From a virus: DNA of 33,786 bases. Each line of letters starts with the position of its first letter. Position 1 is the first letter of the stretch. Below are positions 1-33,786 of this stretch, piece by piece. A program made the position numbers and the translations under genes. The DNA lies in IMG/VR virus record IMGVR_UViG_3300044675_007199, positions 1-33,786 of that record. One strand, 5' to 3'. The notes under the pieces were generated by a model. The model did not search any database, was not told the DNA's origin, and saw nothing but the letters and a program-made list of their open reading frames with translations.

Positions 1-317
1 CAGTCGTTTGGAACGGCAACGAGCCAGACGCAGATGGAAAGAACGCACACTGCTTTGAGGCTCGTCCGCTCACTCGCGCAGACTTGGAGCGACACATTGG
101 GCTATCAACAAACGCCTCATACGAGACAGCAGGCGAGTGGCGCAAGCGACTCGTTGAGCAACTCACGAAAGAGGGATTGCGTGAAGCGAAGCACGACGAG
201 AAGCGCAACGAGGAACTTGACGCAATCTGGCAGAAGGAGAGCATTGAGTTGCGCGACCGAATCCGACGCGGCGAGATCACCAAAGAGGAAGCCGCGAAAG
301 AGGTGGTGGCGGTATGA
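1..317 (+). CDS. Hypothetical protein, 5'-truncated by the window edge
   Basis: The frame is open from base 3 to the TGA at 315-317 and has no credible internal start, so the gene begins upstream of the window. The visible 104 residues are hydrophilic; the C-terminal two thirds is a charged, probably helical segment rich in Glu, Lys and Arg (around EKRNEELDAIWQKE). No family is recognised. It overlaps the next start by 4 nt (ATGA), so it is translationally coupled to the 58-residue gene that follows. TTG codons inside the frame have no ribosome binding site. Confidence 0.75.
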   Translation, partial: VVWNGNEPDADGKNAHCFEARPLTRADLERHIGLSTNASYETAGEWRKRLVEQLTKEGLREAKHDEKRNEELDAIWQKESIELRDRIRRGEITKEEAAKEVVAV

Positions 318-490
318 AGAAGTGGGGAGTTCACTTGGAGTTGATCGGTCATAAGTGGTTGGAGATTGAGGCGGAAACAATACAAGAGGCTAGGGATAAA
401 GCGTTTGAGATCGGCTTGAATCTAGACTTCAACGAGTTCAACAACGAAACAGAGATTATGGTTGTTGACGCAGTGCTAGACGATGAGTAA
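314..490 (+). CDS. Small hypothetical protein (58 aa)
   Basis: This 58-residue gene starts at an ATG inside the ATGA overlap with the upstream gene and ends TAA at 488-490. The product starts MKKWGVHLELIGHK and contains ETIQEARDKAFEIG. The pattern of a strand followed by a helix with EARDKA resembles the small phage proteins that convert sensory-like beta-alpha folds, but no family can be named. It overlaps the next gene by 8 nt (ATGAGTAA). Good coding continuity and overlap on both sides support it despite its size. Confidence 0.7.
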   Translation: MKKWGVHLELIGHKWLEIEAETIQEARDKAFEIGLNLDFNEFNNETEIMVVDAVLDDE

Positions 491-680
491 TCTGTTTCCA
501 GATTCACCAAGAGAATCCTGCGGCTGCCCAGAAGAGAAGCGAGATAGAAACTGGCTCTGGTCAGACTGCGAGGTCAGTGGGCACGAAGAGGGTTGTTATG
601 TCGTGATGTGTAAGTCGTGTGATCTTTGGTCAAGCGACTGCGACGAGGCTTGGAAGACGATCCCCGCCGACTGGAAGTAA
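483..680 (+). CDS. Small Cys-rich protein (65 aa), zinc-ribbon-like
   Basis: The product has 65 residues and starts MSNLFPDSPRESCGCPEEK. Eight cysteines occur, including CGC near residue 13, a CxxC (CKSC, about residue 44) and later single Cys, spaced as in small treble-clef or zinc-ribbon proteins. Family not recognised. The start overlaps the previous stop (ATGAGTAA), making three coupled genes ending at 680. There is no intrinsic terminator with a T-run; a 38-nt hairpin of the repeated family follows 7 nt after the stop. Confidence 0.72.
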   Translation: MSNLFPDSPRESCGCPEEKRDRNWLWSDCEVSGHEEGCYVVMCKSCDLWSSDCDEAWKTIPADWK

Positions 681-687
681 ACAAATA

Positions 688-725
688 GTTCGGCTCCAAT
701 CACCCGCCGGTGATTGGAGTGGAAC
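688..725 (+). repeat. 38-nt covarying hairpin, copy 1
   Basis: GTTC and GAAC close the element; an inner 11-bp stem (CTCCAATCACC with its complement) encloses a CGCC loop. It lies between the previous stop codon and the next promoter. It is the first of 12 copies of identical length. Confidence 0.9.
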
Positions 726-728
726 CTC

Positions 729-758
729 TTGACGGCTCGCTATGTTTGTGAATACAAT
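729..758 (+). promoter_or_regulatory. Sigma-70-type promoter P1
   Basis: TTGACG at 729-734, an 18-nt spacer and TACAAT at 753-758. It begins 3 nt after the 38-nt hairpin. A leader hairpin (CCCC, loop GCTT, GGGG, 766-777) lies just downstream of the expected start site. Confidence 0.85.
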
Positions 759-799
759 GGTGTTGCCCCGCTTGGGGTGCTGTGAAAGGAGAGGCAACA

Positions 800-1048
800 A
801 TGGGATTCCTAAAAGCGTCAATGACGATGTGTGGCAACGGCGACTGCTACTACGACCAATGCGAGTGCGAAACGCACGACCACCCTCTTGTTCAGGAGTG
901 CGACGGCGAAACGCATTTGAGCCTTGATAAGCGTTGTCCGTTTGAGGGCAAGAACCGAAAGGTTGCTTATGGTTGGAACGGCTATGAACTCGCCTATGAG
1001 GAAACAATCTCCCTCTGCGACGACTGCTGGGACGCAGCGCACCAATAG
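800..1048 (+). CDS. Small Cys-rich hypothetical protein (82 aa)
   Basis: The start ATG at 800 follows AAAGGAG at 785-791. An in-frame GTG at 782 overlaps that ribosome binding site and is rejected. The product carries CGNGDCYYDQCECETHD near its N-terminus and ends with CDDCWDAAHQ, so it has a probable metal-binding knuckle plus a terminal CxxC. It is acidic and contains several Trp and Tyr. No family is recognised. It is the sole gene of the P1 cassette and ends 11 nt before the next 38-nt hairpin. Confidence 0.8.
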   Translation: MGFLKASMTMCGNGDCYYDQCECETHDHPLVQECDGETHLSLDKRCPFEGKNRKVAYGWNGYELAYEETISLCDDCWDAAHQ

Positions 1049-1059
1049 CGCATTTAATA

Positions 1060-1097
1060 GTTCGGCTCCAAATAGCCGCGGCTATTTGGACTAGAAC
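1060..1097 (+). repeat. 38-nt covarying hairpin, copy 2
   Basis: GTTC...GAAC element with stem CCAAATAGC and its complement around a CGCG loop. The outermost inner pair is C/C, so the inner stem is 10 bp. Confidence 0.9.
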
Positions 1098-1127
1098 TTG
1101 ACGCAATCTTGGATAGTATGCGACAAT
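1098..1127 (+). promoter_or_regulatory. Sigma-70-type promoter P2
   Basis: TTGACG at 1098-1103, an 18-nt spacer, and GACAAT at 1122-1127 as a weaker -10. It abuts the hairpin directly. The leader contains CGGC, loop AGTT, GCCG at 1136-1147. Confidence 0.75.
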
Positions 1128-1170
1128 CAACCTAGCGGCAGTTGCCGTTGGTAAAGTAAGGAGGACGGAA

Positions 1171-2133
1171 ATGGCACACGAGGTAGAAACGATGGCATAC
1201 AACAAGGAGCGCGGTATGCCTTGGCACGGACTTGGCGTAGCAAACGCGGGTCTTACCACAAGCGCGGAGATGATCGTCGCGGCTGGTCTTGATTGGAAGG
1301 TCAAGCAGCAGCCGATCTTCACCGAGCACAACGGCGCAACCATCGCGATCAACGGCAAGCGCGCAAATGTGCGCGACACCGATGGCGCGGTTCTTGGCGT
1401 TGTTGGCGATCGCTACACGCCAATCCAGAACGATGAGGTGATGTCGTTTGCCGATGCGCTTCTGGAAGAGGGCGCACGATACGAAGCGGCGGGGTCGCTG
1501 CGCGGTGGTCAGATCGTTTTCACCGCGTTGGAGATTCCAGAGAAGATCACGATTCAGGGCGACAATGGCGGCACGACGACTTACCTCGTCGTTGCTAACG
1601 GGCACAACGGGCTGTTCCCGCTCAAAGCGATGATCACGCCTGTACGCGTTGTTTGTATGAACACGCTCAACGCTGCGCTTGGCAGCGCGAAGATGTCGTT
1701 CACGCTTCGCCACACGGCGCGCCTAGACGAGAAGGTCAAGGAAGCGAAGCGCGCTCTTGGCATCGCGTCAAAGGTCGTTGATGAGTTTTCGGAAGTCGCT
1801 TCGCGTATGGTCGCGGAGAAGGTTGATCGCGACGAAATCTTCCGCGTGATCACACAACTTTTCCCGCTCTCCCAGAAGGAGCGCGAGGGTAAGGAAGTGC
1901 TTTCGGAGCGCGCAAAGGCAACCATCGCGATTCTTAACAACGCGGAGAATCTTGATGGTCTTCGGGATACGAAGTGGGGCTTGTATAACGCCATCGCGGA
2001 GTATCTTGATCACGGCGTTTCGTATCGCGGCGGCGTGCGCTCAACGGCGAACGACGCGCGTGCTTCTAGCGTGATGCTTGATACAGGCTTCGCCGCCAAG
2101 ACGAAGCGCGAGGCAATCCTCGCTCTGGTCTAG
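1171..2133 (+). CDS. DUF932 family phage/plasmid protein
   Basis: This 320-residue protein has the organisation of the DUF932 (TIGR03299, phage/plasmid-like) family. The N-terminal signature is ETMAYNKERGMPWHGLG. The mid-part has VVGDRYTPIQNDEV, a region with VVANGHNG, and VRVVCMNTLNAAL followed by SFTLRHTARLDEKV. The length fits the family. The biochemical role is unknown; members are common on conjugative plasmids and phages, often beside DNA repair-like or anti-restriction genes, and a RadC-like gene lies 1.3 kb downstream here. The start ATG follows TAAGGAGG at good spacing. It is the largest gene of this arm and the only one in its cassette, ending in a terminator at 2154-2185. Confidence 0.9.
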   Translation: MAHEVETMAYNKERGMPWHGLGVANAGLTTSAEMIVAAGLDWKVKQQPIFTEHNGATIAINGKRANVRDTDGAVLGVVGDRYTPIQNDEVMSFADALLEEGARYEAAGSLRGGQIVFTALEIPEKITIQGDNGGTTTYLVVANGHNGLFPLKAMITPVRVVCMNTLNAALGSAKMSFTLRHTARLDEKVKEAKRALGIASKVVDEFSEVASRMVAEKVDRDEIFRVITQLFPLSQKEREGKEVLSERAKATIAILNNAENLDGLRDTKWGLYNAIAEYLDHGVSYRGGVRSTANDARASSVMLDTGFAAKTKREAILALV

Positions 2134-2153
2134 CATCTTCTAGATCAAACAAG

Positions 2154-2185
2154 AAAGGAGTCGCCTTCGGGCGGCTCCTTTTTTT
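2154..2185 (+). terminator. Intrinsic terminator after the DUF932 gene
   Basis: GGAGTCGCC, loop TTCG, GGCGGCTCC, then a run of seven T. One G-U wobble is allowed in the stem. Confidence 0.9.
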
Positions 2186-2223
2186 GTTCTCGCCCAACAG
2201 GCGGCGGCCTGTTGGGGTAGAAC
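2186..2223 (+). repeat. 38-nt covarying hairpin, copy 3
   Basis: GTTC...GAAC with stem CCCAACAGGC and its complement around GGCG. It follows the terminator T-run immediately and touches the -35 box. Confidence 0.9.
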
Positions 2224-2253
2224 TTGACGGCTCGCTCTGGTTCTGCTTATAAT
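2224..2253 (+). promoter_or_regulatory. Sigma-70-type promoter P3
   Basis: TTGACG at 2224-2229, 18 nt, TATAAT at 2248-2253 (perfect -10). The leader hairpin is CGCC, loop GATT, GGCG at 2261-2272. Confidence 0.88.
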
Positions 2254-2293
2254 GGCGTTGCGCCGATTGGCGTGGCTGTAAATAGGGGGCTGT

Positions 2294-2620
2294 ATGGGCA
2301 ATAAAACTTTCTTTCAGAAGGTAGACGCGATGTTGGTGGACATTTCCGACAACACTGATGTCGGAGTGCTTGGGCCAAACAAGTTCGGTATCTGGTGCTG
2401 CTCAACCTGCTCGTTCGCTTCGTTGGAGGGCGACGGCTTTGAGAAGTTTGTTTACTATCACCAGCAGGACGCAGACCGCGATGGCAGCGATGTCTACCTC
2501 GGTTGGCTCGGCGAGATTGTGCCAGAAATCGTGAAGCAGTACGCGCGAAAGCACGGACTAACTTTTGAGTGGGACGGAGATGATGGTCGCAAACTCTACA
2601 TCTGCGCTCACAATCAGTAG
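2294..2620 (+). CDS. Hypothetical protein, DUF6891-like (108 aa)
   Basis: The start ATG lies 4 nt downstream of GGGGGCTGT. The product contains FGIWCCSTCSFASLE followed by FVYYHQQDADR and DVYLGWLGE, a pattern that recalls the DUF6891 group of small bacterial and phage proteins. That match is from memory and unverified. A single CxxC-like pair (CCSTC) could bind metal. The C-terminus (LTFEWDGDDGRKLYI) looks like a beta hairpin. It is the first of two genes in its cassette; both have the same GGGGGCTGTATGG start context, which suggests duplication of the translation signal. Confidence 0.8.
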   Translation: MGNKTFFQKVDAMLVDISDNTDVGVLGPNKFGIWCCSTCSFASLEGDGFEKFVYYHQQDADRDGSDVYLGWLGEIVPEIVKQYARKHGLTFEWDGDDGRKLYICAHNQ

Positions 2621-2628
2621 GGGGCTGT

Positions 2629-2901
2629 ATGGAAGTGATTGCGTATCAGTACGAGGCGGCGGTTCATTGTATTCCTTGCGCTCGCGGTGAGTTCGGCGCT
2701 CGGCTTGACGATGAGTCTGCTGTTGACTCGGAGGGCAACAATGTTCACCCCATCTTTGATACGGACGAGGTTAATCTCTGTGGCGAGTCTTGCGGGACTT
2801 GTTGGGAGTGGGCAATCGCGCCTGTTGAGCACGAGCCTGCGTCTTGCCTGCTAGTATCGGACTGCCGATTGTATGGGGCTTCGGCAGCGACGGAGGAATG
2901 A
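2629..2901 (+). CDS. Conserved small phage protein with HPIFDTDE motif (90 aa)
   Basis: The product has 90 residues with CIPCARGEFG near residue 14, then DSEGNNVHPIFDTDEV, then CGESCGTCWEW. This order of a CxxC, a HPIFDTDE box and a second cysteine cluster looks like a family I have seen among phage hypothetical proteins; no function is known. A zinc-binding fold is likely (six cysteines in two clusters). It starts at an ATG after GGGGGCTGT, 8 nt after the upstream stop, in the same transcript. A terminator follows at 2951-2990. Confidence 0.8.
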   Translation: MEVIAYQYEAAVHCIPCARGEFGARLDDESAVDSEGNNVHPIFDTDEVNLCGESCGTCWEWAIAPVEHEPASCLLVSDCRLYGASAATEE

Positions 2902-2918
2902 TTCTCCGTAATGTCTAC

Positions 2919-2945
2919 GACGCGGGATAGAGCCTCCCCCGCGTC
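2919..2945 (+). other. Stem-loop 3' of the 90-aa gene
   Basis: GACGCGGG (2919-2926) pairs with CCCGCGTC (2938-2945). It has no T-run and stands just before the strong terminator at 2951, so it may be an mRNA-stabilising 3' hairpin. Confidence 0.5.
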
Positions 2946-2950
2946 ATTAC

Positions 2951-2990
2951 AAGAAGGTCGGGTTGAGCAGCCAACCCGACCTTCTTTTTT
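2951..2990 (+). terminator. Intrinsic terminator
   Basis: A 15-bp perfect stem (AAGAAGGTCGGGTTG and its complement, loop AGCAGC), then TTTTTT. Confidence 0.95.
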
Positions 2991-3028
2991 GTTCGGCTCC
3001 AAGCACCGGCGGGTGCTTGGACAGGAAC
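2991..3028 (+). repeat. 38-nt covarying hairpin, copy 4
   Basis: GTTC...GAAC with stem TCCAAGCACC and its complement around GGCG. In this copy the promoter starts 14 nt downstream instead of 0-4 nt. Confidence 0.9.
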
Positions 3029-3041
3029 GAAAAATAGGGTA

Positions 3042-3071
3042 TTGACAAGATGAAATCGGGCGTGAGAGAAT
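3042..3071 (+). promoter_or_regulatory. Promoter P4 of the first ncRNA cassette
   Basis: TTGACA at 3042-3047, an 18-nt spacer and GAGAAT at 3066-3071. The string GTGAGAGAATC is shared with the promoter of the second ncRNA cassette and differs from the TACAAT type used by protein cassettes. Confidence 0.7.
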
Positions 3072-3077
3072 CCACTT

Positions 3078-3305
3078 GTCGGAAGCGATTCTAGATGAAG
3101 CGAACCGACAGGGTGAGACTCGTGGACGAGCGAGCAGGTCTGCCGCAGCCCTAAATGCGGGTAGACGAGACGCAAAGGACGATGACCGCTAGGTGCCAAT
3201 GGATCGGCGGAGCGGAAGGAAAAGGAGTTGGGGGAAGTGATTAGCCCCCAATGAATAATCCGAAAGAAGCCTCTTGGAACCGACGGGTTCCGAGGGGCTT
3301 CTTTA
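3078..3305 (+). ncRNA. Putative structured non-coding RNA 1 (about 230 nt)
   Basis: A full promoter at 3042-3071 and a terminator at 3263-3305 bracket a stretch with no ORF that has a credible start and ribosome binding site. The strand can form several local helices: TGTCGG with CCGACA closing an arm near the 5' end; GTCT/CCGCA with TGCGG/AGAC around GCCCTAAA; and TTGGGGG with CCCCCAA near 3230-3255. Base composition is purine-rich (GGAGCGGAAGGAAAAGG), unlike the coding genes. It does not resemble a tRNA, tmRNA or any riboswitch I recognise. It could be a regulatory RNA, a protein-binding decoy or a host-directed sRNA. The 5' end is inferred from the -10 position. Confidence 0.65.
3263..3305 (+). 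terminator. Terminator of ncRNA 1
   Basis: A 16-nt arm GAAGCCTCTTGGAACC pairs with GGTTCCGAGGGGCTTC around GACG, followed by TTTATTAG. One internal mismatch and one wobble are present. Confidence 0.88.
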
Positions 3306-3308
3306 TTA

Positions 3309-3346
3309 GTTCGGCTCCAATGAGCCGCAGCTCATTGGAATAGAAC
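3309..3346 (+). repeat. 38-nt covarying hairpin, copy 5
   Basis: GTTC...GAAC with stem TCCAATGAGC and its complement around CGCA. Confidence 0.9.
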
Positions 3347-3348
3347 TC

Positions 3349-3378
3349 TTGACGAACCGCTAGGTTTGTGAATACAAT
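3349..3378 (+). promoter_or_regulatory. Sigma-70-type promoter P5
   Basis: TTGACG at 3349-3354, 18 nt, TACAAT at 3373-3378. The leader hairpin is TCGGG/CCCGA around GACTT at 3386-3400. Confidence 0.85.
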
Positions 3379-3420
3379 GGTGGTGTCGGGGACTTCCCGA
3401 TTAGAAAGAAGGAGGCTCAA

Positions 3421-3906
3421 ATGAAGGACTGGAAGCGGTACAAGGTTGAGGTGTTTCGCCACGAGATTGCAGAGGCGAAGCCAACGAGGATTGAGCGACC
3501 CACAGCGGCGGTGGACTTTTTCCGTCAGGACGCGGAGCGGCTGATGAACGAGTCGCTCTGGGTGATGACGCTAGACGGACGCAACGGGATTCTTGGAGTT
3601 GAGCAAGTCTACTCTGGGACTGCGACTGGCACGAGCGTCCGCATCGGTGAACTTTTCCGCTACGCGGTTGCGGCTGGCGGTTGCGCGATTCTGTTGGCGC
3701 ACAATCACCCAAGCGGCGACCCAGAGGCAAGCAACGAGGACATCAACCTCACAAAGGAAGTCATCGCTGCGTCTAGCCTGTTGGACATCGCTGTCCTTGA
3801 CCACTTGGTCATAGGAGGCGGCGGCGCGTTCACGAGCATTAGGTCGCAGCGACCTTCGCTATGGGAAGGCGTTGAGGACGGAGTTCGCACAAGCATCACG
3901 CAATAA
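3421..3906 (+). CDS. radC: RadC-like JAB/MPN (JAMM) domain protein
   Basis: The 161-residue protein has the JAMM metal-binding signature: H94-N-H96, then PSGDPEA, S104 and D107, with E44 in SLWVMTLDGRNG as the likely N-terminal acidic ligand. It is the RadC domain alone, without the usual N-terminal helix-hairpin-helix half. The RadC domain is a zinc-dependent peptidase fold of uncertain biological role; solitary copies are frequent on plasmids and phages, often near anti-restriction genes. The start ATG at 3421 follows AAGGAGG with good spacing. It is the only gene of the P5 cassette and is followed by a strong terminator. Coexistence with a DUF932 gene in this arm is a typical mobile-element pairing. 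Confidence 0.92.
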   Translation: MKDWKRYKVEVFRHEIAEAKPTRIERPTAAVDFFRQDAERLMNESLWVMTLDGRNGILGVEQVYSGTATGTSVRIGELFRYAVAAGGCAILLAHNHPSGDPEASNEDINLTKEVIAASSLLDIAVLDHLVIGGGGAFTSIRSQRPSLWEGVEDGVRTSITQ

Positions 3907-3911
3907 GTTTG

Positions 3912-3947
3912 GTGGGCGGTAGGCGGAAACCCTACCGCCCACTTTAT
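3912..3947 (+). terminator. Terminator of the radC-like gene
   Basis: A perfect 12-bp stem GTGGGCGGTAGG with its complement (loop CGGAAAC), then TTTATT. Confidence 0.92.
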
Positions 3948-3949
3948 TA

Positions 3950-3987
3950 GTTCGGCTCCAAAGGGCCGCCGCCCTTTGGACTAGAAC
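3950..3987 (+). repeat. 38-nt covarying hairpin, copy 6
   Basis: GTTC...GAAC with stem TCCAAAGGGC and its complement around CGCC. Confidence 0.9.
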
Positions 3988-3989
3988 CC

Positions 3990-4019
3990 TTGACGGCTGG
4001 GCTGGGTTGTGCGTACAAT
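3990..4019 (+). promoter_or_regulatory. Sigma-70-type promoter P6
   Basis: TTGACG at 3990-3995, 18 nt, TACAAT at 4014-4019. The leader hairpin is ACCC, loop GCTT, GGGT within 4026-4039. Confidence 0.87.
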
Positions 4020-4060
4020 GATGACGACCCGCTTGGGTTGTGGAGATAAAGGAGGCTATC

Positions 4061-4288
4061 GTGGCAAAGAAGGCAAAGTCAAAGAAGGTGAAGTTGGCAG
4101 ACTTTCAGTTCGTCAATGGCGGCTCGGTGTGCCTGTTGATTCCTGTGAACGGCGACGCTCGTCGTTGGCTTGATGAGAACATTGGCGAGGACGCTCTCTA
4201 CTTTGGACACGGACTAGCGGTTGAGTACCGATACACGCAACAGATTCTTGACGGAATCGTGCGAGATGGGTTTGAGGTGGCGATGTGA
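4061..4288 (+). CDS. Small hypothetical protein with basic N-terminus (75 aa)
   Basis: The GTG at 4061 is chosen because AAAGGAGG precedes it; the longer in-frame ATG at 4040 lies ahead of that site. The product starts with a lysine-rich tail (AKKAKSKKVK) and continues into a probable alpha/beta fold (GGSVCLLIPVNGDARRWLDEN...). The basic tail suggests nucleic-acid or protein contacts; this is inference. No family is recognised. It overlaps the following GTG by 4 nt and is first in a three-gene cassette. Confidence 0.78.
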   Translation: MAKKAKSKKVKLADFQFVNGGSVCLLIPVNGDARRWLDENIGEDALYFGHGLAVEYRYTQQILDGIVRDGFEVAM

Positions 4289-4566
4289 GTAAGCCAATCA
4301 CAATGAGCCAAGCGGCGGAGATGATTCGCAACAGCAAAGGCTCAATCTTCGGTGTGGACTTTGTGAAGCGCACCACAGGCGAGTCGCGCAAGATGACGGC
4401 TCGCCTCGGTGTAAAGAAGCACCTGAAAGGCGGCGAGGCTGCGTATGACGCGAAGGAGAAAGACCTAATCTTTGTGTACGACATCGCAAAGAAGGGATAC
4501 CGCTCCATCGCTCTTGACGCAATCACCGCGCTGCGTATCGGTGGCGACGAGTACGAGGTGAAGTAA
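4285..4566 (+). CDS. SH3-like beta-barrel phage protein (93 aa)
   Basis: The protein contains FGVDFVKRTTGESRKMTARLGVKK, then KDLIFVYDIAKKGYRSIALDAITAL. This order resembles a widespread phage family I know as SH3-like barrel proteins of about 80 residues (FVKRTTGE.RKM...GVKKHLKGG...V.D...YR.I.LD). Function is unknown; a nucleic-acid or transcription-related role is often guessed. The start is the GTG at 4285, coupled by GTGA overlap to the preceding gene. The stop TAA is followed at once by the next ATG. Confidence 0.82.
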   Translation: MSKPITMSQAAEMIRNSKGSIFGVDFVKRTTGESRKMTARLGVKKHLKGGEAAYDAKEKDLIFVYDIAKKGYRSIALDAITALRIGGDEYEVK

Positions 4567-4761
4567 ATGTGTGAACACGAAGCAATCCGTTGGCTTCACG
4601 AGGCTGTCGTTGATGACTGCCCAGACTGCTCAAACGCAACGGAGTACGAGCAGGGCGAGGGTACGCCTTGCTCGCTGATTGTGTGCGTCGCGTGCGGCGT
4701 TGATGTTGAGCCAACAACAGACGCGCACCACAAGCAACTGCTCGCTTCCGTCGGCGCGTAA
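4567..4761 (+). CDS. Small Cys-rich hypothetical protein (64 aa)
   Basis: The ATG at 4567 directly follows the upstream TAA. The product has C2, a CPDC knuckle at about residue 18, C35, and CVAC at about residue 40, consistent with a zinc ribbon. Family not recognised. It is the last gene of the P6 cassette and has no intrinsic terminator of its own; a 38-nt hairpin begins 8 nt after the stop. Confidence 0.72.
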   Translation: MCEHEAIRWLHEAVVDDCPDCSNATEYEQGEGTPCSLIVCVACGVDVEPTTDAHHKQLLASVGA

Positions 4762-4768
4762 ATAAATA

Positions 4769-4806
4769 GTTCGGCTCCAAGTGGCCGCCGCCACTTGGAC
4801 TAGAAC
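4769..4806 (+). repeat. 38-nt covarying hairpin, copy 7
   Basis: GTTC...GAAC with stem TCCAAGTGGC and its complement around CGCC. Confidence 0.9.
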
Positions 4807-4808
4807 TC

Positions 4809-4838
4809 TTGACAGCACGCTATAAGTTCGCATAAGAT
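4809..4838 (+). promoter_or_regulatory. Sigma-70-type promoter P7
   Basis: TTGACA (perfect -35) at 4809-4814, 18 nt, TAAGAT at 4833-4838. The leader hairpin is GCGGG/CCCGC around GACTT at 4845-4859. Confidence 0.85.
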
Positions 4839-4878
4839 TCAAGGGCGGGGACTTCCCGCGAGTAGCAAGGAGGCTCAA

Positions 4879-5202
4879 ATGTCGGACGGATACAACGGCT
4901 GGACGAATCACGAAACTTGGTTGGTGAATCTTTGGATAAACGAAGGCTTGCTTGACCTTTTTGAGGTTGGCGAGCAGGCGCGACACTTCGCGGAACAAGA
5001 CGAGGACAACGCCGCGTGGGAAATGGCGAAATGGTTGCGCGAGCAGGTTGATGAGGTAATCGGCGACCAGCCCGTTGGACTCGCGGCAGACCTCATCGGC
5101 TCGGCGATGGCTTCCGTAAACTGGGAGGAAATCGCGGGACACTTCACAGATGAGGCGATTGAAAACGAGCGACAGCAGACAGAAAATGCGGAGGCAGAAT
5201 GA
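4879..5202 (+). CDS. YNGWTNHETW-motif phage protein (DUF7249-like)
   Basis: The 107-residue acidic protein begins SDGYNGWTNHETWLVNLWIN, a hallmark of a small family common in phages and plasmids that I recall as DUF7249. Function is unknown. The rest is helical and acidic (AEQDEDNAAWEMAKWLREQVDEV), ending in a glutamate-rich tail. The start ATG follows AAGGAGG. It overlaps the next gene by ATGA. Confidence 0.88.
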   Translation: MSDGYNGWTNHETWLVNLWINEGLLDLFEVGEQARHFAEQDEDNAAWEMAKWLREQVDEVIGDQPVGLAADLIGSAMASVNWEEIAGHFTDEAIENERQQTENAEAE

Positions 5203-5432
5203 GCGGAGAACGATACACCAACGGACTAATGGAGGGAATGCTACTCGGACGCGCCGAAGTTGCGGACTCGCAAGCGGGACGCACAAATGGCGAGAAGCGC
5301 GACGCATACCTCAACGCGGCGAAGTATGCTCGGCTTGCGCTCATTGAGTACGCGGCGAATGGGGATTCGGACGAGGTGCGCCGCCTCACAGGGCTTTCCT
5401 TTGATTGGACGGACGCGGCTAACGCGCTTTGA
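5199..5432 (+). CDS. Small hypothetical protein (77 aa)
   Basis: The ATG overlaps the stop of the preceding gene (ATGA), so the two are probably coupled. The product is a mostly helical protein (GRAEVADSQAGRTNGEKRDAYLNAAKYARLAL), with no metal motif and no recognised family. It is the second and last gene of the P7 cassette; no T-run terminator follows, only the next 38-nt hairpin. Confidence 0.75.
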   Translation: MSGERYTNGLMEGMLLGRAEVADSQAGRTNGEKRDAYLNAAKYARLALIEYAANGDSDEVRRLTGLSFDWTDAANAL

Positions 5433-5442
5433 GTAATAAATA

Positions 5443-5480
5443 GTTCGCCCCCAAGCACCGGCGGGTGCTTGGGATGGAAC
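5443..5480 (+). repeat. 38-nt covarying hairpin, copy 8
   Basis: GTTC...GAAC with stem CCCCAAGCACC and a complementary arm around GGCG. Compared with copy 4 the T-A pair next to CCAA is C-G on both sides, a clear paired change. Confidence 0.9.
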
Positions 5481-5482
5481 TC

Positions 5483-5512
5483 TTGACGCGCAATGTGAAG
5501 TGTGCGTATAAT
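5483..5512 (+). promoter_or_regulatory. Sigma-70-type promoter P8
   Basis: TTGACG at 5483-5488, 18 nt, TATAAT at 5507-5512. The leader hairpin is AGTCC, loop ACTT, GGACT at 5519-5532. Confidence 0.88.
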
Positions 5513-5551
5513 CTTGTCAGTCCACTTGGACTTGGAGCAGAGGAGGCTAGG

Positions 5552-5887
5552 ATGTTCAGAGCATTGGCAGTTTCACTCACGCCGAGCAACTTCATTATGG
5601 GCGACGATGGATGGATCGTTGATCCGCAGGTCGCAGGTCGCCTTGATGGTTTCGCCGAGCGGTTCGGCAACATCTACAATGATGTGATGAACGGCTGGGC
5701 ACATCAGGACGACATCTTTGAGACCGAGCAGGATGGAACCTATGATAAGTTCGGCAACATCATTGTCCATTGGCGCAACGATGGATTCGTTGACTTCGTT
5801 GTCTTTGACTCGCCAGACGCTGCGAAGCGCGAGTGGAGCGACATTGCAGGAATGTACGAGAGGATGCCGAACGGCAAAACTTTCTGA
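5552..5887 (+). CDS. Hypothetical protein (111 aa)
   Basis: The ATG at 5552 follows GAGGAGGCTAG; an upstream in-frame ATG at 5465 lies inside the hairpin and promoter and is excluded. The product has FIMGDDGWIVDP, then GFAERFGNIYNDVMNGWAHQDD and IIVHWRNDGFVDFVVFD. It looks like a compact alpha/beta acidic protein rich in aromatic residues. No family is recognised. It is the single gene of its cassette. Confidence 0.78.
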   Translation: MFRALAVSLTPSNFIMGDDGWIVDPQVAGRLDGFAERFGNIYNDVMNGWAHQDDIFETEQDGTYDKFGNIIVHWRNDGFVDFVVFDSPDAAKREWSDIAGMYERMPNGKTF

Positions 5888-5894
5888 ATAAATA

Positions 5895-5932
5895 GTTCAG
5901 CCCCAAGTGGCCGCGGCCACTTGGGATAGAAC
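5895..5932 (+). repeat. 38-nt covarying hairpin, copy 9
   Basis: GTTC...GAAC with stem CCCAAGTGGC and its complement around CGCG. Confidence 0.9.
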
Positions 5933-5934
5933 TC

Positions 5935-5963
5935 TTGACTTATAGATTCATCTGTGAGAGAAT
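5935..5963 (+). promoter_or_regulatory. Promoter P9 of the second ncRNA cassette
   Basis: TTGACT at 5935-5940, a 17-nt spacer, GAGAAT at 5958-5963. The -10 context TGTGAGAGAATC matches that of P4. Confidence 0.7.
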
Positions 5964-5969
5964 CGTCTA

Positions 5970-6208
5970 ACGAGCCGCTCTGGTGCCGCTGTGAAGGTGG
6001 CGGGCTTATGGGGCTGCGGCTGGTTGGTAGTTGTAGACATAACTACCCGCGACGATAAGGACGAGCGGTGAGGGTGAATAACCAACACCTACGCCGTTCG
6101 CAAGAGGTAGCCGAGAGGTGGAGCCTCTCTCCGCAAGGGGATAAGCGTCAGAGGCAGCGAAATGCCGATGAGGGTCTGGTTGGTGTGGTGCCATCCAGAC
6201 CCTCATCA
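5970..6208 (+). ncRNA. Putative structured non-coding RNA 2 (about 240 nt)
   Basis: A promoter at 5935-5963 and a terminator at 6167-6212 enclose a region with no credible gene; the only short frame is a 16-codon ORF from an ATG at 6008. Possible helices include GGTAGTT with AACTACC around GTAGACAT, GAGAGG with CCTCTC around TGGAG, GGCA with TGCC around GCGAAA, and TTGGT with ACCAA spanning the first of these. The sequence is not a tRNA (no T-loop consensus) and shares no obvious primary sequence with ncRNA 1 beyond the promoter. Function unknown. The 5' end is inferred. Confidence 0.62.
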
Positions 6209-6212
6209 TTTT
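6167..6212 (+). terminator. Terminator of ncRNA 2
   Basis: A perfect 13-bp stem GATGAGGGTCTGG with its complement, a 15-nt loop, then ATTTT. Confidence 0.88.
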
Positions 6213-6250
6213 GTTCAGTCCCAAGTGGCCGCGGCCACTTGGGATAGAAC
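6213..6250 (+). repeat. 38-nt covarying hairpin, copy 10
   Basis: GTTC...GAAC with stem TCCCAAGTGGC and its full complement around CGCG; it is nearly identical to copy 9 except at the outer inner-stem pair (C/A there, T-A here). Confidence 0.9.
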
Positions 6251-6253
6251 CAC

Positions 6254-6283
6254 TTGACAGGCTCCGAACTTATCGCGTAAGAT
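6254..6283 (+). promoter_or_regulatory. Sigma-70-type promoter P10
   Basis: TTGACA at 6254-6259, 18 nt, TAAGAT at 6278-6283. The leader hairpin is GTCGGG, loop GCTT, CCCGAC at 6290-6305. Confidence 0.87.
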
Positions 6284-6327
6284 TCAGTGGTCGGGGCTTC
6301 CCGACGAGAGGCAAAGGAGGCAAGGAA

Positions 6328-6735
6328 ATGGGCAAGGCAATCAAGTTCGGAGTTGGAAAGTTTGAGACTGCTACGCCAGTCCCCGCGCTGTTCAACTGGG
6401 TTGAGGTCGTGGACTTCAACGATGACGGCAACACGCTCACCGAACTCTACCGCGTTGGCGGTTGGGACATGACGGAGGTTGCGGTTTCTGGCAAGTATGG
6501 AGCAACGAGCGTTGTGCTTTGGTGCGATGAGGAAGGGCTTTACAATGAGCCTGTCATTCGCAATCAGGCTGCCACTTCACTCCGCAACGAAATCATGGGC
6601 GGAGTATTTGACGGAATCTACGGCAACTGCGTACTCACCGCAGAGGACGAGGACGGCAAGACGCTTGCGTTCAGCGATGAGCAGGTTGCGGAAATCAAGA
6701 CGCTGCTAGAACTGGGGAACTATCCAGTCAAGTAA
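6328..6735 (+). CDS. Hypothetical protein (135 aa)
   Basis: The ATG at 6328 follows AAAGGAGG; upstream in-frame starts lie in the promoter and are rejected. The product is acidic with an alternating pattern suggestive of beta structure (TPVPALFNWVEVVDFNDDGNTLTELYRVGGWDM) and a helical end (SDEQVAEIKTLLELG). No family is recognised. It is the sole gene of the P10 cassette, with its own terminator at 6760. Confidence 0.8.
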   Translation: MGKAIKFGVGKFETATPVPALFNWVEVVDFNDDGNTLTELYRVGGWDMTEVAVSGKYGATSVVLWCDEEGLYNEPVIRNQAATSLRNEIMGGVFDGIYGNCVLTAEDEDGKTLAFSDEQVAEIKTLLELGNYPVK

Positions 6736-6759
6736 TCGCGAGCAGGTCGCGCAACAAAG

Positions 6760-6785
6760 AGACGGGGAAGGTTCCCCGTCTTTTT
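6760..6785 (+). terminator. Intrinsic terminator
   Basis: A 10-bp stem AGACGGGGAA with TTCCCCGTCT, then TTTT. Confidence 0.9.
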
Positions 6786-6789
6786 GTTT

Positions 6790-6827
6790 GTTCAGCTCCA
6801 ATCTGCCGCGGCAGATTGGACTAGAAC
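6790..6827 (+). repeat. 38-nt covarying hairpin, copy 11
   Basis: GTTC...GAAC with stem TCCAATCTGC and its complement around CGCG. Confidence 0.9.
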
Positions 6828-6830
6828 CCC

Positions 6831-6860
6831 TTGACGAATCTGAATCGGTGTGCCTACAAT
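6831..6860 (+). promoter_or_regulatory. Sigma-70-type promoter P11
   Basis: TTGACG at 6831-6836, 18 nt, TACAAT at 6855-6860. The leader hairpin is AGCCC, loop ACTT, GGGCT at 6867-6880. Confidence 0.88.
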
Positions 6861-6904
6861 GGGCATAGCCCACTTGGGCTGGCTGTGAATAAGGAGGCGA
6901 TACA

Positions 6905-7108
6905 ATGTGCGACTGGTGTGGCGAGGCAATCGCTCCTGATGCTGATAGGTGGATGGACGATCACGCTGGACTTTACTATCACGACTACTGCGGCACCGAA
7001 CTCCGCGAGGAGTTGCGCAACGAAGCCGCCGCGCTTCTTGGCGATCGCGATGCCTACGCGTATGAAGATGATTGGGACGGCTCACAGGCTCTCTGGGATC
7101 GCCGCTAA
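6905..7108 (+). CDS. Small acidic zinc-finger-like protein (67 aa)
   Basis: The product begins MCDWCGEAIAPDADRWMDD and carries YYHDYCGTELREEL, giving a CxxC followed by H and C about 20 residues later, like half of a treble-clef or LIM-type finger. The remainder is strongly acidic with aromatic residues (YAYEDDWDGSQALWDRR). This charge pattern is compatible with a DNA-mimic or a partner of a basic protein, which is inference only. The start ATG follows AAGGAGG. It is the last plus-strand gene before the arms converge. Confidence 0.8.
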   Translation: MCDWCGEAIAPDADRWMDDHAGLYYHDYCGTELREELRNEAAALLGDRDAYAYEDDWDGSQALWDRR

Positions 7109-7120
7109 CTAGCGGCAACA

Positions 7121-7159
7121 AGCAGCCCCTCGCAAACAGCGGCGGGGGGCTGCTTTTTT
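7121..7159 (+). terminator. Terminator closing the left arm
   Basis: AGCAGCCCC pairs with GGGGCTGCT, then TTTTTT. It ends the last plus-strand cassette. Confidence 0.9.
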
Positions 7160-7197
7160 GTTCGCCCATTACGGGCCGCGGCCCGTAATGTTGGAAC
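7160..7197 (+). repeat. 38-nt covarying hairpin, copy 12 (no plus promoter)
   Basis: GTTC...GAAC with a diverged stem (CATTACGGGC and its complement) around CGCG. It is the only copy without a TTGAC promoter to its right. It sits where plus- and minus-strand transcription meet and takes the place of the hairpin that borders AT islands in the second arm. Confidence 0.88.
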
Positions 7198-7248
7198 TTA
7201 TATGTTACCCCGCTTATATTATTTATGTTACTTATATATCTCTTGTGT

Positions 7249-7288
7249 GTTACATATAGAACAGCAGCACAGGGTGCCGCGATGTAAC
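7249..7288 (-). repeat. 40-nt palindromic element, copy 0
   Basis: GTTACAT (7249-7255) and ATGTAAC (7282-7288) flank a core GCAGCAC/GTGCCGC hairpin. It lies next to an AT-rich stretch (7198-7248) and the terminator of the first minus-strand unit. Confidence 0.82.
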
Positions 7289-7290
7289 TT

Positions 7291-7326
7291 CCCCCCGCCC
7301 ACCGCGCCTTCGCGGTGAACGGGGGG
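7291..7326 (-). terminator. Hairpin terminating the 7335-8042 unit
   Basis: CCCCCCG and CACCGCG arms pair across CCTT with CGCGGTG and GGGGGG. The minus-strand T-run is poor (AAGTT), so it may work together with the neighbouring 40-nt element. Confidence 0.65.
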
Positions 7327-7334
7327 AGTGTGCG

Positions 7335-7637
7335 CTACGCCTTCGCTTGCGCCTTCTCAACCTGCTTGATTGCGCTCGCGAGTTTCGCTTGGAGTTCGCG
7401 AGTGTTGCGCTCATAGTAGGCGAAGGTCTGGCTCGCTGTTGCGAGAGCGTTCTCCGCAGCAGCGACAACCTTCTTGCTCGGATTGAGTGCGAGAGCGAGT
7501 TCCACGAGATTCGCTCGCTCAAACTCCACAACATCAGCAGCAATCGCTCGCTGCTCAACGCTGCGCGCGAGGAGTTTGTTGATGACTCCAACGCTCTCTG
7601 TTGCTGTGCGCTTTGTTTGCTTTGCCTTCGTGCTCAT
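7335..7637 (-). CDS. Coiled-coil hypothetical protein (100 aa)
   Basis: The ATG at 7637 follows AGGAGG. The product starts with a basic stretch (MSTKAKQTKRTATES) and then is almost entirely helical, with heptad-like Leu/Ala spacing from about residue 35 (FERANLVELALAL) to the end (RELQAKLASAIKQVEKAQAKA). A dimeric coiled coil is likely. No family is recognised. It is the second gene after the promoter near 8120; a 10-bp hairpin separates it from the first. Confidence 0.78.
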   Translation of the reverse strand: MSTKAKQTKRTATESVGVINKLLARSVEQRAIAADVVEFERANLVELALALNPSKKVVAAAENALATASQTFAYYERNTRELQAKLASAIKQVEKAQAKA

Positions 7638-7658
7638 TGTGAACCTCCTAATGCTTGT

Positions 7659-7685
7659 GGTGCGAGCGTCGCATTCGCTCGCACC
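7659..7685 (-). other. Intercistronic hairpin
   Basis: GGTGCGAGCG pairs with CGCTCGCACC around a 7-nt loop, just upstream of the next ribosome binding site. A near-identical copy lies at 8638-8666 and a diverged one at 10146-10174. Confidence 0.8.
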
Positions 7686-7691
7686 TTTGAC

Positions 7692-8042
7692 TCAACGAGC
7701 AGCGCAATCGCGCTGCTCTTGGATTGTGAAGGTCATGCGATTTGATTGCTTGCCGCAATCGTCGCACTCCCAGAGTCCCAACCGCGCGATTGTGCTGGAC
7801 TCAACGAAATCGTTTTCGCTGATGAACGCAGCAATCTCCTCAACCCAATCGTGTGGTGAGTCAATCGCATCAACCGCGTGGTCTGCGCTGTCCAGAGTTC
7901 TCGCGAACTCCATCACGAACTCGTTGAGCAACTCAACGCGGTCAATGCGCGACCGCAGCGACTCACAGGGAGTTGCGACAAACTGCCACGAGTGTCGCTC
8001 GTCCCTCGCTGCTGCTATTGCTTTATCTTTGAGCACTCCCAT
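7692..8042 (-). CDS. Hypothetical protein with C-terminal CxxC, paralog of 9027-9395 (116 aa)
   Basis: The ATG at 8042 follows AGGAGG. The protein has SWQFVATPCESLRSRIDRVELLNEF, a middle with AVDAIDSPHDWVEEIAAFI, and ends LGLWECDDCGKQSN...QRDCAAR. The gene at 9027-9395 has the same framework (RWRFVET, AVDVVEKPHHFAEQ, FGFWECKDCPEQTN, RRDCAAG), so the two are paralogs. The W-E-C-x-D-C box is probably a metal knuckle. Function unknown. It is the first gene of its unit, read from the promoter at 8107-8135. Confidence 0.82.
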   Translation of the reverse strand: MGVLKDKAIAAARDERHSWQFVATPCESLRSRIDRVELLNEFVMEFARTLDSADHAVDAIDSPHDWVEEIAAFISENDFVESSTIARLGLWECDDCGKQSNRMTFTIQEQRDCAAR

Positions 8043-8106
8043 AACTTCCTCCTATTGTTTGCGCCTCACCAACAGCGGTGCGGCTGCCCCAATCATCGCG
8101 GGTTGT

Positions 8107-8135
8107 ATTATTGAGATGTTTAGAGGGGTGTTGTA
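8107..8135 (-). promoter_or_regulatory. Minus-arm promoter m1
   Basis: On the minus strand TACAAC (8130-8135), 17 nt, AATAAT (8107-8112). The -35 differs from TTGACA and touches the GGCTCC/GGAGCC hairpin. Confidence 0.7.
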
Positions 8136-8160
8136 GGCTCCGGAGGAGCCGCCATGGAAC
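8136..8160 (-). repeat. Minus-arm covarying hairpin m1
   Basis: GGCTCC/GGAGCC (8136-8150) with a 3-nt loop, plus conserved flank reading GTTC on the minus strand at 8157-8160. Confidence 0.82.
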
Positions 8161-8202
8161 TTATTTATTACTTATATTTATTTACTTATATATTGCAAGT
8201 GA

Positions 8203-8242
8203 GTTAGATATAGAACAGCAGCACGGGGTGCCGCGGTATAAC
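8203..8242 (-). repeat. 40-nt palindromic element, copy 1
   Basis: GTTAGAT...GTATAAC ends around the GCAGCAC/GTGCCGC core. An AT-rich island (8161-8202) separates it from the m1 hairpin. Confidence 0.8.
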
Positions 8243-8251
8243 TTGGAGAAG

Positions 8252-8302
8252 GACAAAAAGAAAGCCGCCGCCGCCGCTCCGCGATGGAGCGACGACGACG
8301 GC
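8252..8302 (-). terminator. Terminator of the 8323-9395 unit
   Basis: A 17-bp stem (8264-8280 with 8286-8302) and a minus-strand TTTCTTTTTG tail. Three pairs are G-U in the minus transcript but A/C in the other strand, so the structure fits minus-strand RNA. Confidence 0.9.
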
Positions 8303-8322
8303 GTTGAGTTCTGAACTTCCCC

Positions 8323-8616
8323 TTAGCGCGGAACCTTCATAAGGTCGTCCCAATACTTGAACATCTTTTCGGCAACGACGCGTTCACCGCAGTGTCCACA
8401 CTTCGGCACATCATCGTAGGTTTCACGAATGTCCATTTCTGCAACAACATCGCGTGCGTTCAATGCGCGAATGCCCTCACCGAATGCAACTGCAAGCGCT
8501 GAATGAAATCCGACTTCTGCGCAATCAGCGCAAACAAACGCATCGCCAACATCAAACGCAACAGCGCGTTCACCAGTTTCTTGACCCTTTGCAACCAGTA
8601 CAATTTCAACAAACAC
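8323..8616 (-). CDS. Zinc-binding hypothetical protein (97 aa)
   Basis: Starts at a GTG (8616) after AGAAGGAG. The product has CADC at about residue 29 and CGHC at about residue 73, two CxxC knuckles as in a zinc ribbon. The region between is Ala/Val-rich and helical (HSALAVAFGEGIRALNARD). No family is recognised. Third and last gene of the unit read from the promoter near 9475; an 11-bp hairpin precedes its ribosome binding site. Confidence 0.78.
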   Translation of the reverse strand: MFVEIVLVAKGQETGERAVAFDVGDAFVCADCAEVGFHSALAVAFGEGIRALNARDVVAEMDIRETYDDVPKCGHCGERVVAEKMFKYWDDLMKVPR

Positions 8617-8637
8617 AATCTTCTCCTTCTATGGTTG

Positions 8638-8666
8638 TGGTGCGAGCGTCGCATTCGCTCGCACCA
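8638..8666 (-). other. Intercistronic hairpin
   Basis: TGGTGCGAGCG pairs with CGCTCGCACCA (11 bp), the same sequence as the hairpin at 7659-7685. Confidence 0.8.
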
Positions 8667-8696
8667 CATCACTGCTAACTTGCTGAATTGCAAGTA

Positions 8697-8963
8697 TCAA
8701 CTTCTCGCGTCGCGAAACTTTTCCGCGATGTCTGCAAGTGCCTCTTGCTCTTCATAATTCAAGTGGCACTCCTTGCAGATGAACTTGTCGCTTCCGTCAG
8801 CGTGCGAATAGAAAGTTGACCAGACACCGTTGATGTCTTCCCACTGGTCGTTCACTTTCACATCAGTTTCTTTGCAGTCCTCGCAACCCTTGTTGCAATC
8901 GTCGCAAAGCGCTGAGTCGCTAATCCATTTCAACTCTTGTTTGCACTTCTTGCACTTGAACAT
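8697..8963 (-). CDS. Cys-rich multi-zinc protein (88 aa)
   Basis: The ATG at 8963 follows GGAGGAGAA; a longer frame reaching 9023 runs through the upstream hairpin and lacks a site. The product begins MFKCKKCKQELKW and has CDDC, CEDC and CKEC, giving four CxxC knuckles, enough for two zinc ribbons. The C-terminus is helical (NYEEQEALADIAEKF). It may bind nucleic acid or protein; family not recognised. Middle gene of a three-gene unit. Confidence 0.82.
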   Translation of the reverse strand: MFKCKKCKQELKWISDSALCDDCNKGCEDCKETDVKVNDQWEDINGVWSTFYSHADGSDKFICKECHLNYEEQEALADIAEKFRDARS

Positions 8964-8985
8964 TTGCAATTCTCCTCCAAACTTG

Positions 8986-9022
8986 TGGTGCGGTGTGAGC
9001 GCAACGCACCCACACCGCACCA
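8986..9022 (-). other. Intercistronic hairpin
   Basis: A 12-bp stem TGGTGCGGTGTG with its complement around a 13-nt loop, between the first and second genes of the unit. Confidence 0.8.
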
Positions 9023-9026
9023 TTGA

Positions 9027-9395
9027 TTACGCTCCCGCAGCGCAGTCGCGACGACTAAGCGCATCGTCGTTCAGCGCGTTGGTTTGCTCTGGGCAATCCT
9101 TGCACTCCCAGAATCCGAAAGCGCTTGCGACGGCGCTTTCGTTTGCGAGTTCAGGATTCTCCACAAGATGCAGCGCGTGCTGCTCTGCGAAGTGGTGCGG
9201 TTTCTCAACCACATCAACCGCATCGCCACCCATACGCGCCCACTCACGCGCCACACTGTAAGTCAGTGCGGTGAACTGACTGTAATCAGCGAAGCGCTTG
9301 ATTGTCTCAACAAAGCGCCAACGATGATGCTCACCGTGAAGTGCACGGTCAATGTCGTGCATCTCCTTGATAAGCGATTCCTTTACACTTGCCAT
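9027..9395 (-). CDS. Hypothetical protein with C-terminal CxxC, paralog of 7692-8042 (122 aa)
   Basis: The ATG at 9395 follows GGGAGG; the longer frame from 9446 is not supported. It shares with the 7692-8042 product the order W-x-F-V-x-T, a central acidic helix, W-E-C-x-D-C-x-x-Q-T-N and a terminal RDCAA. Similarity is restricted to these anchors, so the duplication is old or the two were acquired separately. First gene of the unit read from the promoter at 9461-9489. Confidence 0.82.
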   Translation of the reverse strand: MASVKESLIKEMHDIDRALHGEHHRWRFVETIKRFADYSQFTALTYSVAREWARMGGDAVDVVEKPHHFAEQHALHLVENPELANESAVASAFGFWECKDCPEQTNALNDDALSRRDCAAGA

Positions 9396-9460
9396 TACTG
9401 AACCTCCCGTACTTGCGCTGCACCAACAGCGGTGCCGCTGCACCAATCATCTTTGCTTCT

Positions 9461-9489
9461 ATTATTGAGACTTTTAGAGGGAGGTCGTA
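9461..9489 (-). promoter_or_regulatory. Minus-arm promoter m2
   Basis: TACGAC (9484-9489), 17 nt, AATAAT (9461-9466) on the minus strand. A leader hairpin based on CAGCGG/CCGCTG follows near 9428-9442. Confidence 0.7.
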
Positions 9490-9514
9490 GGCCCCGGAGG
9501 GGCCGCCATAGAAC
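9490..9514 (-). repeat. Minus-arm covarying hairpin m2
   Basis: GGCCCC/GGGGCC (9490-9504) plus the conserved GTTC flank. Confidence 0.82.
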
Positions 9515-9556
9515 GCTGTTATTACTTATATTATGTTACTTATATATCCCTTGTGA

Positions 9557-9596
9557 GTTAGACATCTAACAGCAGCACGGGGTGCCGCGGTCTAAC
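9557..9596 (-). repeat. 40-nt palindromic element, copy 2
   Basis: Perfect outer arms GTTAGAC (9557-9563) and GTCTAAC (9590-9596) around the GCAGCAC/GTGCCGC core. The AT island lies at 9515-9556. Confidence 0.83.
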
Positions 9597-9608
9597 TTCG
9601 CGCGAAGC

Positions 9609-9660
9609 ACAAAAAAATGGTGCCGCCGCGACTCCCGCGTTCGGGAGCCGCGACGACACC
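9609..9660 (-). terminator. Terminator of the 9681-10432 unit
   Basis: A 19-nt stem (9619-9637 with 9642-9660) closed by CGTT, with a minus-strand run of seven T. Stem wobbles are again G-U on the minus strand. Confidence 0.9.
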
Positions 9661-9680
9661 GTAAAGAACGATCGACTACA

Positions 9681-10121
9681 TCACCACGCTTCAGCGCCGT
9701 CGAGATCCGCGATCTCTTTGATGTAGTCCAGGTACGACTCGATGTAAGAGCGCACGTCGTCAATGCTGTTGGATCTCAACGCACCACCGATCCACTCGCT
9801 CTCGTCGATCAGACCATTGAAGAGGTAGTCGCCGCGACCATAGAGTCGATCAAGAACCGACTCAACAAACGCGTTTCGCTTCTCTTCTGTCTCGATCTTC
9901 GTCATCGCTTCGTGGCAGTCGTCCGCGCTGAAGTGATGCTCACCATCACCGCTGACGCCGTTTGCCCACACGTCAATGATACCTTTAATGCCGAGCATGT
10001 CGCTGACGAGTCGTGGAAGAAACGCAACACCGATCGACGCTCGGAAGTACGCTTTCTCTCCGACATCACCAAAGTCGCTCTTCTTTGTAAGAACCTTGCG
10101 CGAGTAAATGTCGTATCCCAT
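9681..10121 (-). CDS. Hypothetical protein (146 aa)
   Basis: The ATG at 10121 follows AGGAGG. The product begins MGYDIYSRKVLTKKSDFGDVGEKAYFRASI and has HHFSADDCHEAMTKI and YLFNGLIDESEW. It looks like a soluble alpha/beta protein with several aromatic and acidic patches. Family not recognised. Second gene after promoter m3, preceded by a hairpin at 10146-10174 and followed by a strong terminator. Confidence 0.78.
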   Translation of the reverse strand: MGYDIYSRKVLTKKSDFGDVGEKAYFRASIGVAFLPRLVSDMLGIKGIIDVWANGVSGDGEHHFSADDCHEAMTKIETEEKRNAFVESVLDRLYGRGDYLFNGLIDESEWIGGALRSNSIDDVRSYIESYLDYIKEIADLDGAEAW

Positions 10122-10145
10122 TGTTGAATCCTCCTAATGGTGGTG

Positions 10146-10174
10146 AGGTGCGAGCGTCGCATGCGCCCGCACCT
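10146..10174 (-). other. Intercistronic hairpin
   Basis: AGGTGCGAGCG and CGCCCGCACCT pair with one mismatch around a short loop; a diverged relative of the hairpins at 7659 and 8638. Confidence 0.72.
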
Positions 10175-10192
10175 CGTTTGATTCTCTAACGA

Positions 10193-10432
10193 CTAGACAA
10201 GATCAACGTCGTTGCCAGCGGCATCAACGAAGTTGAAGTTCTTCTTCTCTTCGTCGCTTGCCTCTTCAACATTGTCGACCAGCGCGTCAGCGGCGTCGGT
10301 GAGGACTTCGCCCTCATTGACGTCGTTTGATGCGAGATCGAGCGCGATCTCTTTCGCCTCGTCAGCGGTTTCAGCGGCGATGAAGATCTCACCCTCCACC
10401 ACTTTGCTGACTAGTACCTTGAACCCTTTCAC
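10193..10432 (-). CDS. Small highly acidic protein (79 aa)
   Basis: A GTG start at 10432 follows AGGAGG. The product opens with a beta-like segment (FKVLVSKVVEGEIFIAAETADEAKEIALDLAS) and continues into an acidic stretch (ADALVDNVEEASDEEKKNF). The net charge is strongly negative. The beta-strand/helix opening with ETADEAKEIA resembles small DpnD/PcfM-type proteins, but I cannot confirm it. A DNA-mimic role is a speculation that charge alone cannot support. First gene of unit m3. Confidence 0.75.
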   Translation of the reverse strand: MKGFKVLVSKVVEGEIFIAAETADEAKEIALDLASNDVNEGEVLTDAADALVDNVEEASDEEKKNFNFVDAAGNDVDLV

Positions 10433-10538
10433 TTGCTACCTCCTACTTTCTTTCGGTGTCGCATACACCGATCCAGCACCATTGCTATCTGGCGGGTCGC
10501 GCCACAGCAGCGCGTCCGCCCTAATCATCGCTGCTCTT

Positions 10539-10567
10539 ATTATTGGGATGTTTAGAGGAGGGTTGTA
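10539..10567 (-). promoter_or_regulatory. Minus-arm promoter m3
   Basis: TACAAC (10562-10567), 17 nt, AATAAT (10539-10544) on the minus strand. Confidence 0.7.
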
Positions 10568-10592
10568 GGCACCGGAGGTGCCGCCATAGAAC
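10568..10592 (-). repeat. Minus-arm covarying hairpin m3
   Basis: GGCACC/GGTGCC (10568-10582) plus the GTTC flank. Confidence 0.82.
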
Positions 10593-10626
10593 TTACTTAT
10601 TATTGTTACTTATATATTGCTTGTGT

Positions 10627-10666
10627 GTTACACATCTAACAGCAGCCCAGGGGGCCGCGGTACAAC
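10627..10666 (-). repeat. 40-nt palindromic element, copy 3
   Basis: The core is GCAGCCC/GGGCCGC instead of GCAGCAC/GTGCCGC, a compensated change. Outer arms GTTACAC and GTACAAC pair at 5 of 7 positions. Confidence 0.78.
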
Positions 10667-10678
10667 TTGAAGAAGGGC

Positions 10679-10721
10679 AAAAAGAACCCCCGCACCGCTC
10701 GGCCATCCGAGCGATGCGGGG
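10679..10721 (-). terminator. Terminator of the 10729-11094 gene
   Basis: CCCCGCACCGCTCGG pairs with CCGAGCGATGCGGGG (10688-10721) with one mismatch; minus-strand TTCTTTTTG follows. Related in sequence to the terminators at 11935 and 12897. Confidence 0.9.
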
Positions 10722-10728
10722 TGTTGCG

Positions 10729-11094
10729 CTATGCGATTGCGATGTCTGCTGCGTTCGCGAAATCCCTGATGGCGCGTTGACGATTCTCGCGCCCTAGCGC
10801 AATCGCGTCACGCTTCGTGCGCACGATTGCCGTAGGGTCAACGTGAATCCATTCGCCATCAATCCACGCGCCAGCGTAACGCGTGCCGTGCGCCGCTGCT
10901 GCCGTTAGCATTGCGCGCCGCACGTCGGATTCCGTTGCCGTTGCAACGGGTAGCATTGTGAATGTCTGCTGCGTTGCGCCAACGGCGTATCCGCGGCGTG
11001 GATTCGTTGCGCGCATTGTCGGTACGCGCACCGTGATGCCACCATTCGCGAGAATAGCGGCGAGAATGCTAATGCGCTTGATTGATTCTGCCAT
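10729..11094 (-). CDS. Hypothetical phage protein with DP...ALGRENRQ ending (121 aa)
   Basis: The ATG at 11094 follows GAGGAGG. The product has GYAVGATQQTFTMLPV, then GTRYAGAWIDGEWIHVDPTAIV and RDAIALGRENRQRAIRDF. The order of a GxW strand, VDP and a terminal helix with ALGRxNxQxAIxD is one I associate with small proteins of actinobacterial phages, function unknown; that association is from memory. Single gene of unit m4. Confidence 0.8.
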   Translation of the reverse strand: MAESIKRISILAAILANGGITVRVPTMRATNPRRGYAVGATQQTFTMLPVATATESDVRRAMLTAAAAHGTRYAGAWIDGEWIHVDPTAIVRTKRDAIALGRENRQRAIRDFANAADIAIA

Positions 11095-11158
11095 TGCGTT
11101 TCCCTCCTCACTAATGCGACGCCACAGCAGCGCCGCTGCTCACATCATCGGTGAATCT

Positions 11159-11187
11159 ATTAGCGGGGTTTTTATAGGGGGGCCGTA
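11159..11187 (-). promoter_or_regulatory. Minus-arm promoter m4
   Basis: TACGGC (11182-11187), 17 nt, GCTAAT (11159-11164), followed by A. It is the weakest -10 of the set. Confidence 0.6.
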
Positions 11188-11212
11188 GACGCCGGAGGCG
11201 TCCCAATAGAAC
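11188..11212 (-). repeat. Minus-arm covarying hairpin m4
   Basis: GACGCC/GGCGTC (11188-11202): three of six pairs differ from m2 and all remain complementary. Confidence 0.82.
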
Positions 11213-11252
11213 TTACTTATTATTTATATTTATATTCATATTGCTTATAGGG

Positions 11253-11292
11253 GTTAGAGATATAACAGCAGCACGGGTGGCTTCGGTAGAGC
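11253..11292 (-). repeat. 40-nt palindromic element, copy 4 (degenerate)
   Basis: The left half GTTAGAGATATAACAGCAGC is kept, but the right half (GTGGCTTCGGTAGAGC) has lost most pairing. Confidence 0.6.
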
Positions 11293-11307
11293 AATTGCCT
11301 GAAAAAA

Positions 11308-11359
11308 GGCAAAAAAATAAGGGAGCGAGCAGGGGGCTCTCTTGTCCCCCTGCTCCCTT
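11308..11359 (-). terminator. Terminator of the 11389-11622 gene
   Basis: GCAGGGGG/CCCCCTGC with AGGGA/TCCCT outside, then minus-strand TTATTTTTTTG. Confidence 0.88.
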
Positions 11360-11388
11360 GCCCTGCCCGCCTTTATACGCGGGACGAT

Positions 11389-11622
11389 CTATTCGGCGAT
11401 CGCGCGGCGCACGATGCCTTGATGGCGCGATGTCGTATTGCTCCATCGCGTGGTGTCCACACCCCACACGCCATCCGTAAAATCGGCGATGCACACACGG
11501 TATGAATACACCATGTATTGTTCGCCGATCCATCGCGCGCGGAAATTTCCCGTGTGCGATGTAAATTCTTGTAGGCGCTTGATCGCTTCTAGCGCCTGCT
11601 TTCGGTTGATCCGCTTTCCCAT
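11389..11622 (-). CDS. TTSRHQ-motif phage protein (77 aa)
   Basis: The ATG at 11622 follows AGGGGGAATAG. The product contains YMVYSYRVCIADFTDGVW, then WSNTTSRHQGIVRRAI. This layout, a YxVYSYxxxIA strand, a short W-containing turn and TTSRHQ near the C-terminus, is a recurrent small protein type in actinobacterial phages and their hosts, function unknown; the match is from memory. Single gene of unit m5. Confidence 0.83.
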   Translation of the reverse strand: MGKRINRKQALEAIKRLQEFTSHTGNFRARWIGEQYMVYSYRVCIADFTDGVWGVDTTRWSNTTSRHQGIVRRAIAE

Positions 11623-11686
11623 TTACTATTCCCCCTATTGCTTCTGCCGCCTTGCTATCGGGGCTGCCCACATCATCTATCAGTTG

Positions 11687-11715
11687 ATTATTGTTGTATT
11701 TATATTGGGGCTGTA
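11687..11715 (-). promoter_or_regulatory. Minus-arm promoter m5
   Basis: TACAGC (11710-11715), 17 nt, AATAAT (11687-11692) on the minus strand. Confidence 0.68.
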
Positions 11716-11740
11716 GGCCCCGGAGGGGCCGCAATAGAAC
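11716..11740 (-). repeat. Minus-arm covarying hairpin m5
   Basis: GGCCCC/GGGGCC (11716-11730) plus the GTTC flank. Confidence 0.82.
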
Positions 11741-11741
11741 A

Positions 11742-11838
11742 CTCCAAGCCCCCCTCTAGATTTCTCCAAGCCCCACTTTATATAGATTTCCTGAACGGTT
11801 ATATAGATTTTCCTGAACGGTTATATAGATTTTCCTGA
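11742..11838. repeat. Tandem 22-bp repeats with two partial units
   Basis: TTATATAGATTTTCCTGA recurs at 11778 (one T shorter), 11799 and 11821; the first two units also carry ACGG. Before them CTCCAAGCCCC occurs twice (about 11741 and 11764), each followed by TAGATTT within about 20 nt. No ORF is present. Confidence 0.88.
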
Positions 11839-11870
11839 TTCATATTTACTTACTTATATTACTTCCGTGA

Positions 11871-11910
11871 GTTACAGATAGAACAGCAGCACGGGGTGCC
11901 GCGGTCTAAC
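11871..11910 (-). repeat. 40-nt palindromic element, copy 5
   Basis: GTTACAG...GTCTAAC ends around GCAGCAC/GTGCCGC; 5 of 7 outer pairs hold. Confidence 0.8.
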
Positions 11911-11923
11911 TGAGGCCACCAGG

Positions 11924-11968
11924 GCAAAAAGAATCCCCGCACCACTCGGCGCTCCGAGCAGTGCGGGG
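11924..11968 (-). terminator. Terminator of the 11988-12649 unit
   Basis: CCCCGCACCACTCGG pairs with CCGAGCAGTGCGGGG (11935-11968) with one mismatch, followed on the minus strand by ATTCTTTTTGCCC. Confidence 0.92.
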
Positions 11969-11987
11969 TAGGTTGCGTACGCCAGTG

Positions 11988-12314
11988 CTAGACGATGGTC
12001 AGTTGCGCGTTCCAGTTCACTGATGCGTTCCATCGTTCACGAACAATCCACGCGCCGCCTTCGTCCTGATGAAGCACTTCGTATCCGATAGGATCGAGTG
12101 CATCCTTCAGAATGAAGAATGCGCGAGTATCGAGTTCATCGAGCCAAGTGTTCGGGCGATTCTGACGAAGCGCACCGATAGCCTTCACGATTCTATCCGA
12201 TACCCTATCGGATTCTGCTTCCATTCTAGTACGATTCTCGCTATCCGTCAGCGATGAGCGGTGCTGATACACCAACTTCCACTCGACTGGATTGTAGTGC
12301 TTGCCTTCGTTCAT
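11988..12314 (-). CDS. Hypothetical protein (108 aa)
   Basis: The ATG at 12314 follows GAAGGGAGAA; the longer frame to 12359 runs through the intercistronic hairpin and is rejected. The product is charged and helical at the start (LTDSENRTRMEAESDRVSDRIVKAIGALRQ) and beta-like at the end (GAWIVRERWNASVNWNAQLTIV). Family not recognised. Second gene of unit m6. Confidence 0.76.
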   Translation of the reverse strand: MNEGKHYNPVEWKLVYQHRSSLTDSENRTRMEAESDRVSDRIVKAIGALRQNRPNTWLDELDTRAFFILKDALDPIGYEVLHQDEGGAWIVRERWNASVNWNAQLTIV

Positions 12315-12332
12315 TGCGATTCTCCCTTCATT

Positions 12333-12366
12333 GCGGGGAGTGCGGCATCCGCGCCGCACTCCCCGC
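12333..12366 (-). other. Intercistronic hairpin
   Basis: A perfect 14-bp stem GCGGGGAGTGCGGC with its complement around ATCCGC, with no T-run, between two genes of one unit. Confidence 0.85.
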
Positions 12367-12370
12367 GCTA

Positions 12371-12649
12371 CTACGATGCGATTGTGAACGGTGCGTACTT
12401 CGGGAACTGCTTCCGCCAGTACGCGGGGAACTCGCGCAACACTCCGTCAGACTGAAGCACTTGGAACGCTTCAGTCCCTTCGAAGTATCGTGCGCGTCCA
12501 CGCTCATCAGTAAGAATCAGCATCAGCCGATTGTCTACTGACGATAGTGTTGCGTCGTATCGACGAAGTACTTCGTCGTACACTTCGTCGTGAACGATGA
12601 CGCTATACACTTCGTCATCGCTACGGCGAACTACCATACGCTCGACCAT
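12371..12649 (-). CDS. Hypothetical protein (92 aa)
   Basis: The ATG at 12649 follows GGAAGGGAG; an earlier in-frame ATG at 12694 lies upstream of that site. The product has DEVYSVIVHDEVYDEVLRRYDATL, then RLMLILTDERGRARYFEGTEAFQVL, a beta-rich small domain. No family is recognised. First gene of unit m6; the intercistronic hairpin starts 5 nt after its stop. Confidence 0.76.
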   Translation of the reverse strand: MVERMVVRRSDDEVYSVIVHDEVYDEVLRRYDATLSSVDNRLMLILTDERGRARYFEGTEAFQVLQSDGVLREFPAYWRKQFPKYAPFTIAS

Positions 12650-12704
12650 TGTCGTATTCTCCCTTCCGAGCCTTCGGTGGCTCGCCCTCATCATCTCTCA
12701 GTCT

Positions 12705-12733
12705 ATTATAGAGATTCTTTTGGCGTCGTCGTA
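12705..12733 (-). promoter_or_regulatory. Minus-arm promoter m6
   Basis: TACGAC (12728-12733), 17 nt, TATAAT (12705-12710), the only perfect -10 of the minus set. The leader hairpin is GAGCC/GGCTC near 12667-12682. Confidence 0.75.
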
Positions 12734-12758
12734 GGCCCCGGAGGGGCCACCATCGAAC
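12734..12758 (-). repeat. Minus-arm covarying hairpin m6
   Basis: GGCCCC/GGGGCC (12734-12748) plus the GTTC flank. An AT island follows at 12775-12838; no 40-nt element is recognisable here. Confidence 0.8.
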
Positions 12759-12883
12759 TATTGGGTCAGTCAGTTTGCTATTCAGATTACTTATTATGTT
12801 ATTACTTACTTACTTATATATTTATACTTATATTCCTCTACGGGGGGCGCGACCGCCACTAAACGCTGCTCCGGCCTGACGCA

Positions 12884-12930
12884 GGGCAAAAAGAATCCCC
12901 GCACCACCTGGCGTTCCAGGTGGTGCGGGG
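12884..12930 (-). terminator. Terminator of the 12950-13330 gene
   Basis: A perfect 15-bp stem CCCCGCACCACCTGG with its complement, loop CGTT, then minus-strand ATTCTTTTTGCCC. Confidence 0.95.
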
Positions 12931-12949
12931 TGTTGCGTGCGAGTGCGTG

Positions 12950-13330
12950 CTAGGCGTTGTAGCGGCGGCGCATCGCCGTATCGATCTCATCCGCTGCTAC
13001 GATTGCCACCCAGACCACGCCGCCCGTGGCGAATCCGATTGCGAGAGAGTGCGCATCGCTCGCGCCCGCGATCCACGCGGCAGCCGCGCTGCCGATGATC
13101 GCCGCAACGAAGAGAGCGAAGAAGCGCACGAAGTCGCCCTCCAACTCTTCCACCTCGCCTTCGCTCCATCGCAACGCGGCGAAGTGATCGCCGAAGAGAT
13201 AGAGCGAGAAAGCGAAAGCGTACGCGCCGACGCCAGCGAGTGCGCCAACGATTGCGCCAACGAATGACGCGGAGAAGAATCCAACGAGTGCGCCGATCAC
13301 CGCGGCGATTGCGAGAAGCAGTCCGAACAT
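12950..13330 (-). CDS. Small integral membrane protein, four helices (126 aa)
   Basis: The ATG at 13330 follows AGGAGG. Hydrophobic segments lie at about residues 2-20, 22-46, 67-88 and 95-113, with glycine-zipper spacing in the first two (GALVGFFSASFVGAIVGALAGVGA). A charged loop (RWSEGEVEELEGD) separates the pairs. No signal-peptide cleavage motif is evident. The glycine-rich helices suggest tight helix packing or oligomers, as in phage membrane-acting proteins; a superinfection-exclusion or holin-like role is possible but unproven. Single gene of its unit. Confidence 0.8.
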   Translation of the reverse strand: MFGLLLAIAAVIGALVGFFSASFVGAIVGALAGVGAYAFAFSLYLFGDHFAALRWSEGEVEELEGDFVRFFALFVAAIIGSAAAAWIAGASDAHSLAIGFATGGVVWVAIVAADEIDTAMRRRYNA

Positions 13331-13423
13331 AGCGTGTACCTCCTACGATTGTGCCGCGCCACAGCGGCGCCGCTGCACCCATCATCACACAGGGGTAAAT
13401 CGCAGCATCTTTGGGGTGGCTGA

Positions 13424-13440
13424 TGCACCCGGAGGGTGCA
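13424..13440 (-). repeat. Minus-arm hairpin m7 (diverged copy)
   Basis: TGCACCC/GGGTGCA, the same GGA loop as m1-m6. No clear TACRRC -17- AATAAT pair follows; upstream sequence is G-rich on the minus strand, not AT-rich. Confidence 0.7.
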
Positions 13441-13574
13441 CCCAACCCCCAGAATGCGTCCAAGACCCCCCCCTCCCCCTGTGCGGCTAGGGACGCGGGG
13501 GATTTTTTATAGTTGCGGGGAATTGGGGGTTCTATAAGCGACCCACAAGGGGCCTGTAAAGTCCCCGGAAATGC
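13441..13574. other. Intergenic G-rich stretch without a gene
   Basis: The minus strand has G5-A-G8 (13466-13479) and GGGGGTTGGG (13441-13450), giving a possible G-quadruplex upstream of the membrane protein gene. The rest is unassigned; an imperfect GGGG...CCCC pairing near 13549-13568 could end the long operon that stops at 13575, with no T-run. Confidence 0.5.
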
Positions 13575-13823
13575 CTATTTGCGGCCCGTACGGCCCTGTT
13601 GATTCTCTTCCCGTATGGTGAGCTCCCACGCGAGCCTGCAGACCGCCTCATGCGGGTTTCTGCCCCTGGCGGACACCATTCGACCCTTCCGGTTGTGGGC
13701 AACCGCCATCCAGTCGTTATCGACCATTGCGCGGTGAATGCCGTGAATGATAAAGCCGAACGATTGAACCACCTCGTCTGCGGCCTCAAACGTCAAGACA
13801 GCAAATTCAGCCCACTTACTCAT
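13575..13823 (-). CDS. Small hypothetical protein (82 aa)
   Basis: The ATG lies inside the end of the upstream gene (ATGAGTAA, 8-nt overlap) with GGTGGAAA before it. The product is a mixed alpha/beta protein (FAVLTFEAADEVVQSFGFIIHGIHRAMVDN...) ending in a basic tail (EENQQGRTGRK). Its family is not recognised. It is the last gene of the long minus-strand core operon. Confidence 0.68.
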   Translation of the reverse strand: MSKWAEFAVLTFEAADEVVQSFGFIIHGIHRAMVDNDWMAVAHNRKGRMVSARGRNPHEAVCRLAWELTIREENQQGRTGRK

Positions 13824-14067
13824 TTTCCACCAACTTTTTCAGCGCGTCGTACGGCGTTTCTCCGCGCGCGTTTCGATATCCGACCCATGCGCCTCGCTCT
13901 GACTCCCTTCCGTGAAAAAGGTAGTCCAGCGCGCTATCCTCGCTTTCAGCTTCTGGGTCCCAGCGTCGCGTCGTCACCGACCACTCTTCGCTTTCGTTGA
14001 TGTACTCCATCAGCCACAGACGCTCGCCCTCTTTGAGGAGTGGGAGCAGCTCCATCAAGTCACTCAT
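13816..14067 (-). CDS. Acidic hypothetical protein (83 aa)
   Basis: The ATG at 14067 follows TGGAGGGAAATC; the longer frame to 14148 is shadowed by the glycosyltransferase. The product has LMELLPLLKEGERLWLMEYINESEEWSV, then YRNARGETPYDALKKLVENE. It overlaps both neighbours by 8 nt. The C-terminal GETPYDAL segment matches the 'GxTPxEAL' helix seen in small proteins related to the 14841-15053 and 13575-13823 products (NPHEAV, KSPIEAV), so these three may be diverged relatives. Confidence 0.72.
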   Translation of the reverse strand: MSDLMELLPLLKEGERLWLMEYINESEEWSVTTRRWDPEAESEDSALDYLFHGRESERGAWVGYRNARGETPYDALKKLVENE

Positions 14068-14848
14068 GATTTCCCTCCATGTAGTTCGTCGCAAGCTTTG
14101 CGAAATCGGTCTCGTATCCAAACGACCCGTGGTGAACGGTGCGTGCATCTACGAGGACATTGACATCGTATCCGATTGCGCGCATATCCATACAGAATCC
14201 GAAGTCCTCTCCCCAGTGCTCTTTCGTTTCTGGATGCACCATGAAGCGGAAGAATTCGGTAAGGCGCTGATTCGTCAGCGTGTTAAGATACCAGCGGTCT
14301 GGATACTTCTCGCGGAAGTCAAGCAGTGCTTCGCGGCGAATGATCATTGCGCCAGTTCCTGCGCGCTGCGCCTTGAGCAGCATCCTTGAATCCGGTCGCT
14401 CTTCATCAATCGGCAGGAAGTTCATTCCGCCGATGTAGGCAGGAAGATTTCTTGCTGGGATCTCTGGATACTTTCGTAGCACTTCCACCGCAAGATCAAA
14501 GTTTGCAATTCGCTTTGCGCATGGCAGGGCGACAATCGACTCACCAGAGGCCATAGCCCTCAAGACATCCTTGCCGGTAAACTCGATATCTGAGTCAACC
14601 ATGAAGAGATGCGAGTAGCCGCTCTCCAGGAATGAGTGCAGCAAGACATTGCGAGCGTCCGTCAGGATTGACGATCCGTGGACCATCTTCCATTTGAAGG
14701 CAATGTTGTTGTGCATGCAATCGCGCTGAAGTTCGAGAAGTCCCATCGTATTTCCCGGGTGCATCTCGTGGGCAATCGGCCCGCCCGCATACAACGAGGG
14801 CAGGTTCTGCTTCGCCTGATTCTTGATTTGCTTAAACTTCTTACCCAT
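14060..14848 (-). CDS. Glycosyltransferase family 2-like (GT-A) protein
   Basis: A 262-residue GT-A type protein. Residues 65-87 read like a nucleotide-sugar binding half (ARNVLLHSFLESGYSHLFMVDSD), with D85-S-D87 as the metal-binding DxD. Later motifs are GTGAMIIRREALLDF and EHWGEDFGFCMDMRAIGYDV, the usual GT2 GED region with acceptor-side acidic residues. The start ATG at 14848 follows GAGGGAGAACC. Phage enzymes of this kind sit in cytoplasm and may glycosylate DNA bases, virion proteins or host surface; which applies cannot be told here. It overlaps both neighbours by 8 nt. Confidence 0.87.
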   Translation of the reverse strand: MGKKFKQIKNQAKQNLPSLYAGGPIAHEMHPGNTMGLLELQRDCMHNNIAFKWKMVHGSSILTDARNVLLHSFLESGYSHLFMVDSDIEFTGKDVLRAMASGESIVALPCAKRIANFDLAVEVLRKYPEIPARNLPAYIGGMNFLPIDEERPDSRMLLKAQRAGTGAMIIRREALLDFREKYPDRWYLNTLTNQRLTEFFRFMVHPETKEHWGEDFGFCMDMRAIGYDVNVLVDARTVHHGSFGYETDFAKLATNYMEGNHE

Positions 14849-15053
14849 GGTTCTCCCTCTTTGTGGCGGCAATCATCTTTTGCACCGCCTCAATTGGGCT
14901 TTTAGATACGCCTCTGACAATTCGGTGCTCCACGCCAGAGTAGTTTACCGCAGTCGCAATCCACAAGAGCAGACCGCGCGAAACGCCGTCAAAAACCCAT
15001 GAATCGGGGAGCTCGTTGTCAACTGAGCTCCAGAGTTCGTCGAGCGGGTGCAT
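14841..15053 (-). CDS. Small hypothetical protein (70 aa)
   Basis: The ATG at 15053 follows AAGGAGGAGAAGTA and shares one base with the upstream stop (TAATG). The product reads LDELWSSVDNELPDSWVFDGVSRGLLLWIATAV and ends with a KSPIEAVQKMIAATK helix. No family is recognised; the P-I-E-A-V helix resembles the ends of the two following small proteins. Confidence 0.72.
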   Translation of the reverse strand: MHPLDELWSSVDNELPDSWVFDGVSRGLLLWIATAVNYSGVEHRIVRGVSKSPIEAVQKMIAATKRENHG

Positions 15054-15694
15054 TACTTCTCCTCCTTCTTTGAATAATCCCATGAGTCGCTATCGCCAAG
15101 CGCCCATCTGCCAGACTCGGCAGAGAACTCCTGGGTGCTGACCTTGAAGTCGGGGATCTTGCGATTCTTAAAGACGAGCGCCTCGTCCTGCCACAAGACA
15201 CGGTTGTTTGGCTGTGCGGCAAACTGGCCGTTGTCGAGCTTCATAAAATTATATGATTTGTGTTCTGCTGGTAGTCTCGCCCAGTTCGCGTCAATCTCAT
15301 TCGGATCAGAGTGCACCATATCCACGGTGAACAGGTAGTGCCCGTTGTGCCATGCACCGTTCTGCGAGCGGAATGAGCAGCGCATGTTCTTGAGGGCTGC
15401 CTTCTCAATCACCGCAAGTTGTGGCGAGTTTGCGTCCCACAACTGCAGGTCCCCAAGCGGCAAATCTGGCGTTGGGGTTTCGGGTTTCCATACATAGGCG
15501 CTGATCGGAAGCTTGTCGTACAGCGCGCCGTACTCCGGAAGAAACGCTTCGACATAGAGGGCGCGGTGGCGAATCGCCTTGACGGTCACCCAGTAGGCTG
15601 GCGTGAACTCGCCATATCCGTCCTGGAGGTCGCGAAGGTACTCCTTGCGGACGTAGCACGAGATTGGTGGAATGTTTGCAATTGCGTAAGACAT
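15053..15694 (-). CDS. Conserved phage hypothetical protein (213 aa)
   Basis: The N-terminal motif PPISCYVRKEYLRDLQDGYGEFTPAYWV, then ALYVEAFLPEYGALYDKLPISAYVW, marks a family I have seen in many tailed phages, always of unknown role. A later segment has MRCSFRSQNGAWHNGHYLFTVDMVHSDPNE. No catalytic motif is evident. Its start overlaps the stop of the upstream gene by one base. Position between a glycosyltransferase and a zinc-ribbon gene does not clarify function. Confidence 0.82.
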   Translation of the reverse strand: MSYAIANIPPISCYVRKEYLRDLQDGYGEFTPAYWVTVKAIRHRALYVEAFLPEYGALYDKLPISAYVWKPETPTPDLPLGDLQLWDANSPQLAVIEKAALKNMRCSFRSQNGAWHNGHYLFTVDMVHSDPNEIDANWARLPAEHKSYNFMKLDNGQFAAQPNNRVLWQDEALVFKNRKIPDFKVSTQEFSAESGRWALGDSDSWDYSKKEEK

Positions 15695-15873
15695 TATGAA
15701 GCCGCCTTAATTTTATCGCGATACTTTTGGGCTGCCTGGCGCATGTATTCGCGGCGTCGATTCAAGTCTTCGACCTCTACCTCGCACGCGATACAGCGTC
15801 CGTGTTTCTTGGAATAGTAAAACTCTCGATCTGAGGGCCACCACTCAAGACACCGAACGCACTTGCGAATCAT
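15694..15873 (-). CDS. Zinc-ribbon protein (59 aa), DksA/recombination-VII-like pattern
   Basis: The ATG at 15873 overlaps the stop of the upstream microprotein (TGATG). The product has CVRCLEWWPSDREFYYSKKHGRCIACEVEV followed by a basic helix (NRRREYMRQAAQKYRDKIKAAS). The two CxxC pairs about 20 residues apart and the F-x-x-x-x-x-x-G-R-C context are typical of small 'C-x2-C...F...C-x2-C' phage proteins related to the zinc part of recombination endonuclease VII. The nuclease half is absent. Confidence 0.78.
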   Translation of the reverse strand: MIRKCVRCLEWWPSDREFYYSKKHGRCIACEVEVEDLNRRREYMRQAAQKYRDKIKAAS

Positions 15874-15959
15874 CAGCAACCAACAGAGTAAAGCAGGGAG
15901 ATGATGACGACAGCACCCGCGATCGCCATGAGAATGAATGATTCAGTATTTTCGCTCAT
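15873..15959 (-). CDS. Single-pass membrane microprotein (28 aa)
   Basis: A 28-residue product (MSENTESFILMAIAGAVVVIISLLYSVGC is its full content by segments: a short polar N-terminus, then one hydrophobic helix). GGGAGG precedes the ATG at 15959 with good spacing; the start overlaps MazG by ATGA and the stop overlaps the next ATG. Both overlaps make it a real gene rather than filler. Function unknown. Confidence 0.75.
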   Translation of the reverse strand: MSENTESFILMAIAGAVVIISLLYSVGC

Positions 15960-16387
15960 TGATCCTCCCTGTTCCTGCTACGTTCGATAGAAAACCCCTT
16001 CGGATACCTCATCTGCAGCTTCCGCTCATTGATCTGGGCAACCTCCCCAAGGTCAATGCCGGTCACCGTGGCAATCTCGGAGATATACCAAAGGATATCG
16101 CCAAGTTCCATGGTCAGGTAGGCGCGGTCAAGATCGTGGCCGTGACCAACCCACTTCTTCAGGTGATCAATCAACTCTCCCGACTCACCCGCCAAGCCCA
16201 TGCAGGCAATGGCGGCGCGACCTTTCACGCCTGGGATTGCGATATCTCCGCGTGCCGTAACGGCGGCACCACGTTGATACGAACTGAAGCTGAGGGCCAC
16301 GTCCCCACGGCTATCGACCGTATGGTCGCAGCAGTTTCCCTCACTACACCCAACGCATGCACAGATGCAACAATCTTGTGTGATCAT
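15956..16387 (-). CDS. mazG: MazG-like nucleotide pyrophosphohydrolase with Cys-rich N-terminus
   Basis: The domain has E68-x-x-E71 (GLAGESGELIDHLKKW) and E94-x-x-D97 (MELGDILWYIS), the all-alpha NTP pyrophosphohydrolase signature that binds magnesium and hydrolyses NTP to NMP and pyrophosphate. Phage MazG proteins are thought to alter host nucleotide or ppGpp pools. Unusually, the first 20 residues hold seven cysteines (C6, C7, C9, C11, C14, C19, C20), which is outside the MazG fold and could bind metal. The start ATG at 16387 follows AGGAGG. Confidence 0.9.
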   Translation of the reverse strand: MITQDCCICACVGCSEGNCCDHTVDSRGDVALSFSSYQRGAAVTARGDIAIPGVKGRAAIACMGLAGESGELIDHLKKWVGHGHDLDRAYLTMELGDILWYISEIATVTGIDLGEVAQINERKLQMRYPKGFSIERSRNREDQ

Positions 16388-16395
16388 GTTTCCTC

Positions 16396-16968
16396 CTAAA
16401 GTAAAATGACGGGGATTGCTGCCATAAGGGCAATGCCGACCGACCAGAGTGCTGCGGCAAACGCAACAAGGTACGAGGCATTTTTCCGACTCTTCATTGG
16501 AGAGGTGACGCCAAGCGCAAACAGGGCGACGGCAAAGATGCCCGTAAGGACCTGTAGCCGGTTGCTGTAGTTCCCCTCAAGATCTGATTCGGCGAGGGGG
16601 CCTTCACCGCTGTCGTACATCTCGTTGTATGGTCCGTACACGGCGTCCATATACTCGGTGCAGTCTGGCAGTTGTCCTTCTGGGTTTTCCTGCTGGCATG
16701 GCACCGCATAGAGGCTGAACTCATAGGAGCCGCCAAGGTCGGTATCCCAAGTCAACAGGTCGGCTCGGTACTTCACCTCTGCCGTGATCCACAGGTTATT
16801 CGCATCAGCGATGATCAGCTGATATTGGCTGTATGCAGCAGAAGACGCGTTGCTGTGGAAGGACGCCTGAATCGCCGTCCACGCGGTTGTTGTTGAGACG
16901 AGGCCAATCAGCAGTACGACTGCAAGCTCCCCCGATATCTTGTTCAGCAACGTTGACACCCTGCTCAT
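16396..16968 (-). CDS. Membrane protein with large external loop (190 aa)
   Basis: A hydrophobic helix at about residues 13-33 is followed by a 100-residue polar loop with two cysteines (AVPCQQ, LPDCTE) that could form a disulphide, then further hydrophobic segments from about 138 to the end. The topology suggests an inner-membrane protein with the loop outside. GGAAGAG precedes the ATG, which overlaps the upstream coiled-coil gene by ATGA. No family is recognised. Confidence 0.8.
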   Translation of the reverse strand: MSRVSTLLNKISGELAVVLLIGLVSTTTAWTAIQASFHSNASSAAYSQYQLIIADANNLWITAEVKYRADLLTWDTDLGGSYEFSLYAVPCQQENPEGQLPDCTEYMDAVYGPYNEMYDSGEGPLAESDLEGNYSNRLQVLTGIFAVALFALGVTSPMKSRKNASYLVAFAAALWSVGIALMAAIPVILL

Positions 16969-17108
16969 GACTTCTCTTCCTTCTTTTCCTTAAGCTTCTT
17001 GATCTCTTCGTTCAGTTGAACAATATGCGCATTGGCAAGATCGAGCTGAACGGACAGCTGGCCAATCTTTATCAACAGCATCTCTACGGTGATTTGTCCT
17101 TCTGCCAT
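16965..17108 (-). CDS. Coiled-coil microprotein (47 aa)
   Basis: A 47-residue product starting MAEGQITVEMLLIKIGQLSVQ, with continuous heptads and a charged end (EEIKKLKEKKEEKS). TAGGAGAG precedes the ATG at 17108. It overlaps the downstream membrane protein gene by ATGA, which suggests coupled synthesis and perhaps a complex; that is inference. Such short coiled coils occur next to phage membrane proteins as spanin- or holin-accessory genes, but nothing proves it here. Confidence 0.75.
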   Translation of the reverse strand: MAEGQITVEMLLIKIGQLSVQLDLANAHIVQLNEEIKKLKEKKEEKS

Positions 17109-17117
17109 GGTTCTCTC

Positions 17118-17294
17118 CTACTTTTCCGCGAGCCAGCAAAGCTCGCAATCCTTTGTGCTGGGAATATAGTAATCCTCGCACTTGTGCTCTTTAATTGCAT
17201 TATCAAAGCAGTCGTCACAATGGAATGTGAACTGCTGATCTTTTGAGAACTTCGGATCGTGCTGGGCGCAGGGGTCGAAATCTACCTCACCCAC
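17118..17294 (-). CDS. Zinc-binding small protein (58 aa)
   Basis: The GTG at 17294 lies inside the 3' end of the previous gene with AAGGAG 7 nt before it; the longer TTG start at 17312 sits within that site. The product has HCDDCFDNAI, then KCEDYY and DCELCWLAEK, three cysteine pairs compatible with one zinc knuckle plus. Family not recognised. Confidence 0.74.
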   Translation of the reverse strand: MGEVDFDPCAQHDPKFSKDQQFTFHCDDCFDNAIKEHKCEDYYIPSTKDCELCWLAEK

Positions 17295-17625
17295 ACTCGC
17301 ACTCCTTCTCAATCACGGCAAACACAGGCATGCCGGGAGACAGGTACGCACCTTCGATATTGAAGCTGATGTACTCGTCTGCCTCCTCGAAGTGGTAGCA
17401 CGTCTCGTGCGTGTCTCCAGGGTGGTTTGCTTCACATGTCTGAATAAAGTCATCCAGAAGGGTCTGGAGGATCTTATTGCGGTCATAGATCGCCACAACC
17501 TTTGGCCCATCGCTCCCATGAAAGATTGTCCCGTGTCCAATCAGGCAGTTATCCCACCCGTCGGCGTACACCACATCCTCCATCTTTTCGATGGCTGGGC
17601 GCACGATCGTTGTCTGCTCGTTCAT
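17287..17625 (-). CDS. Hypothetical protein (112 aa)
   Basis: The ATG at 17625 follows AAGGAGGG. The product includes GWDNCLIGHGTIFHGSDGPKVVAIYDRNKILQTLLDDFIQTC and ends ECECG. It looks like a globular alpha/beta protein; GHGTIFHGSDG may be a loop motif. No family is recognised. It overlaps the next gene by 8 nt. Confidence 0.77.
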   Translation of the reverse strand: MNEQTTIVRPAIEKMEDVVYADGWDNCLIGHGTIFHGSDGPKVVAIYDRNKILQTLLDDFIQTCEANHPGDTHETCYHFEEADEYISFNIEGAYLSPGMPVFAVIEKECECG

Positions 17626-17634
17626 ATTCCCTCC

Positions 17635-17946
17635 TTATGGCTTGATTGACCAAGCCTCTACAGTAATGAACCCACTACAGTACGGAAGCCGTGTCGTACC
17701 CACCTTAGTGAATACATTGCTTCCCCATGCGCACGCAGCAAACTCTCTGTGTTCCCCCCACCCCTTGACCCAAAACGATCCTTCTGGTGGTGGTGGCAGG
17801 TGGTCAAGGCTGGCGCTAAGGGTCCCATAGGGATCGCCATAGACGCCGTAGGCAATGATAGCAACTTTTCCGCTAGGGTATCGATCCATGTAGAGCTTGA
17901 CTGGTTTGCCTCGATACTCGATCTCAGCAATCTCTTTCCCCTTCAC
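17635..17946 (-). CDS. Hypothetical protein (103 aa)
   Basis: The GTG at 17946 overlaps the upstream stop (GTGA) and is preceded by GGTGAGGAAG; the ATG at 18003 would overlap 61 nt of the upstream gene and has no site. The product is a beta-rich protein (AEIEYRGKPVKLYMDRYPSGKVAIIAYGVYGDPYGTLSASL) with an aromatic C-terminal half. No family is recognised. Confidence 0.72.
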   Translation of the reverse strand: MKGKEIAEIEYRGKPVKLYMDRYPSGKVAIIAYGVYGDPYGTLSASLDHLPPPPEGSFWVKGWGEHREFAACAWGSNVFTKVGTTRLPYCSGFITVEAWSIKP

Positions 17947-18224
17947 TTGATCTTCCTCACCTTTACAAGGGACCGTTCGTCTATCGGTGTACTGACATGC
18001 CATGCATCAAGCAACCAGGCTGCCCAGAGCCTTGGCCGGACTGCTGGTACCACTCGTGTGGCAAGCAGTTGCCGGTAGCGGCGGTTGGGAAGCAGGCGAA
18101 TGATGGTAGGGGCCAGACTAGCCGCTACTTCAATTTTCCCCAAAAAAATTTTCGACGTGCCGTCGGAACGGAGCAGACGAAAAGGAAGCATGGTAATCAA
18201 TCCGTTAACATTGGCGATTACCAT
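17943..18224 (-). CDS. Basic hypothetical protein (93 aa)
   Basis: The ATG at 18224 follows AAGAGGA; an earlier ATG at 18239 lacks a site. The product begins MVIANVNGLITMLPFRLL and has IIRLLPNRRYRQLLATRVVPAVRPRLWAAWLLDA, rich in Arg and Leu. The composition is unusual and the frame could be partly spurious, but the GTGA overlap with the next gene supports it. No family is recognised. Confidence 0.5.
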   Translation of the reverse strand: MVIANVNGLITMLPFRLLRSDGTSKIFLGKIEVAASLAPTIIRLLPNRRYRQLLATRVVPAVRPRLWAAWLLDAWHVSTPIDERSLVKVRKIK

Positions 18225-18318
18225 GCGATCCTCTTTCATCTTGAGCCGTCGCGCGCGGAACCAGTATCCGCAACCGAGGTTTCACGTTGATCTCTTGGGT
18301 ATCGTGACCGAAAACCGA

Positions 18319-18420
18319 TCAGCGATTTACAATCTTGAACCACAGGCCCCACAAGACTAAAGAGAGCGTGCTGCCGATTACGACAGCCGCCACGTAGCTA
18401 AAGAATGTCGCGAGATCCAT
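18319..18420 (-). CDS. Single-pass membrane microprotein (33 aa)
   Basis: The product has a short polar start (MDLATFFSY), a hydrophobic helix (VAAVVIGSTLSLVLWGLWF) and a basic end (KIVNR). It overlaps the SSB stop by ATGA at 18418-18422, so it would be translated by coupling to ssb. A gap of 94 nt without a gene follows to 18225. Function unknown. Confidence 0.65.
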   Translation of the reverse strand: MDLATFFSYVAAVVIGSTLSLVLWGLWFKIVNR

Positions 18421-18794
18421 CAGAACGGAACCTCTGAAAAGTCTTCTTCTGGCGCGGCCGCCTTTGCAACCGTTGCGTTCTTGCCCTTGGCAAGAAGGTC
18501 AAACGTTCGCGCCGTGATCTGAATGGACGACTTGGTTTCGCCGTTGCGTGTCGTGAATGACTTCACCGAAGGGACGCCCTCGACACACACAAGGTCGCCC
18601 TTGTCAAGCAACTGGACCGCAAGCTCTGCCTGCTTCTCCCAGATGGAAACGTCGTACCAATTTGTTGTCTCCTCGCCTGCGCGCTTGTTCTTTACTGCGA
18701 CGCTGAATGAGGAAACGTTCTTTCCCGTCTTGGTGCTGCGAAGCTCTGGCTTGCTTCCAAGCCTGCCAGTTACTTCAATCCTTTCCTTTGCCAT
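18420..18794 (-). CDS. ssb: Single-stranded DNA-binding protein
   Basis: A 124-residue OB-fold protein. The N-terminal IEVTGRLGSKPELRSTKTGKNVSSFSVAV and the NWYDVSIWEKQAELAVQLLDKGDLVCVEG core are the classical SSB pattern, and the acidic end EEDFSEVPF corresponds to the DDDIPF-type tail that docks replication and recombination partners. It coats ssDNA during phage replication. The ATG at 18794 follows CAGGAGAAGTGAG, 1 nt after the rusA stop. Confidence 0.95.
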   Translation of the reverse strand: MAKERIEVTGRLGSKPELRSTKTGKNVSSFSVAVKNKRAGEETTNWYDVSIWEKQAELAVQLLDKGDLVCVEGVPSVKSFTTRNGETKSSIQITARTFDLLAKGKNATVAKAAAPEEDFSEVPF

Positions 18795-18795
18795 C

Positions 18796-19173
18796 TCACT
18801 TCTCCTGACTTAGGACCAGTCGGACATATTCTTCCGCTGCTCCAAATTCCATTTCCCAAACTCGTGGGATAAACCATCGGTCATTGACGACCAATCCAGC
18901 CGCTACCGCGTCAAGCGTTAGCTTCAACAGATTATCAGCATCCATGGGTCTTTTCAAGTGCACCCACACATCGATGACAATCCGCTTCTTGTCGACTGGC
19001 AGAAAATCTGGGCGCTTAATGAGCGCCTGTCTAGTTTCATGCGTTACTTTCTCCTTCCATGCTTTTGCCTCTCGCGTCATGTAGATGATGCGACCAGCAA
19101 CGCGATACGCGCGATTCCATGACGGCGGTCTGCCGACAAGGACAATCTCAAGCCCGTCCGTCCAACCTTCCAA
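18796..19173 (-). CDS. rusA: RusA-like Holliday junction resolvase
   Basis: The core has RPPSWNRAYRVAGRIIYMTREAKAWKEKV, then VDVWVHLKRPMDADNLLKLTLDAVAAGLVVNDRW. The DADN box and the later D and ND-D correspond to the three metal-binding aspartates of RusA. It would resolve or debranch Holliday junctions during replication and packaging. The start is uncertain: a TTG at 19173 gives 125 residues, near the usual RusA length, and overlaps the loader gene by 26 nt. The open frame extends to 19446 but its N-terminal part is a shadow of the loader. Confidence 0.88.
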   Translation of the reverse strand: MEGWTDGLEIVLVGRPPSWNRAYRVAGRIIYMTREAKAWKEKVTHETRQALIKRPDFLPVDKKRIVIDVWVHLKRPMDADNLLKLTLDAVAAGLVVNDRWFIPRVWEMEFGAAEEYVRLVLSQEK

Positions 19174-19792
19174 GCCGGATACGCTGGTCTTCCCCTCCCA
19201 CTTTGACAGCGCGACAGGTTTGCTGTAGGCGGGAGACGAGAGCCCCATATCCAAGGACATCGAGTTCATCGAGACCGCGGTTCGTCGTGGCAATCGTCGA
19301 GAGGCAGGCACTATATCTACTTTCGACAAGAACGTACAGCCGTTCAGCTGCCCAGTCCGTTGCCTTCTCCTTCCCAAGATCATCCAATACCACGACAGAT
19401 GCTCGTGATGAGCAGAAGTCAAAAAGTTCAATAACTTCACTGTCACTATACTTCATCGACTGCCGAATCTTATCCAAAAAGATGGGCACATTGATAAAGC
19501 GAATCCCAGTCGTCCCGCTGGCGATTTTCTCCCGCACCGCCCCGATGGCAAGGTGGGTCTTTCCCGTCCCCGGTGGTCCAACGAAAAGCAGTCCTCGCTC
19601 GCCCAGCGGGGCCTTTGCCCACTCCCTGGCAGCCTCTAGGGCCGTATTAGAGCCACCCTGAGCCTCGAAATTGGCTAGGGTGCTGTTTAGATACCTTTTA
19701 GGAATTCCGGCCGCCTGAAGCGCTCTGGGAAGGTCCTGCGGGGGCTTGGCTTCGTAGGCAACGTCCTCAAGGTAAACAACCTCGTCTGTCAT
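19148..19792 (-). CDS. dnaC: DnaC/IstB-like helicase loader ATPase
   Basis: A 214-residue AAA+ protein with Walker A GPPGTGKT (72-79), Walker B VVVLDDLGKE (about 133-142), sensor ATTN (168-171) and an SRL arginine-finger motif (about 187). The N-terminal half (LPRALQAAGIPKRYLNSTLANF) is the short primosomal segment. It loads a replicative helicase on ssDNA; no helicase gene is seen in the window, so it may use the host's or one encoded elsewhere. It overlaps the upstream microprotein by ATGA. Confidence 0.93.
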   Translation of the reverse strand: MTDEVVYLEDVAYEAKPPQDLPRALQAAGIPKRYLNSTLANFEAQGGSNTALEAAREWAKAPLGERGLLFVGPPGTGKTHLAIGAVREKIASGTTGIRFINVPIFLDKIRQSMKYSDSEVIELFDFCSSRASVVVLDDLGKEKATDWAAERLYVLVESRYSACLSTIATTNRGLDELDVLGYGALVSRLQQTCRAVKVGGEDQRIRLGRLDGRA

Positions 19793-19884
19793 CGGTCGTC
19801 CCGCCAGTCAGTAAAGGCTGCGATAAGAAGAAGGACGGCCAAGAAGGCCATCCCAGCAATTCCCCAAAAGTGTTCGTGTTCCAT
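19789..19884 (-). CDS. Single-pass membrane microprotein (31 aa)
   Basis: The 31-residue product has a short His/Glu-rich N-terminus (MEHEHFWG), a hydrophobic helix (IAGMAFLAVLLLIAAF) and a charged end (TDWRDDR). TTTGGAGGAGTAGTC precedes the ATG at 19884. It ends by ATGA overlap with the loader gene and begins 2 nt after the initiator gene. Why a membrane peptide sits between initiator and loader is unknown. Confidence 0.75.
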   Translation of the reverse strand: MEHEHFWGIAGMAFLAVLLLIAAFTDWRDDR

Positions 19885-19886
19885 GA

Positions 19887-20561
19887 CTACTCCTCCAAAT
19901 GTGCGTCTCGGACGCTTGCCGAAATCGCAACCTTCTTATTGTTGCCGTTTTTTGCCATTGCTGTCAAGTATGCAATCGGGTCACCTTTCAGGTCCCGAAG
20001 TGCAGCCTCGCAAATTGCCGACATAAGCGCAGGGATGCCGCCTGGATATTCGCGCATCAGCTTTGCGATTCTTGCGTAATCATTCTTTTGCGGAACAATG
20101 CCGATCATCTGGCCCATGAACTCAACCAATCGACCCTGCCTGTTGGTGCTGGAGACGATGTATTCCAACCACTCTTTCATGCTTCTTGATGGAATCTCTT
20201 TTTCATCACCATCGCGCACCATCCTGCCGCGCGCAGATGCTGCGATTGCTTCTCGCGCCGCGCGCAATCCGTCAGTCGGCTCCTGCCACTCGTCCCAGTC
20301 GTGCACCACAAGTCCGTCCAGAAGTCCAACGCGTCGGAACTGCGGAAGGAACTTTGCGTTCTGCGTTCCAATCAACGCCTCGATGTGTTGATCTGATTCA
20401 AACAAGCCATTTGTCTCTGATGCCGCACACAACAAGACAACCCACGCCCATCTGGCGTTGTTGTCGGTAAGCCGCCACAGCTTCTTGTGTCGCGGCATGT
20501 CGCTGTAGCATCTCCAGTAGACACGACCATCAAGGATGTCGTCTAGCGGGATGATTGACAC
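19887..20561 (-). CDS. Replication initiator / phage replisome organiser-like protein
   Basis: The N-terminal half has KKLWRLTDNNARWAWVVLLCAASETNGLF, then a segment (ALIGTQNAKFLPQFRRVGLLDGLVVHDWDEWQ) that fits the winged-helix N-terminus of phage replisome organisers and DnaD-like initiators. The C-terminal part includes YARIAKLMREYPGGIPALMSAICEAALRDLKGDPIAYLTAM, like the DnaB/DnaD C-terminal helix region. Placement just before a DnaC-like loader agrees with a role at the origin. A GTG start at 20561 follows AAGGAG. Confidence 0.83.
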   Translation of the reverse strand: MSIIPLDDILDGRVYWRCYSDMPRHKKLWRLTDNNARWAWVVLLCAASETNGLFESDQHIEALIGTQNAKFLPQFRRVGLLDGLVVHDWDEWQEPTDGLRAAREAIAASARGRMVRDGDEKEIPSRSMKEWLEYIVSSTNRQGRLVEFMGQMIGIVPQKNDYARIAKLMREYPGGIPALMSAICEAALRDLKGDPIAYLTAMAKNGNNKKVAISASVRDAHLEE

Positions 20562-20570
20562 GACTTCTCC

Positions 20571-20663
20571 TTACTCTTCTTCTCCACAATCGTCGCAGAG
20601 ATAGCTTTCATCATCGGGGTCTCTATCATACTCAGTTCCGCATGAATAGCAAATCGAGTTCAA
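20571..20663 (-). CDS. Zinc-ribbon microprotein (30 aa)
   Basis: A 30-residue frame starting at TTG 20663 reads MNSICYSCGTEYDRDPDDES and ends YLCDDCGEEE, a complete CxxC...CxxC zinc ribbon. The longer frame upstream belongs to the Cas4-like gene's shadow. GAAGAG lies upstream in the preceding stop region. The start codon choice is uncertain. Confidence 0.62.
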   Translation of the reverse strand: MNSICYSCGTEYDRDPDDESYLCDDCGEEE

Positions 20664-20671
20664 CGCGATGC

Positions 20672-21535
20672 TTACTCTTCGTCTTTGAAGAGGTCCTTCT
20701 TGAGCGTTGGGACAAGATTGAAGAGTTTCTTTCTTGTCTCTGGCATTTGCTGCGGGTGGCTTTCCCACTGATTGCAAAGCGCCTTGAATTCACAGGTTGC
20801 ATGAGCAAACGCCGTGGGGTTCGGATAGATCGCGCCCTTCTCAATTGCATCAAGAAATGCGCGAGCACCGATGTAGAGCGAATCAATGTCGTCCTGGGTT
20901 CTTGTCGTTATTCTTCTGTCGACATTTGGGCCCTTGGCCGACTTGCTTAGAATGTTAAACACAACCGAAGGGTCATGATCAAAGTTTTGTCGAACAGCAG
21001 ACACATAGGCGGTTGCCTGAATGTCGCGATGCTCGCGCTCCTTCTCCCATCTTCGATCTGATGTCTTGTGCTCAATCACGCGAAGGTCGTCCGTAATCAT
21101 GTCAACTTTTGTCTTGAGCTTAATTGGAAGCTTGCCAAGTCGTGAGTGAGAGATTTCCGACATCATCGTATGCTCAACATGCTTTGCCGTCCAGTCATCA
21201 CCCTCAAGGATTCCGTGTCGCAGCATCTCCTCTCCAGCAAACCCTTCGCTAAGGATGTCCCGCTCTTTCTCTGCGCCCCAGTCAACCTTTGCCGACTCCT
21301 CAACCCAAGTTTCGCGATACGCCCGGAAGGCCCAGGTCAAATCGCCGTTCTTCTTGCCGTGGGAGTACCACATCTGAAGGCCACTATGCACCGATGTCCC
21401 AAGGGCAAAGTATGGCGTGGTGCGATTTGTCCACATGCCAAGACGATACTTATACCACCAGCGTAACGGACAGGCGAGAAACTCGCGTAGTTCGCTAACG
21501 CTTACATGCTCTGGGTTTCGCTCAATAATTCTCAC
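20672..21535 (-). CDS. Cas4/RecB-like PD-(D/E)XK nuclease
   Basis: A 287-residue nuclease with SVSELREFLACPLRWWYKYRLG at the N-terminus, H50 in ALGTSVHSGL, D145 in KVDMITDD, E155-H-K157 in VIEHKTSD and Q173-x3-Y177 in RDIQATAYV. These are all the motifs of the RecB/Cas4 branch. C22, H245, C248 and C254 occupy the places of the four Fe-S cysteines, with His in one position. Beside an annealing protein it is the likely 5'-3' exonuclease of a recombination pair. The GTG start overlaps the upstream stop (GTGA). Confidence 0.9.
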   Translation of the reverse strand: MRIIERNPEHVSVSELREFLACPLRWWYKYRLGMWTNRTTPYFALGTSVHSGLQMWYSHGKKNGDLTWAFRAYRETWVEESAKVDWGAEKERDILSEGFAGEEMLRHGILEGDDWTAKHVEHTMMSEISHSRLGKLPIKLKTKVDMITDDLRVIEHKTSDRRWEKEREHRDIQATAYVSAVRQNFDHDPSVVFNILSKSAKGPNVDRRITTRTQDDIDSLYIGARAFLDAIEKGAIYPNPTAFAHATCEFKALCNQWESHPQQMPETRKKLFNLVPTLKKDLFKDEE

Positions 21536-22131
21536 TGAAGCTCAGCCTTGCGAGCCTTGAACTTCTTAACAAGAAACTCTCGAGAGATGTCGTCAATCTC
21601 AATGCCATCGGCGCTGGACTCGTTAATCTTCTTCCCGATCTCATTGAGCGCGTCAAGGTTTGTCGCCTTGTCAAACTCGTCAACAAACTTCTGGACATGT
21701 GGCGGAAGCACCGCGTCGTCGAATACTTCTGCGGCAGCCTTGGCAACCGACTTCGACGAGCCGCCCTTGGCCTTGATCTCATCGTCAGAAGCAATCCGCT
21801 TTGACGGAAGCCCAGCCATGACCAGCGCGCGACCAACTGCAGATGTTTCGCAGTTTTCGATTTCCGATCCGCGAGTGTACGGAGTTGCGCCTGGAATCTG
21901 CATGGCGCTATGTCCAATGCCTGCTGGACGATCGTCCACAAAGCCAAGCCTTTCGTCAAGCCCGTTGTCTTCCTTGACGCCGCGATAGGCTCGCGCCTCA
22001 ATGACCACGCGCTTTTCGGTGTGCTCGACAATTCTTGTTTCAATGCGAGCGTTTGGGTACGCCTCGTACCACGCGCGAATGCGCTCCGCGACATCAACGT
22101 AATCCTTAAGTGCGCTCTTGTCAAATGCCAT
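21532..22131 (-). CDS. ERF/Rad52-like single-strand annealing protein
   Basis: A 199-residue protein carrying EARAYRGVKEDNGLDERLGFVDDRPAGIGHSAMQIPG and the signature ENCETSAVGRALVMAGL, which is the 'E..ETSAxGRALA..G' motif of ERF and related Rad52-type phage recombinases. The C-terminal third is a charged helical tail. It anneals complementary ssDNA and probably acts with the Cas4-like nuclease encoded just downstream. AAGGGGGAAGAAA precedes the ATG at 22131. It overlaps the HTH gene by 11 nt. Confidence 0.85.
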   Translation of the reverse strand: MAFDKSALKDYVDVAERIRAWYEAYPNARIETRIVEHTEKRVVIEARAYRGVKEDNGLDERLGFVDDRPAGIGHSAMQIPGATPYTRGSEIENCETSAVGRALVMAGLPSKRIASDDEIKAKGGSSKSVAKAAAEVFDDAVLPPHVQKFVDEFDKATNLDALNEIGKKINESSADGIEIDDISREFLVKKFKARKAELQ

Positions 22132-22399
22132 TTTCTTCCCCCTTCTTTAGATACTCATCGAGGTCTTCAAACAATTTGACCTCATCAATCCCCAGGAACT
22201 CAGAAATCTTTTTCCGCATTGGCCCACTGATAGGAGCCTGTCCATACTGCACCTGATTCAGGTACCCATACGATACCCCAAGATGCCTTGCGATGTAGCG
22301 GCGCTTGATTCCCGTTTCCTCAAGGAGTTTCCATACCCGTGCAGTTTTCTTCCTTTGGATAATCCTTTGCTCCGCAAAATTAGGTCCCGTTTGCTTCAT
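22121..22399 (-). CDS. Cro/CI-type helix-turn-helix regulator (92 aa)
   Basis: The HTH lies at about residues 28-60: LLEETGIKRRYIARHLGVSYGYLNQVQYGQAPISGPMRKKISEFLGI, matching the XRE type. The C-terminal end (LFEDLDEYLKKGEENGI) is an acidic helix. It probably regulates early or recombination genes. The ATG follows GTTAATG, overlapping the stop of the preceding gene by one base. No operators can be identified with confidence from sequence alone. Confidence 0.87.
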   Translation of the reverse strand: MKQTGPNFAEQRIIQRKKTARVWKLLEETGIKRRYIARHLGVSYGYLNQVQYGQAPISGPMRKKISEFLGIDEVKLFEDLDEYLKKGEENGI

Positions 22400-22641
22400 T
22401 AACTTTCCTGGCTTTCTAGAACCGGGTTTGTAACCCAGTCCTCCATTGCAATTGAGATACCCCTTCTATACGACAAAATCTCGTCGTAGTCAACCAAGCC
22501 ATCCAAGTCGTTAGATGCCGCGTTGGCGGCCTCGAACGCGATAATCTCTTTTGGCTTTACTTGTGCGCCATTTTCAAGCGAGTGCTTCAGATACTCCAGG
22601 AACTTCTTCCGTCCGAGCATCATCAGATCCATTTCCTGCAT
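22399..22641 (-). CDS. Hypothetical helical protein (80 aa)
   Basis: The ATG at 22641 follows TTGGAGAACGAAG; an upstream TTG at 22683 has no site. The product begins MQEMDLMMLGRKKFLEYLKHSLENGAQVKPKEI and is helical throughout. No family is recognised. It is nested by 68 nt in the upstream zinc-ribbon frame and couples by one-base overlap to the HTH gene. Confidence 0.68.
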   Translation of the reverse strand: MQEMDLMMLGRKKFLEYLKHSLENGAQVKPKEIIAFEAANAASNDLDGLVDYDEILSYRRGISIAMEDWVTNPVLESQES

Positions 22642-22849
22642 CTTCGTTCTCCAATCCCCTGCCGTGTGCTGTGCAACGGTCAAGAATGCATTTAGAGGAA
22701 GACGATGGCCCAGACGCAGAAACGTCCTCGGACCTCATCACCCTGCCCCCAGGGCTGCAATGAGCGTTGGGGCAAAAGTACGAACGCGACGATAGCTGAA
22801 ACAGCGAACCGCCACACGCGTAGCAAGAAACCCCAATTGATCCCCGCAT
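22574..22849 (-). CDS. Zinc-ribbon-like protein (91 aa), C-terminal half uncertain
   Basis: AAAGGAGGGAGC immediately before the ATG at 22849 and a strong promoter make the start convincing. The first 45 residues (SCYACGG...FCPNAHCSPGG) are a C-x2-C/C-x4-C ribbon. The remainder (EDVSASGPSSSSKCILDRCTAHG...) looks low-complexity and overlaps the next gene by 68 nt, so the ancestral frame may have ended earlier. Confidence 0.6.
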   Translation of the reverse strand: MRGSIGVSCYACGGSLFQLSSRSYFCPNAHCSPGGRVMRSEDVSASGPSSSSKCILDRCTAHGRGLENEDAGNGSDDARTEEVPGVSEALA

Positions 22850-22869
22850 GCTCCCTCCTTTAGAGTATC

Positions 22870-22899
22870 ATCTTACTTGATGATATCACCCTTCGTCAA
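22870..22899 (-). promoter_or_regulatory. Core-operon promoter
   Basis: On the minus strand TTGACG (22894-22899), 18 nt, TAAGAT (22870-22875). The -10 overlaps the stop codon of the upstream small gene. It has the same 18-nt spacing as the left-arm promoters but no 38-nt hairpin. It should drive the HTH, recombination and replication genes. Confidence 0.78.
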
Positions 22900-23046
22900 G
22901 CGGGAATTGGGGACGCAGGCAATATGAAATTTCTGATTGCCTCTTTTCACAATAGGGCCTAGGCCCCTACCGATGATGCCAGCCGACTTGGCCATGCATT
23001 GACGGTTGTCGCACTTGGCCCTAGGAAAGTCATTCACTTCGATCAT
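22873..23046 (-). CDS. Small zinc-binding hypothetical protein (57 aa)
   Basis: The ATG at 23046 follows GGAGGGG. The product has FPRAKCDNRQCMAKSAG, then QKFHIACVPNSRLTKGDIIK, with three cysteines and a histidine that could form one zinc site. No family is recognised. It overlaps the HNH gene by 17 nt, and its last codons contain the downstream promoter. Confidence 0.72.
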   Translation of the reverse strand: MIEVNDFPRAKCDNRQCMAKSAGIIGRGLGPIVKRGNQKFHIACVPNSRLTKGDIIK

Positions 23047-23335
23047 ACTGAAACCCCTCCAGATACTCATACAGCGCCTCTCGCCACTTGCGGGAAGACT
23101 CTGTTTTCATTCTATGATGCCATCCGCACAGCGTCACCAAATTCCACATCTCGGATGGTCCGCGCTTGCCAAAACCTGAATTGAACACATGATCTAATTC
23201 AAGGATGATCTGACCGCCCGGCCCAAACTGGCTGCCGCATTCTTCATGCATTCCAACTCGCGGCCCGACACAGCCTCGGTCGCGGTCAAAAACATCCTTC
23301 CTCATTTTTGGCGTAACAGGATCTTTGTGTGCCAT
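23030..23335 (-). CDS. HNH endonuclease
   Basis: A 101-residue protein with LELDHVFNSGFGKRGPSEMWNLVTLCGWHHRMK: D48-H49, N65 and H73/H74 are the HNH metal and catalytic residues, and C22, C33 and C70 may structure a zinc site. Phage HNH proteins encoded near portal and terminase genes assist terminase cutting at packaging. AAGGC lies before the ATG at 23335, which is coupled one base into the upstream stop. Confidence 0.9.
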   Translation of the reverse strand: MAHKDPVTPKMRKDVFDRDRGCVGPRVGMHEECGSQFGPGGQIILELDHVFNSGFGKRGPSEMWNLVTLCGWHHRMKTESSRKWREALYEYLEGFQYDRSE

Positions 23336-23478
23336 TATGCCTTCTTCGAGCGCTTGGCTTTCTTTTTAGGCTGCTCCGGCTCTTCCATCTGACGAGCTGG
23401 CTGCTTGACGCCATCTGCCTTCATGACGCGACAGGGGATACAGAAGCAGGGCTGTTGATGATAAAACTTTTCAGCCAT
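23335..23478 (-). CDS. Lys-rich microprotein with CxxC (47 aa)
   Basis: The product starts MAEKFYHQQPCFCIPCRVMKADG and ends with a lysine-rich tail (PEQPKKKAKRSKKA). CFCIPC forms a metal-binding knuckle and the tail could bind DNA. It starts 6 nt after the portal stop and ends by one-base overlap with the HNH gene, so it is in the packaging operon. No family is recognised. Confidence 0.7.
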   Translation of the reverse strand: MAEKFYHQQPCFCIPCRVMKADGVKQPARQMEEPEQPKKKAKRSKKA

Positions 23479-23484
23479 GCGCGA

Positions 23485-25635
23485 CTATCGCTTTCGCTCT
23501 TTAGCCTCGACAGATCGCATGACCTTGTTTGACCAAGCCTTGCCAGGATCTCCGCCCCAAAGGGCCCAAGCAATTCTGCCAGCCGAAGGGAATCCCTTCT
23601 GTCCTGGCGACCAGCCCTCGCCCTTCTTGTCAACTTCGTGTCGAGCAAGATACGCACGCATCTTTCTTACGCGAGGAATGGTCATCTTGTTGGAGATAAG
23701 CATTCTTGCGGTTACCTGTCCTGGGCCGATTCCGCCTCGACCAAACTCTCTTCTCCAGTCAAGACCACGACGGGCTTCTGCCCGCACACCAGCCGGAACG
23801 TTGAGGTTAATCGTGTCTGCTTTGTAAATCTCAGTCTCAATAATCTCTGGAATTGCAGCACCTGCTGCGCGGTAGATATCAGCGTTGCCTGGGTCGTATT
23901 GAGAAACGATGGCCGCGCCAGCTCTGCTGATCTGTCCAATTCTGCTCTTCTTGTAATAGTCCATTGACCCGACTGGGAAGGTGCTCTCCTCAACGGAGAA
24001 ATCAAACCCAATCTCAAGAAGCTGCTGCTTTACCTCTTCGACCTTTCCCTTTGTTGATGTGATGGCAATTACGCTAACGCCAGACTCAACAAGATCGTCA
24101 AGGGCGTCAATCACATACGCCGGGCATTCGTCGGAGAGAACAGATTCCGCATTGACGATTGCAACCTGCTTTTGCGACTGCTGATTCGAGTTCATGCTTG
24201 GATTCGGTTTTTCTTCAAGTTGCTCTTTTCCTGTTTCTGGCTTCTGGCTGTTTGCGCCATCATTTCCGTTGCCACCGTCAGGGCCATCTGGTCCGCCATC
24301 CGTTGGCTCGTCTGGCTGATCTGGGTCGCCGACTTTACCCTTCAGGTAAAGCTCGTAGTATCTAAGTGGCATGTATCCAAGCGGGCTTGGCATCCACACC
24401 TCATCGCCCATTTCCCCAACGCCCTCTTGACCCCGCTCCTTGAGCGCGTCGTTTAGTCTGAGCCATGGAAGACCGGCAAGTGCGGACTTGTAATATTCAG
24501 CAACAACCTGAGCGGACTCTCGGCCAACATCTGTATAAACAAACCGGAGATTCCTGTCATAAAGCCAGACAACCTCTCGGGTCATGTAGTCGGCAATAAG
24601 CTCGCACAGCGGGGCAATGCCGTTGTCAGCGGTGAACGCAGCGCCGTACTCGGACGTGCTCTTGTTCACATCGAAGTTAAGCCCGATGTCTTGTGGCTGA
24701 ACGCCAAACACCGCGCAAATCTTTCGTGCCAGATAAATCTGCCATTCCATAAACTGCATGTCGCGGTTTGACTGCGCCATTGGAATCCACTTGACTCCCT
24801 TGCCACCGCCAGTGATTGCGGTCTGGCTCTTTCCGGCAATTTCGCCTTCCCAATAATTCTTAAATGCGTCAACCTGGTCTGGTCGCACACCCTCGCCAAG
24901 GTCAATAATTCCAGGCGGTGTTGCCTGCTCCACAATATTGTTGTTGTACTTTGCCGCTCGAAGGTCCGCCTCAATGGTCTCAGCAAGAACCTCTAGCGGG
25001 GAAAGCCCAAGCGGTGAATAGGTAACCCTATTCCCAACAATTACAATCATCTCTTCATTAAGGTATTCGCCAATGATCTTTCCGGTCTCGTCGTACTCAA
25101 AGTATCTTGGCTTCTTGAGATTTGAACCGTCCCAATCTGGGTCAAATGCAATGCGCGCCCCGTCTTTTGGCCAGAGGCTCTTTATGGGTCGACCAGTTCT
25201 TCCGGCCCTAGATCCGACAGTGAATTCTTTTTCAATGCAGCCCTGGTCAAGAACGAGAACGTCCTCAACAATTGGCTCAATAAAAGACCGCCAAGAATCC
25301 ATTCTTGTGTTTGGATCTCTTAGCAAAGCCTTAATCGCTTTTACATTGGCCTCATTGACTTCACCGCTGCCGTCAATACTGACGATGTCCCACTTCGCGC
25401 GGCTGATCTGCTGTCGCCTAAGATTAATCGCAGATCGAATCCATGGGTTTGTTCTTGACCACTTGCGCAGTTGATTTACTGATCGCTTTTGAACAGTTCC
25501 CTTGCCAGCGCCGCGAGCATACGGCTGGGCATCGTAATTTGGAATAAGGATTGCATCCTTAAGTAGCTGGGCGTCAACCTCTGATTGTGCAATCTTTTCT
25601 TGCTGCTGTCGCTTCTCCCATGGCATCATTACCAT
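23485..25635 (-). CDS. Portal protein with degenerate HAD-like and HEVDK/GGD C-terminal domains
   Basis: Start ATG at 25635 after AAGGAGG; product 716 residues, longer than usual portals (about 400-550). Residues about 40-430 are the phage portal fold (KWSRTNPWIRSAINLRRQQISRAKW, FGVQPQDIGL). Then a Pro/Gly/Asp-rich linker (about 440-480), and about 490-600 a HAD-like domain whose motif I reads VNAESVL (normally DxDxT), followed by AITST and SQYDPGNADIYRAAG; catalytic aspartates are missing. The last 90 residues carry RGLDWRREFGRGG, HEVDKKGEGW and GRIAWALWGGD, a known phage capsid-associated domain of unknown role. It forms the dodecameric entry for DNA at one head vertex. Confidence 0.93.
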   Translation of the reverse strand: MVMMPWEKRQQQEKIAQSEVDAQLLKDAILIPNYDAQPYARGAGKGTVQKRSVNQLRKWSRTNPWIRSAINLRRQQISRAKWDIVSIDGSGEVNEANVKAIKALLRDPNTRMDSWRSFIEPIVEDVLVLDQGCIEKEFTVGSRAGRTGRPIKSLWPKDGARIAFDPDWDGSNLKKPRYFEYDETGKIIGEYLNEEMIVIVGNRVTYSPLGLSPLEVLAETIEADLRAAKYNNNIVEQATPPGIIDLGEGVRPDQVDAFKNYWEGEIAGKSQTAITGGGKGVKWIPMAQSNRDMQFMEWQIYLARKICAVFGVQPQDIGLNFDVNKSTSEYGAAFTADNGIAPLCELIADYMTREVVWLYDRNLRFVYTDVGRESAQVVAEYYKSALAGLPWLRLNDALKERGQEGVGEMGDEVWMPSPLGYMPLRYYELYLKGKVGDPDQPDEPTDGGPDGPDGGNGNDGANSQKPETGKEQLEEKPNPSMNSNQQSQKQVAIVNAESVLSDECPAYVIDALDDLVESGVSVIAITSTKGKVEEVKQQLLEIGFDFSVEESTFPVGSMDYYKKSRIGQISRAGAAIVSQYDPGNADIYRAAGAAIPEIIETEIYKADTINLNVPAGVRAEARRGLDWRREFGRGGIGPGQVTARMLISNKMTIPRVRKMRAYLARHEVDKKGEGWSPGQKGFPSAGRIAWALWGGDPGKAWSNKVMRSVEAKERKR

Positions 25636-25868
25636 AGATTTTCCTCCTTTGGCTTTCTGGTGCGCCAAGAACGAAGCGCCCCAGATACTGCAATTCCATC
25701 AAGGTCTTTATTCACAATTGATCTGGCCTCCGAATAGTTAAATGGTATCAAACGAACGCCGTCGACAATTCCGACGCCGCGAAACGATGGGAGTCTACCC
25801 CACCACTTTGGGACAACGAATCTACCGTCCTCAAATTGAAGCTCTATGCTTTCGTTAACGTCCAGCAT
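25629..25868 (-). CDS. Small hypothetical protein (79 aa)
   Basis: The ATG at 25868 follows GAAGAGG within the upstream gene (14-nt overlap). The product has LQFEDGRFVVPKWWGRLPSFRGVGIVDGVRLIPFNYSEARSI, a beta-rich fold, and a basic end. It overlaps the portal start by 7 nt. No family is recognised; position suggests a packaging or portal-associated role. Confidence 0.7.
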   Translation of the reverse strand: MLDVNESIELQFEDGRFVVPKWWGRLPSFRGVGIVDGVRLIPFNYSEARSIVNKDLDGIAVSGALRSWRTRKPKEENLW

Positions 25869-26373
25869 CCTCTTCGCCTTCCCCAGAGTCCTCGGTCTCG
25901 TCAGATTCACCAATAGCAGCTATTGCCATTTCGAGACCCATATAGTCAGACATATCTGTTGGGTTTTCTTTTCTGAAAGTTTCCCAAAAGCCATCGTACT
26001 CTCTGTCTTCGGAATCTTCCAGCCTTACGAGTTCTTCTTCCACGTGGCGCTGATACTTGATTTGCTGCGGAACGCTTCTCTTTACCCTTGAGAGAACCTT
26101 ATGGCATTGAGGGCAGACGGAGTACCTCTTTTGGCCCTTTGCCCTTGGGACCATTGGCTCCGGTATCAGCTCGATTTCGTGATGATCCTCGCCGACCATG
26201 ATTGTACATAGGGCGCACCTTGGGTGAGCCCTATGTATCTCCTCATACCTCTTCATGACTGGGGCGAGCATTTTCTGGATCTTGCGCATGGCCAACACAA
26301 TGCCCAGGATGCCAGCCTCGGCACCCCGTAATTCAATGCATAGCTCGCACTTGACCGCGGTGTTATCACACAT
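25855..26373 (-). CDS. Zinc-binding hypothetical protein, leaderless (172 aa)
   Basis: Cysteine pairs are CELC (about residue 9), CALC (about 54) and CPQC (about 87), followed by a very acidic tail (GESDETEDSGEGEEDAGR). A zinc-ribbon or rubredoxin-like core is likely. The start at ATG 26373 is chosen because TATAAT (26380-26385) ends 6 nt upstream, which fits leaderless transcription; an ATG at 26391 would place that -10 inside the gene. First gene of the packaging operon. Confidence 0.78.
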   Translation of the reverse strand: MCDNTAVKCELCIELRGAEAGILGIVLAMRKIQKMLAPVMKRYEEIHRAHPRCALCTIMVGEDHHEIELIPEPMVPRAKGQKRYSVCPQCHKVLSRVKRSVPQQIKYQRHVEEELVRLEDSEDREYDGFWETFRKENPTDMSDYMGLEMAIAAIGESDETEDSGEGEEDAGR

Positions 26374-26379
26374 GTCAAG

Positions 26380-26385
26380 ATTATA
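26380..26385 (-). promoter_or_regulatory. -10 box of the packaging operon
   Basis: TATAAT on the minus strand, 6 nt before ATG. No good TTGACA is found 16-19 nt upstream; TTGACG lies only 7 nt away. A leaderless transcript is implied. Confidence 0.6.
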
Positions 26386-26391
26386 CATCAA

Positions 26392-26568
26392 CCGTCAAGT
26401 AAATCTTATGACCGCTATGATAAATTCACGTAGGAATCAAGGGGCTTGCAAAATGGCCCCATAGGGGAGATTATTTGGAAGTGCTTATACGGGACTATCT
26501 GCTGACACCGGCGTCTAACAGGGGTCTCGAGCGGTCTTCCGCAAAATACAGCAATTGGGGGGTTTACC
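26392..26568. promoter_or_regulatory. Divergent intergenic region of the head genes
   Basis: This 177-nt gap separates the two divergent operons. A plus-strand candidate is TTGCAA (26447), 17 nt, GATTAT, with CCCC-ATA-GGGG in the spacer, which could be an operator. No ORF is present. Confidence 0.5.
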
Positions 26569-28557
26569 TTGGAATTTAAAATTTATACCAACGCTCTAAA
26601 GGCCTACGAGACCGAAGACGGCGAGCGATATGTTGCAGGGACAACCTCATCGACAATTAGGGATCTCCACGGCGACGAGATGTCGCTAGACGCCTTGAAG
26701 ACCATGGCGGAGACTGCAAGACAGAATATGACGGTCTTCCTAAATCACAACTACAATGTTCCCGAGGACCTTTTTGGTTCTGCTACTAGCGCCGAGATCG
26801 TAAAGCGATATGACCGTGAGACAAACGAGGAAGTGTACGATCTTGACCTTAACATCCGAGTTGTCAACGAGGACGAAAACCCAGAAGCTCTTCGCGCATA
26901 TCGAGCAATAAAGCGCGGGGTAAAGCTCGGCCTTTCTATCGGGGCGCGAGTTGAAAAGGCCAGACGAAAGGCCGCAGAAGGCGACAAGCCAGAATCAATT
27001 GTCATCGAAAAAGTTCGCCTCCTTGAGGCGAGCGTTGTTGGAATTCCAGCAAACCAGAGATCATATCTTCAGAATGCTATCAAGAGCCTGAAGTCTGCTC
27101 CAGAAGTTGACAGCGATGTCTTCTCTGAGCCATCAGACGAAACAAAGGCATACAAGCATCGTGTTGGAGAAATGGTCAGCTGGGGGTCCAGTGGTGGCAG
27201 GGCAACCGGCAAGATCACAAGAATTGTTTCCAACGGCAAGCTTGAGGTGCCGGATTCTTCTTTTACAATCAATGGCACACCGGAAGACCCAGCAGTGCTT
27301 ATAAGAGTCTATAGAGACGGGAAGCCAACAGAAACACTTGTTGGCCACAAGATGTCTACGCTCAGAAGCGCAAAGGATGCCACGGAGATTATCGACAGCA
27401 TTAAGGCTGTCGATATTGAGGGAAATGCCTCGCCGGAGGTTGCTCCGCTTGCTGGTTCCCCTTATAACCTTCTTATCGAAGAGGGGACTGATGTCGAAGA
27501 CACCGATGAGGAAGACGACAGCGCGGAGAAGTCCGCAGTTAAGTCTTTTGGATTCGGTGACTTTGTTGCTTGGCAAAACACCGATGGTCCTGGTGGCTAC
27601 GGTGAGGTCGAGCAGGTCGTCAAAGACGGTTCTGTTGTGGTTCCAAAAACAAATGAGGAATTCGCAGCAGTTCCAAATGATCCGGCAATCTTGGTGCGCG
27701 TTTGGGCGCAGAAGTCTGGCGATGGATACAAGCCAACAAGTGAATTTATTGGCTTGCTCTCATCGATGGTAAAGAAGGTAAAGGGCCCAGGCGAAGGCGC
27801 TGAAGACGCCCCAAGCCAGACGTCCACTCAGATTCCGGGTCTTGAAATTCTTCCCCCAGGGACAGTTCCTGGTGGGGCAAGTGCACAGGAGAAGTCAATG
27901 GATATCGAAGAGAAGAAGACACGTGTGACCGTTACGGTCAGCACGGACGCAGATGATAAGCAGCCAGCTGCCGCATCTGTTGCCCCCTCCGCTCCGGATG
28001 CGGCAGCCGCGGAAACTAACGAGTCACCAGAGGAGATTAAGGCCTCTGGCGATGACGTAGCGGACGGAGAGGTTAATGAGAAGGTTGATGACGTTGAGGA
28101 TTCCGCAGAGGAAGAGAAGGAGGCTATCGATCCAGCTATCGAAGCCCTCCAGGAGCTCGGCGCTGAGCTCGTCCCTGCTGAGGCCGAGAAGTCACTTACC
28201 GATGAATCAGCCGCACAGCCAGAAATGGCCGAGGCGGAGGTTTTTGTTGTCGAGACCGACGGATCTTCTTTCGAGGAGGTCGAGTCGATCGCGAAGTCAG
28301 CCCTTGATGCAGCCAACGCTGCTCAGGAGGAGGTTGCCGCCGTTTCGGCTAAGGTAACCGAGCTCCTTGAGTCGAAGGCCAAGGTCGAGCAGGAACTTGC
28401 GAAGGCACTTGAACTCATTGATCGCATTAGCGAGCTTGGGATCGGTCGTAAGTCATTCGACAAGCAATCGCAGAAGGTAAACGTTAAGGCTGCCGAAAAG
28501 GCACCTTGGCTTAGCCCATATGTTCAGCGCGTCCTTGAGGCGCAAGACGAGGAGTAA
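26569..28557 (+). CDS. HK97-type prohead protease fused to two Tudor-like repeats and a scaffold-like domain
   Basis: Residues 1-175 are an S78 prohead protease: FLNHNY with H60 and KLGLSIGARVE with S123, then LLEASVVGIPANQ. Two related domains follow at about 198-267 and 327-402, each with G-x-x-V-x-W, a hydrophobic pair, V-P, and DPAxLxRV; they resemble the HVA1/DUF2945 Tudor type. The acidic segment 441-570 and coiled coil 572-623 look like a scaffold. The start is a TTG at 26569 after GGGGGG. Internal ATG 444 has its own AGGAG site, giving a nested 219-residue product. The protease would cleave the scaffold during capsid maturation. Confidence 0.9.
   Translation: MEFKIYTNALKAYETEDGERYVAGTTSSTIRDLHGDEMSLDALKTMAETARQNMTVFLNHNYNVPEDLFGSATSAEIVKRYDRETNEEVYDLDLNIRVVNEDENPEALRAYRAIKRGVKLGLSIGARVEKARRKAAEGDKPESIVIEKVRLLEASVVGIPANQRSYLQNAIKSLKSAPEVDSDVFSEPSDETKAYKHRVGEMVSWGSSGGRATGKITRIVSNGKLEVPDSSFTINGTPEDPAVLIRVYRDGKPTETLVGHKMSTLRSAKDATEIIDSIKAVDIEGNASPEVAPLAGSPYNLLIEEGTDVEDTDEEDDSAEKSAVKSFGFGDFVAWQNTDGPGGYGEVEQVVKDGSVVVPKTNEEFAAVPNDPAILVRVWAQKSGDGYKPTSEFIGLLSSMVKKVKGPGEGAEDAPSQTSTQIPGLEILPPGTVPGGASAQEKSMDIEEKKTRVTVTVSTDADDKQPAAASVAPSAPDAAAAETNESPEEIKASGDDVADGEVNEKVDDVEDSAEEEKEAIDPAIEALQELGAELVPAEAEKSLTDESAAQPEMAEAEVFVVETDGSSFEEVESIAKSALDAANAAQEEVAAVSAKVTELLESKAKVEQELAKALELIDRISELGIGRKSFDKQSQKVNVKAAEKAPWLSPYVQRVLEAQDEE
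27887..27900 (+). promoter_or_regulatory. Internal ribosome binding site and start within the protease gene
   Basis: AGGAGA at 27887-27892 precedes ATG at 27898-27900 by 5 nt, in frame with the protease. It separates the protease/Tudor part from the acidic and coiled-coil part, as in phage protease-scaffold nested genes. Confidence 0.65.
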
Positions 28558-28559
28558 AA

Positions 28560-29795
28560 ATGTCTGAAGTACGAGAGAAGTTGGAAGATGTCGCGAAGGG
28601 CCTAGAGTCCCTTAACGGCACTCCGATCGGACGAGATCTCGATGTCGAGAAGAAGTCCGACTTTGATCCCGCTGAGGCCTATGCAGTTCAGCGAGAGCTT
28701 CGCAAGAAGTTCTCAAAGATGACTGCAACGGAACTCAACGAGATGCTTGATGTTCAGGCGTCGCGCGAAGTTGGGAAGCAGGCAGATGCCGGTATTCTCA
28801 ATCAGCTCGCGATGTCGAACCCACAGATTGCAAAGGCCCTTGATAGCTCGGCCGGTACGGCGCTCATCCGCCAGGACCTCGAGCCAATCCTTTACAGCCT
28901 GTTCGTTAAGAAGTTCCCATTCTTTGAGCGTGTTCGCAAGGAGCCTGCAAACGGCCTCGTGCACGCGTTCAACCAGCAGACCGCTTACGGTGATGCAGTC
29001 TTCCAGACGGAGACCGGCACTGTAACGGATGACACCGCGACTTACAGCCGCCAGACGACCAATGTGGCCGTTCTTGCGACCCGCCGTGGTATCACGCTGA
29101 AGAATCAGTTCGCGCTTGGTCAGGGCGGCTCGCCGTTCAATGGCCTTTCGCAGGAGCTTGGCAGCGGCGTCACCGCCATTGCACACAAGCTTCAGAAGAC
29201 TTTGTTCCAGGGCAACGCGACCGTTACGAGCGGCGCTGGCGCTGCAACCGAGCTTGGCGCATATGATGCCAACTCGTTTGACGGCCTCCGCAAGCTTCTC
29301 GGAACGGCAGCAAGCGCTGGTAACGAGATTGTTGGCAAGGGGACAGCTTCATACCTGTCCACCATCAACACTGCTGTTGCTGGCGTCCTGGACAACGGTG
29401 GCGCTCCGTCGGCCATCGTCTGCAGCCCAACCGACTACGCAGGGCTTGTGAATGAGCTTACAAACCTCGTTCGCTACAACGCCCCGTCGCAGACGGATCA
29501 GCTTGCTGGCGCAACCTTCGGTTCAGTCGTTACGGCAGCGGGATCACTTCCGCTTCTTGCCGTTCCTGGCGATGCCATTGGTTCGTATGCAATTTCCGGA
29601 ACCGACTACCGCGATATGTACGTGGTAGACGAGGCCGGTTGGTCAATGCCATACCTTGGCTCTGACTCAATCACGACGCTCGAGATTCCGATCGGCGTCA
29701 ACGGTGCACTCACGCGCCTCTACATCATGTATGTGATGTTCGGGTTCGCGAACAAGGCTCCGCAGTTCCAGGCCAAGATTCGCGTCACGGTCTAA
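28560..29795 (+). CDS. Major capsid protein (HK97 fold)
   Basis: A 411-residue protein with a helical, charged N-terminal segment (about 1-100), likely the delta/scaffold domain removed in maturation, then HK97-like elements: QDLEPILYSLFVKKFPFFERVRKEPANG, a middle with TTNVAVLATRRGITLKNQFA, and the C-terminal strands VNGALTRLYIMYVMFGFANKAPQFQAKIRV. Length fits HK97-type major capsid proteins. GAGGAGTAAAA precedes the ATG, which lies 3 nt after the protease stop. It self-assembles around the portal. Confidence 0.93.
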   Translation: MSEVREKLEDVAKGLESLNGTPIGRDLDVEKKSDFDPAEAYAVQRELRKKFSKMTATELNEMLDVQASREVGKQADAGILNQLAMSNPQIAKALDSSAGTALIRQDLEPILYSLFVKKFPFFERVRKEPANGLVHAFNQQTAYGDAVFQTETGTVTDDTATYSRQTTNVAVLATRRGITLKNQFALGQGGSPFNGLSQELGSGVTAIAHKLQKTLFQGNATVTSGAGAATELGAYDANSFDGLRKLLGTAASAGNEIVGKGTASYLSTINTAVAGVLDNGGAPSAIVCSPTDYAGLVNELTNLVRYNAPSQTDQLAGATFGSVVTAAGSLPLLAVPGDAIGSYAISGTDYRDMYVVDEAGWSMPYLGSDSITTLEIPIGVNGALTRLYIMYVMFGFANKAPQFQAKIRVTV

Positions 29796-29811
29796 TCGGA
29801 TAGTTGCTGAA

Positions 29812-29839
29812 GGGGCCTCGGGAGCAATCCCGGGGCCCC
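29812..29839 (+). other. Strong hairpin between capsid gene and the next gene
   Basis: GGGGCC-T-CGGGA, loop GCAA, TCCCG-G-GGCCCC: eleven pairs with one T/G wobble, no T-run. It may protect the capsid mRNA or tune its readthrough. Confidence 0.8.
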
Positions 29840-29857
29840 AGATGCGAAGGAGCAAAA

Positions 29858-30178
29858 ATGTTTGAAGATATCAAGAAAGAAGAGCCAGTAGTGGATATTG
29901 CTGCAGTTGCCAAGAAGGCTGTTACGGCCGCTAAGGCCGCCGTTTCAGACGACGAGGTAGTTCGCATCCGTAATCACAGCGGTCTTTCATCGCTTGTTTT
30001 TGGAGACGGCACCGTTGCTCGTTTCCATGAAGGTGTTGCGCGAATTAAGGCTAAGTACCTAGTCCAGGCTGTTGCCCAGGGCTGCACGGTTGAGCCTGAT
30101 GCGCCAGCAGCTCCAAAGCAAGAGCTTACGGCCGCCCAGAAGGCCGAGCTCGAAAAGGTTTTCGGCAAGTCCGAGTAA
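29858..30178 (+). CDS. Small head-associated hypothetical protein (106 aa)
   Basis: The ATG at 29858 follows GAAGGAGC; the frame upstream from 29804 crosses the hairpin. The product has Lys/Ala-rich N-terminus (AAVAKKAVTAAKAAVSDDE), then VRIRNHSGLSSLVFGDGTVARFHEG and a C-terminal helix (LTAAQKAELEKVFGKSE). Position between major capsid and connector is that of head decoration or small connector genes. Family not recognised. Confidence 0.8.
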   Translation: MFEDIKKEEPVVDIAAVAKKAVTAAKAAVSDDEVVRIRNHSGLSSLVFGDGTVARFHEGVARIKAKYLVQAVAQGCTVEPDAPAAPKQELTAAQKAELEKVFGKSE

Positions 30179-30190
30179 TCAATCTAGCTT

Positions 30191-30240
30191 CAATGGGGCT
30201 CGCAGACACTTTTGTAGTGAAATGCGGGCCCTATTGTTTT
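30191..30240 (+). terminator. Intrinsic terminator after the capsid unit
   Basis: CAATGGGGCTCGCA (30191-30204) pairs with TGCGGGCCCTATTG (30223-30236), 14 pairs including two wobbles, with an inner CACT/AGTG arm, then TTTT. It would attenuate transcription into the connector genes. Confidence 0.85.
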
Positions 30241-30251
30241 AGGATGTGCAA

Positions 30252-31166
30252 ATGATAAGAGTTAATGTATCTGTTTCAGATCCAGCCACGGCGGCTGCAA
30301 CATACACCGGCATTCAGATTGGAAGGGCGGCATCCCAGGCGGATGCCAGCGCCCAGACTGGCACGTTCGCCAACCTCGGGACACTTTTGACCCTTGACGC
30401 AAAGATAGGAACATACTCATACTCTGACAGCACATCCCCGTATGGATATTGGTACACATGGAGGCTAACGGGAAACTCTGGAAATGGGGCTTGGGTTACT
30501 CCGTATCAGGGCGTTGATACCGGATACATCACTGTAGGCGAACTTCGTGAGTATGAGCTTGGCGCCCTTTCACTTCCCGACGGAACAGACTCAAGCGACA
30601 GCAGGCTGGAGAAGCTTGTGGGCGTTGCCTCTAGAATGGTTGATGGATACTGCGGATTCTCATTCCGCTACAAGACAACCGTAGAGCAGCATAGGTGGAA
30701 TCAGCAGACCAGAAGGGTCTTCCCGTACTCAAGGCCGATTATCGCCGTCAATAGCCTTGAGGTCTTTGTGAGCAACCAGCAGCGGGCAACCTTTAGCCTT
30801 TCTGATCTTTATATAAATACCAGCCAAAACTACGTTGAGGTCACTAGCCTTGCAAACGTGACGTACTCGCTGTTCCCCGCCATCGTAGCGCTGGGACTTA
30901 TTGACCCTGTCGCAGTAATAAACTACACGCATGGATACGCGGTGACCCCACAAGAGATCAAGGACGCTACTGCGCTGATTGCAATTGACCTTGCATCCCG
31001 CGATGCGCTCTATCAGTCTGGGATGGGCCAGCTGACCCGCCTGACGGTCGGAGATACGACCATGGAGCGCCTCCCGCAGTCGGCTCCAGGCAAGCAGTCT
31101 GCGCTGGCAATTCCACCAACGGCGGCAGCGATACTTGATCAATACATCGCGGTGTCTATTCGATGA
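30252..31166 (+). CDS. Head-tail connector with N-terminal Fn3-like domain
   Basis: Residues about 1-90 are a beta-sandwich-like domain (ATYTGIQIGRAASQADASAQ, then YSYSDSTSPYGYWYTWRLT), typical of fibronectin-III/Ig-like phage additions. Residues about 95-304 match gp6-type connectors: YITVGELREYELGALSLPDG, LEKLVGVASRMVDGYCGFSF and IKDATALIAIDLASRDALYQ. The ATG at 30252 has AGGA 7 nt upstream; a GTG at 30246 is possible. It joins portal to tail. The stop overlaps the next ATG (ATGA). Confidence 0.85.
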   Translation: MIRVNVSVSDPATAAATYTGIQIGRAASQADASAQTGTFANLGTLLTLDAKIGTYSYSDSTSPYGYWYTWRLTGNSGNGAWVTPYQGVDTGYITVGELREYELGALSLPDGTDSSDSRLEKLVGVASRMVDGYCGFSFRYKTTVEQHRWNQQTRRVFPYSRPIIAVNSLEVFVSNQQRATFSLSDLYINTSQNYVEVTSLANVTYSLFPAIVALGLIDPVAVINYTHGYAVTPQEIKDATALIAIDLASRDALYQSGMGQLTRLTVGDTTMERLPQSAPGKQSALAIPPTAAAILDQYIAVSIR

Positions 31167-31498
31167 TCCCGGGAGCAATGACCACCGTCACGCTTAAGCG
31201 AAAAGGAATGTCGAGCCAGGACGCAACCGGAACGCCAGTGACAACCGATGAAACCATCTGGGTGAAGAAGTGCCACTATCAGTCACTCAGGGAGGATGGA
31301 AGCCGAGAGCACGCCAATCCAACCGGACCAGCCGCTAGGCAGGTGTATAGATTTTGGACTCCGTACCTTCAGGGAAGGGAGCGCCCCAGGCTCAATGACA
31401 GGCTAGTGGCAGACAGCTACGAGTTTCGCGTCATTGCGATTGACTTCGAGGCTGTCCGCCACCACCTTCTTGTTCGGGCAGAGCGGGTGGAACGCTAA
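31163..31498 (+). CDS. Head-closure / head-tail adaptor protein (111 aa)
   Basis: The product has MTTVTLKRKGMSSQDATGTPVTTDETIWVKKCHYQS..., then YRFWTPYLQGRERPRLNDRLVADSYEFRVIAIDFE, a beta-barrel pattern like SPP1 gp16-type closure proteins. Size and position after the connector agree. ATGA overlap with the connector. It runs convergent with the metallophosphoesterase gene and overlaps its stop by 4 nt, so no terminator separates them. Confidence 0.78.
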   Translation: MIPGAMTTVTLKRKGMSSQDATGTPVTTDETIWVKKCHYQSLREDGSREHANPTGPAARQVYRFWTPYLQGRERPRLNDRLVADSYEFRVIAIDFEAVRHHLLVRAERVER

Positions 31499-32700
31499 GC
31501 TTCTAGGCACCTCAGAACCCTGAGGTCGTCCCAGCCGCGATTATCAACTACAACGGTGAGAATTCCTGTCGGCGCATCGACGCCAGCAACTTCCCTATAC
31601 CACTGCGAGCCACCATCTAGGGATGGGACCTGAATGTGCGTTCTCGCACCGTGCGTCGCCATCGTCAGGTGGTGATAGTGCCCAGTCAAAAGCAGAGTTG
31701 CATCTGAGACTGGCTGCATGCCAAGCGCCTGCCTGGCCCACCAGCTCTCTACCTTGCCAACGGAGTTTCCACCGCCGCGCCTTGCCTGATGACCGTGGGC
31801 AAGGCCCACAATTGTTCCGTACACGTCAAGAGTCATTGTTAAGTCGTTCTTTGGGATGATGAACTTTACGTGCCCATATGCATCTGGGTTTGCCGCCAAG
31901 ATCTCGGCGACCTGCTCAAATACGGCAACGTCGTCATTGTCGCCAAACGTTGTAAACGCCTTGCCGTTCTTTCTGTTCTCGCCGTGGTTTCCCGGAACAC
32001 AGGCAACGATAACCTCTGGTGCAAACTTTGACCATTGAGATATCGCCCTGGTGATTAGCCTTCTCGCAACAGTAACCTGCTCTCGCCTGTCGAGGTCTGC
32101 CTGGAACGCCTGCATGTCGTAGTGGCCGTCGCAGTTTTCAATGATATCCCCAAGGCCTACGACAACCATCCTTGAGAGCGGTCTGCCAAGCTTTCGTAGC
32201 TCTTTCCAGCGAGCCTCAACCTCGTTGATTCCACGCAAGAAGCGCTCTACGATCTTTGCCGTCCCGCCATTCTCGCCCTTGCCAAGTTGCAGGTCGGAAA
32301 TTGCAACCAAGAGCGCACTACCATCGGACGACACTTCTGGTCGGGAAAACTTGTGTCGCTTGATCTCTTCGATCATGTCACCGAAATCGCTATCTCGGGC
32401 TACGGCCTTCTTAACAACCTTTCCCTTCCACTGCCTGTTAAGAACGCCAAGGGTGTCTCCCCAGACGTTAAACAGCACTGGCTCGACTACCTCAAAGTGC
32501 TCTGGGTCAAGACCCCAGACCTTGAGTACGGTGTCCCAGTTTGGGGCAGACTCTGCTGGCATGCCATCCGTGACGATGGTGCCGTCATTTCCATTCCAGG
32601 AAACTCCTGGCTCCCAGCCTTCTGCATGTTTTCTTTTTGGCTTTCGTGAAGATTCAATATCTTGCTGAACCGCAAGTATCTTATTAAGTTCCTCACTCAC
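31495..32700 (-). CDS. Calcineurin-like metallophosphoesterase
   Basis: The N-terminal region (GWEPGVSWNGNDGTIVTDG, then TVLKVWGLDPEHFEVVEPV) is typical of actinobacterial-phage phosphoesterases. The catalytic part has ISDLQLGKGE (normally DxH, here DxQ), GLGDIIENCDG, VPGNHGENR, GLAHGHQ and LLTGHYHH: all metal-ligand blocks except the first His. The substrate is unknown. The start is uncertain: a GTG at 32700 couples by GTGA to the upstream gene, while ATG at 32715 and GTG at 32709 are alternatives. Confidence 0.9.
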   Translation of the reverse strand: MSEELNKILAVQQDIESSRKPKRKHAEGWEPGVSWNGNDGTIVTDGMPAESAPNWDTVLKVWGLDPEHFEVVEPVLFNVWGDTLGVLNRQWKGKVVKKAVARDSDFGDMIEEIKRHKFSRPEVSSDGSALLVAISDLQLGKGENGGTAKIVERFLRGINEVEARWKELRKLGRPLSRMVVVGLGDIIENCDGHYDMQAFQADLDRREQVTVARRLITRAISQWSKFAPEVIVACVPGNHGENRKNGKAFTTFGDNDDVAVFEQVAEILAANPDAYGHVKFIIPKNDLTMTLDVYGTIVGLAHGHQARRGGGNSVGKVESWWARQALGMQPVSDATLLLTGHYHHLTMATHGARTHIQVPSLDGGSQWYREVAGVDAPTGILTVVVDNRGWDDLRVLRCLEA

Positions 32701-32939
32701 TTTGCGCACCCGCATTCATTCCTGCGATGTCTGGACATTGTGTGAGGTCGGACCTGATGGCCTTTCTCAGAGAGCCACCTGCAGATCGCAACGATCATGA
32801 TGGATTCGTCTTTCATTGCTTCAGACATTGCCTGCTGCTCGTCTTTCCCAAGCTTCTTATAGGCAATTCCAGCGCCGCAGAGTGGACCCTTCTTTGCCGA
32901 GTCCGCCCGCATTTGATTAACCATTTCTTGTACGGACAT
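32697..32939 (-). CDS. Helix-turn-helix protein, possibly small-terminase-like (80 aa)
   Basis: The ATG at 32939 follows GGAGGTACAG; the first in-frame ATG at 32951 is upstream of it. The C-terminal half (SIMIVAICRWLSEKGHQVRPHTMSRHRRNECGCAK) looks like an HTH with recognition helix HTMSRHRR and a terminal CxC. This kind of protein next to a metallophosphoesterase is seen in actinobacterial phages; whether it acts as a small terminase or a regulator is unclear. Confidence 0.77.
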   Translation of the reverse strand: MSVQEMVNQMRADSAKKGPLCGAGIAYKKLGKDEQQAMSEAMKDESIMIVAICRWLSEKGHQVRPHTMSRHRRNECGCAK

Positions 32940-33026
32940 CTGTACCTCCATTTATATGCACGCGGTGACTACCACGCGTTCAGCCAGCATAACACTTATA
33001 CGGAAAGTTTTCAACACAGATGTGGA

Positions 33027-33052
33027 AATCCCCCCGCCTAAGCGGGGGGATT
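33027..33052 (-). terminator. Stem-loop after the 41-aa gene
   Basis: AATCCCCCCGC and GCGGGGGGATT pair perfectly around a short loop. The T-run on the minus strand is short, so termination may be partial. Confidence 0.7.
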
Positions 33053-33057
33053 CCTTG

Positions 33058-33183
33058 CTACTTCGAGAAGAGTCTCGACAAGAGGCTCTTCTTAGCCTTT
33101 GGCTTCGCCGCCTTTGGCGCTGCCTTCTTAGCCTTTGGCGCTACCTTTTTAGCAGGCTTCTTTGCCTTGGTGCTTGCTGCCAT
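33058..33183 (-). CDS. Lys/Ala-rich histone H1-like microprotein (41 aa)
   Basis: The product has PAKK/PKAKK repeats (AKKPAKKVAPKAKKAAPKAA) and a short hydrophobic, basic end (SLLSRLFSK). Such tails resemble bacterial histone H1-like proteins; it may condense DNA or associate with membranes through the amphipathic end. GGAG lies 8 nt before the ATG at 33183, but it is paired in a leader hairpin (33189-33230). No family is assigned. Confidence 0.75.
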   Translation of the reverse strand: MAASTKAKKPAKKVAPKAKKAAPKAAKPKAKKSLLSRLFSK

Positions 33184-33188
33184 TTCAC

Positions 33189-33230
33189 ATACTCCTTGCT
33201 ACGTCGGCTATTTGCCGCGTAGCGGAGTAT
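33189..33230 (-). promoter_or_regulatory. Ribosome-binding-site-sequestering hairpin
   Basis: ATACTCC/GGAGTAT, GCTACG/CGTAGC and GGC/GCC form a stem with small internal loops. On the minus strand the GGAGTAT at its 3' side is the ribosome binding site of the 41-aa gene. It could gate translation. Confidence 0.7.
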
Positions 33231-33231
33231 A

Positions 33232-33621
33232 TCACGGCTTGCGGGTGTCGTCCAACTCGCCTGGATCGTAGGCTTCGTTGGCAAGGCTTCCTGCGAGCTC
33301 GTCAGCAATGCCGTCCCCGTCCGTGTCGATGGCGGAGCCAGCAATGTGGGCCGTGGAGGCCTTCTCTGCGGCAACGGCCTTAGCCTTGCCAACGCCAAAC
33401 TTGCCGTCTTCTGGGTTCAGGGCGCGAACAATGACCTGCAGGCAGGCAGCAAGGCCAGCCGAAATAACCGTCCTAAAGTCCCCGCCGCTAATGTCGAGAA
33501 GCGGGATTCCAAGGCCAAGGGCTACCGCGATCGAGGTCGCGATAAAAGCACGGGCTGCCTCAAGGAGCATCTCGTCAATTCCGGTGTTGTCTTTAATCCA
33601 AACAAGAGCGCTCTTAATCAT
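33232..33621 (-). CDS. Holin-like membrane protein with Ca-binding-type loop (129 aa)
   Basis: Two hydrophobic segments (about residues 20-41 and 51-68) follow a short amphipathic start; LQVIVRALNPEDGKFGVGK comes next. Residues 99-103 read D-T-D-G-D, followed by GIADE, an EF-hand/dockerin-like calcium loop. The two-helix layout and size resemble holins, but no lysin gene is visible in the window. TAGGAGAT precedes the ATG. Confidence 0.75.
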   Translation of the reverse strand: MIKSALVWIKDNTGIDEMLLEAARAFIATSIAVALGLGIPLLDISGGDFRTVISAGLAACLQVIVRALNPEDGKFGVGKAKAVAAEKASTAHIAGSAIDTDGDGIADELAGSLANEAYDPGELDDTRKP

Positions 33622-33634
33622 TTAATATCTCCTA

Positions 33635-33786
33635 CTACTTCTTCTCAATAATAATGACGTGCTTGAAGGGCGGAGCGTTGTGCTCGCCCGACACGCGCTT
33701 TGAGTCCGCAATGGCCTTGAGCTGCGCCTCTGTCACATTGACGCCGAATTGCTCCTTGCCCTTGCCTGATCGCGTTGGGCATGCCC
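33635..33786 (-). CDS. Partial hypothetical protein (C-terminal 49 aa)
   Basis: The frame is open from the right window edge to the TAG at 33635-33637. It reads GKGKEQFGVNVTEAQLKAI, then SGEHNAPPFKHVIIIEKK. The 5' end lies beyond the window. The stop is 13 nt before the next ATG and shares the same AGTAGTAGGAG stretch, so the two are likely co-transcribed. No family is recognised. Confidence 0.6.
   Translation of the reverse strand, partial: ACPTRSGKGKEQFGVNVTEAQLKAIADSKRVSGEHNAPPFKHVIIIEKK

Follow-up and report, generated by a model that had tools for sequence, protein, structure and literature searches.

The minus-strand arm of the genome of this uncultivated phage carries a repeated hairpin-bearing unit at the start of its gene cassettes, which raises the question of which part of the unit would serve as a promoter and what would read it. 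The window analysed here, a 33,786-nt fragment of a phage genome, had been described in a first-pass annotation as holding six such units, each with TACRRC as a −35 element, exactly 17 nt and AATAAT or TATAAT as a −10 element, directly against a covarying GGC..GCC hairpin.

Minus-arm units share a hairpin and a GATGAT box

Five exact copies of the arrangement TACRRC-N17-WATAAT were found, every one on the minus strand of the window, against a chance expectation of 0.02, and five copies were reached in none of 100 shuffles. The description thus held for five of the six units, while the remaining one reads TACGGC-17-GCTAAT. The covarying hairpin against TAC is real, with stems GGCCCC, GACGCC, GGCACC and GGCTCC closing a TCC loop, but one of the six stems is GAC..GTC rather than GGC..GCC. 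In addition, a seventh unit at ~13.4 kb had been missed, which has the hairpin and the downstream GATGAT without TACRRC or WATAAT. All seven units contain a 6–7-bp hairpin with loop TCC, followed by GATGAT at an invariant distance, and this common part, CTCCG-N43-GATGAT, occurs seven times in the window versus 0.02 expected.

Table 1 Features of the two arms in the window
Feature	Position	Strand	Remark
Unit 1 hairpin TGCACCC-TCC-GGGTGCA	13424..13440	-	first unit of the arm
Unit 1 GATGAT, proposed -10-like box	13381..13386	-	+36 from hairpin-set +1
Unit 2 hairpin GGCCCC-TCC-GGGGCC	12734..12748	-	
Unit 2 TACGAC-17-TATAAT	12705..12733	-	as in the first-pass annotation
Unit 2 GATGAT, proposed -10-like box	12690..12695	-	
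Unit 3 hairpin GGCCCC-TCC-GGGGCC	11716..11730	-	
Unit 3 TACAGC-17-AATAAT	11687..11715	-	
Unit 3 GATGAT, proposed -10-like box	11672..11677	-	
Unit 4 hairpin GACGCC-TCC-GGCGTC	11188..11202	-	
Unit 4 TACGGC-17-GCTAAT	11159..11187	-	not AATAAT
Unit 4 GATGAT, proposed -10-like box	11144..11149	-	
Unit 5 hairpin GGCACC-TCC-GGTGCC	10568..10582	-	
Unit 5 TACAAC-17-AATAAT	10539..10567	-	
Unit 5 GATGAT, proposed -10-like box	10524..10529	-	
Unit 6 hairpin GGCCCC-TCC-GGGGCC	9490..9504	-	
Unit 6 TACGAC-17-AATAAT	9461..9489	-	
Unit 6 GATGAT, proposed -10-like box	9446..9451	-	
Unit 7 hairpin GGCTCC-TCC-GGAGCC	8136..8150	-	
Unit 7 TACAAC-17-AATAAT	8107..8135	-	
Unit 7 GATGAT, proposed -10-like box	8092..8097	-	
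Arm junction with a left-type hairpin, GTTC..CGCG..GAAC	7160..7197	.	no C-TCC-G loop, no promoter
Left arm, 11 units of GTTC..palindrome..GAAC, then TTGACR, mostly 18 nt, A2/T6 -10 box	688..6860	+	comparison class

Units 2–7 are preceded by a dyad and by AT-rich sequence resembling a promoter. Unit 1 has the hairpin without the upstream GTTC/AT-rich module, whereas the last junction has GTTC and AT-rich DNA but neither a C-TCC-G hairpin nor a gene after it, so the C-TCC-G hairpin goes with the promoter of the cassette. Downstream of these hairpins comes TAC or TA(T/A)C rather than the U-tract of an intrinsic terminator; genuine T-tailed terminators are located elsewhere. An integron attC-like reading of the upstream dyad, GTTAGAC..GTCTAAC, was set aside, since its arms appear to stand in the opposite order.

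The contrast drawn earlier with the left arm stands. Its hairpins precede a conserved TTGACR-18-TANAAT, every relative examined retains these promoters, and the minus arm has no TTGACA-like −35, making the two arms different promoter classes. The hairpin loop is likewise invariant (TCC) in the minus arm and variable in the left arm. By contrast, the two arms are alike in the A2/T6 hallmark of the −10 of sigma-70-type promoters and in its distance from the hairpin centre, which is 46 bp for the minus-arm GATGAT and 45.5–46.5 bp for most left-arm promoters. In the related genome G009, one left-arm unit has GATGAT itself as its −10, following TTGACA-18.

The hairpin-to-box distance is preserved in two clades

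We compared 59 units from six genomes, 22 from the clade of the window (the window, G003 and G004) and 37 from a sister clade (G006, G008 and G009), all related by descent and hence not independent observations. The C-TCC-G loop was invariant in 59/59 units and the stems covaried across the six genomes, stems measuring 6–7 bp in the window, whereas most of those in the sister clade have 5 bp and several units there keep the loop with imperfect stems. With +1 defined as the purine after TAC, the window's clade has an A2/T6 box at +36 throughout (22/22 units), and in the sister clade this box lies 4 nt closer to the hairpin, at +32 (36/37 units); among all offsets only these two have A2 and T6 in nearly all units. 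The 31–35 nt between hairpin and box contain zero insertions or deletions, though they are largely unconserved. The box reads GATGAT in the window and xATTxT in the sister clade, matching TATAAT on average at about 4/6 and 3.4/6 positions, respectively. At the −35 position relative to this box lies A-rich sequence or CCTRAA, no TTGACA-like element was found at 16–18 nt, and TACRRC is not at −35 distance from GATGAT.

The elements proposed earlier behaved differently. In the sister species L210, L212 and L221, the hairpin, TAC and GATGATG occur at identical spacing, but the position of AATAAT is taken by ATTGTA, AATCAA, GCCGTA, TCCGTA, ACGGAG, ATCAAG or GATGTA. TACRRC and AATAAT are therefore poor −35 and −10 candidates, TAC being a flank of the hairpin and AATAAT missing from sister species, although by sequence AATAAT (at +21) is the better −10 in the species of the window and may serve this lineage as an additional −10. 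Pattern and hairpin scans found no such array in relatives that are further removed (portal about 55–58%); a search with the portal gave no relative in genome_contigs, and those among isolated phages were remote.

Stem pairing points to selection on DNA

If the hairpins acted as RNA, G-T pairs would be expected in their stems as in T-tailed terminators of the same genomes, where 50 were counted versus 889 Watson-Crick cells (about 5%). Instead, the minus-arm stems of the 59 units contained 0 versus 308, or 0 versus 89 over 19 distinct stem cores, and the left-arm hairpins 2 versus 425 (Fisher p = 0.018 for the distinct minus-arm cores and 1e-6 for the left-arm cores, each against the terminators). 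This scarcity points to selection on the promoter hairpins as DNA rather than RNA. The few wobble-type pairs in the stems read A-C in the coding strand and hence G-T in the template. Folding energies of the bare hairpins were equal for both strands with the DNA parameters used and thus uninformative on strand asymmetry.

Likeness to N4 promoters and the search for a polymerase

In N4-type phages, promoters in the form of DNA hairpins have been described, and these require the virion RNA polymerase (vRNAP). Like the vRNAP early promoters of N4 and other Schitoviridae, the units have a 5–7-bp stem and a 3-nt loop that reads GGA in the template, with a central loop purine at −11 (template G) in 59/59 units, as N4 promoters require; a pyrimidine at −1 and mostly a purine at +1 stand at the N4 distance. 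In the sister clade, the hairpin spans −17 to −5, the −17/−5 pair (the N4 hairpin boundary) covaries in 37/37 units, the +1 position agrees with that of vRNAP promoters, and two N4 promoters carry exactly the same template heptamer, GCGGAGC. Template −8G, an essential contact in N4 promoters (PMC3715699), is present in 36/37 sister-clade units, but the window's clade has C there (22/22 units). Moreover, N4 has 3 hairpin promoters, whereas here 7–13 copies per genome each precede a gene cassette, with a fixed −10-like box 42–46 bp downstream of the hairpin.

N4 encodes a giant vRNAP, whereas no vRNAP or T7-like RNAP was recognised here. The models phrog_2206 (vRNAP) and phrog_414 found no match in the window, G003, G004, G006, G008 or G009, though they match N4 itself; PF00940 found none in these genomes and none in its controls either, so that alone it shows little. 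RNAP motif scans of the genomes were empty, and none of the relatives showed a recognisable T7-type or N4-type RNAP, even though two of them are terminally redundant and hence probably complete. A vRNAP hidden in a giant 3.5-kaa ORF was considered and rejected, as the PHROG matches of this ORF are tape-measure proteins and RNAP motifs are absent; its N-terminal part shows no conservation between G004 and G006. No sigma factor was found among the G006 proteins (Pfam, E up to 1e-4), and the NCBIfam comparison of this genome covers 25 of 81 families.

Proposed hairpin-marked promoters and alternative explanations

We favour, at about even confidence, the reading that the minus-arm units are promoters of the host RNA polymerase without a TTGACA element, marked by a DNA hairpin and probably activator-dependent. 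Each cassette would be headed by a promoter consisting of a hairpin (a 5–7-bp stem whose loop reads TCC in the coding and GGA in the template strand), no TTGACA −35, and the −10-like GATGAT, or xATTxT in the sister clade, at a fixed 42–46 bp from the hairpin centre. GATGAT would be the −10, with transcription predicted to start about 7 nt after it. The hairpin would form in vivo and be read as DNA, whether negative supercoiling extrudes it or it stays a palindrome within duplex DNA, and thereby mark the promoter class. A putative activator, a phage or phage-induced factor recognising the hairpin, would most likely recruit RNA polymerase in place of a −35, so that the minus arm would be regulated apart from the TTGACR arm through this factor; the first-pass suggestion of an activator or other specificity factor was a sensible one. 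A conserved helix-turn-helix protein (G006 72870–73223), the phage SSB and the SbcD-like protein are the first candidates for binding the extruded hairpin.

Were TACRRC the −35 and AATAAT/TATAAT the −10, as that annotation had it, with another sigma factor or an activator, the exact 17-nt spacing in 5–6 units, far above chance, would be explained; AATAAT matches TATAAT at 5/6 positions, and the orthologue of unit 3 in L140 does keep GATAAT while its flanks have changed. However, this pair is missing in sister species with otherwise identical spacing, unit 1 lacks it and unit 4 has a changed form, its AATAAT lies 31 bp from the hairpin centre, unlike the left-arm −10, and TAC borders the stem whether or not a relative has the 17-nt box, making this reading unlikely. 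That the hairpin is instead an RNA element, transcribed from further upstream and acting in a leader or as a 3′ end structure, fits the promoter-like sequence and dyad before units 2–7 and the covariation typical of RNA; the near absence of G-T pairs, the rigid hairpin-to-box spacing across variable sequence, the lack of an upstream module at unit 1 and of a U-tract, and the lack of any Rfam match to the minus-arm units (window 1–14500, E up to 1) render it very improbable.

Equally improbable is a promoter of a phage single-subunit RNAP of the N4 type, with the template C(GGA)G hairpin as its signal and a start at the purine after TAC or TA(T/A)C: the loop, the −17/−5 covariation, the shared heptamer, the −1/+1 bases and the template-strand G-T pairs all agree with it, but the polymerase searches came back empty, the box at +32/+36 would be superfluous, and −8 in the window's clade is C. 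Palindromes could also be recombination or repair sites at which single-gene cassettes are shuffled, the promoter spacing being inherited by descent. The order of left-arm cassettes does differ between the window and G003, an SbcD/MRE11-like phosphoesterase is conserved in the hairpin-bearing genomes and was not found in distant hairpin-less relatives, and template switching can also preserve perfect palindromes; against this, the C-TCC-G hairpin stays on the promoter side of the cassette at a rigid distance from the −10-like box, and no recombinase linked to the hairpin was found, so we regard such boundaries as quite unlikely.

A nearly identical N4-like mini-hairpin thus stands rigidly spaced before many promoters in a lineage without a recognisable N4-type enzyme, next to an arm whose promoters are of the ordinary kind and have a different hairpin in front of them. 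The hairpin-marked cassettes may represent a new phage means of setting a gene class apart for separate control. Should transcription require the hairpin, DNA shape would be what labels the class, a novel device, and the hairpin would allow a direct test of small cruciforms as promoter elements for a cellular RNA polymerase. It is doubtful, though worth weighing, that they are DNA-hairpin promoters of the N4 kind in a broader sense, read by an unrecognised phage RNAP or by the host RNAP with a phage hairpin-reading factor; recognition of extruded C(GNA)G hairpins would then extend outside Schitoviridae to long-tailed phages without an N4-type polymerase gene.

The 13-bp SAS of cluster K mycobacteriophages, an asymmetric repeat at translation starts (PMC3203893), is absent here (GGGATAGGAGCCC, up to 2 mismatches allowed). 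The accompanying ESAS also differs from the minus-arm units: this imperfect inverted repeat of 17 bp has a consensus sequence that can be derived, and its spacer is 4–13 bp (PMC3203893). What the minus-arm units have in common with SAS/ESAS is an inverted repeat that recurs in front of some of the small genes of a phage.

Minus-arm units share a hairpin and a distant box

The minus-arm unit is a real promoter module with strong conservation, the most striking part of which, handled as background in the first-pass annotation, is an invariant DNA mini-hairpin with rigid spacing. That annotation described six minus-strand units (8107-12758) in which a covarying hairpin is followed by TACRRC and, at an exact spacing of 17 nt, by AATAAT or TATAAT; five fit this description, and the sixth carries GCTAAT. 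The exact pattern TACRRC-N17-WATAAT occurs 5 times in the window, always on the minus strand (0.02 expected). A seventh unit, opening the minus arm at 13.4 kb, has the hairpin TGCACCC-TCC-GGGTGCA with neither TACRRC nor a WATAAT box. Common to all seven are CTCCG, 43 nt and GATGAT, together with a 3-nt TCC loop and a C-G closing pair, and the boxes singled out earlier, TACRRC and AATAAT/TATAAT, are mostly not the conserved ones.

From this 33.8 kb IMG/VR virus record, ~140 related IMG/VR stretches were reached via the portal gene, and the arms (loci L210-L242) were read in G003, G004 and G015 (portal ~83% identical to the window's) and in G006, G008 and G009 (~73%). G006 and G008 are probably complete because they carry direct terminal repeats (117 bp and 123 bp, respectively). 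All relatives with arms read have the same two converging small-gene arrays; both kinds of hairpin-promoter unit are absent from more distant relatives (portal ~55-58% identity).

Positions were numbered with the loop centre at -11, as in coliphage N4, and +1 at the purine after TAC. In the window, G003 and G004 (22 units), TAC directly precedes +1 in 20/22 and GATGAT (one GATGCT) lies at +36 in every unit. In the sister clade of G006, G008 and G009 (37 units), the stem is mostly 5 bp, TA(T/A)C often directly precedes a +1 that is mostly G, ACCTRAA spans ~+7 to +13, and xATTxT lies at +32. When every offset was checked for A2 and T6, the -10 hallmark, only +36 (22/22) and +32 (36/37) stood out; the +21 AATAAT of the window scored 5/7 and is missing from the sister species. 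The 31-35 nt from hairpin to box are largely unconserved in sequence and contain no insertions or deletions in the compared units, an invariant spacing that suggests one DNA-bound protein complex contacts both hairpin and box.

Correspondence of the two arms

The left arm yielded 62 distinct units (GTTC-palindrome-GAAC, TTGAC(G/A), mostly 18 nt, A2/T6 box) with a search pattern that itself demanded TTGAC and A2/T6; in an unselected hairpin list, TTGAC follows nearly every left-arm hairpin except at the arm junction. Hairpin centre and -10 are 45.5-46.5 bp apart in most left-arm units of both clades, and in the window minus arm GATGAT lies 46 bp and AATAAT 31 bp from the centre. Because 46 bp matches the left-arm distance, the mirror plan of the arms pointed out in the first-pass annotation holds with GATGAT, rather than AATAAT, as partner of the left-arm -10. 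Where a -35 would be expected in the minus arm, the window clade has an A-rich stretch and the sister clade CCTRAA, in place of TTGACA.

We give roughly even chances to our preferred scheme, in which host RNA polymerase would transcribe the minus-arm cassettes, GATGAT would serve as -10 and activation would depend on the hairpin. Candidate hairpin factors, as leads only, are a two-HTH protein (G006 72870-73223; 71-82% identity in G004, G008 and G009), a phosphoesterase with SbcD/MRE11-like motifs (PHROG 'exonuclease'; window 31495-32715, minus strand; 78-85% identity among hairpin-bearing phages) and an SSB (PF00436) encoded in G006. The first two were not found in hairpin-less relatives (four largely complete, one partly read).

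Resemblance to N4 promoters

The minus-arm template-strand loop is C(GGA)G, the sister-clade heptamer GCGGAGC is identical to the one in two N4 promoters (read from EF056009), and the would-be first transcribed base in that clade is a purine at the N4 position, preceded by a pyrimidine. N4 promoters require a -11 purine and -8G (PMC4496689, PMC3715699), whereas template -8 is C in the window's clade. Phrog_2206 and phrog_414 match N4 itself and none of the relatives, PF00940 has zero matches in the relatives and also in its controls, and RNA polymerase motif scans were empty. Since such a polymerase is not recognisable, the promoters are N4-hairpin-like in shape and are not assigned to the N4 promoters.

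Adjacent giant ORFs occur in relatives (L234:8796-19000 and L235:1279-8532), with products comprising a 3493-aa tape-measure protein, poorly conserved N-terminally, and a Peptidase_S74-domain protein of 2417 aa. The 3.5 kaa ORF, considered as a possible polymerase, is instead the tape measure, with an N-terminal part unconserved between G004 and G006.

Probable selection of the stems as DNA

Minus-arm stems covary, with pair -17/-5 Watson-Crick in 37/37 sister-clade and 19/22 window-clade units. RNA stems tolerate G-U, and T-tailed terminators of the same six genomes hold 50 G-T vs 889 Watson-Crick pairs. Right-arm stems have no G-T in 59 units (19 distinct stem cores: 0 vs 89, p = 0.018), and left-arm palindromes have 2 vs 425 (p = 1e-6); the scarce wobble-type pairs on the coding strand are A-C, i.e. 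template-strand G-T. This rarity relative to terminators, and the A-C form of the coding-strand wobbles, favour selection on the stems as DNA; the G-T scarcity may alternatively come from palindromes being perfected by template switching.

Cassette organisation

In each cassette the hairpin comes first, followed in order by spacer, box, gene and terminator, and finally by a dyad and an AT-rich stretch with GTTC at its end. The first minus-arm unit has the hairpin without the dyad, AT-rich and GTTC part. At the last junction (7160-7197) that part is present, the hairpin is of the left type (CGCG) and no gene comes after it, so the C-TCC-G hairpin belongs with the promoters, not with the preceding gene's end.

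Most minus-arm cassettes are succeeded by a dyad resembling an operator (GTTAGATGTCTAAC, with variants) and then by AT-rich AAGTAA repeats, possibly a regulator or replication site. Within cassettes, a repeated intergenic hairpin lies immediately 5' of ribosome-binding sites.

Repeated intergenic elements of the minus arm in the window
Feature	Positions	Strand
Dyad + AAGTAA repeats	7213-7291, 8165-8244, 9519-9600, 10593-10668, 11220-11279, 11846-11915	-
Hairpin GTGCGAGCGAATGCGACGCTCGCAC	7659-7686, 8622-8665, 10141-10183	-

Left-arm cassette order differs among related phages (window 688-7111 vs L212), as if cassettes were exchanged via shared intergenic modules. Two plus-strand units without ORFs (3042-3300 and 5935-6205) both have a TTGAC promoter and a T-tailed terminator of their own. 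They have zero Rfam matches, are strongly conserved among relatives (identity reaching 92.7% across 286 nt) and are probably phage non-coding RNAs.
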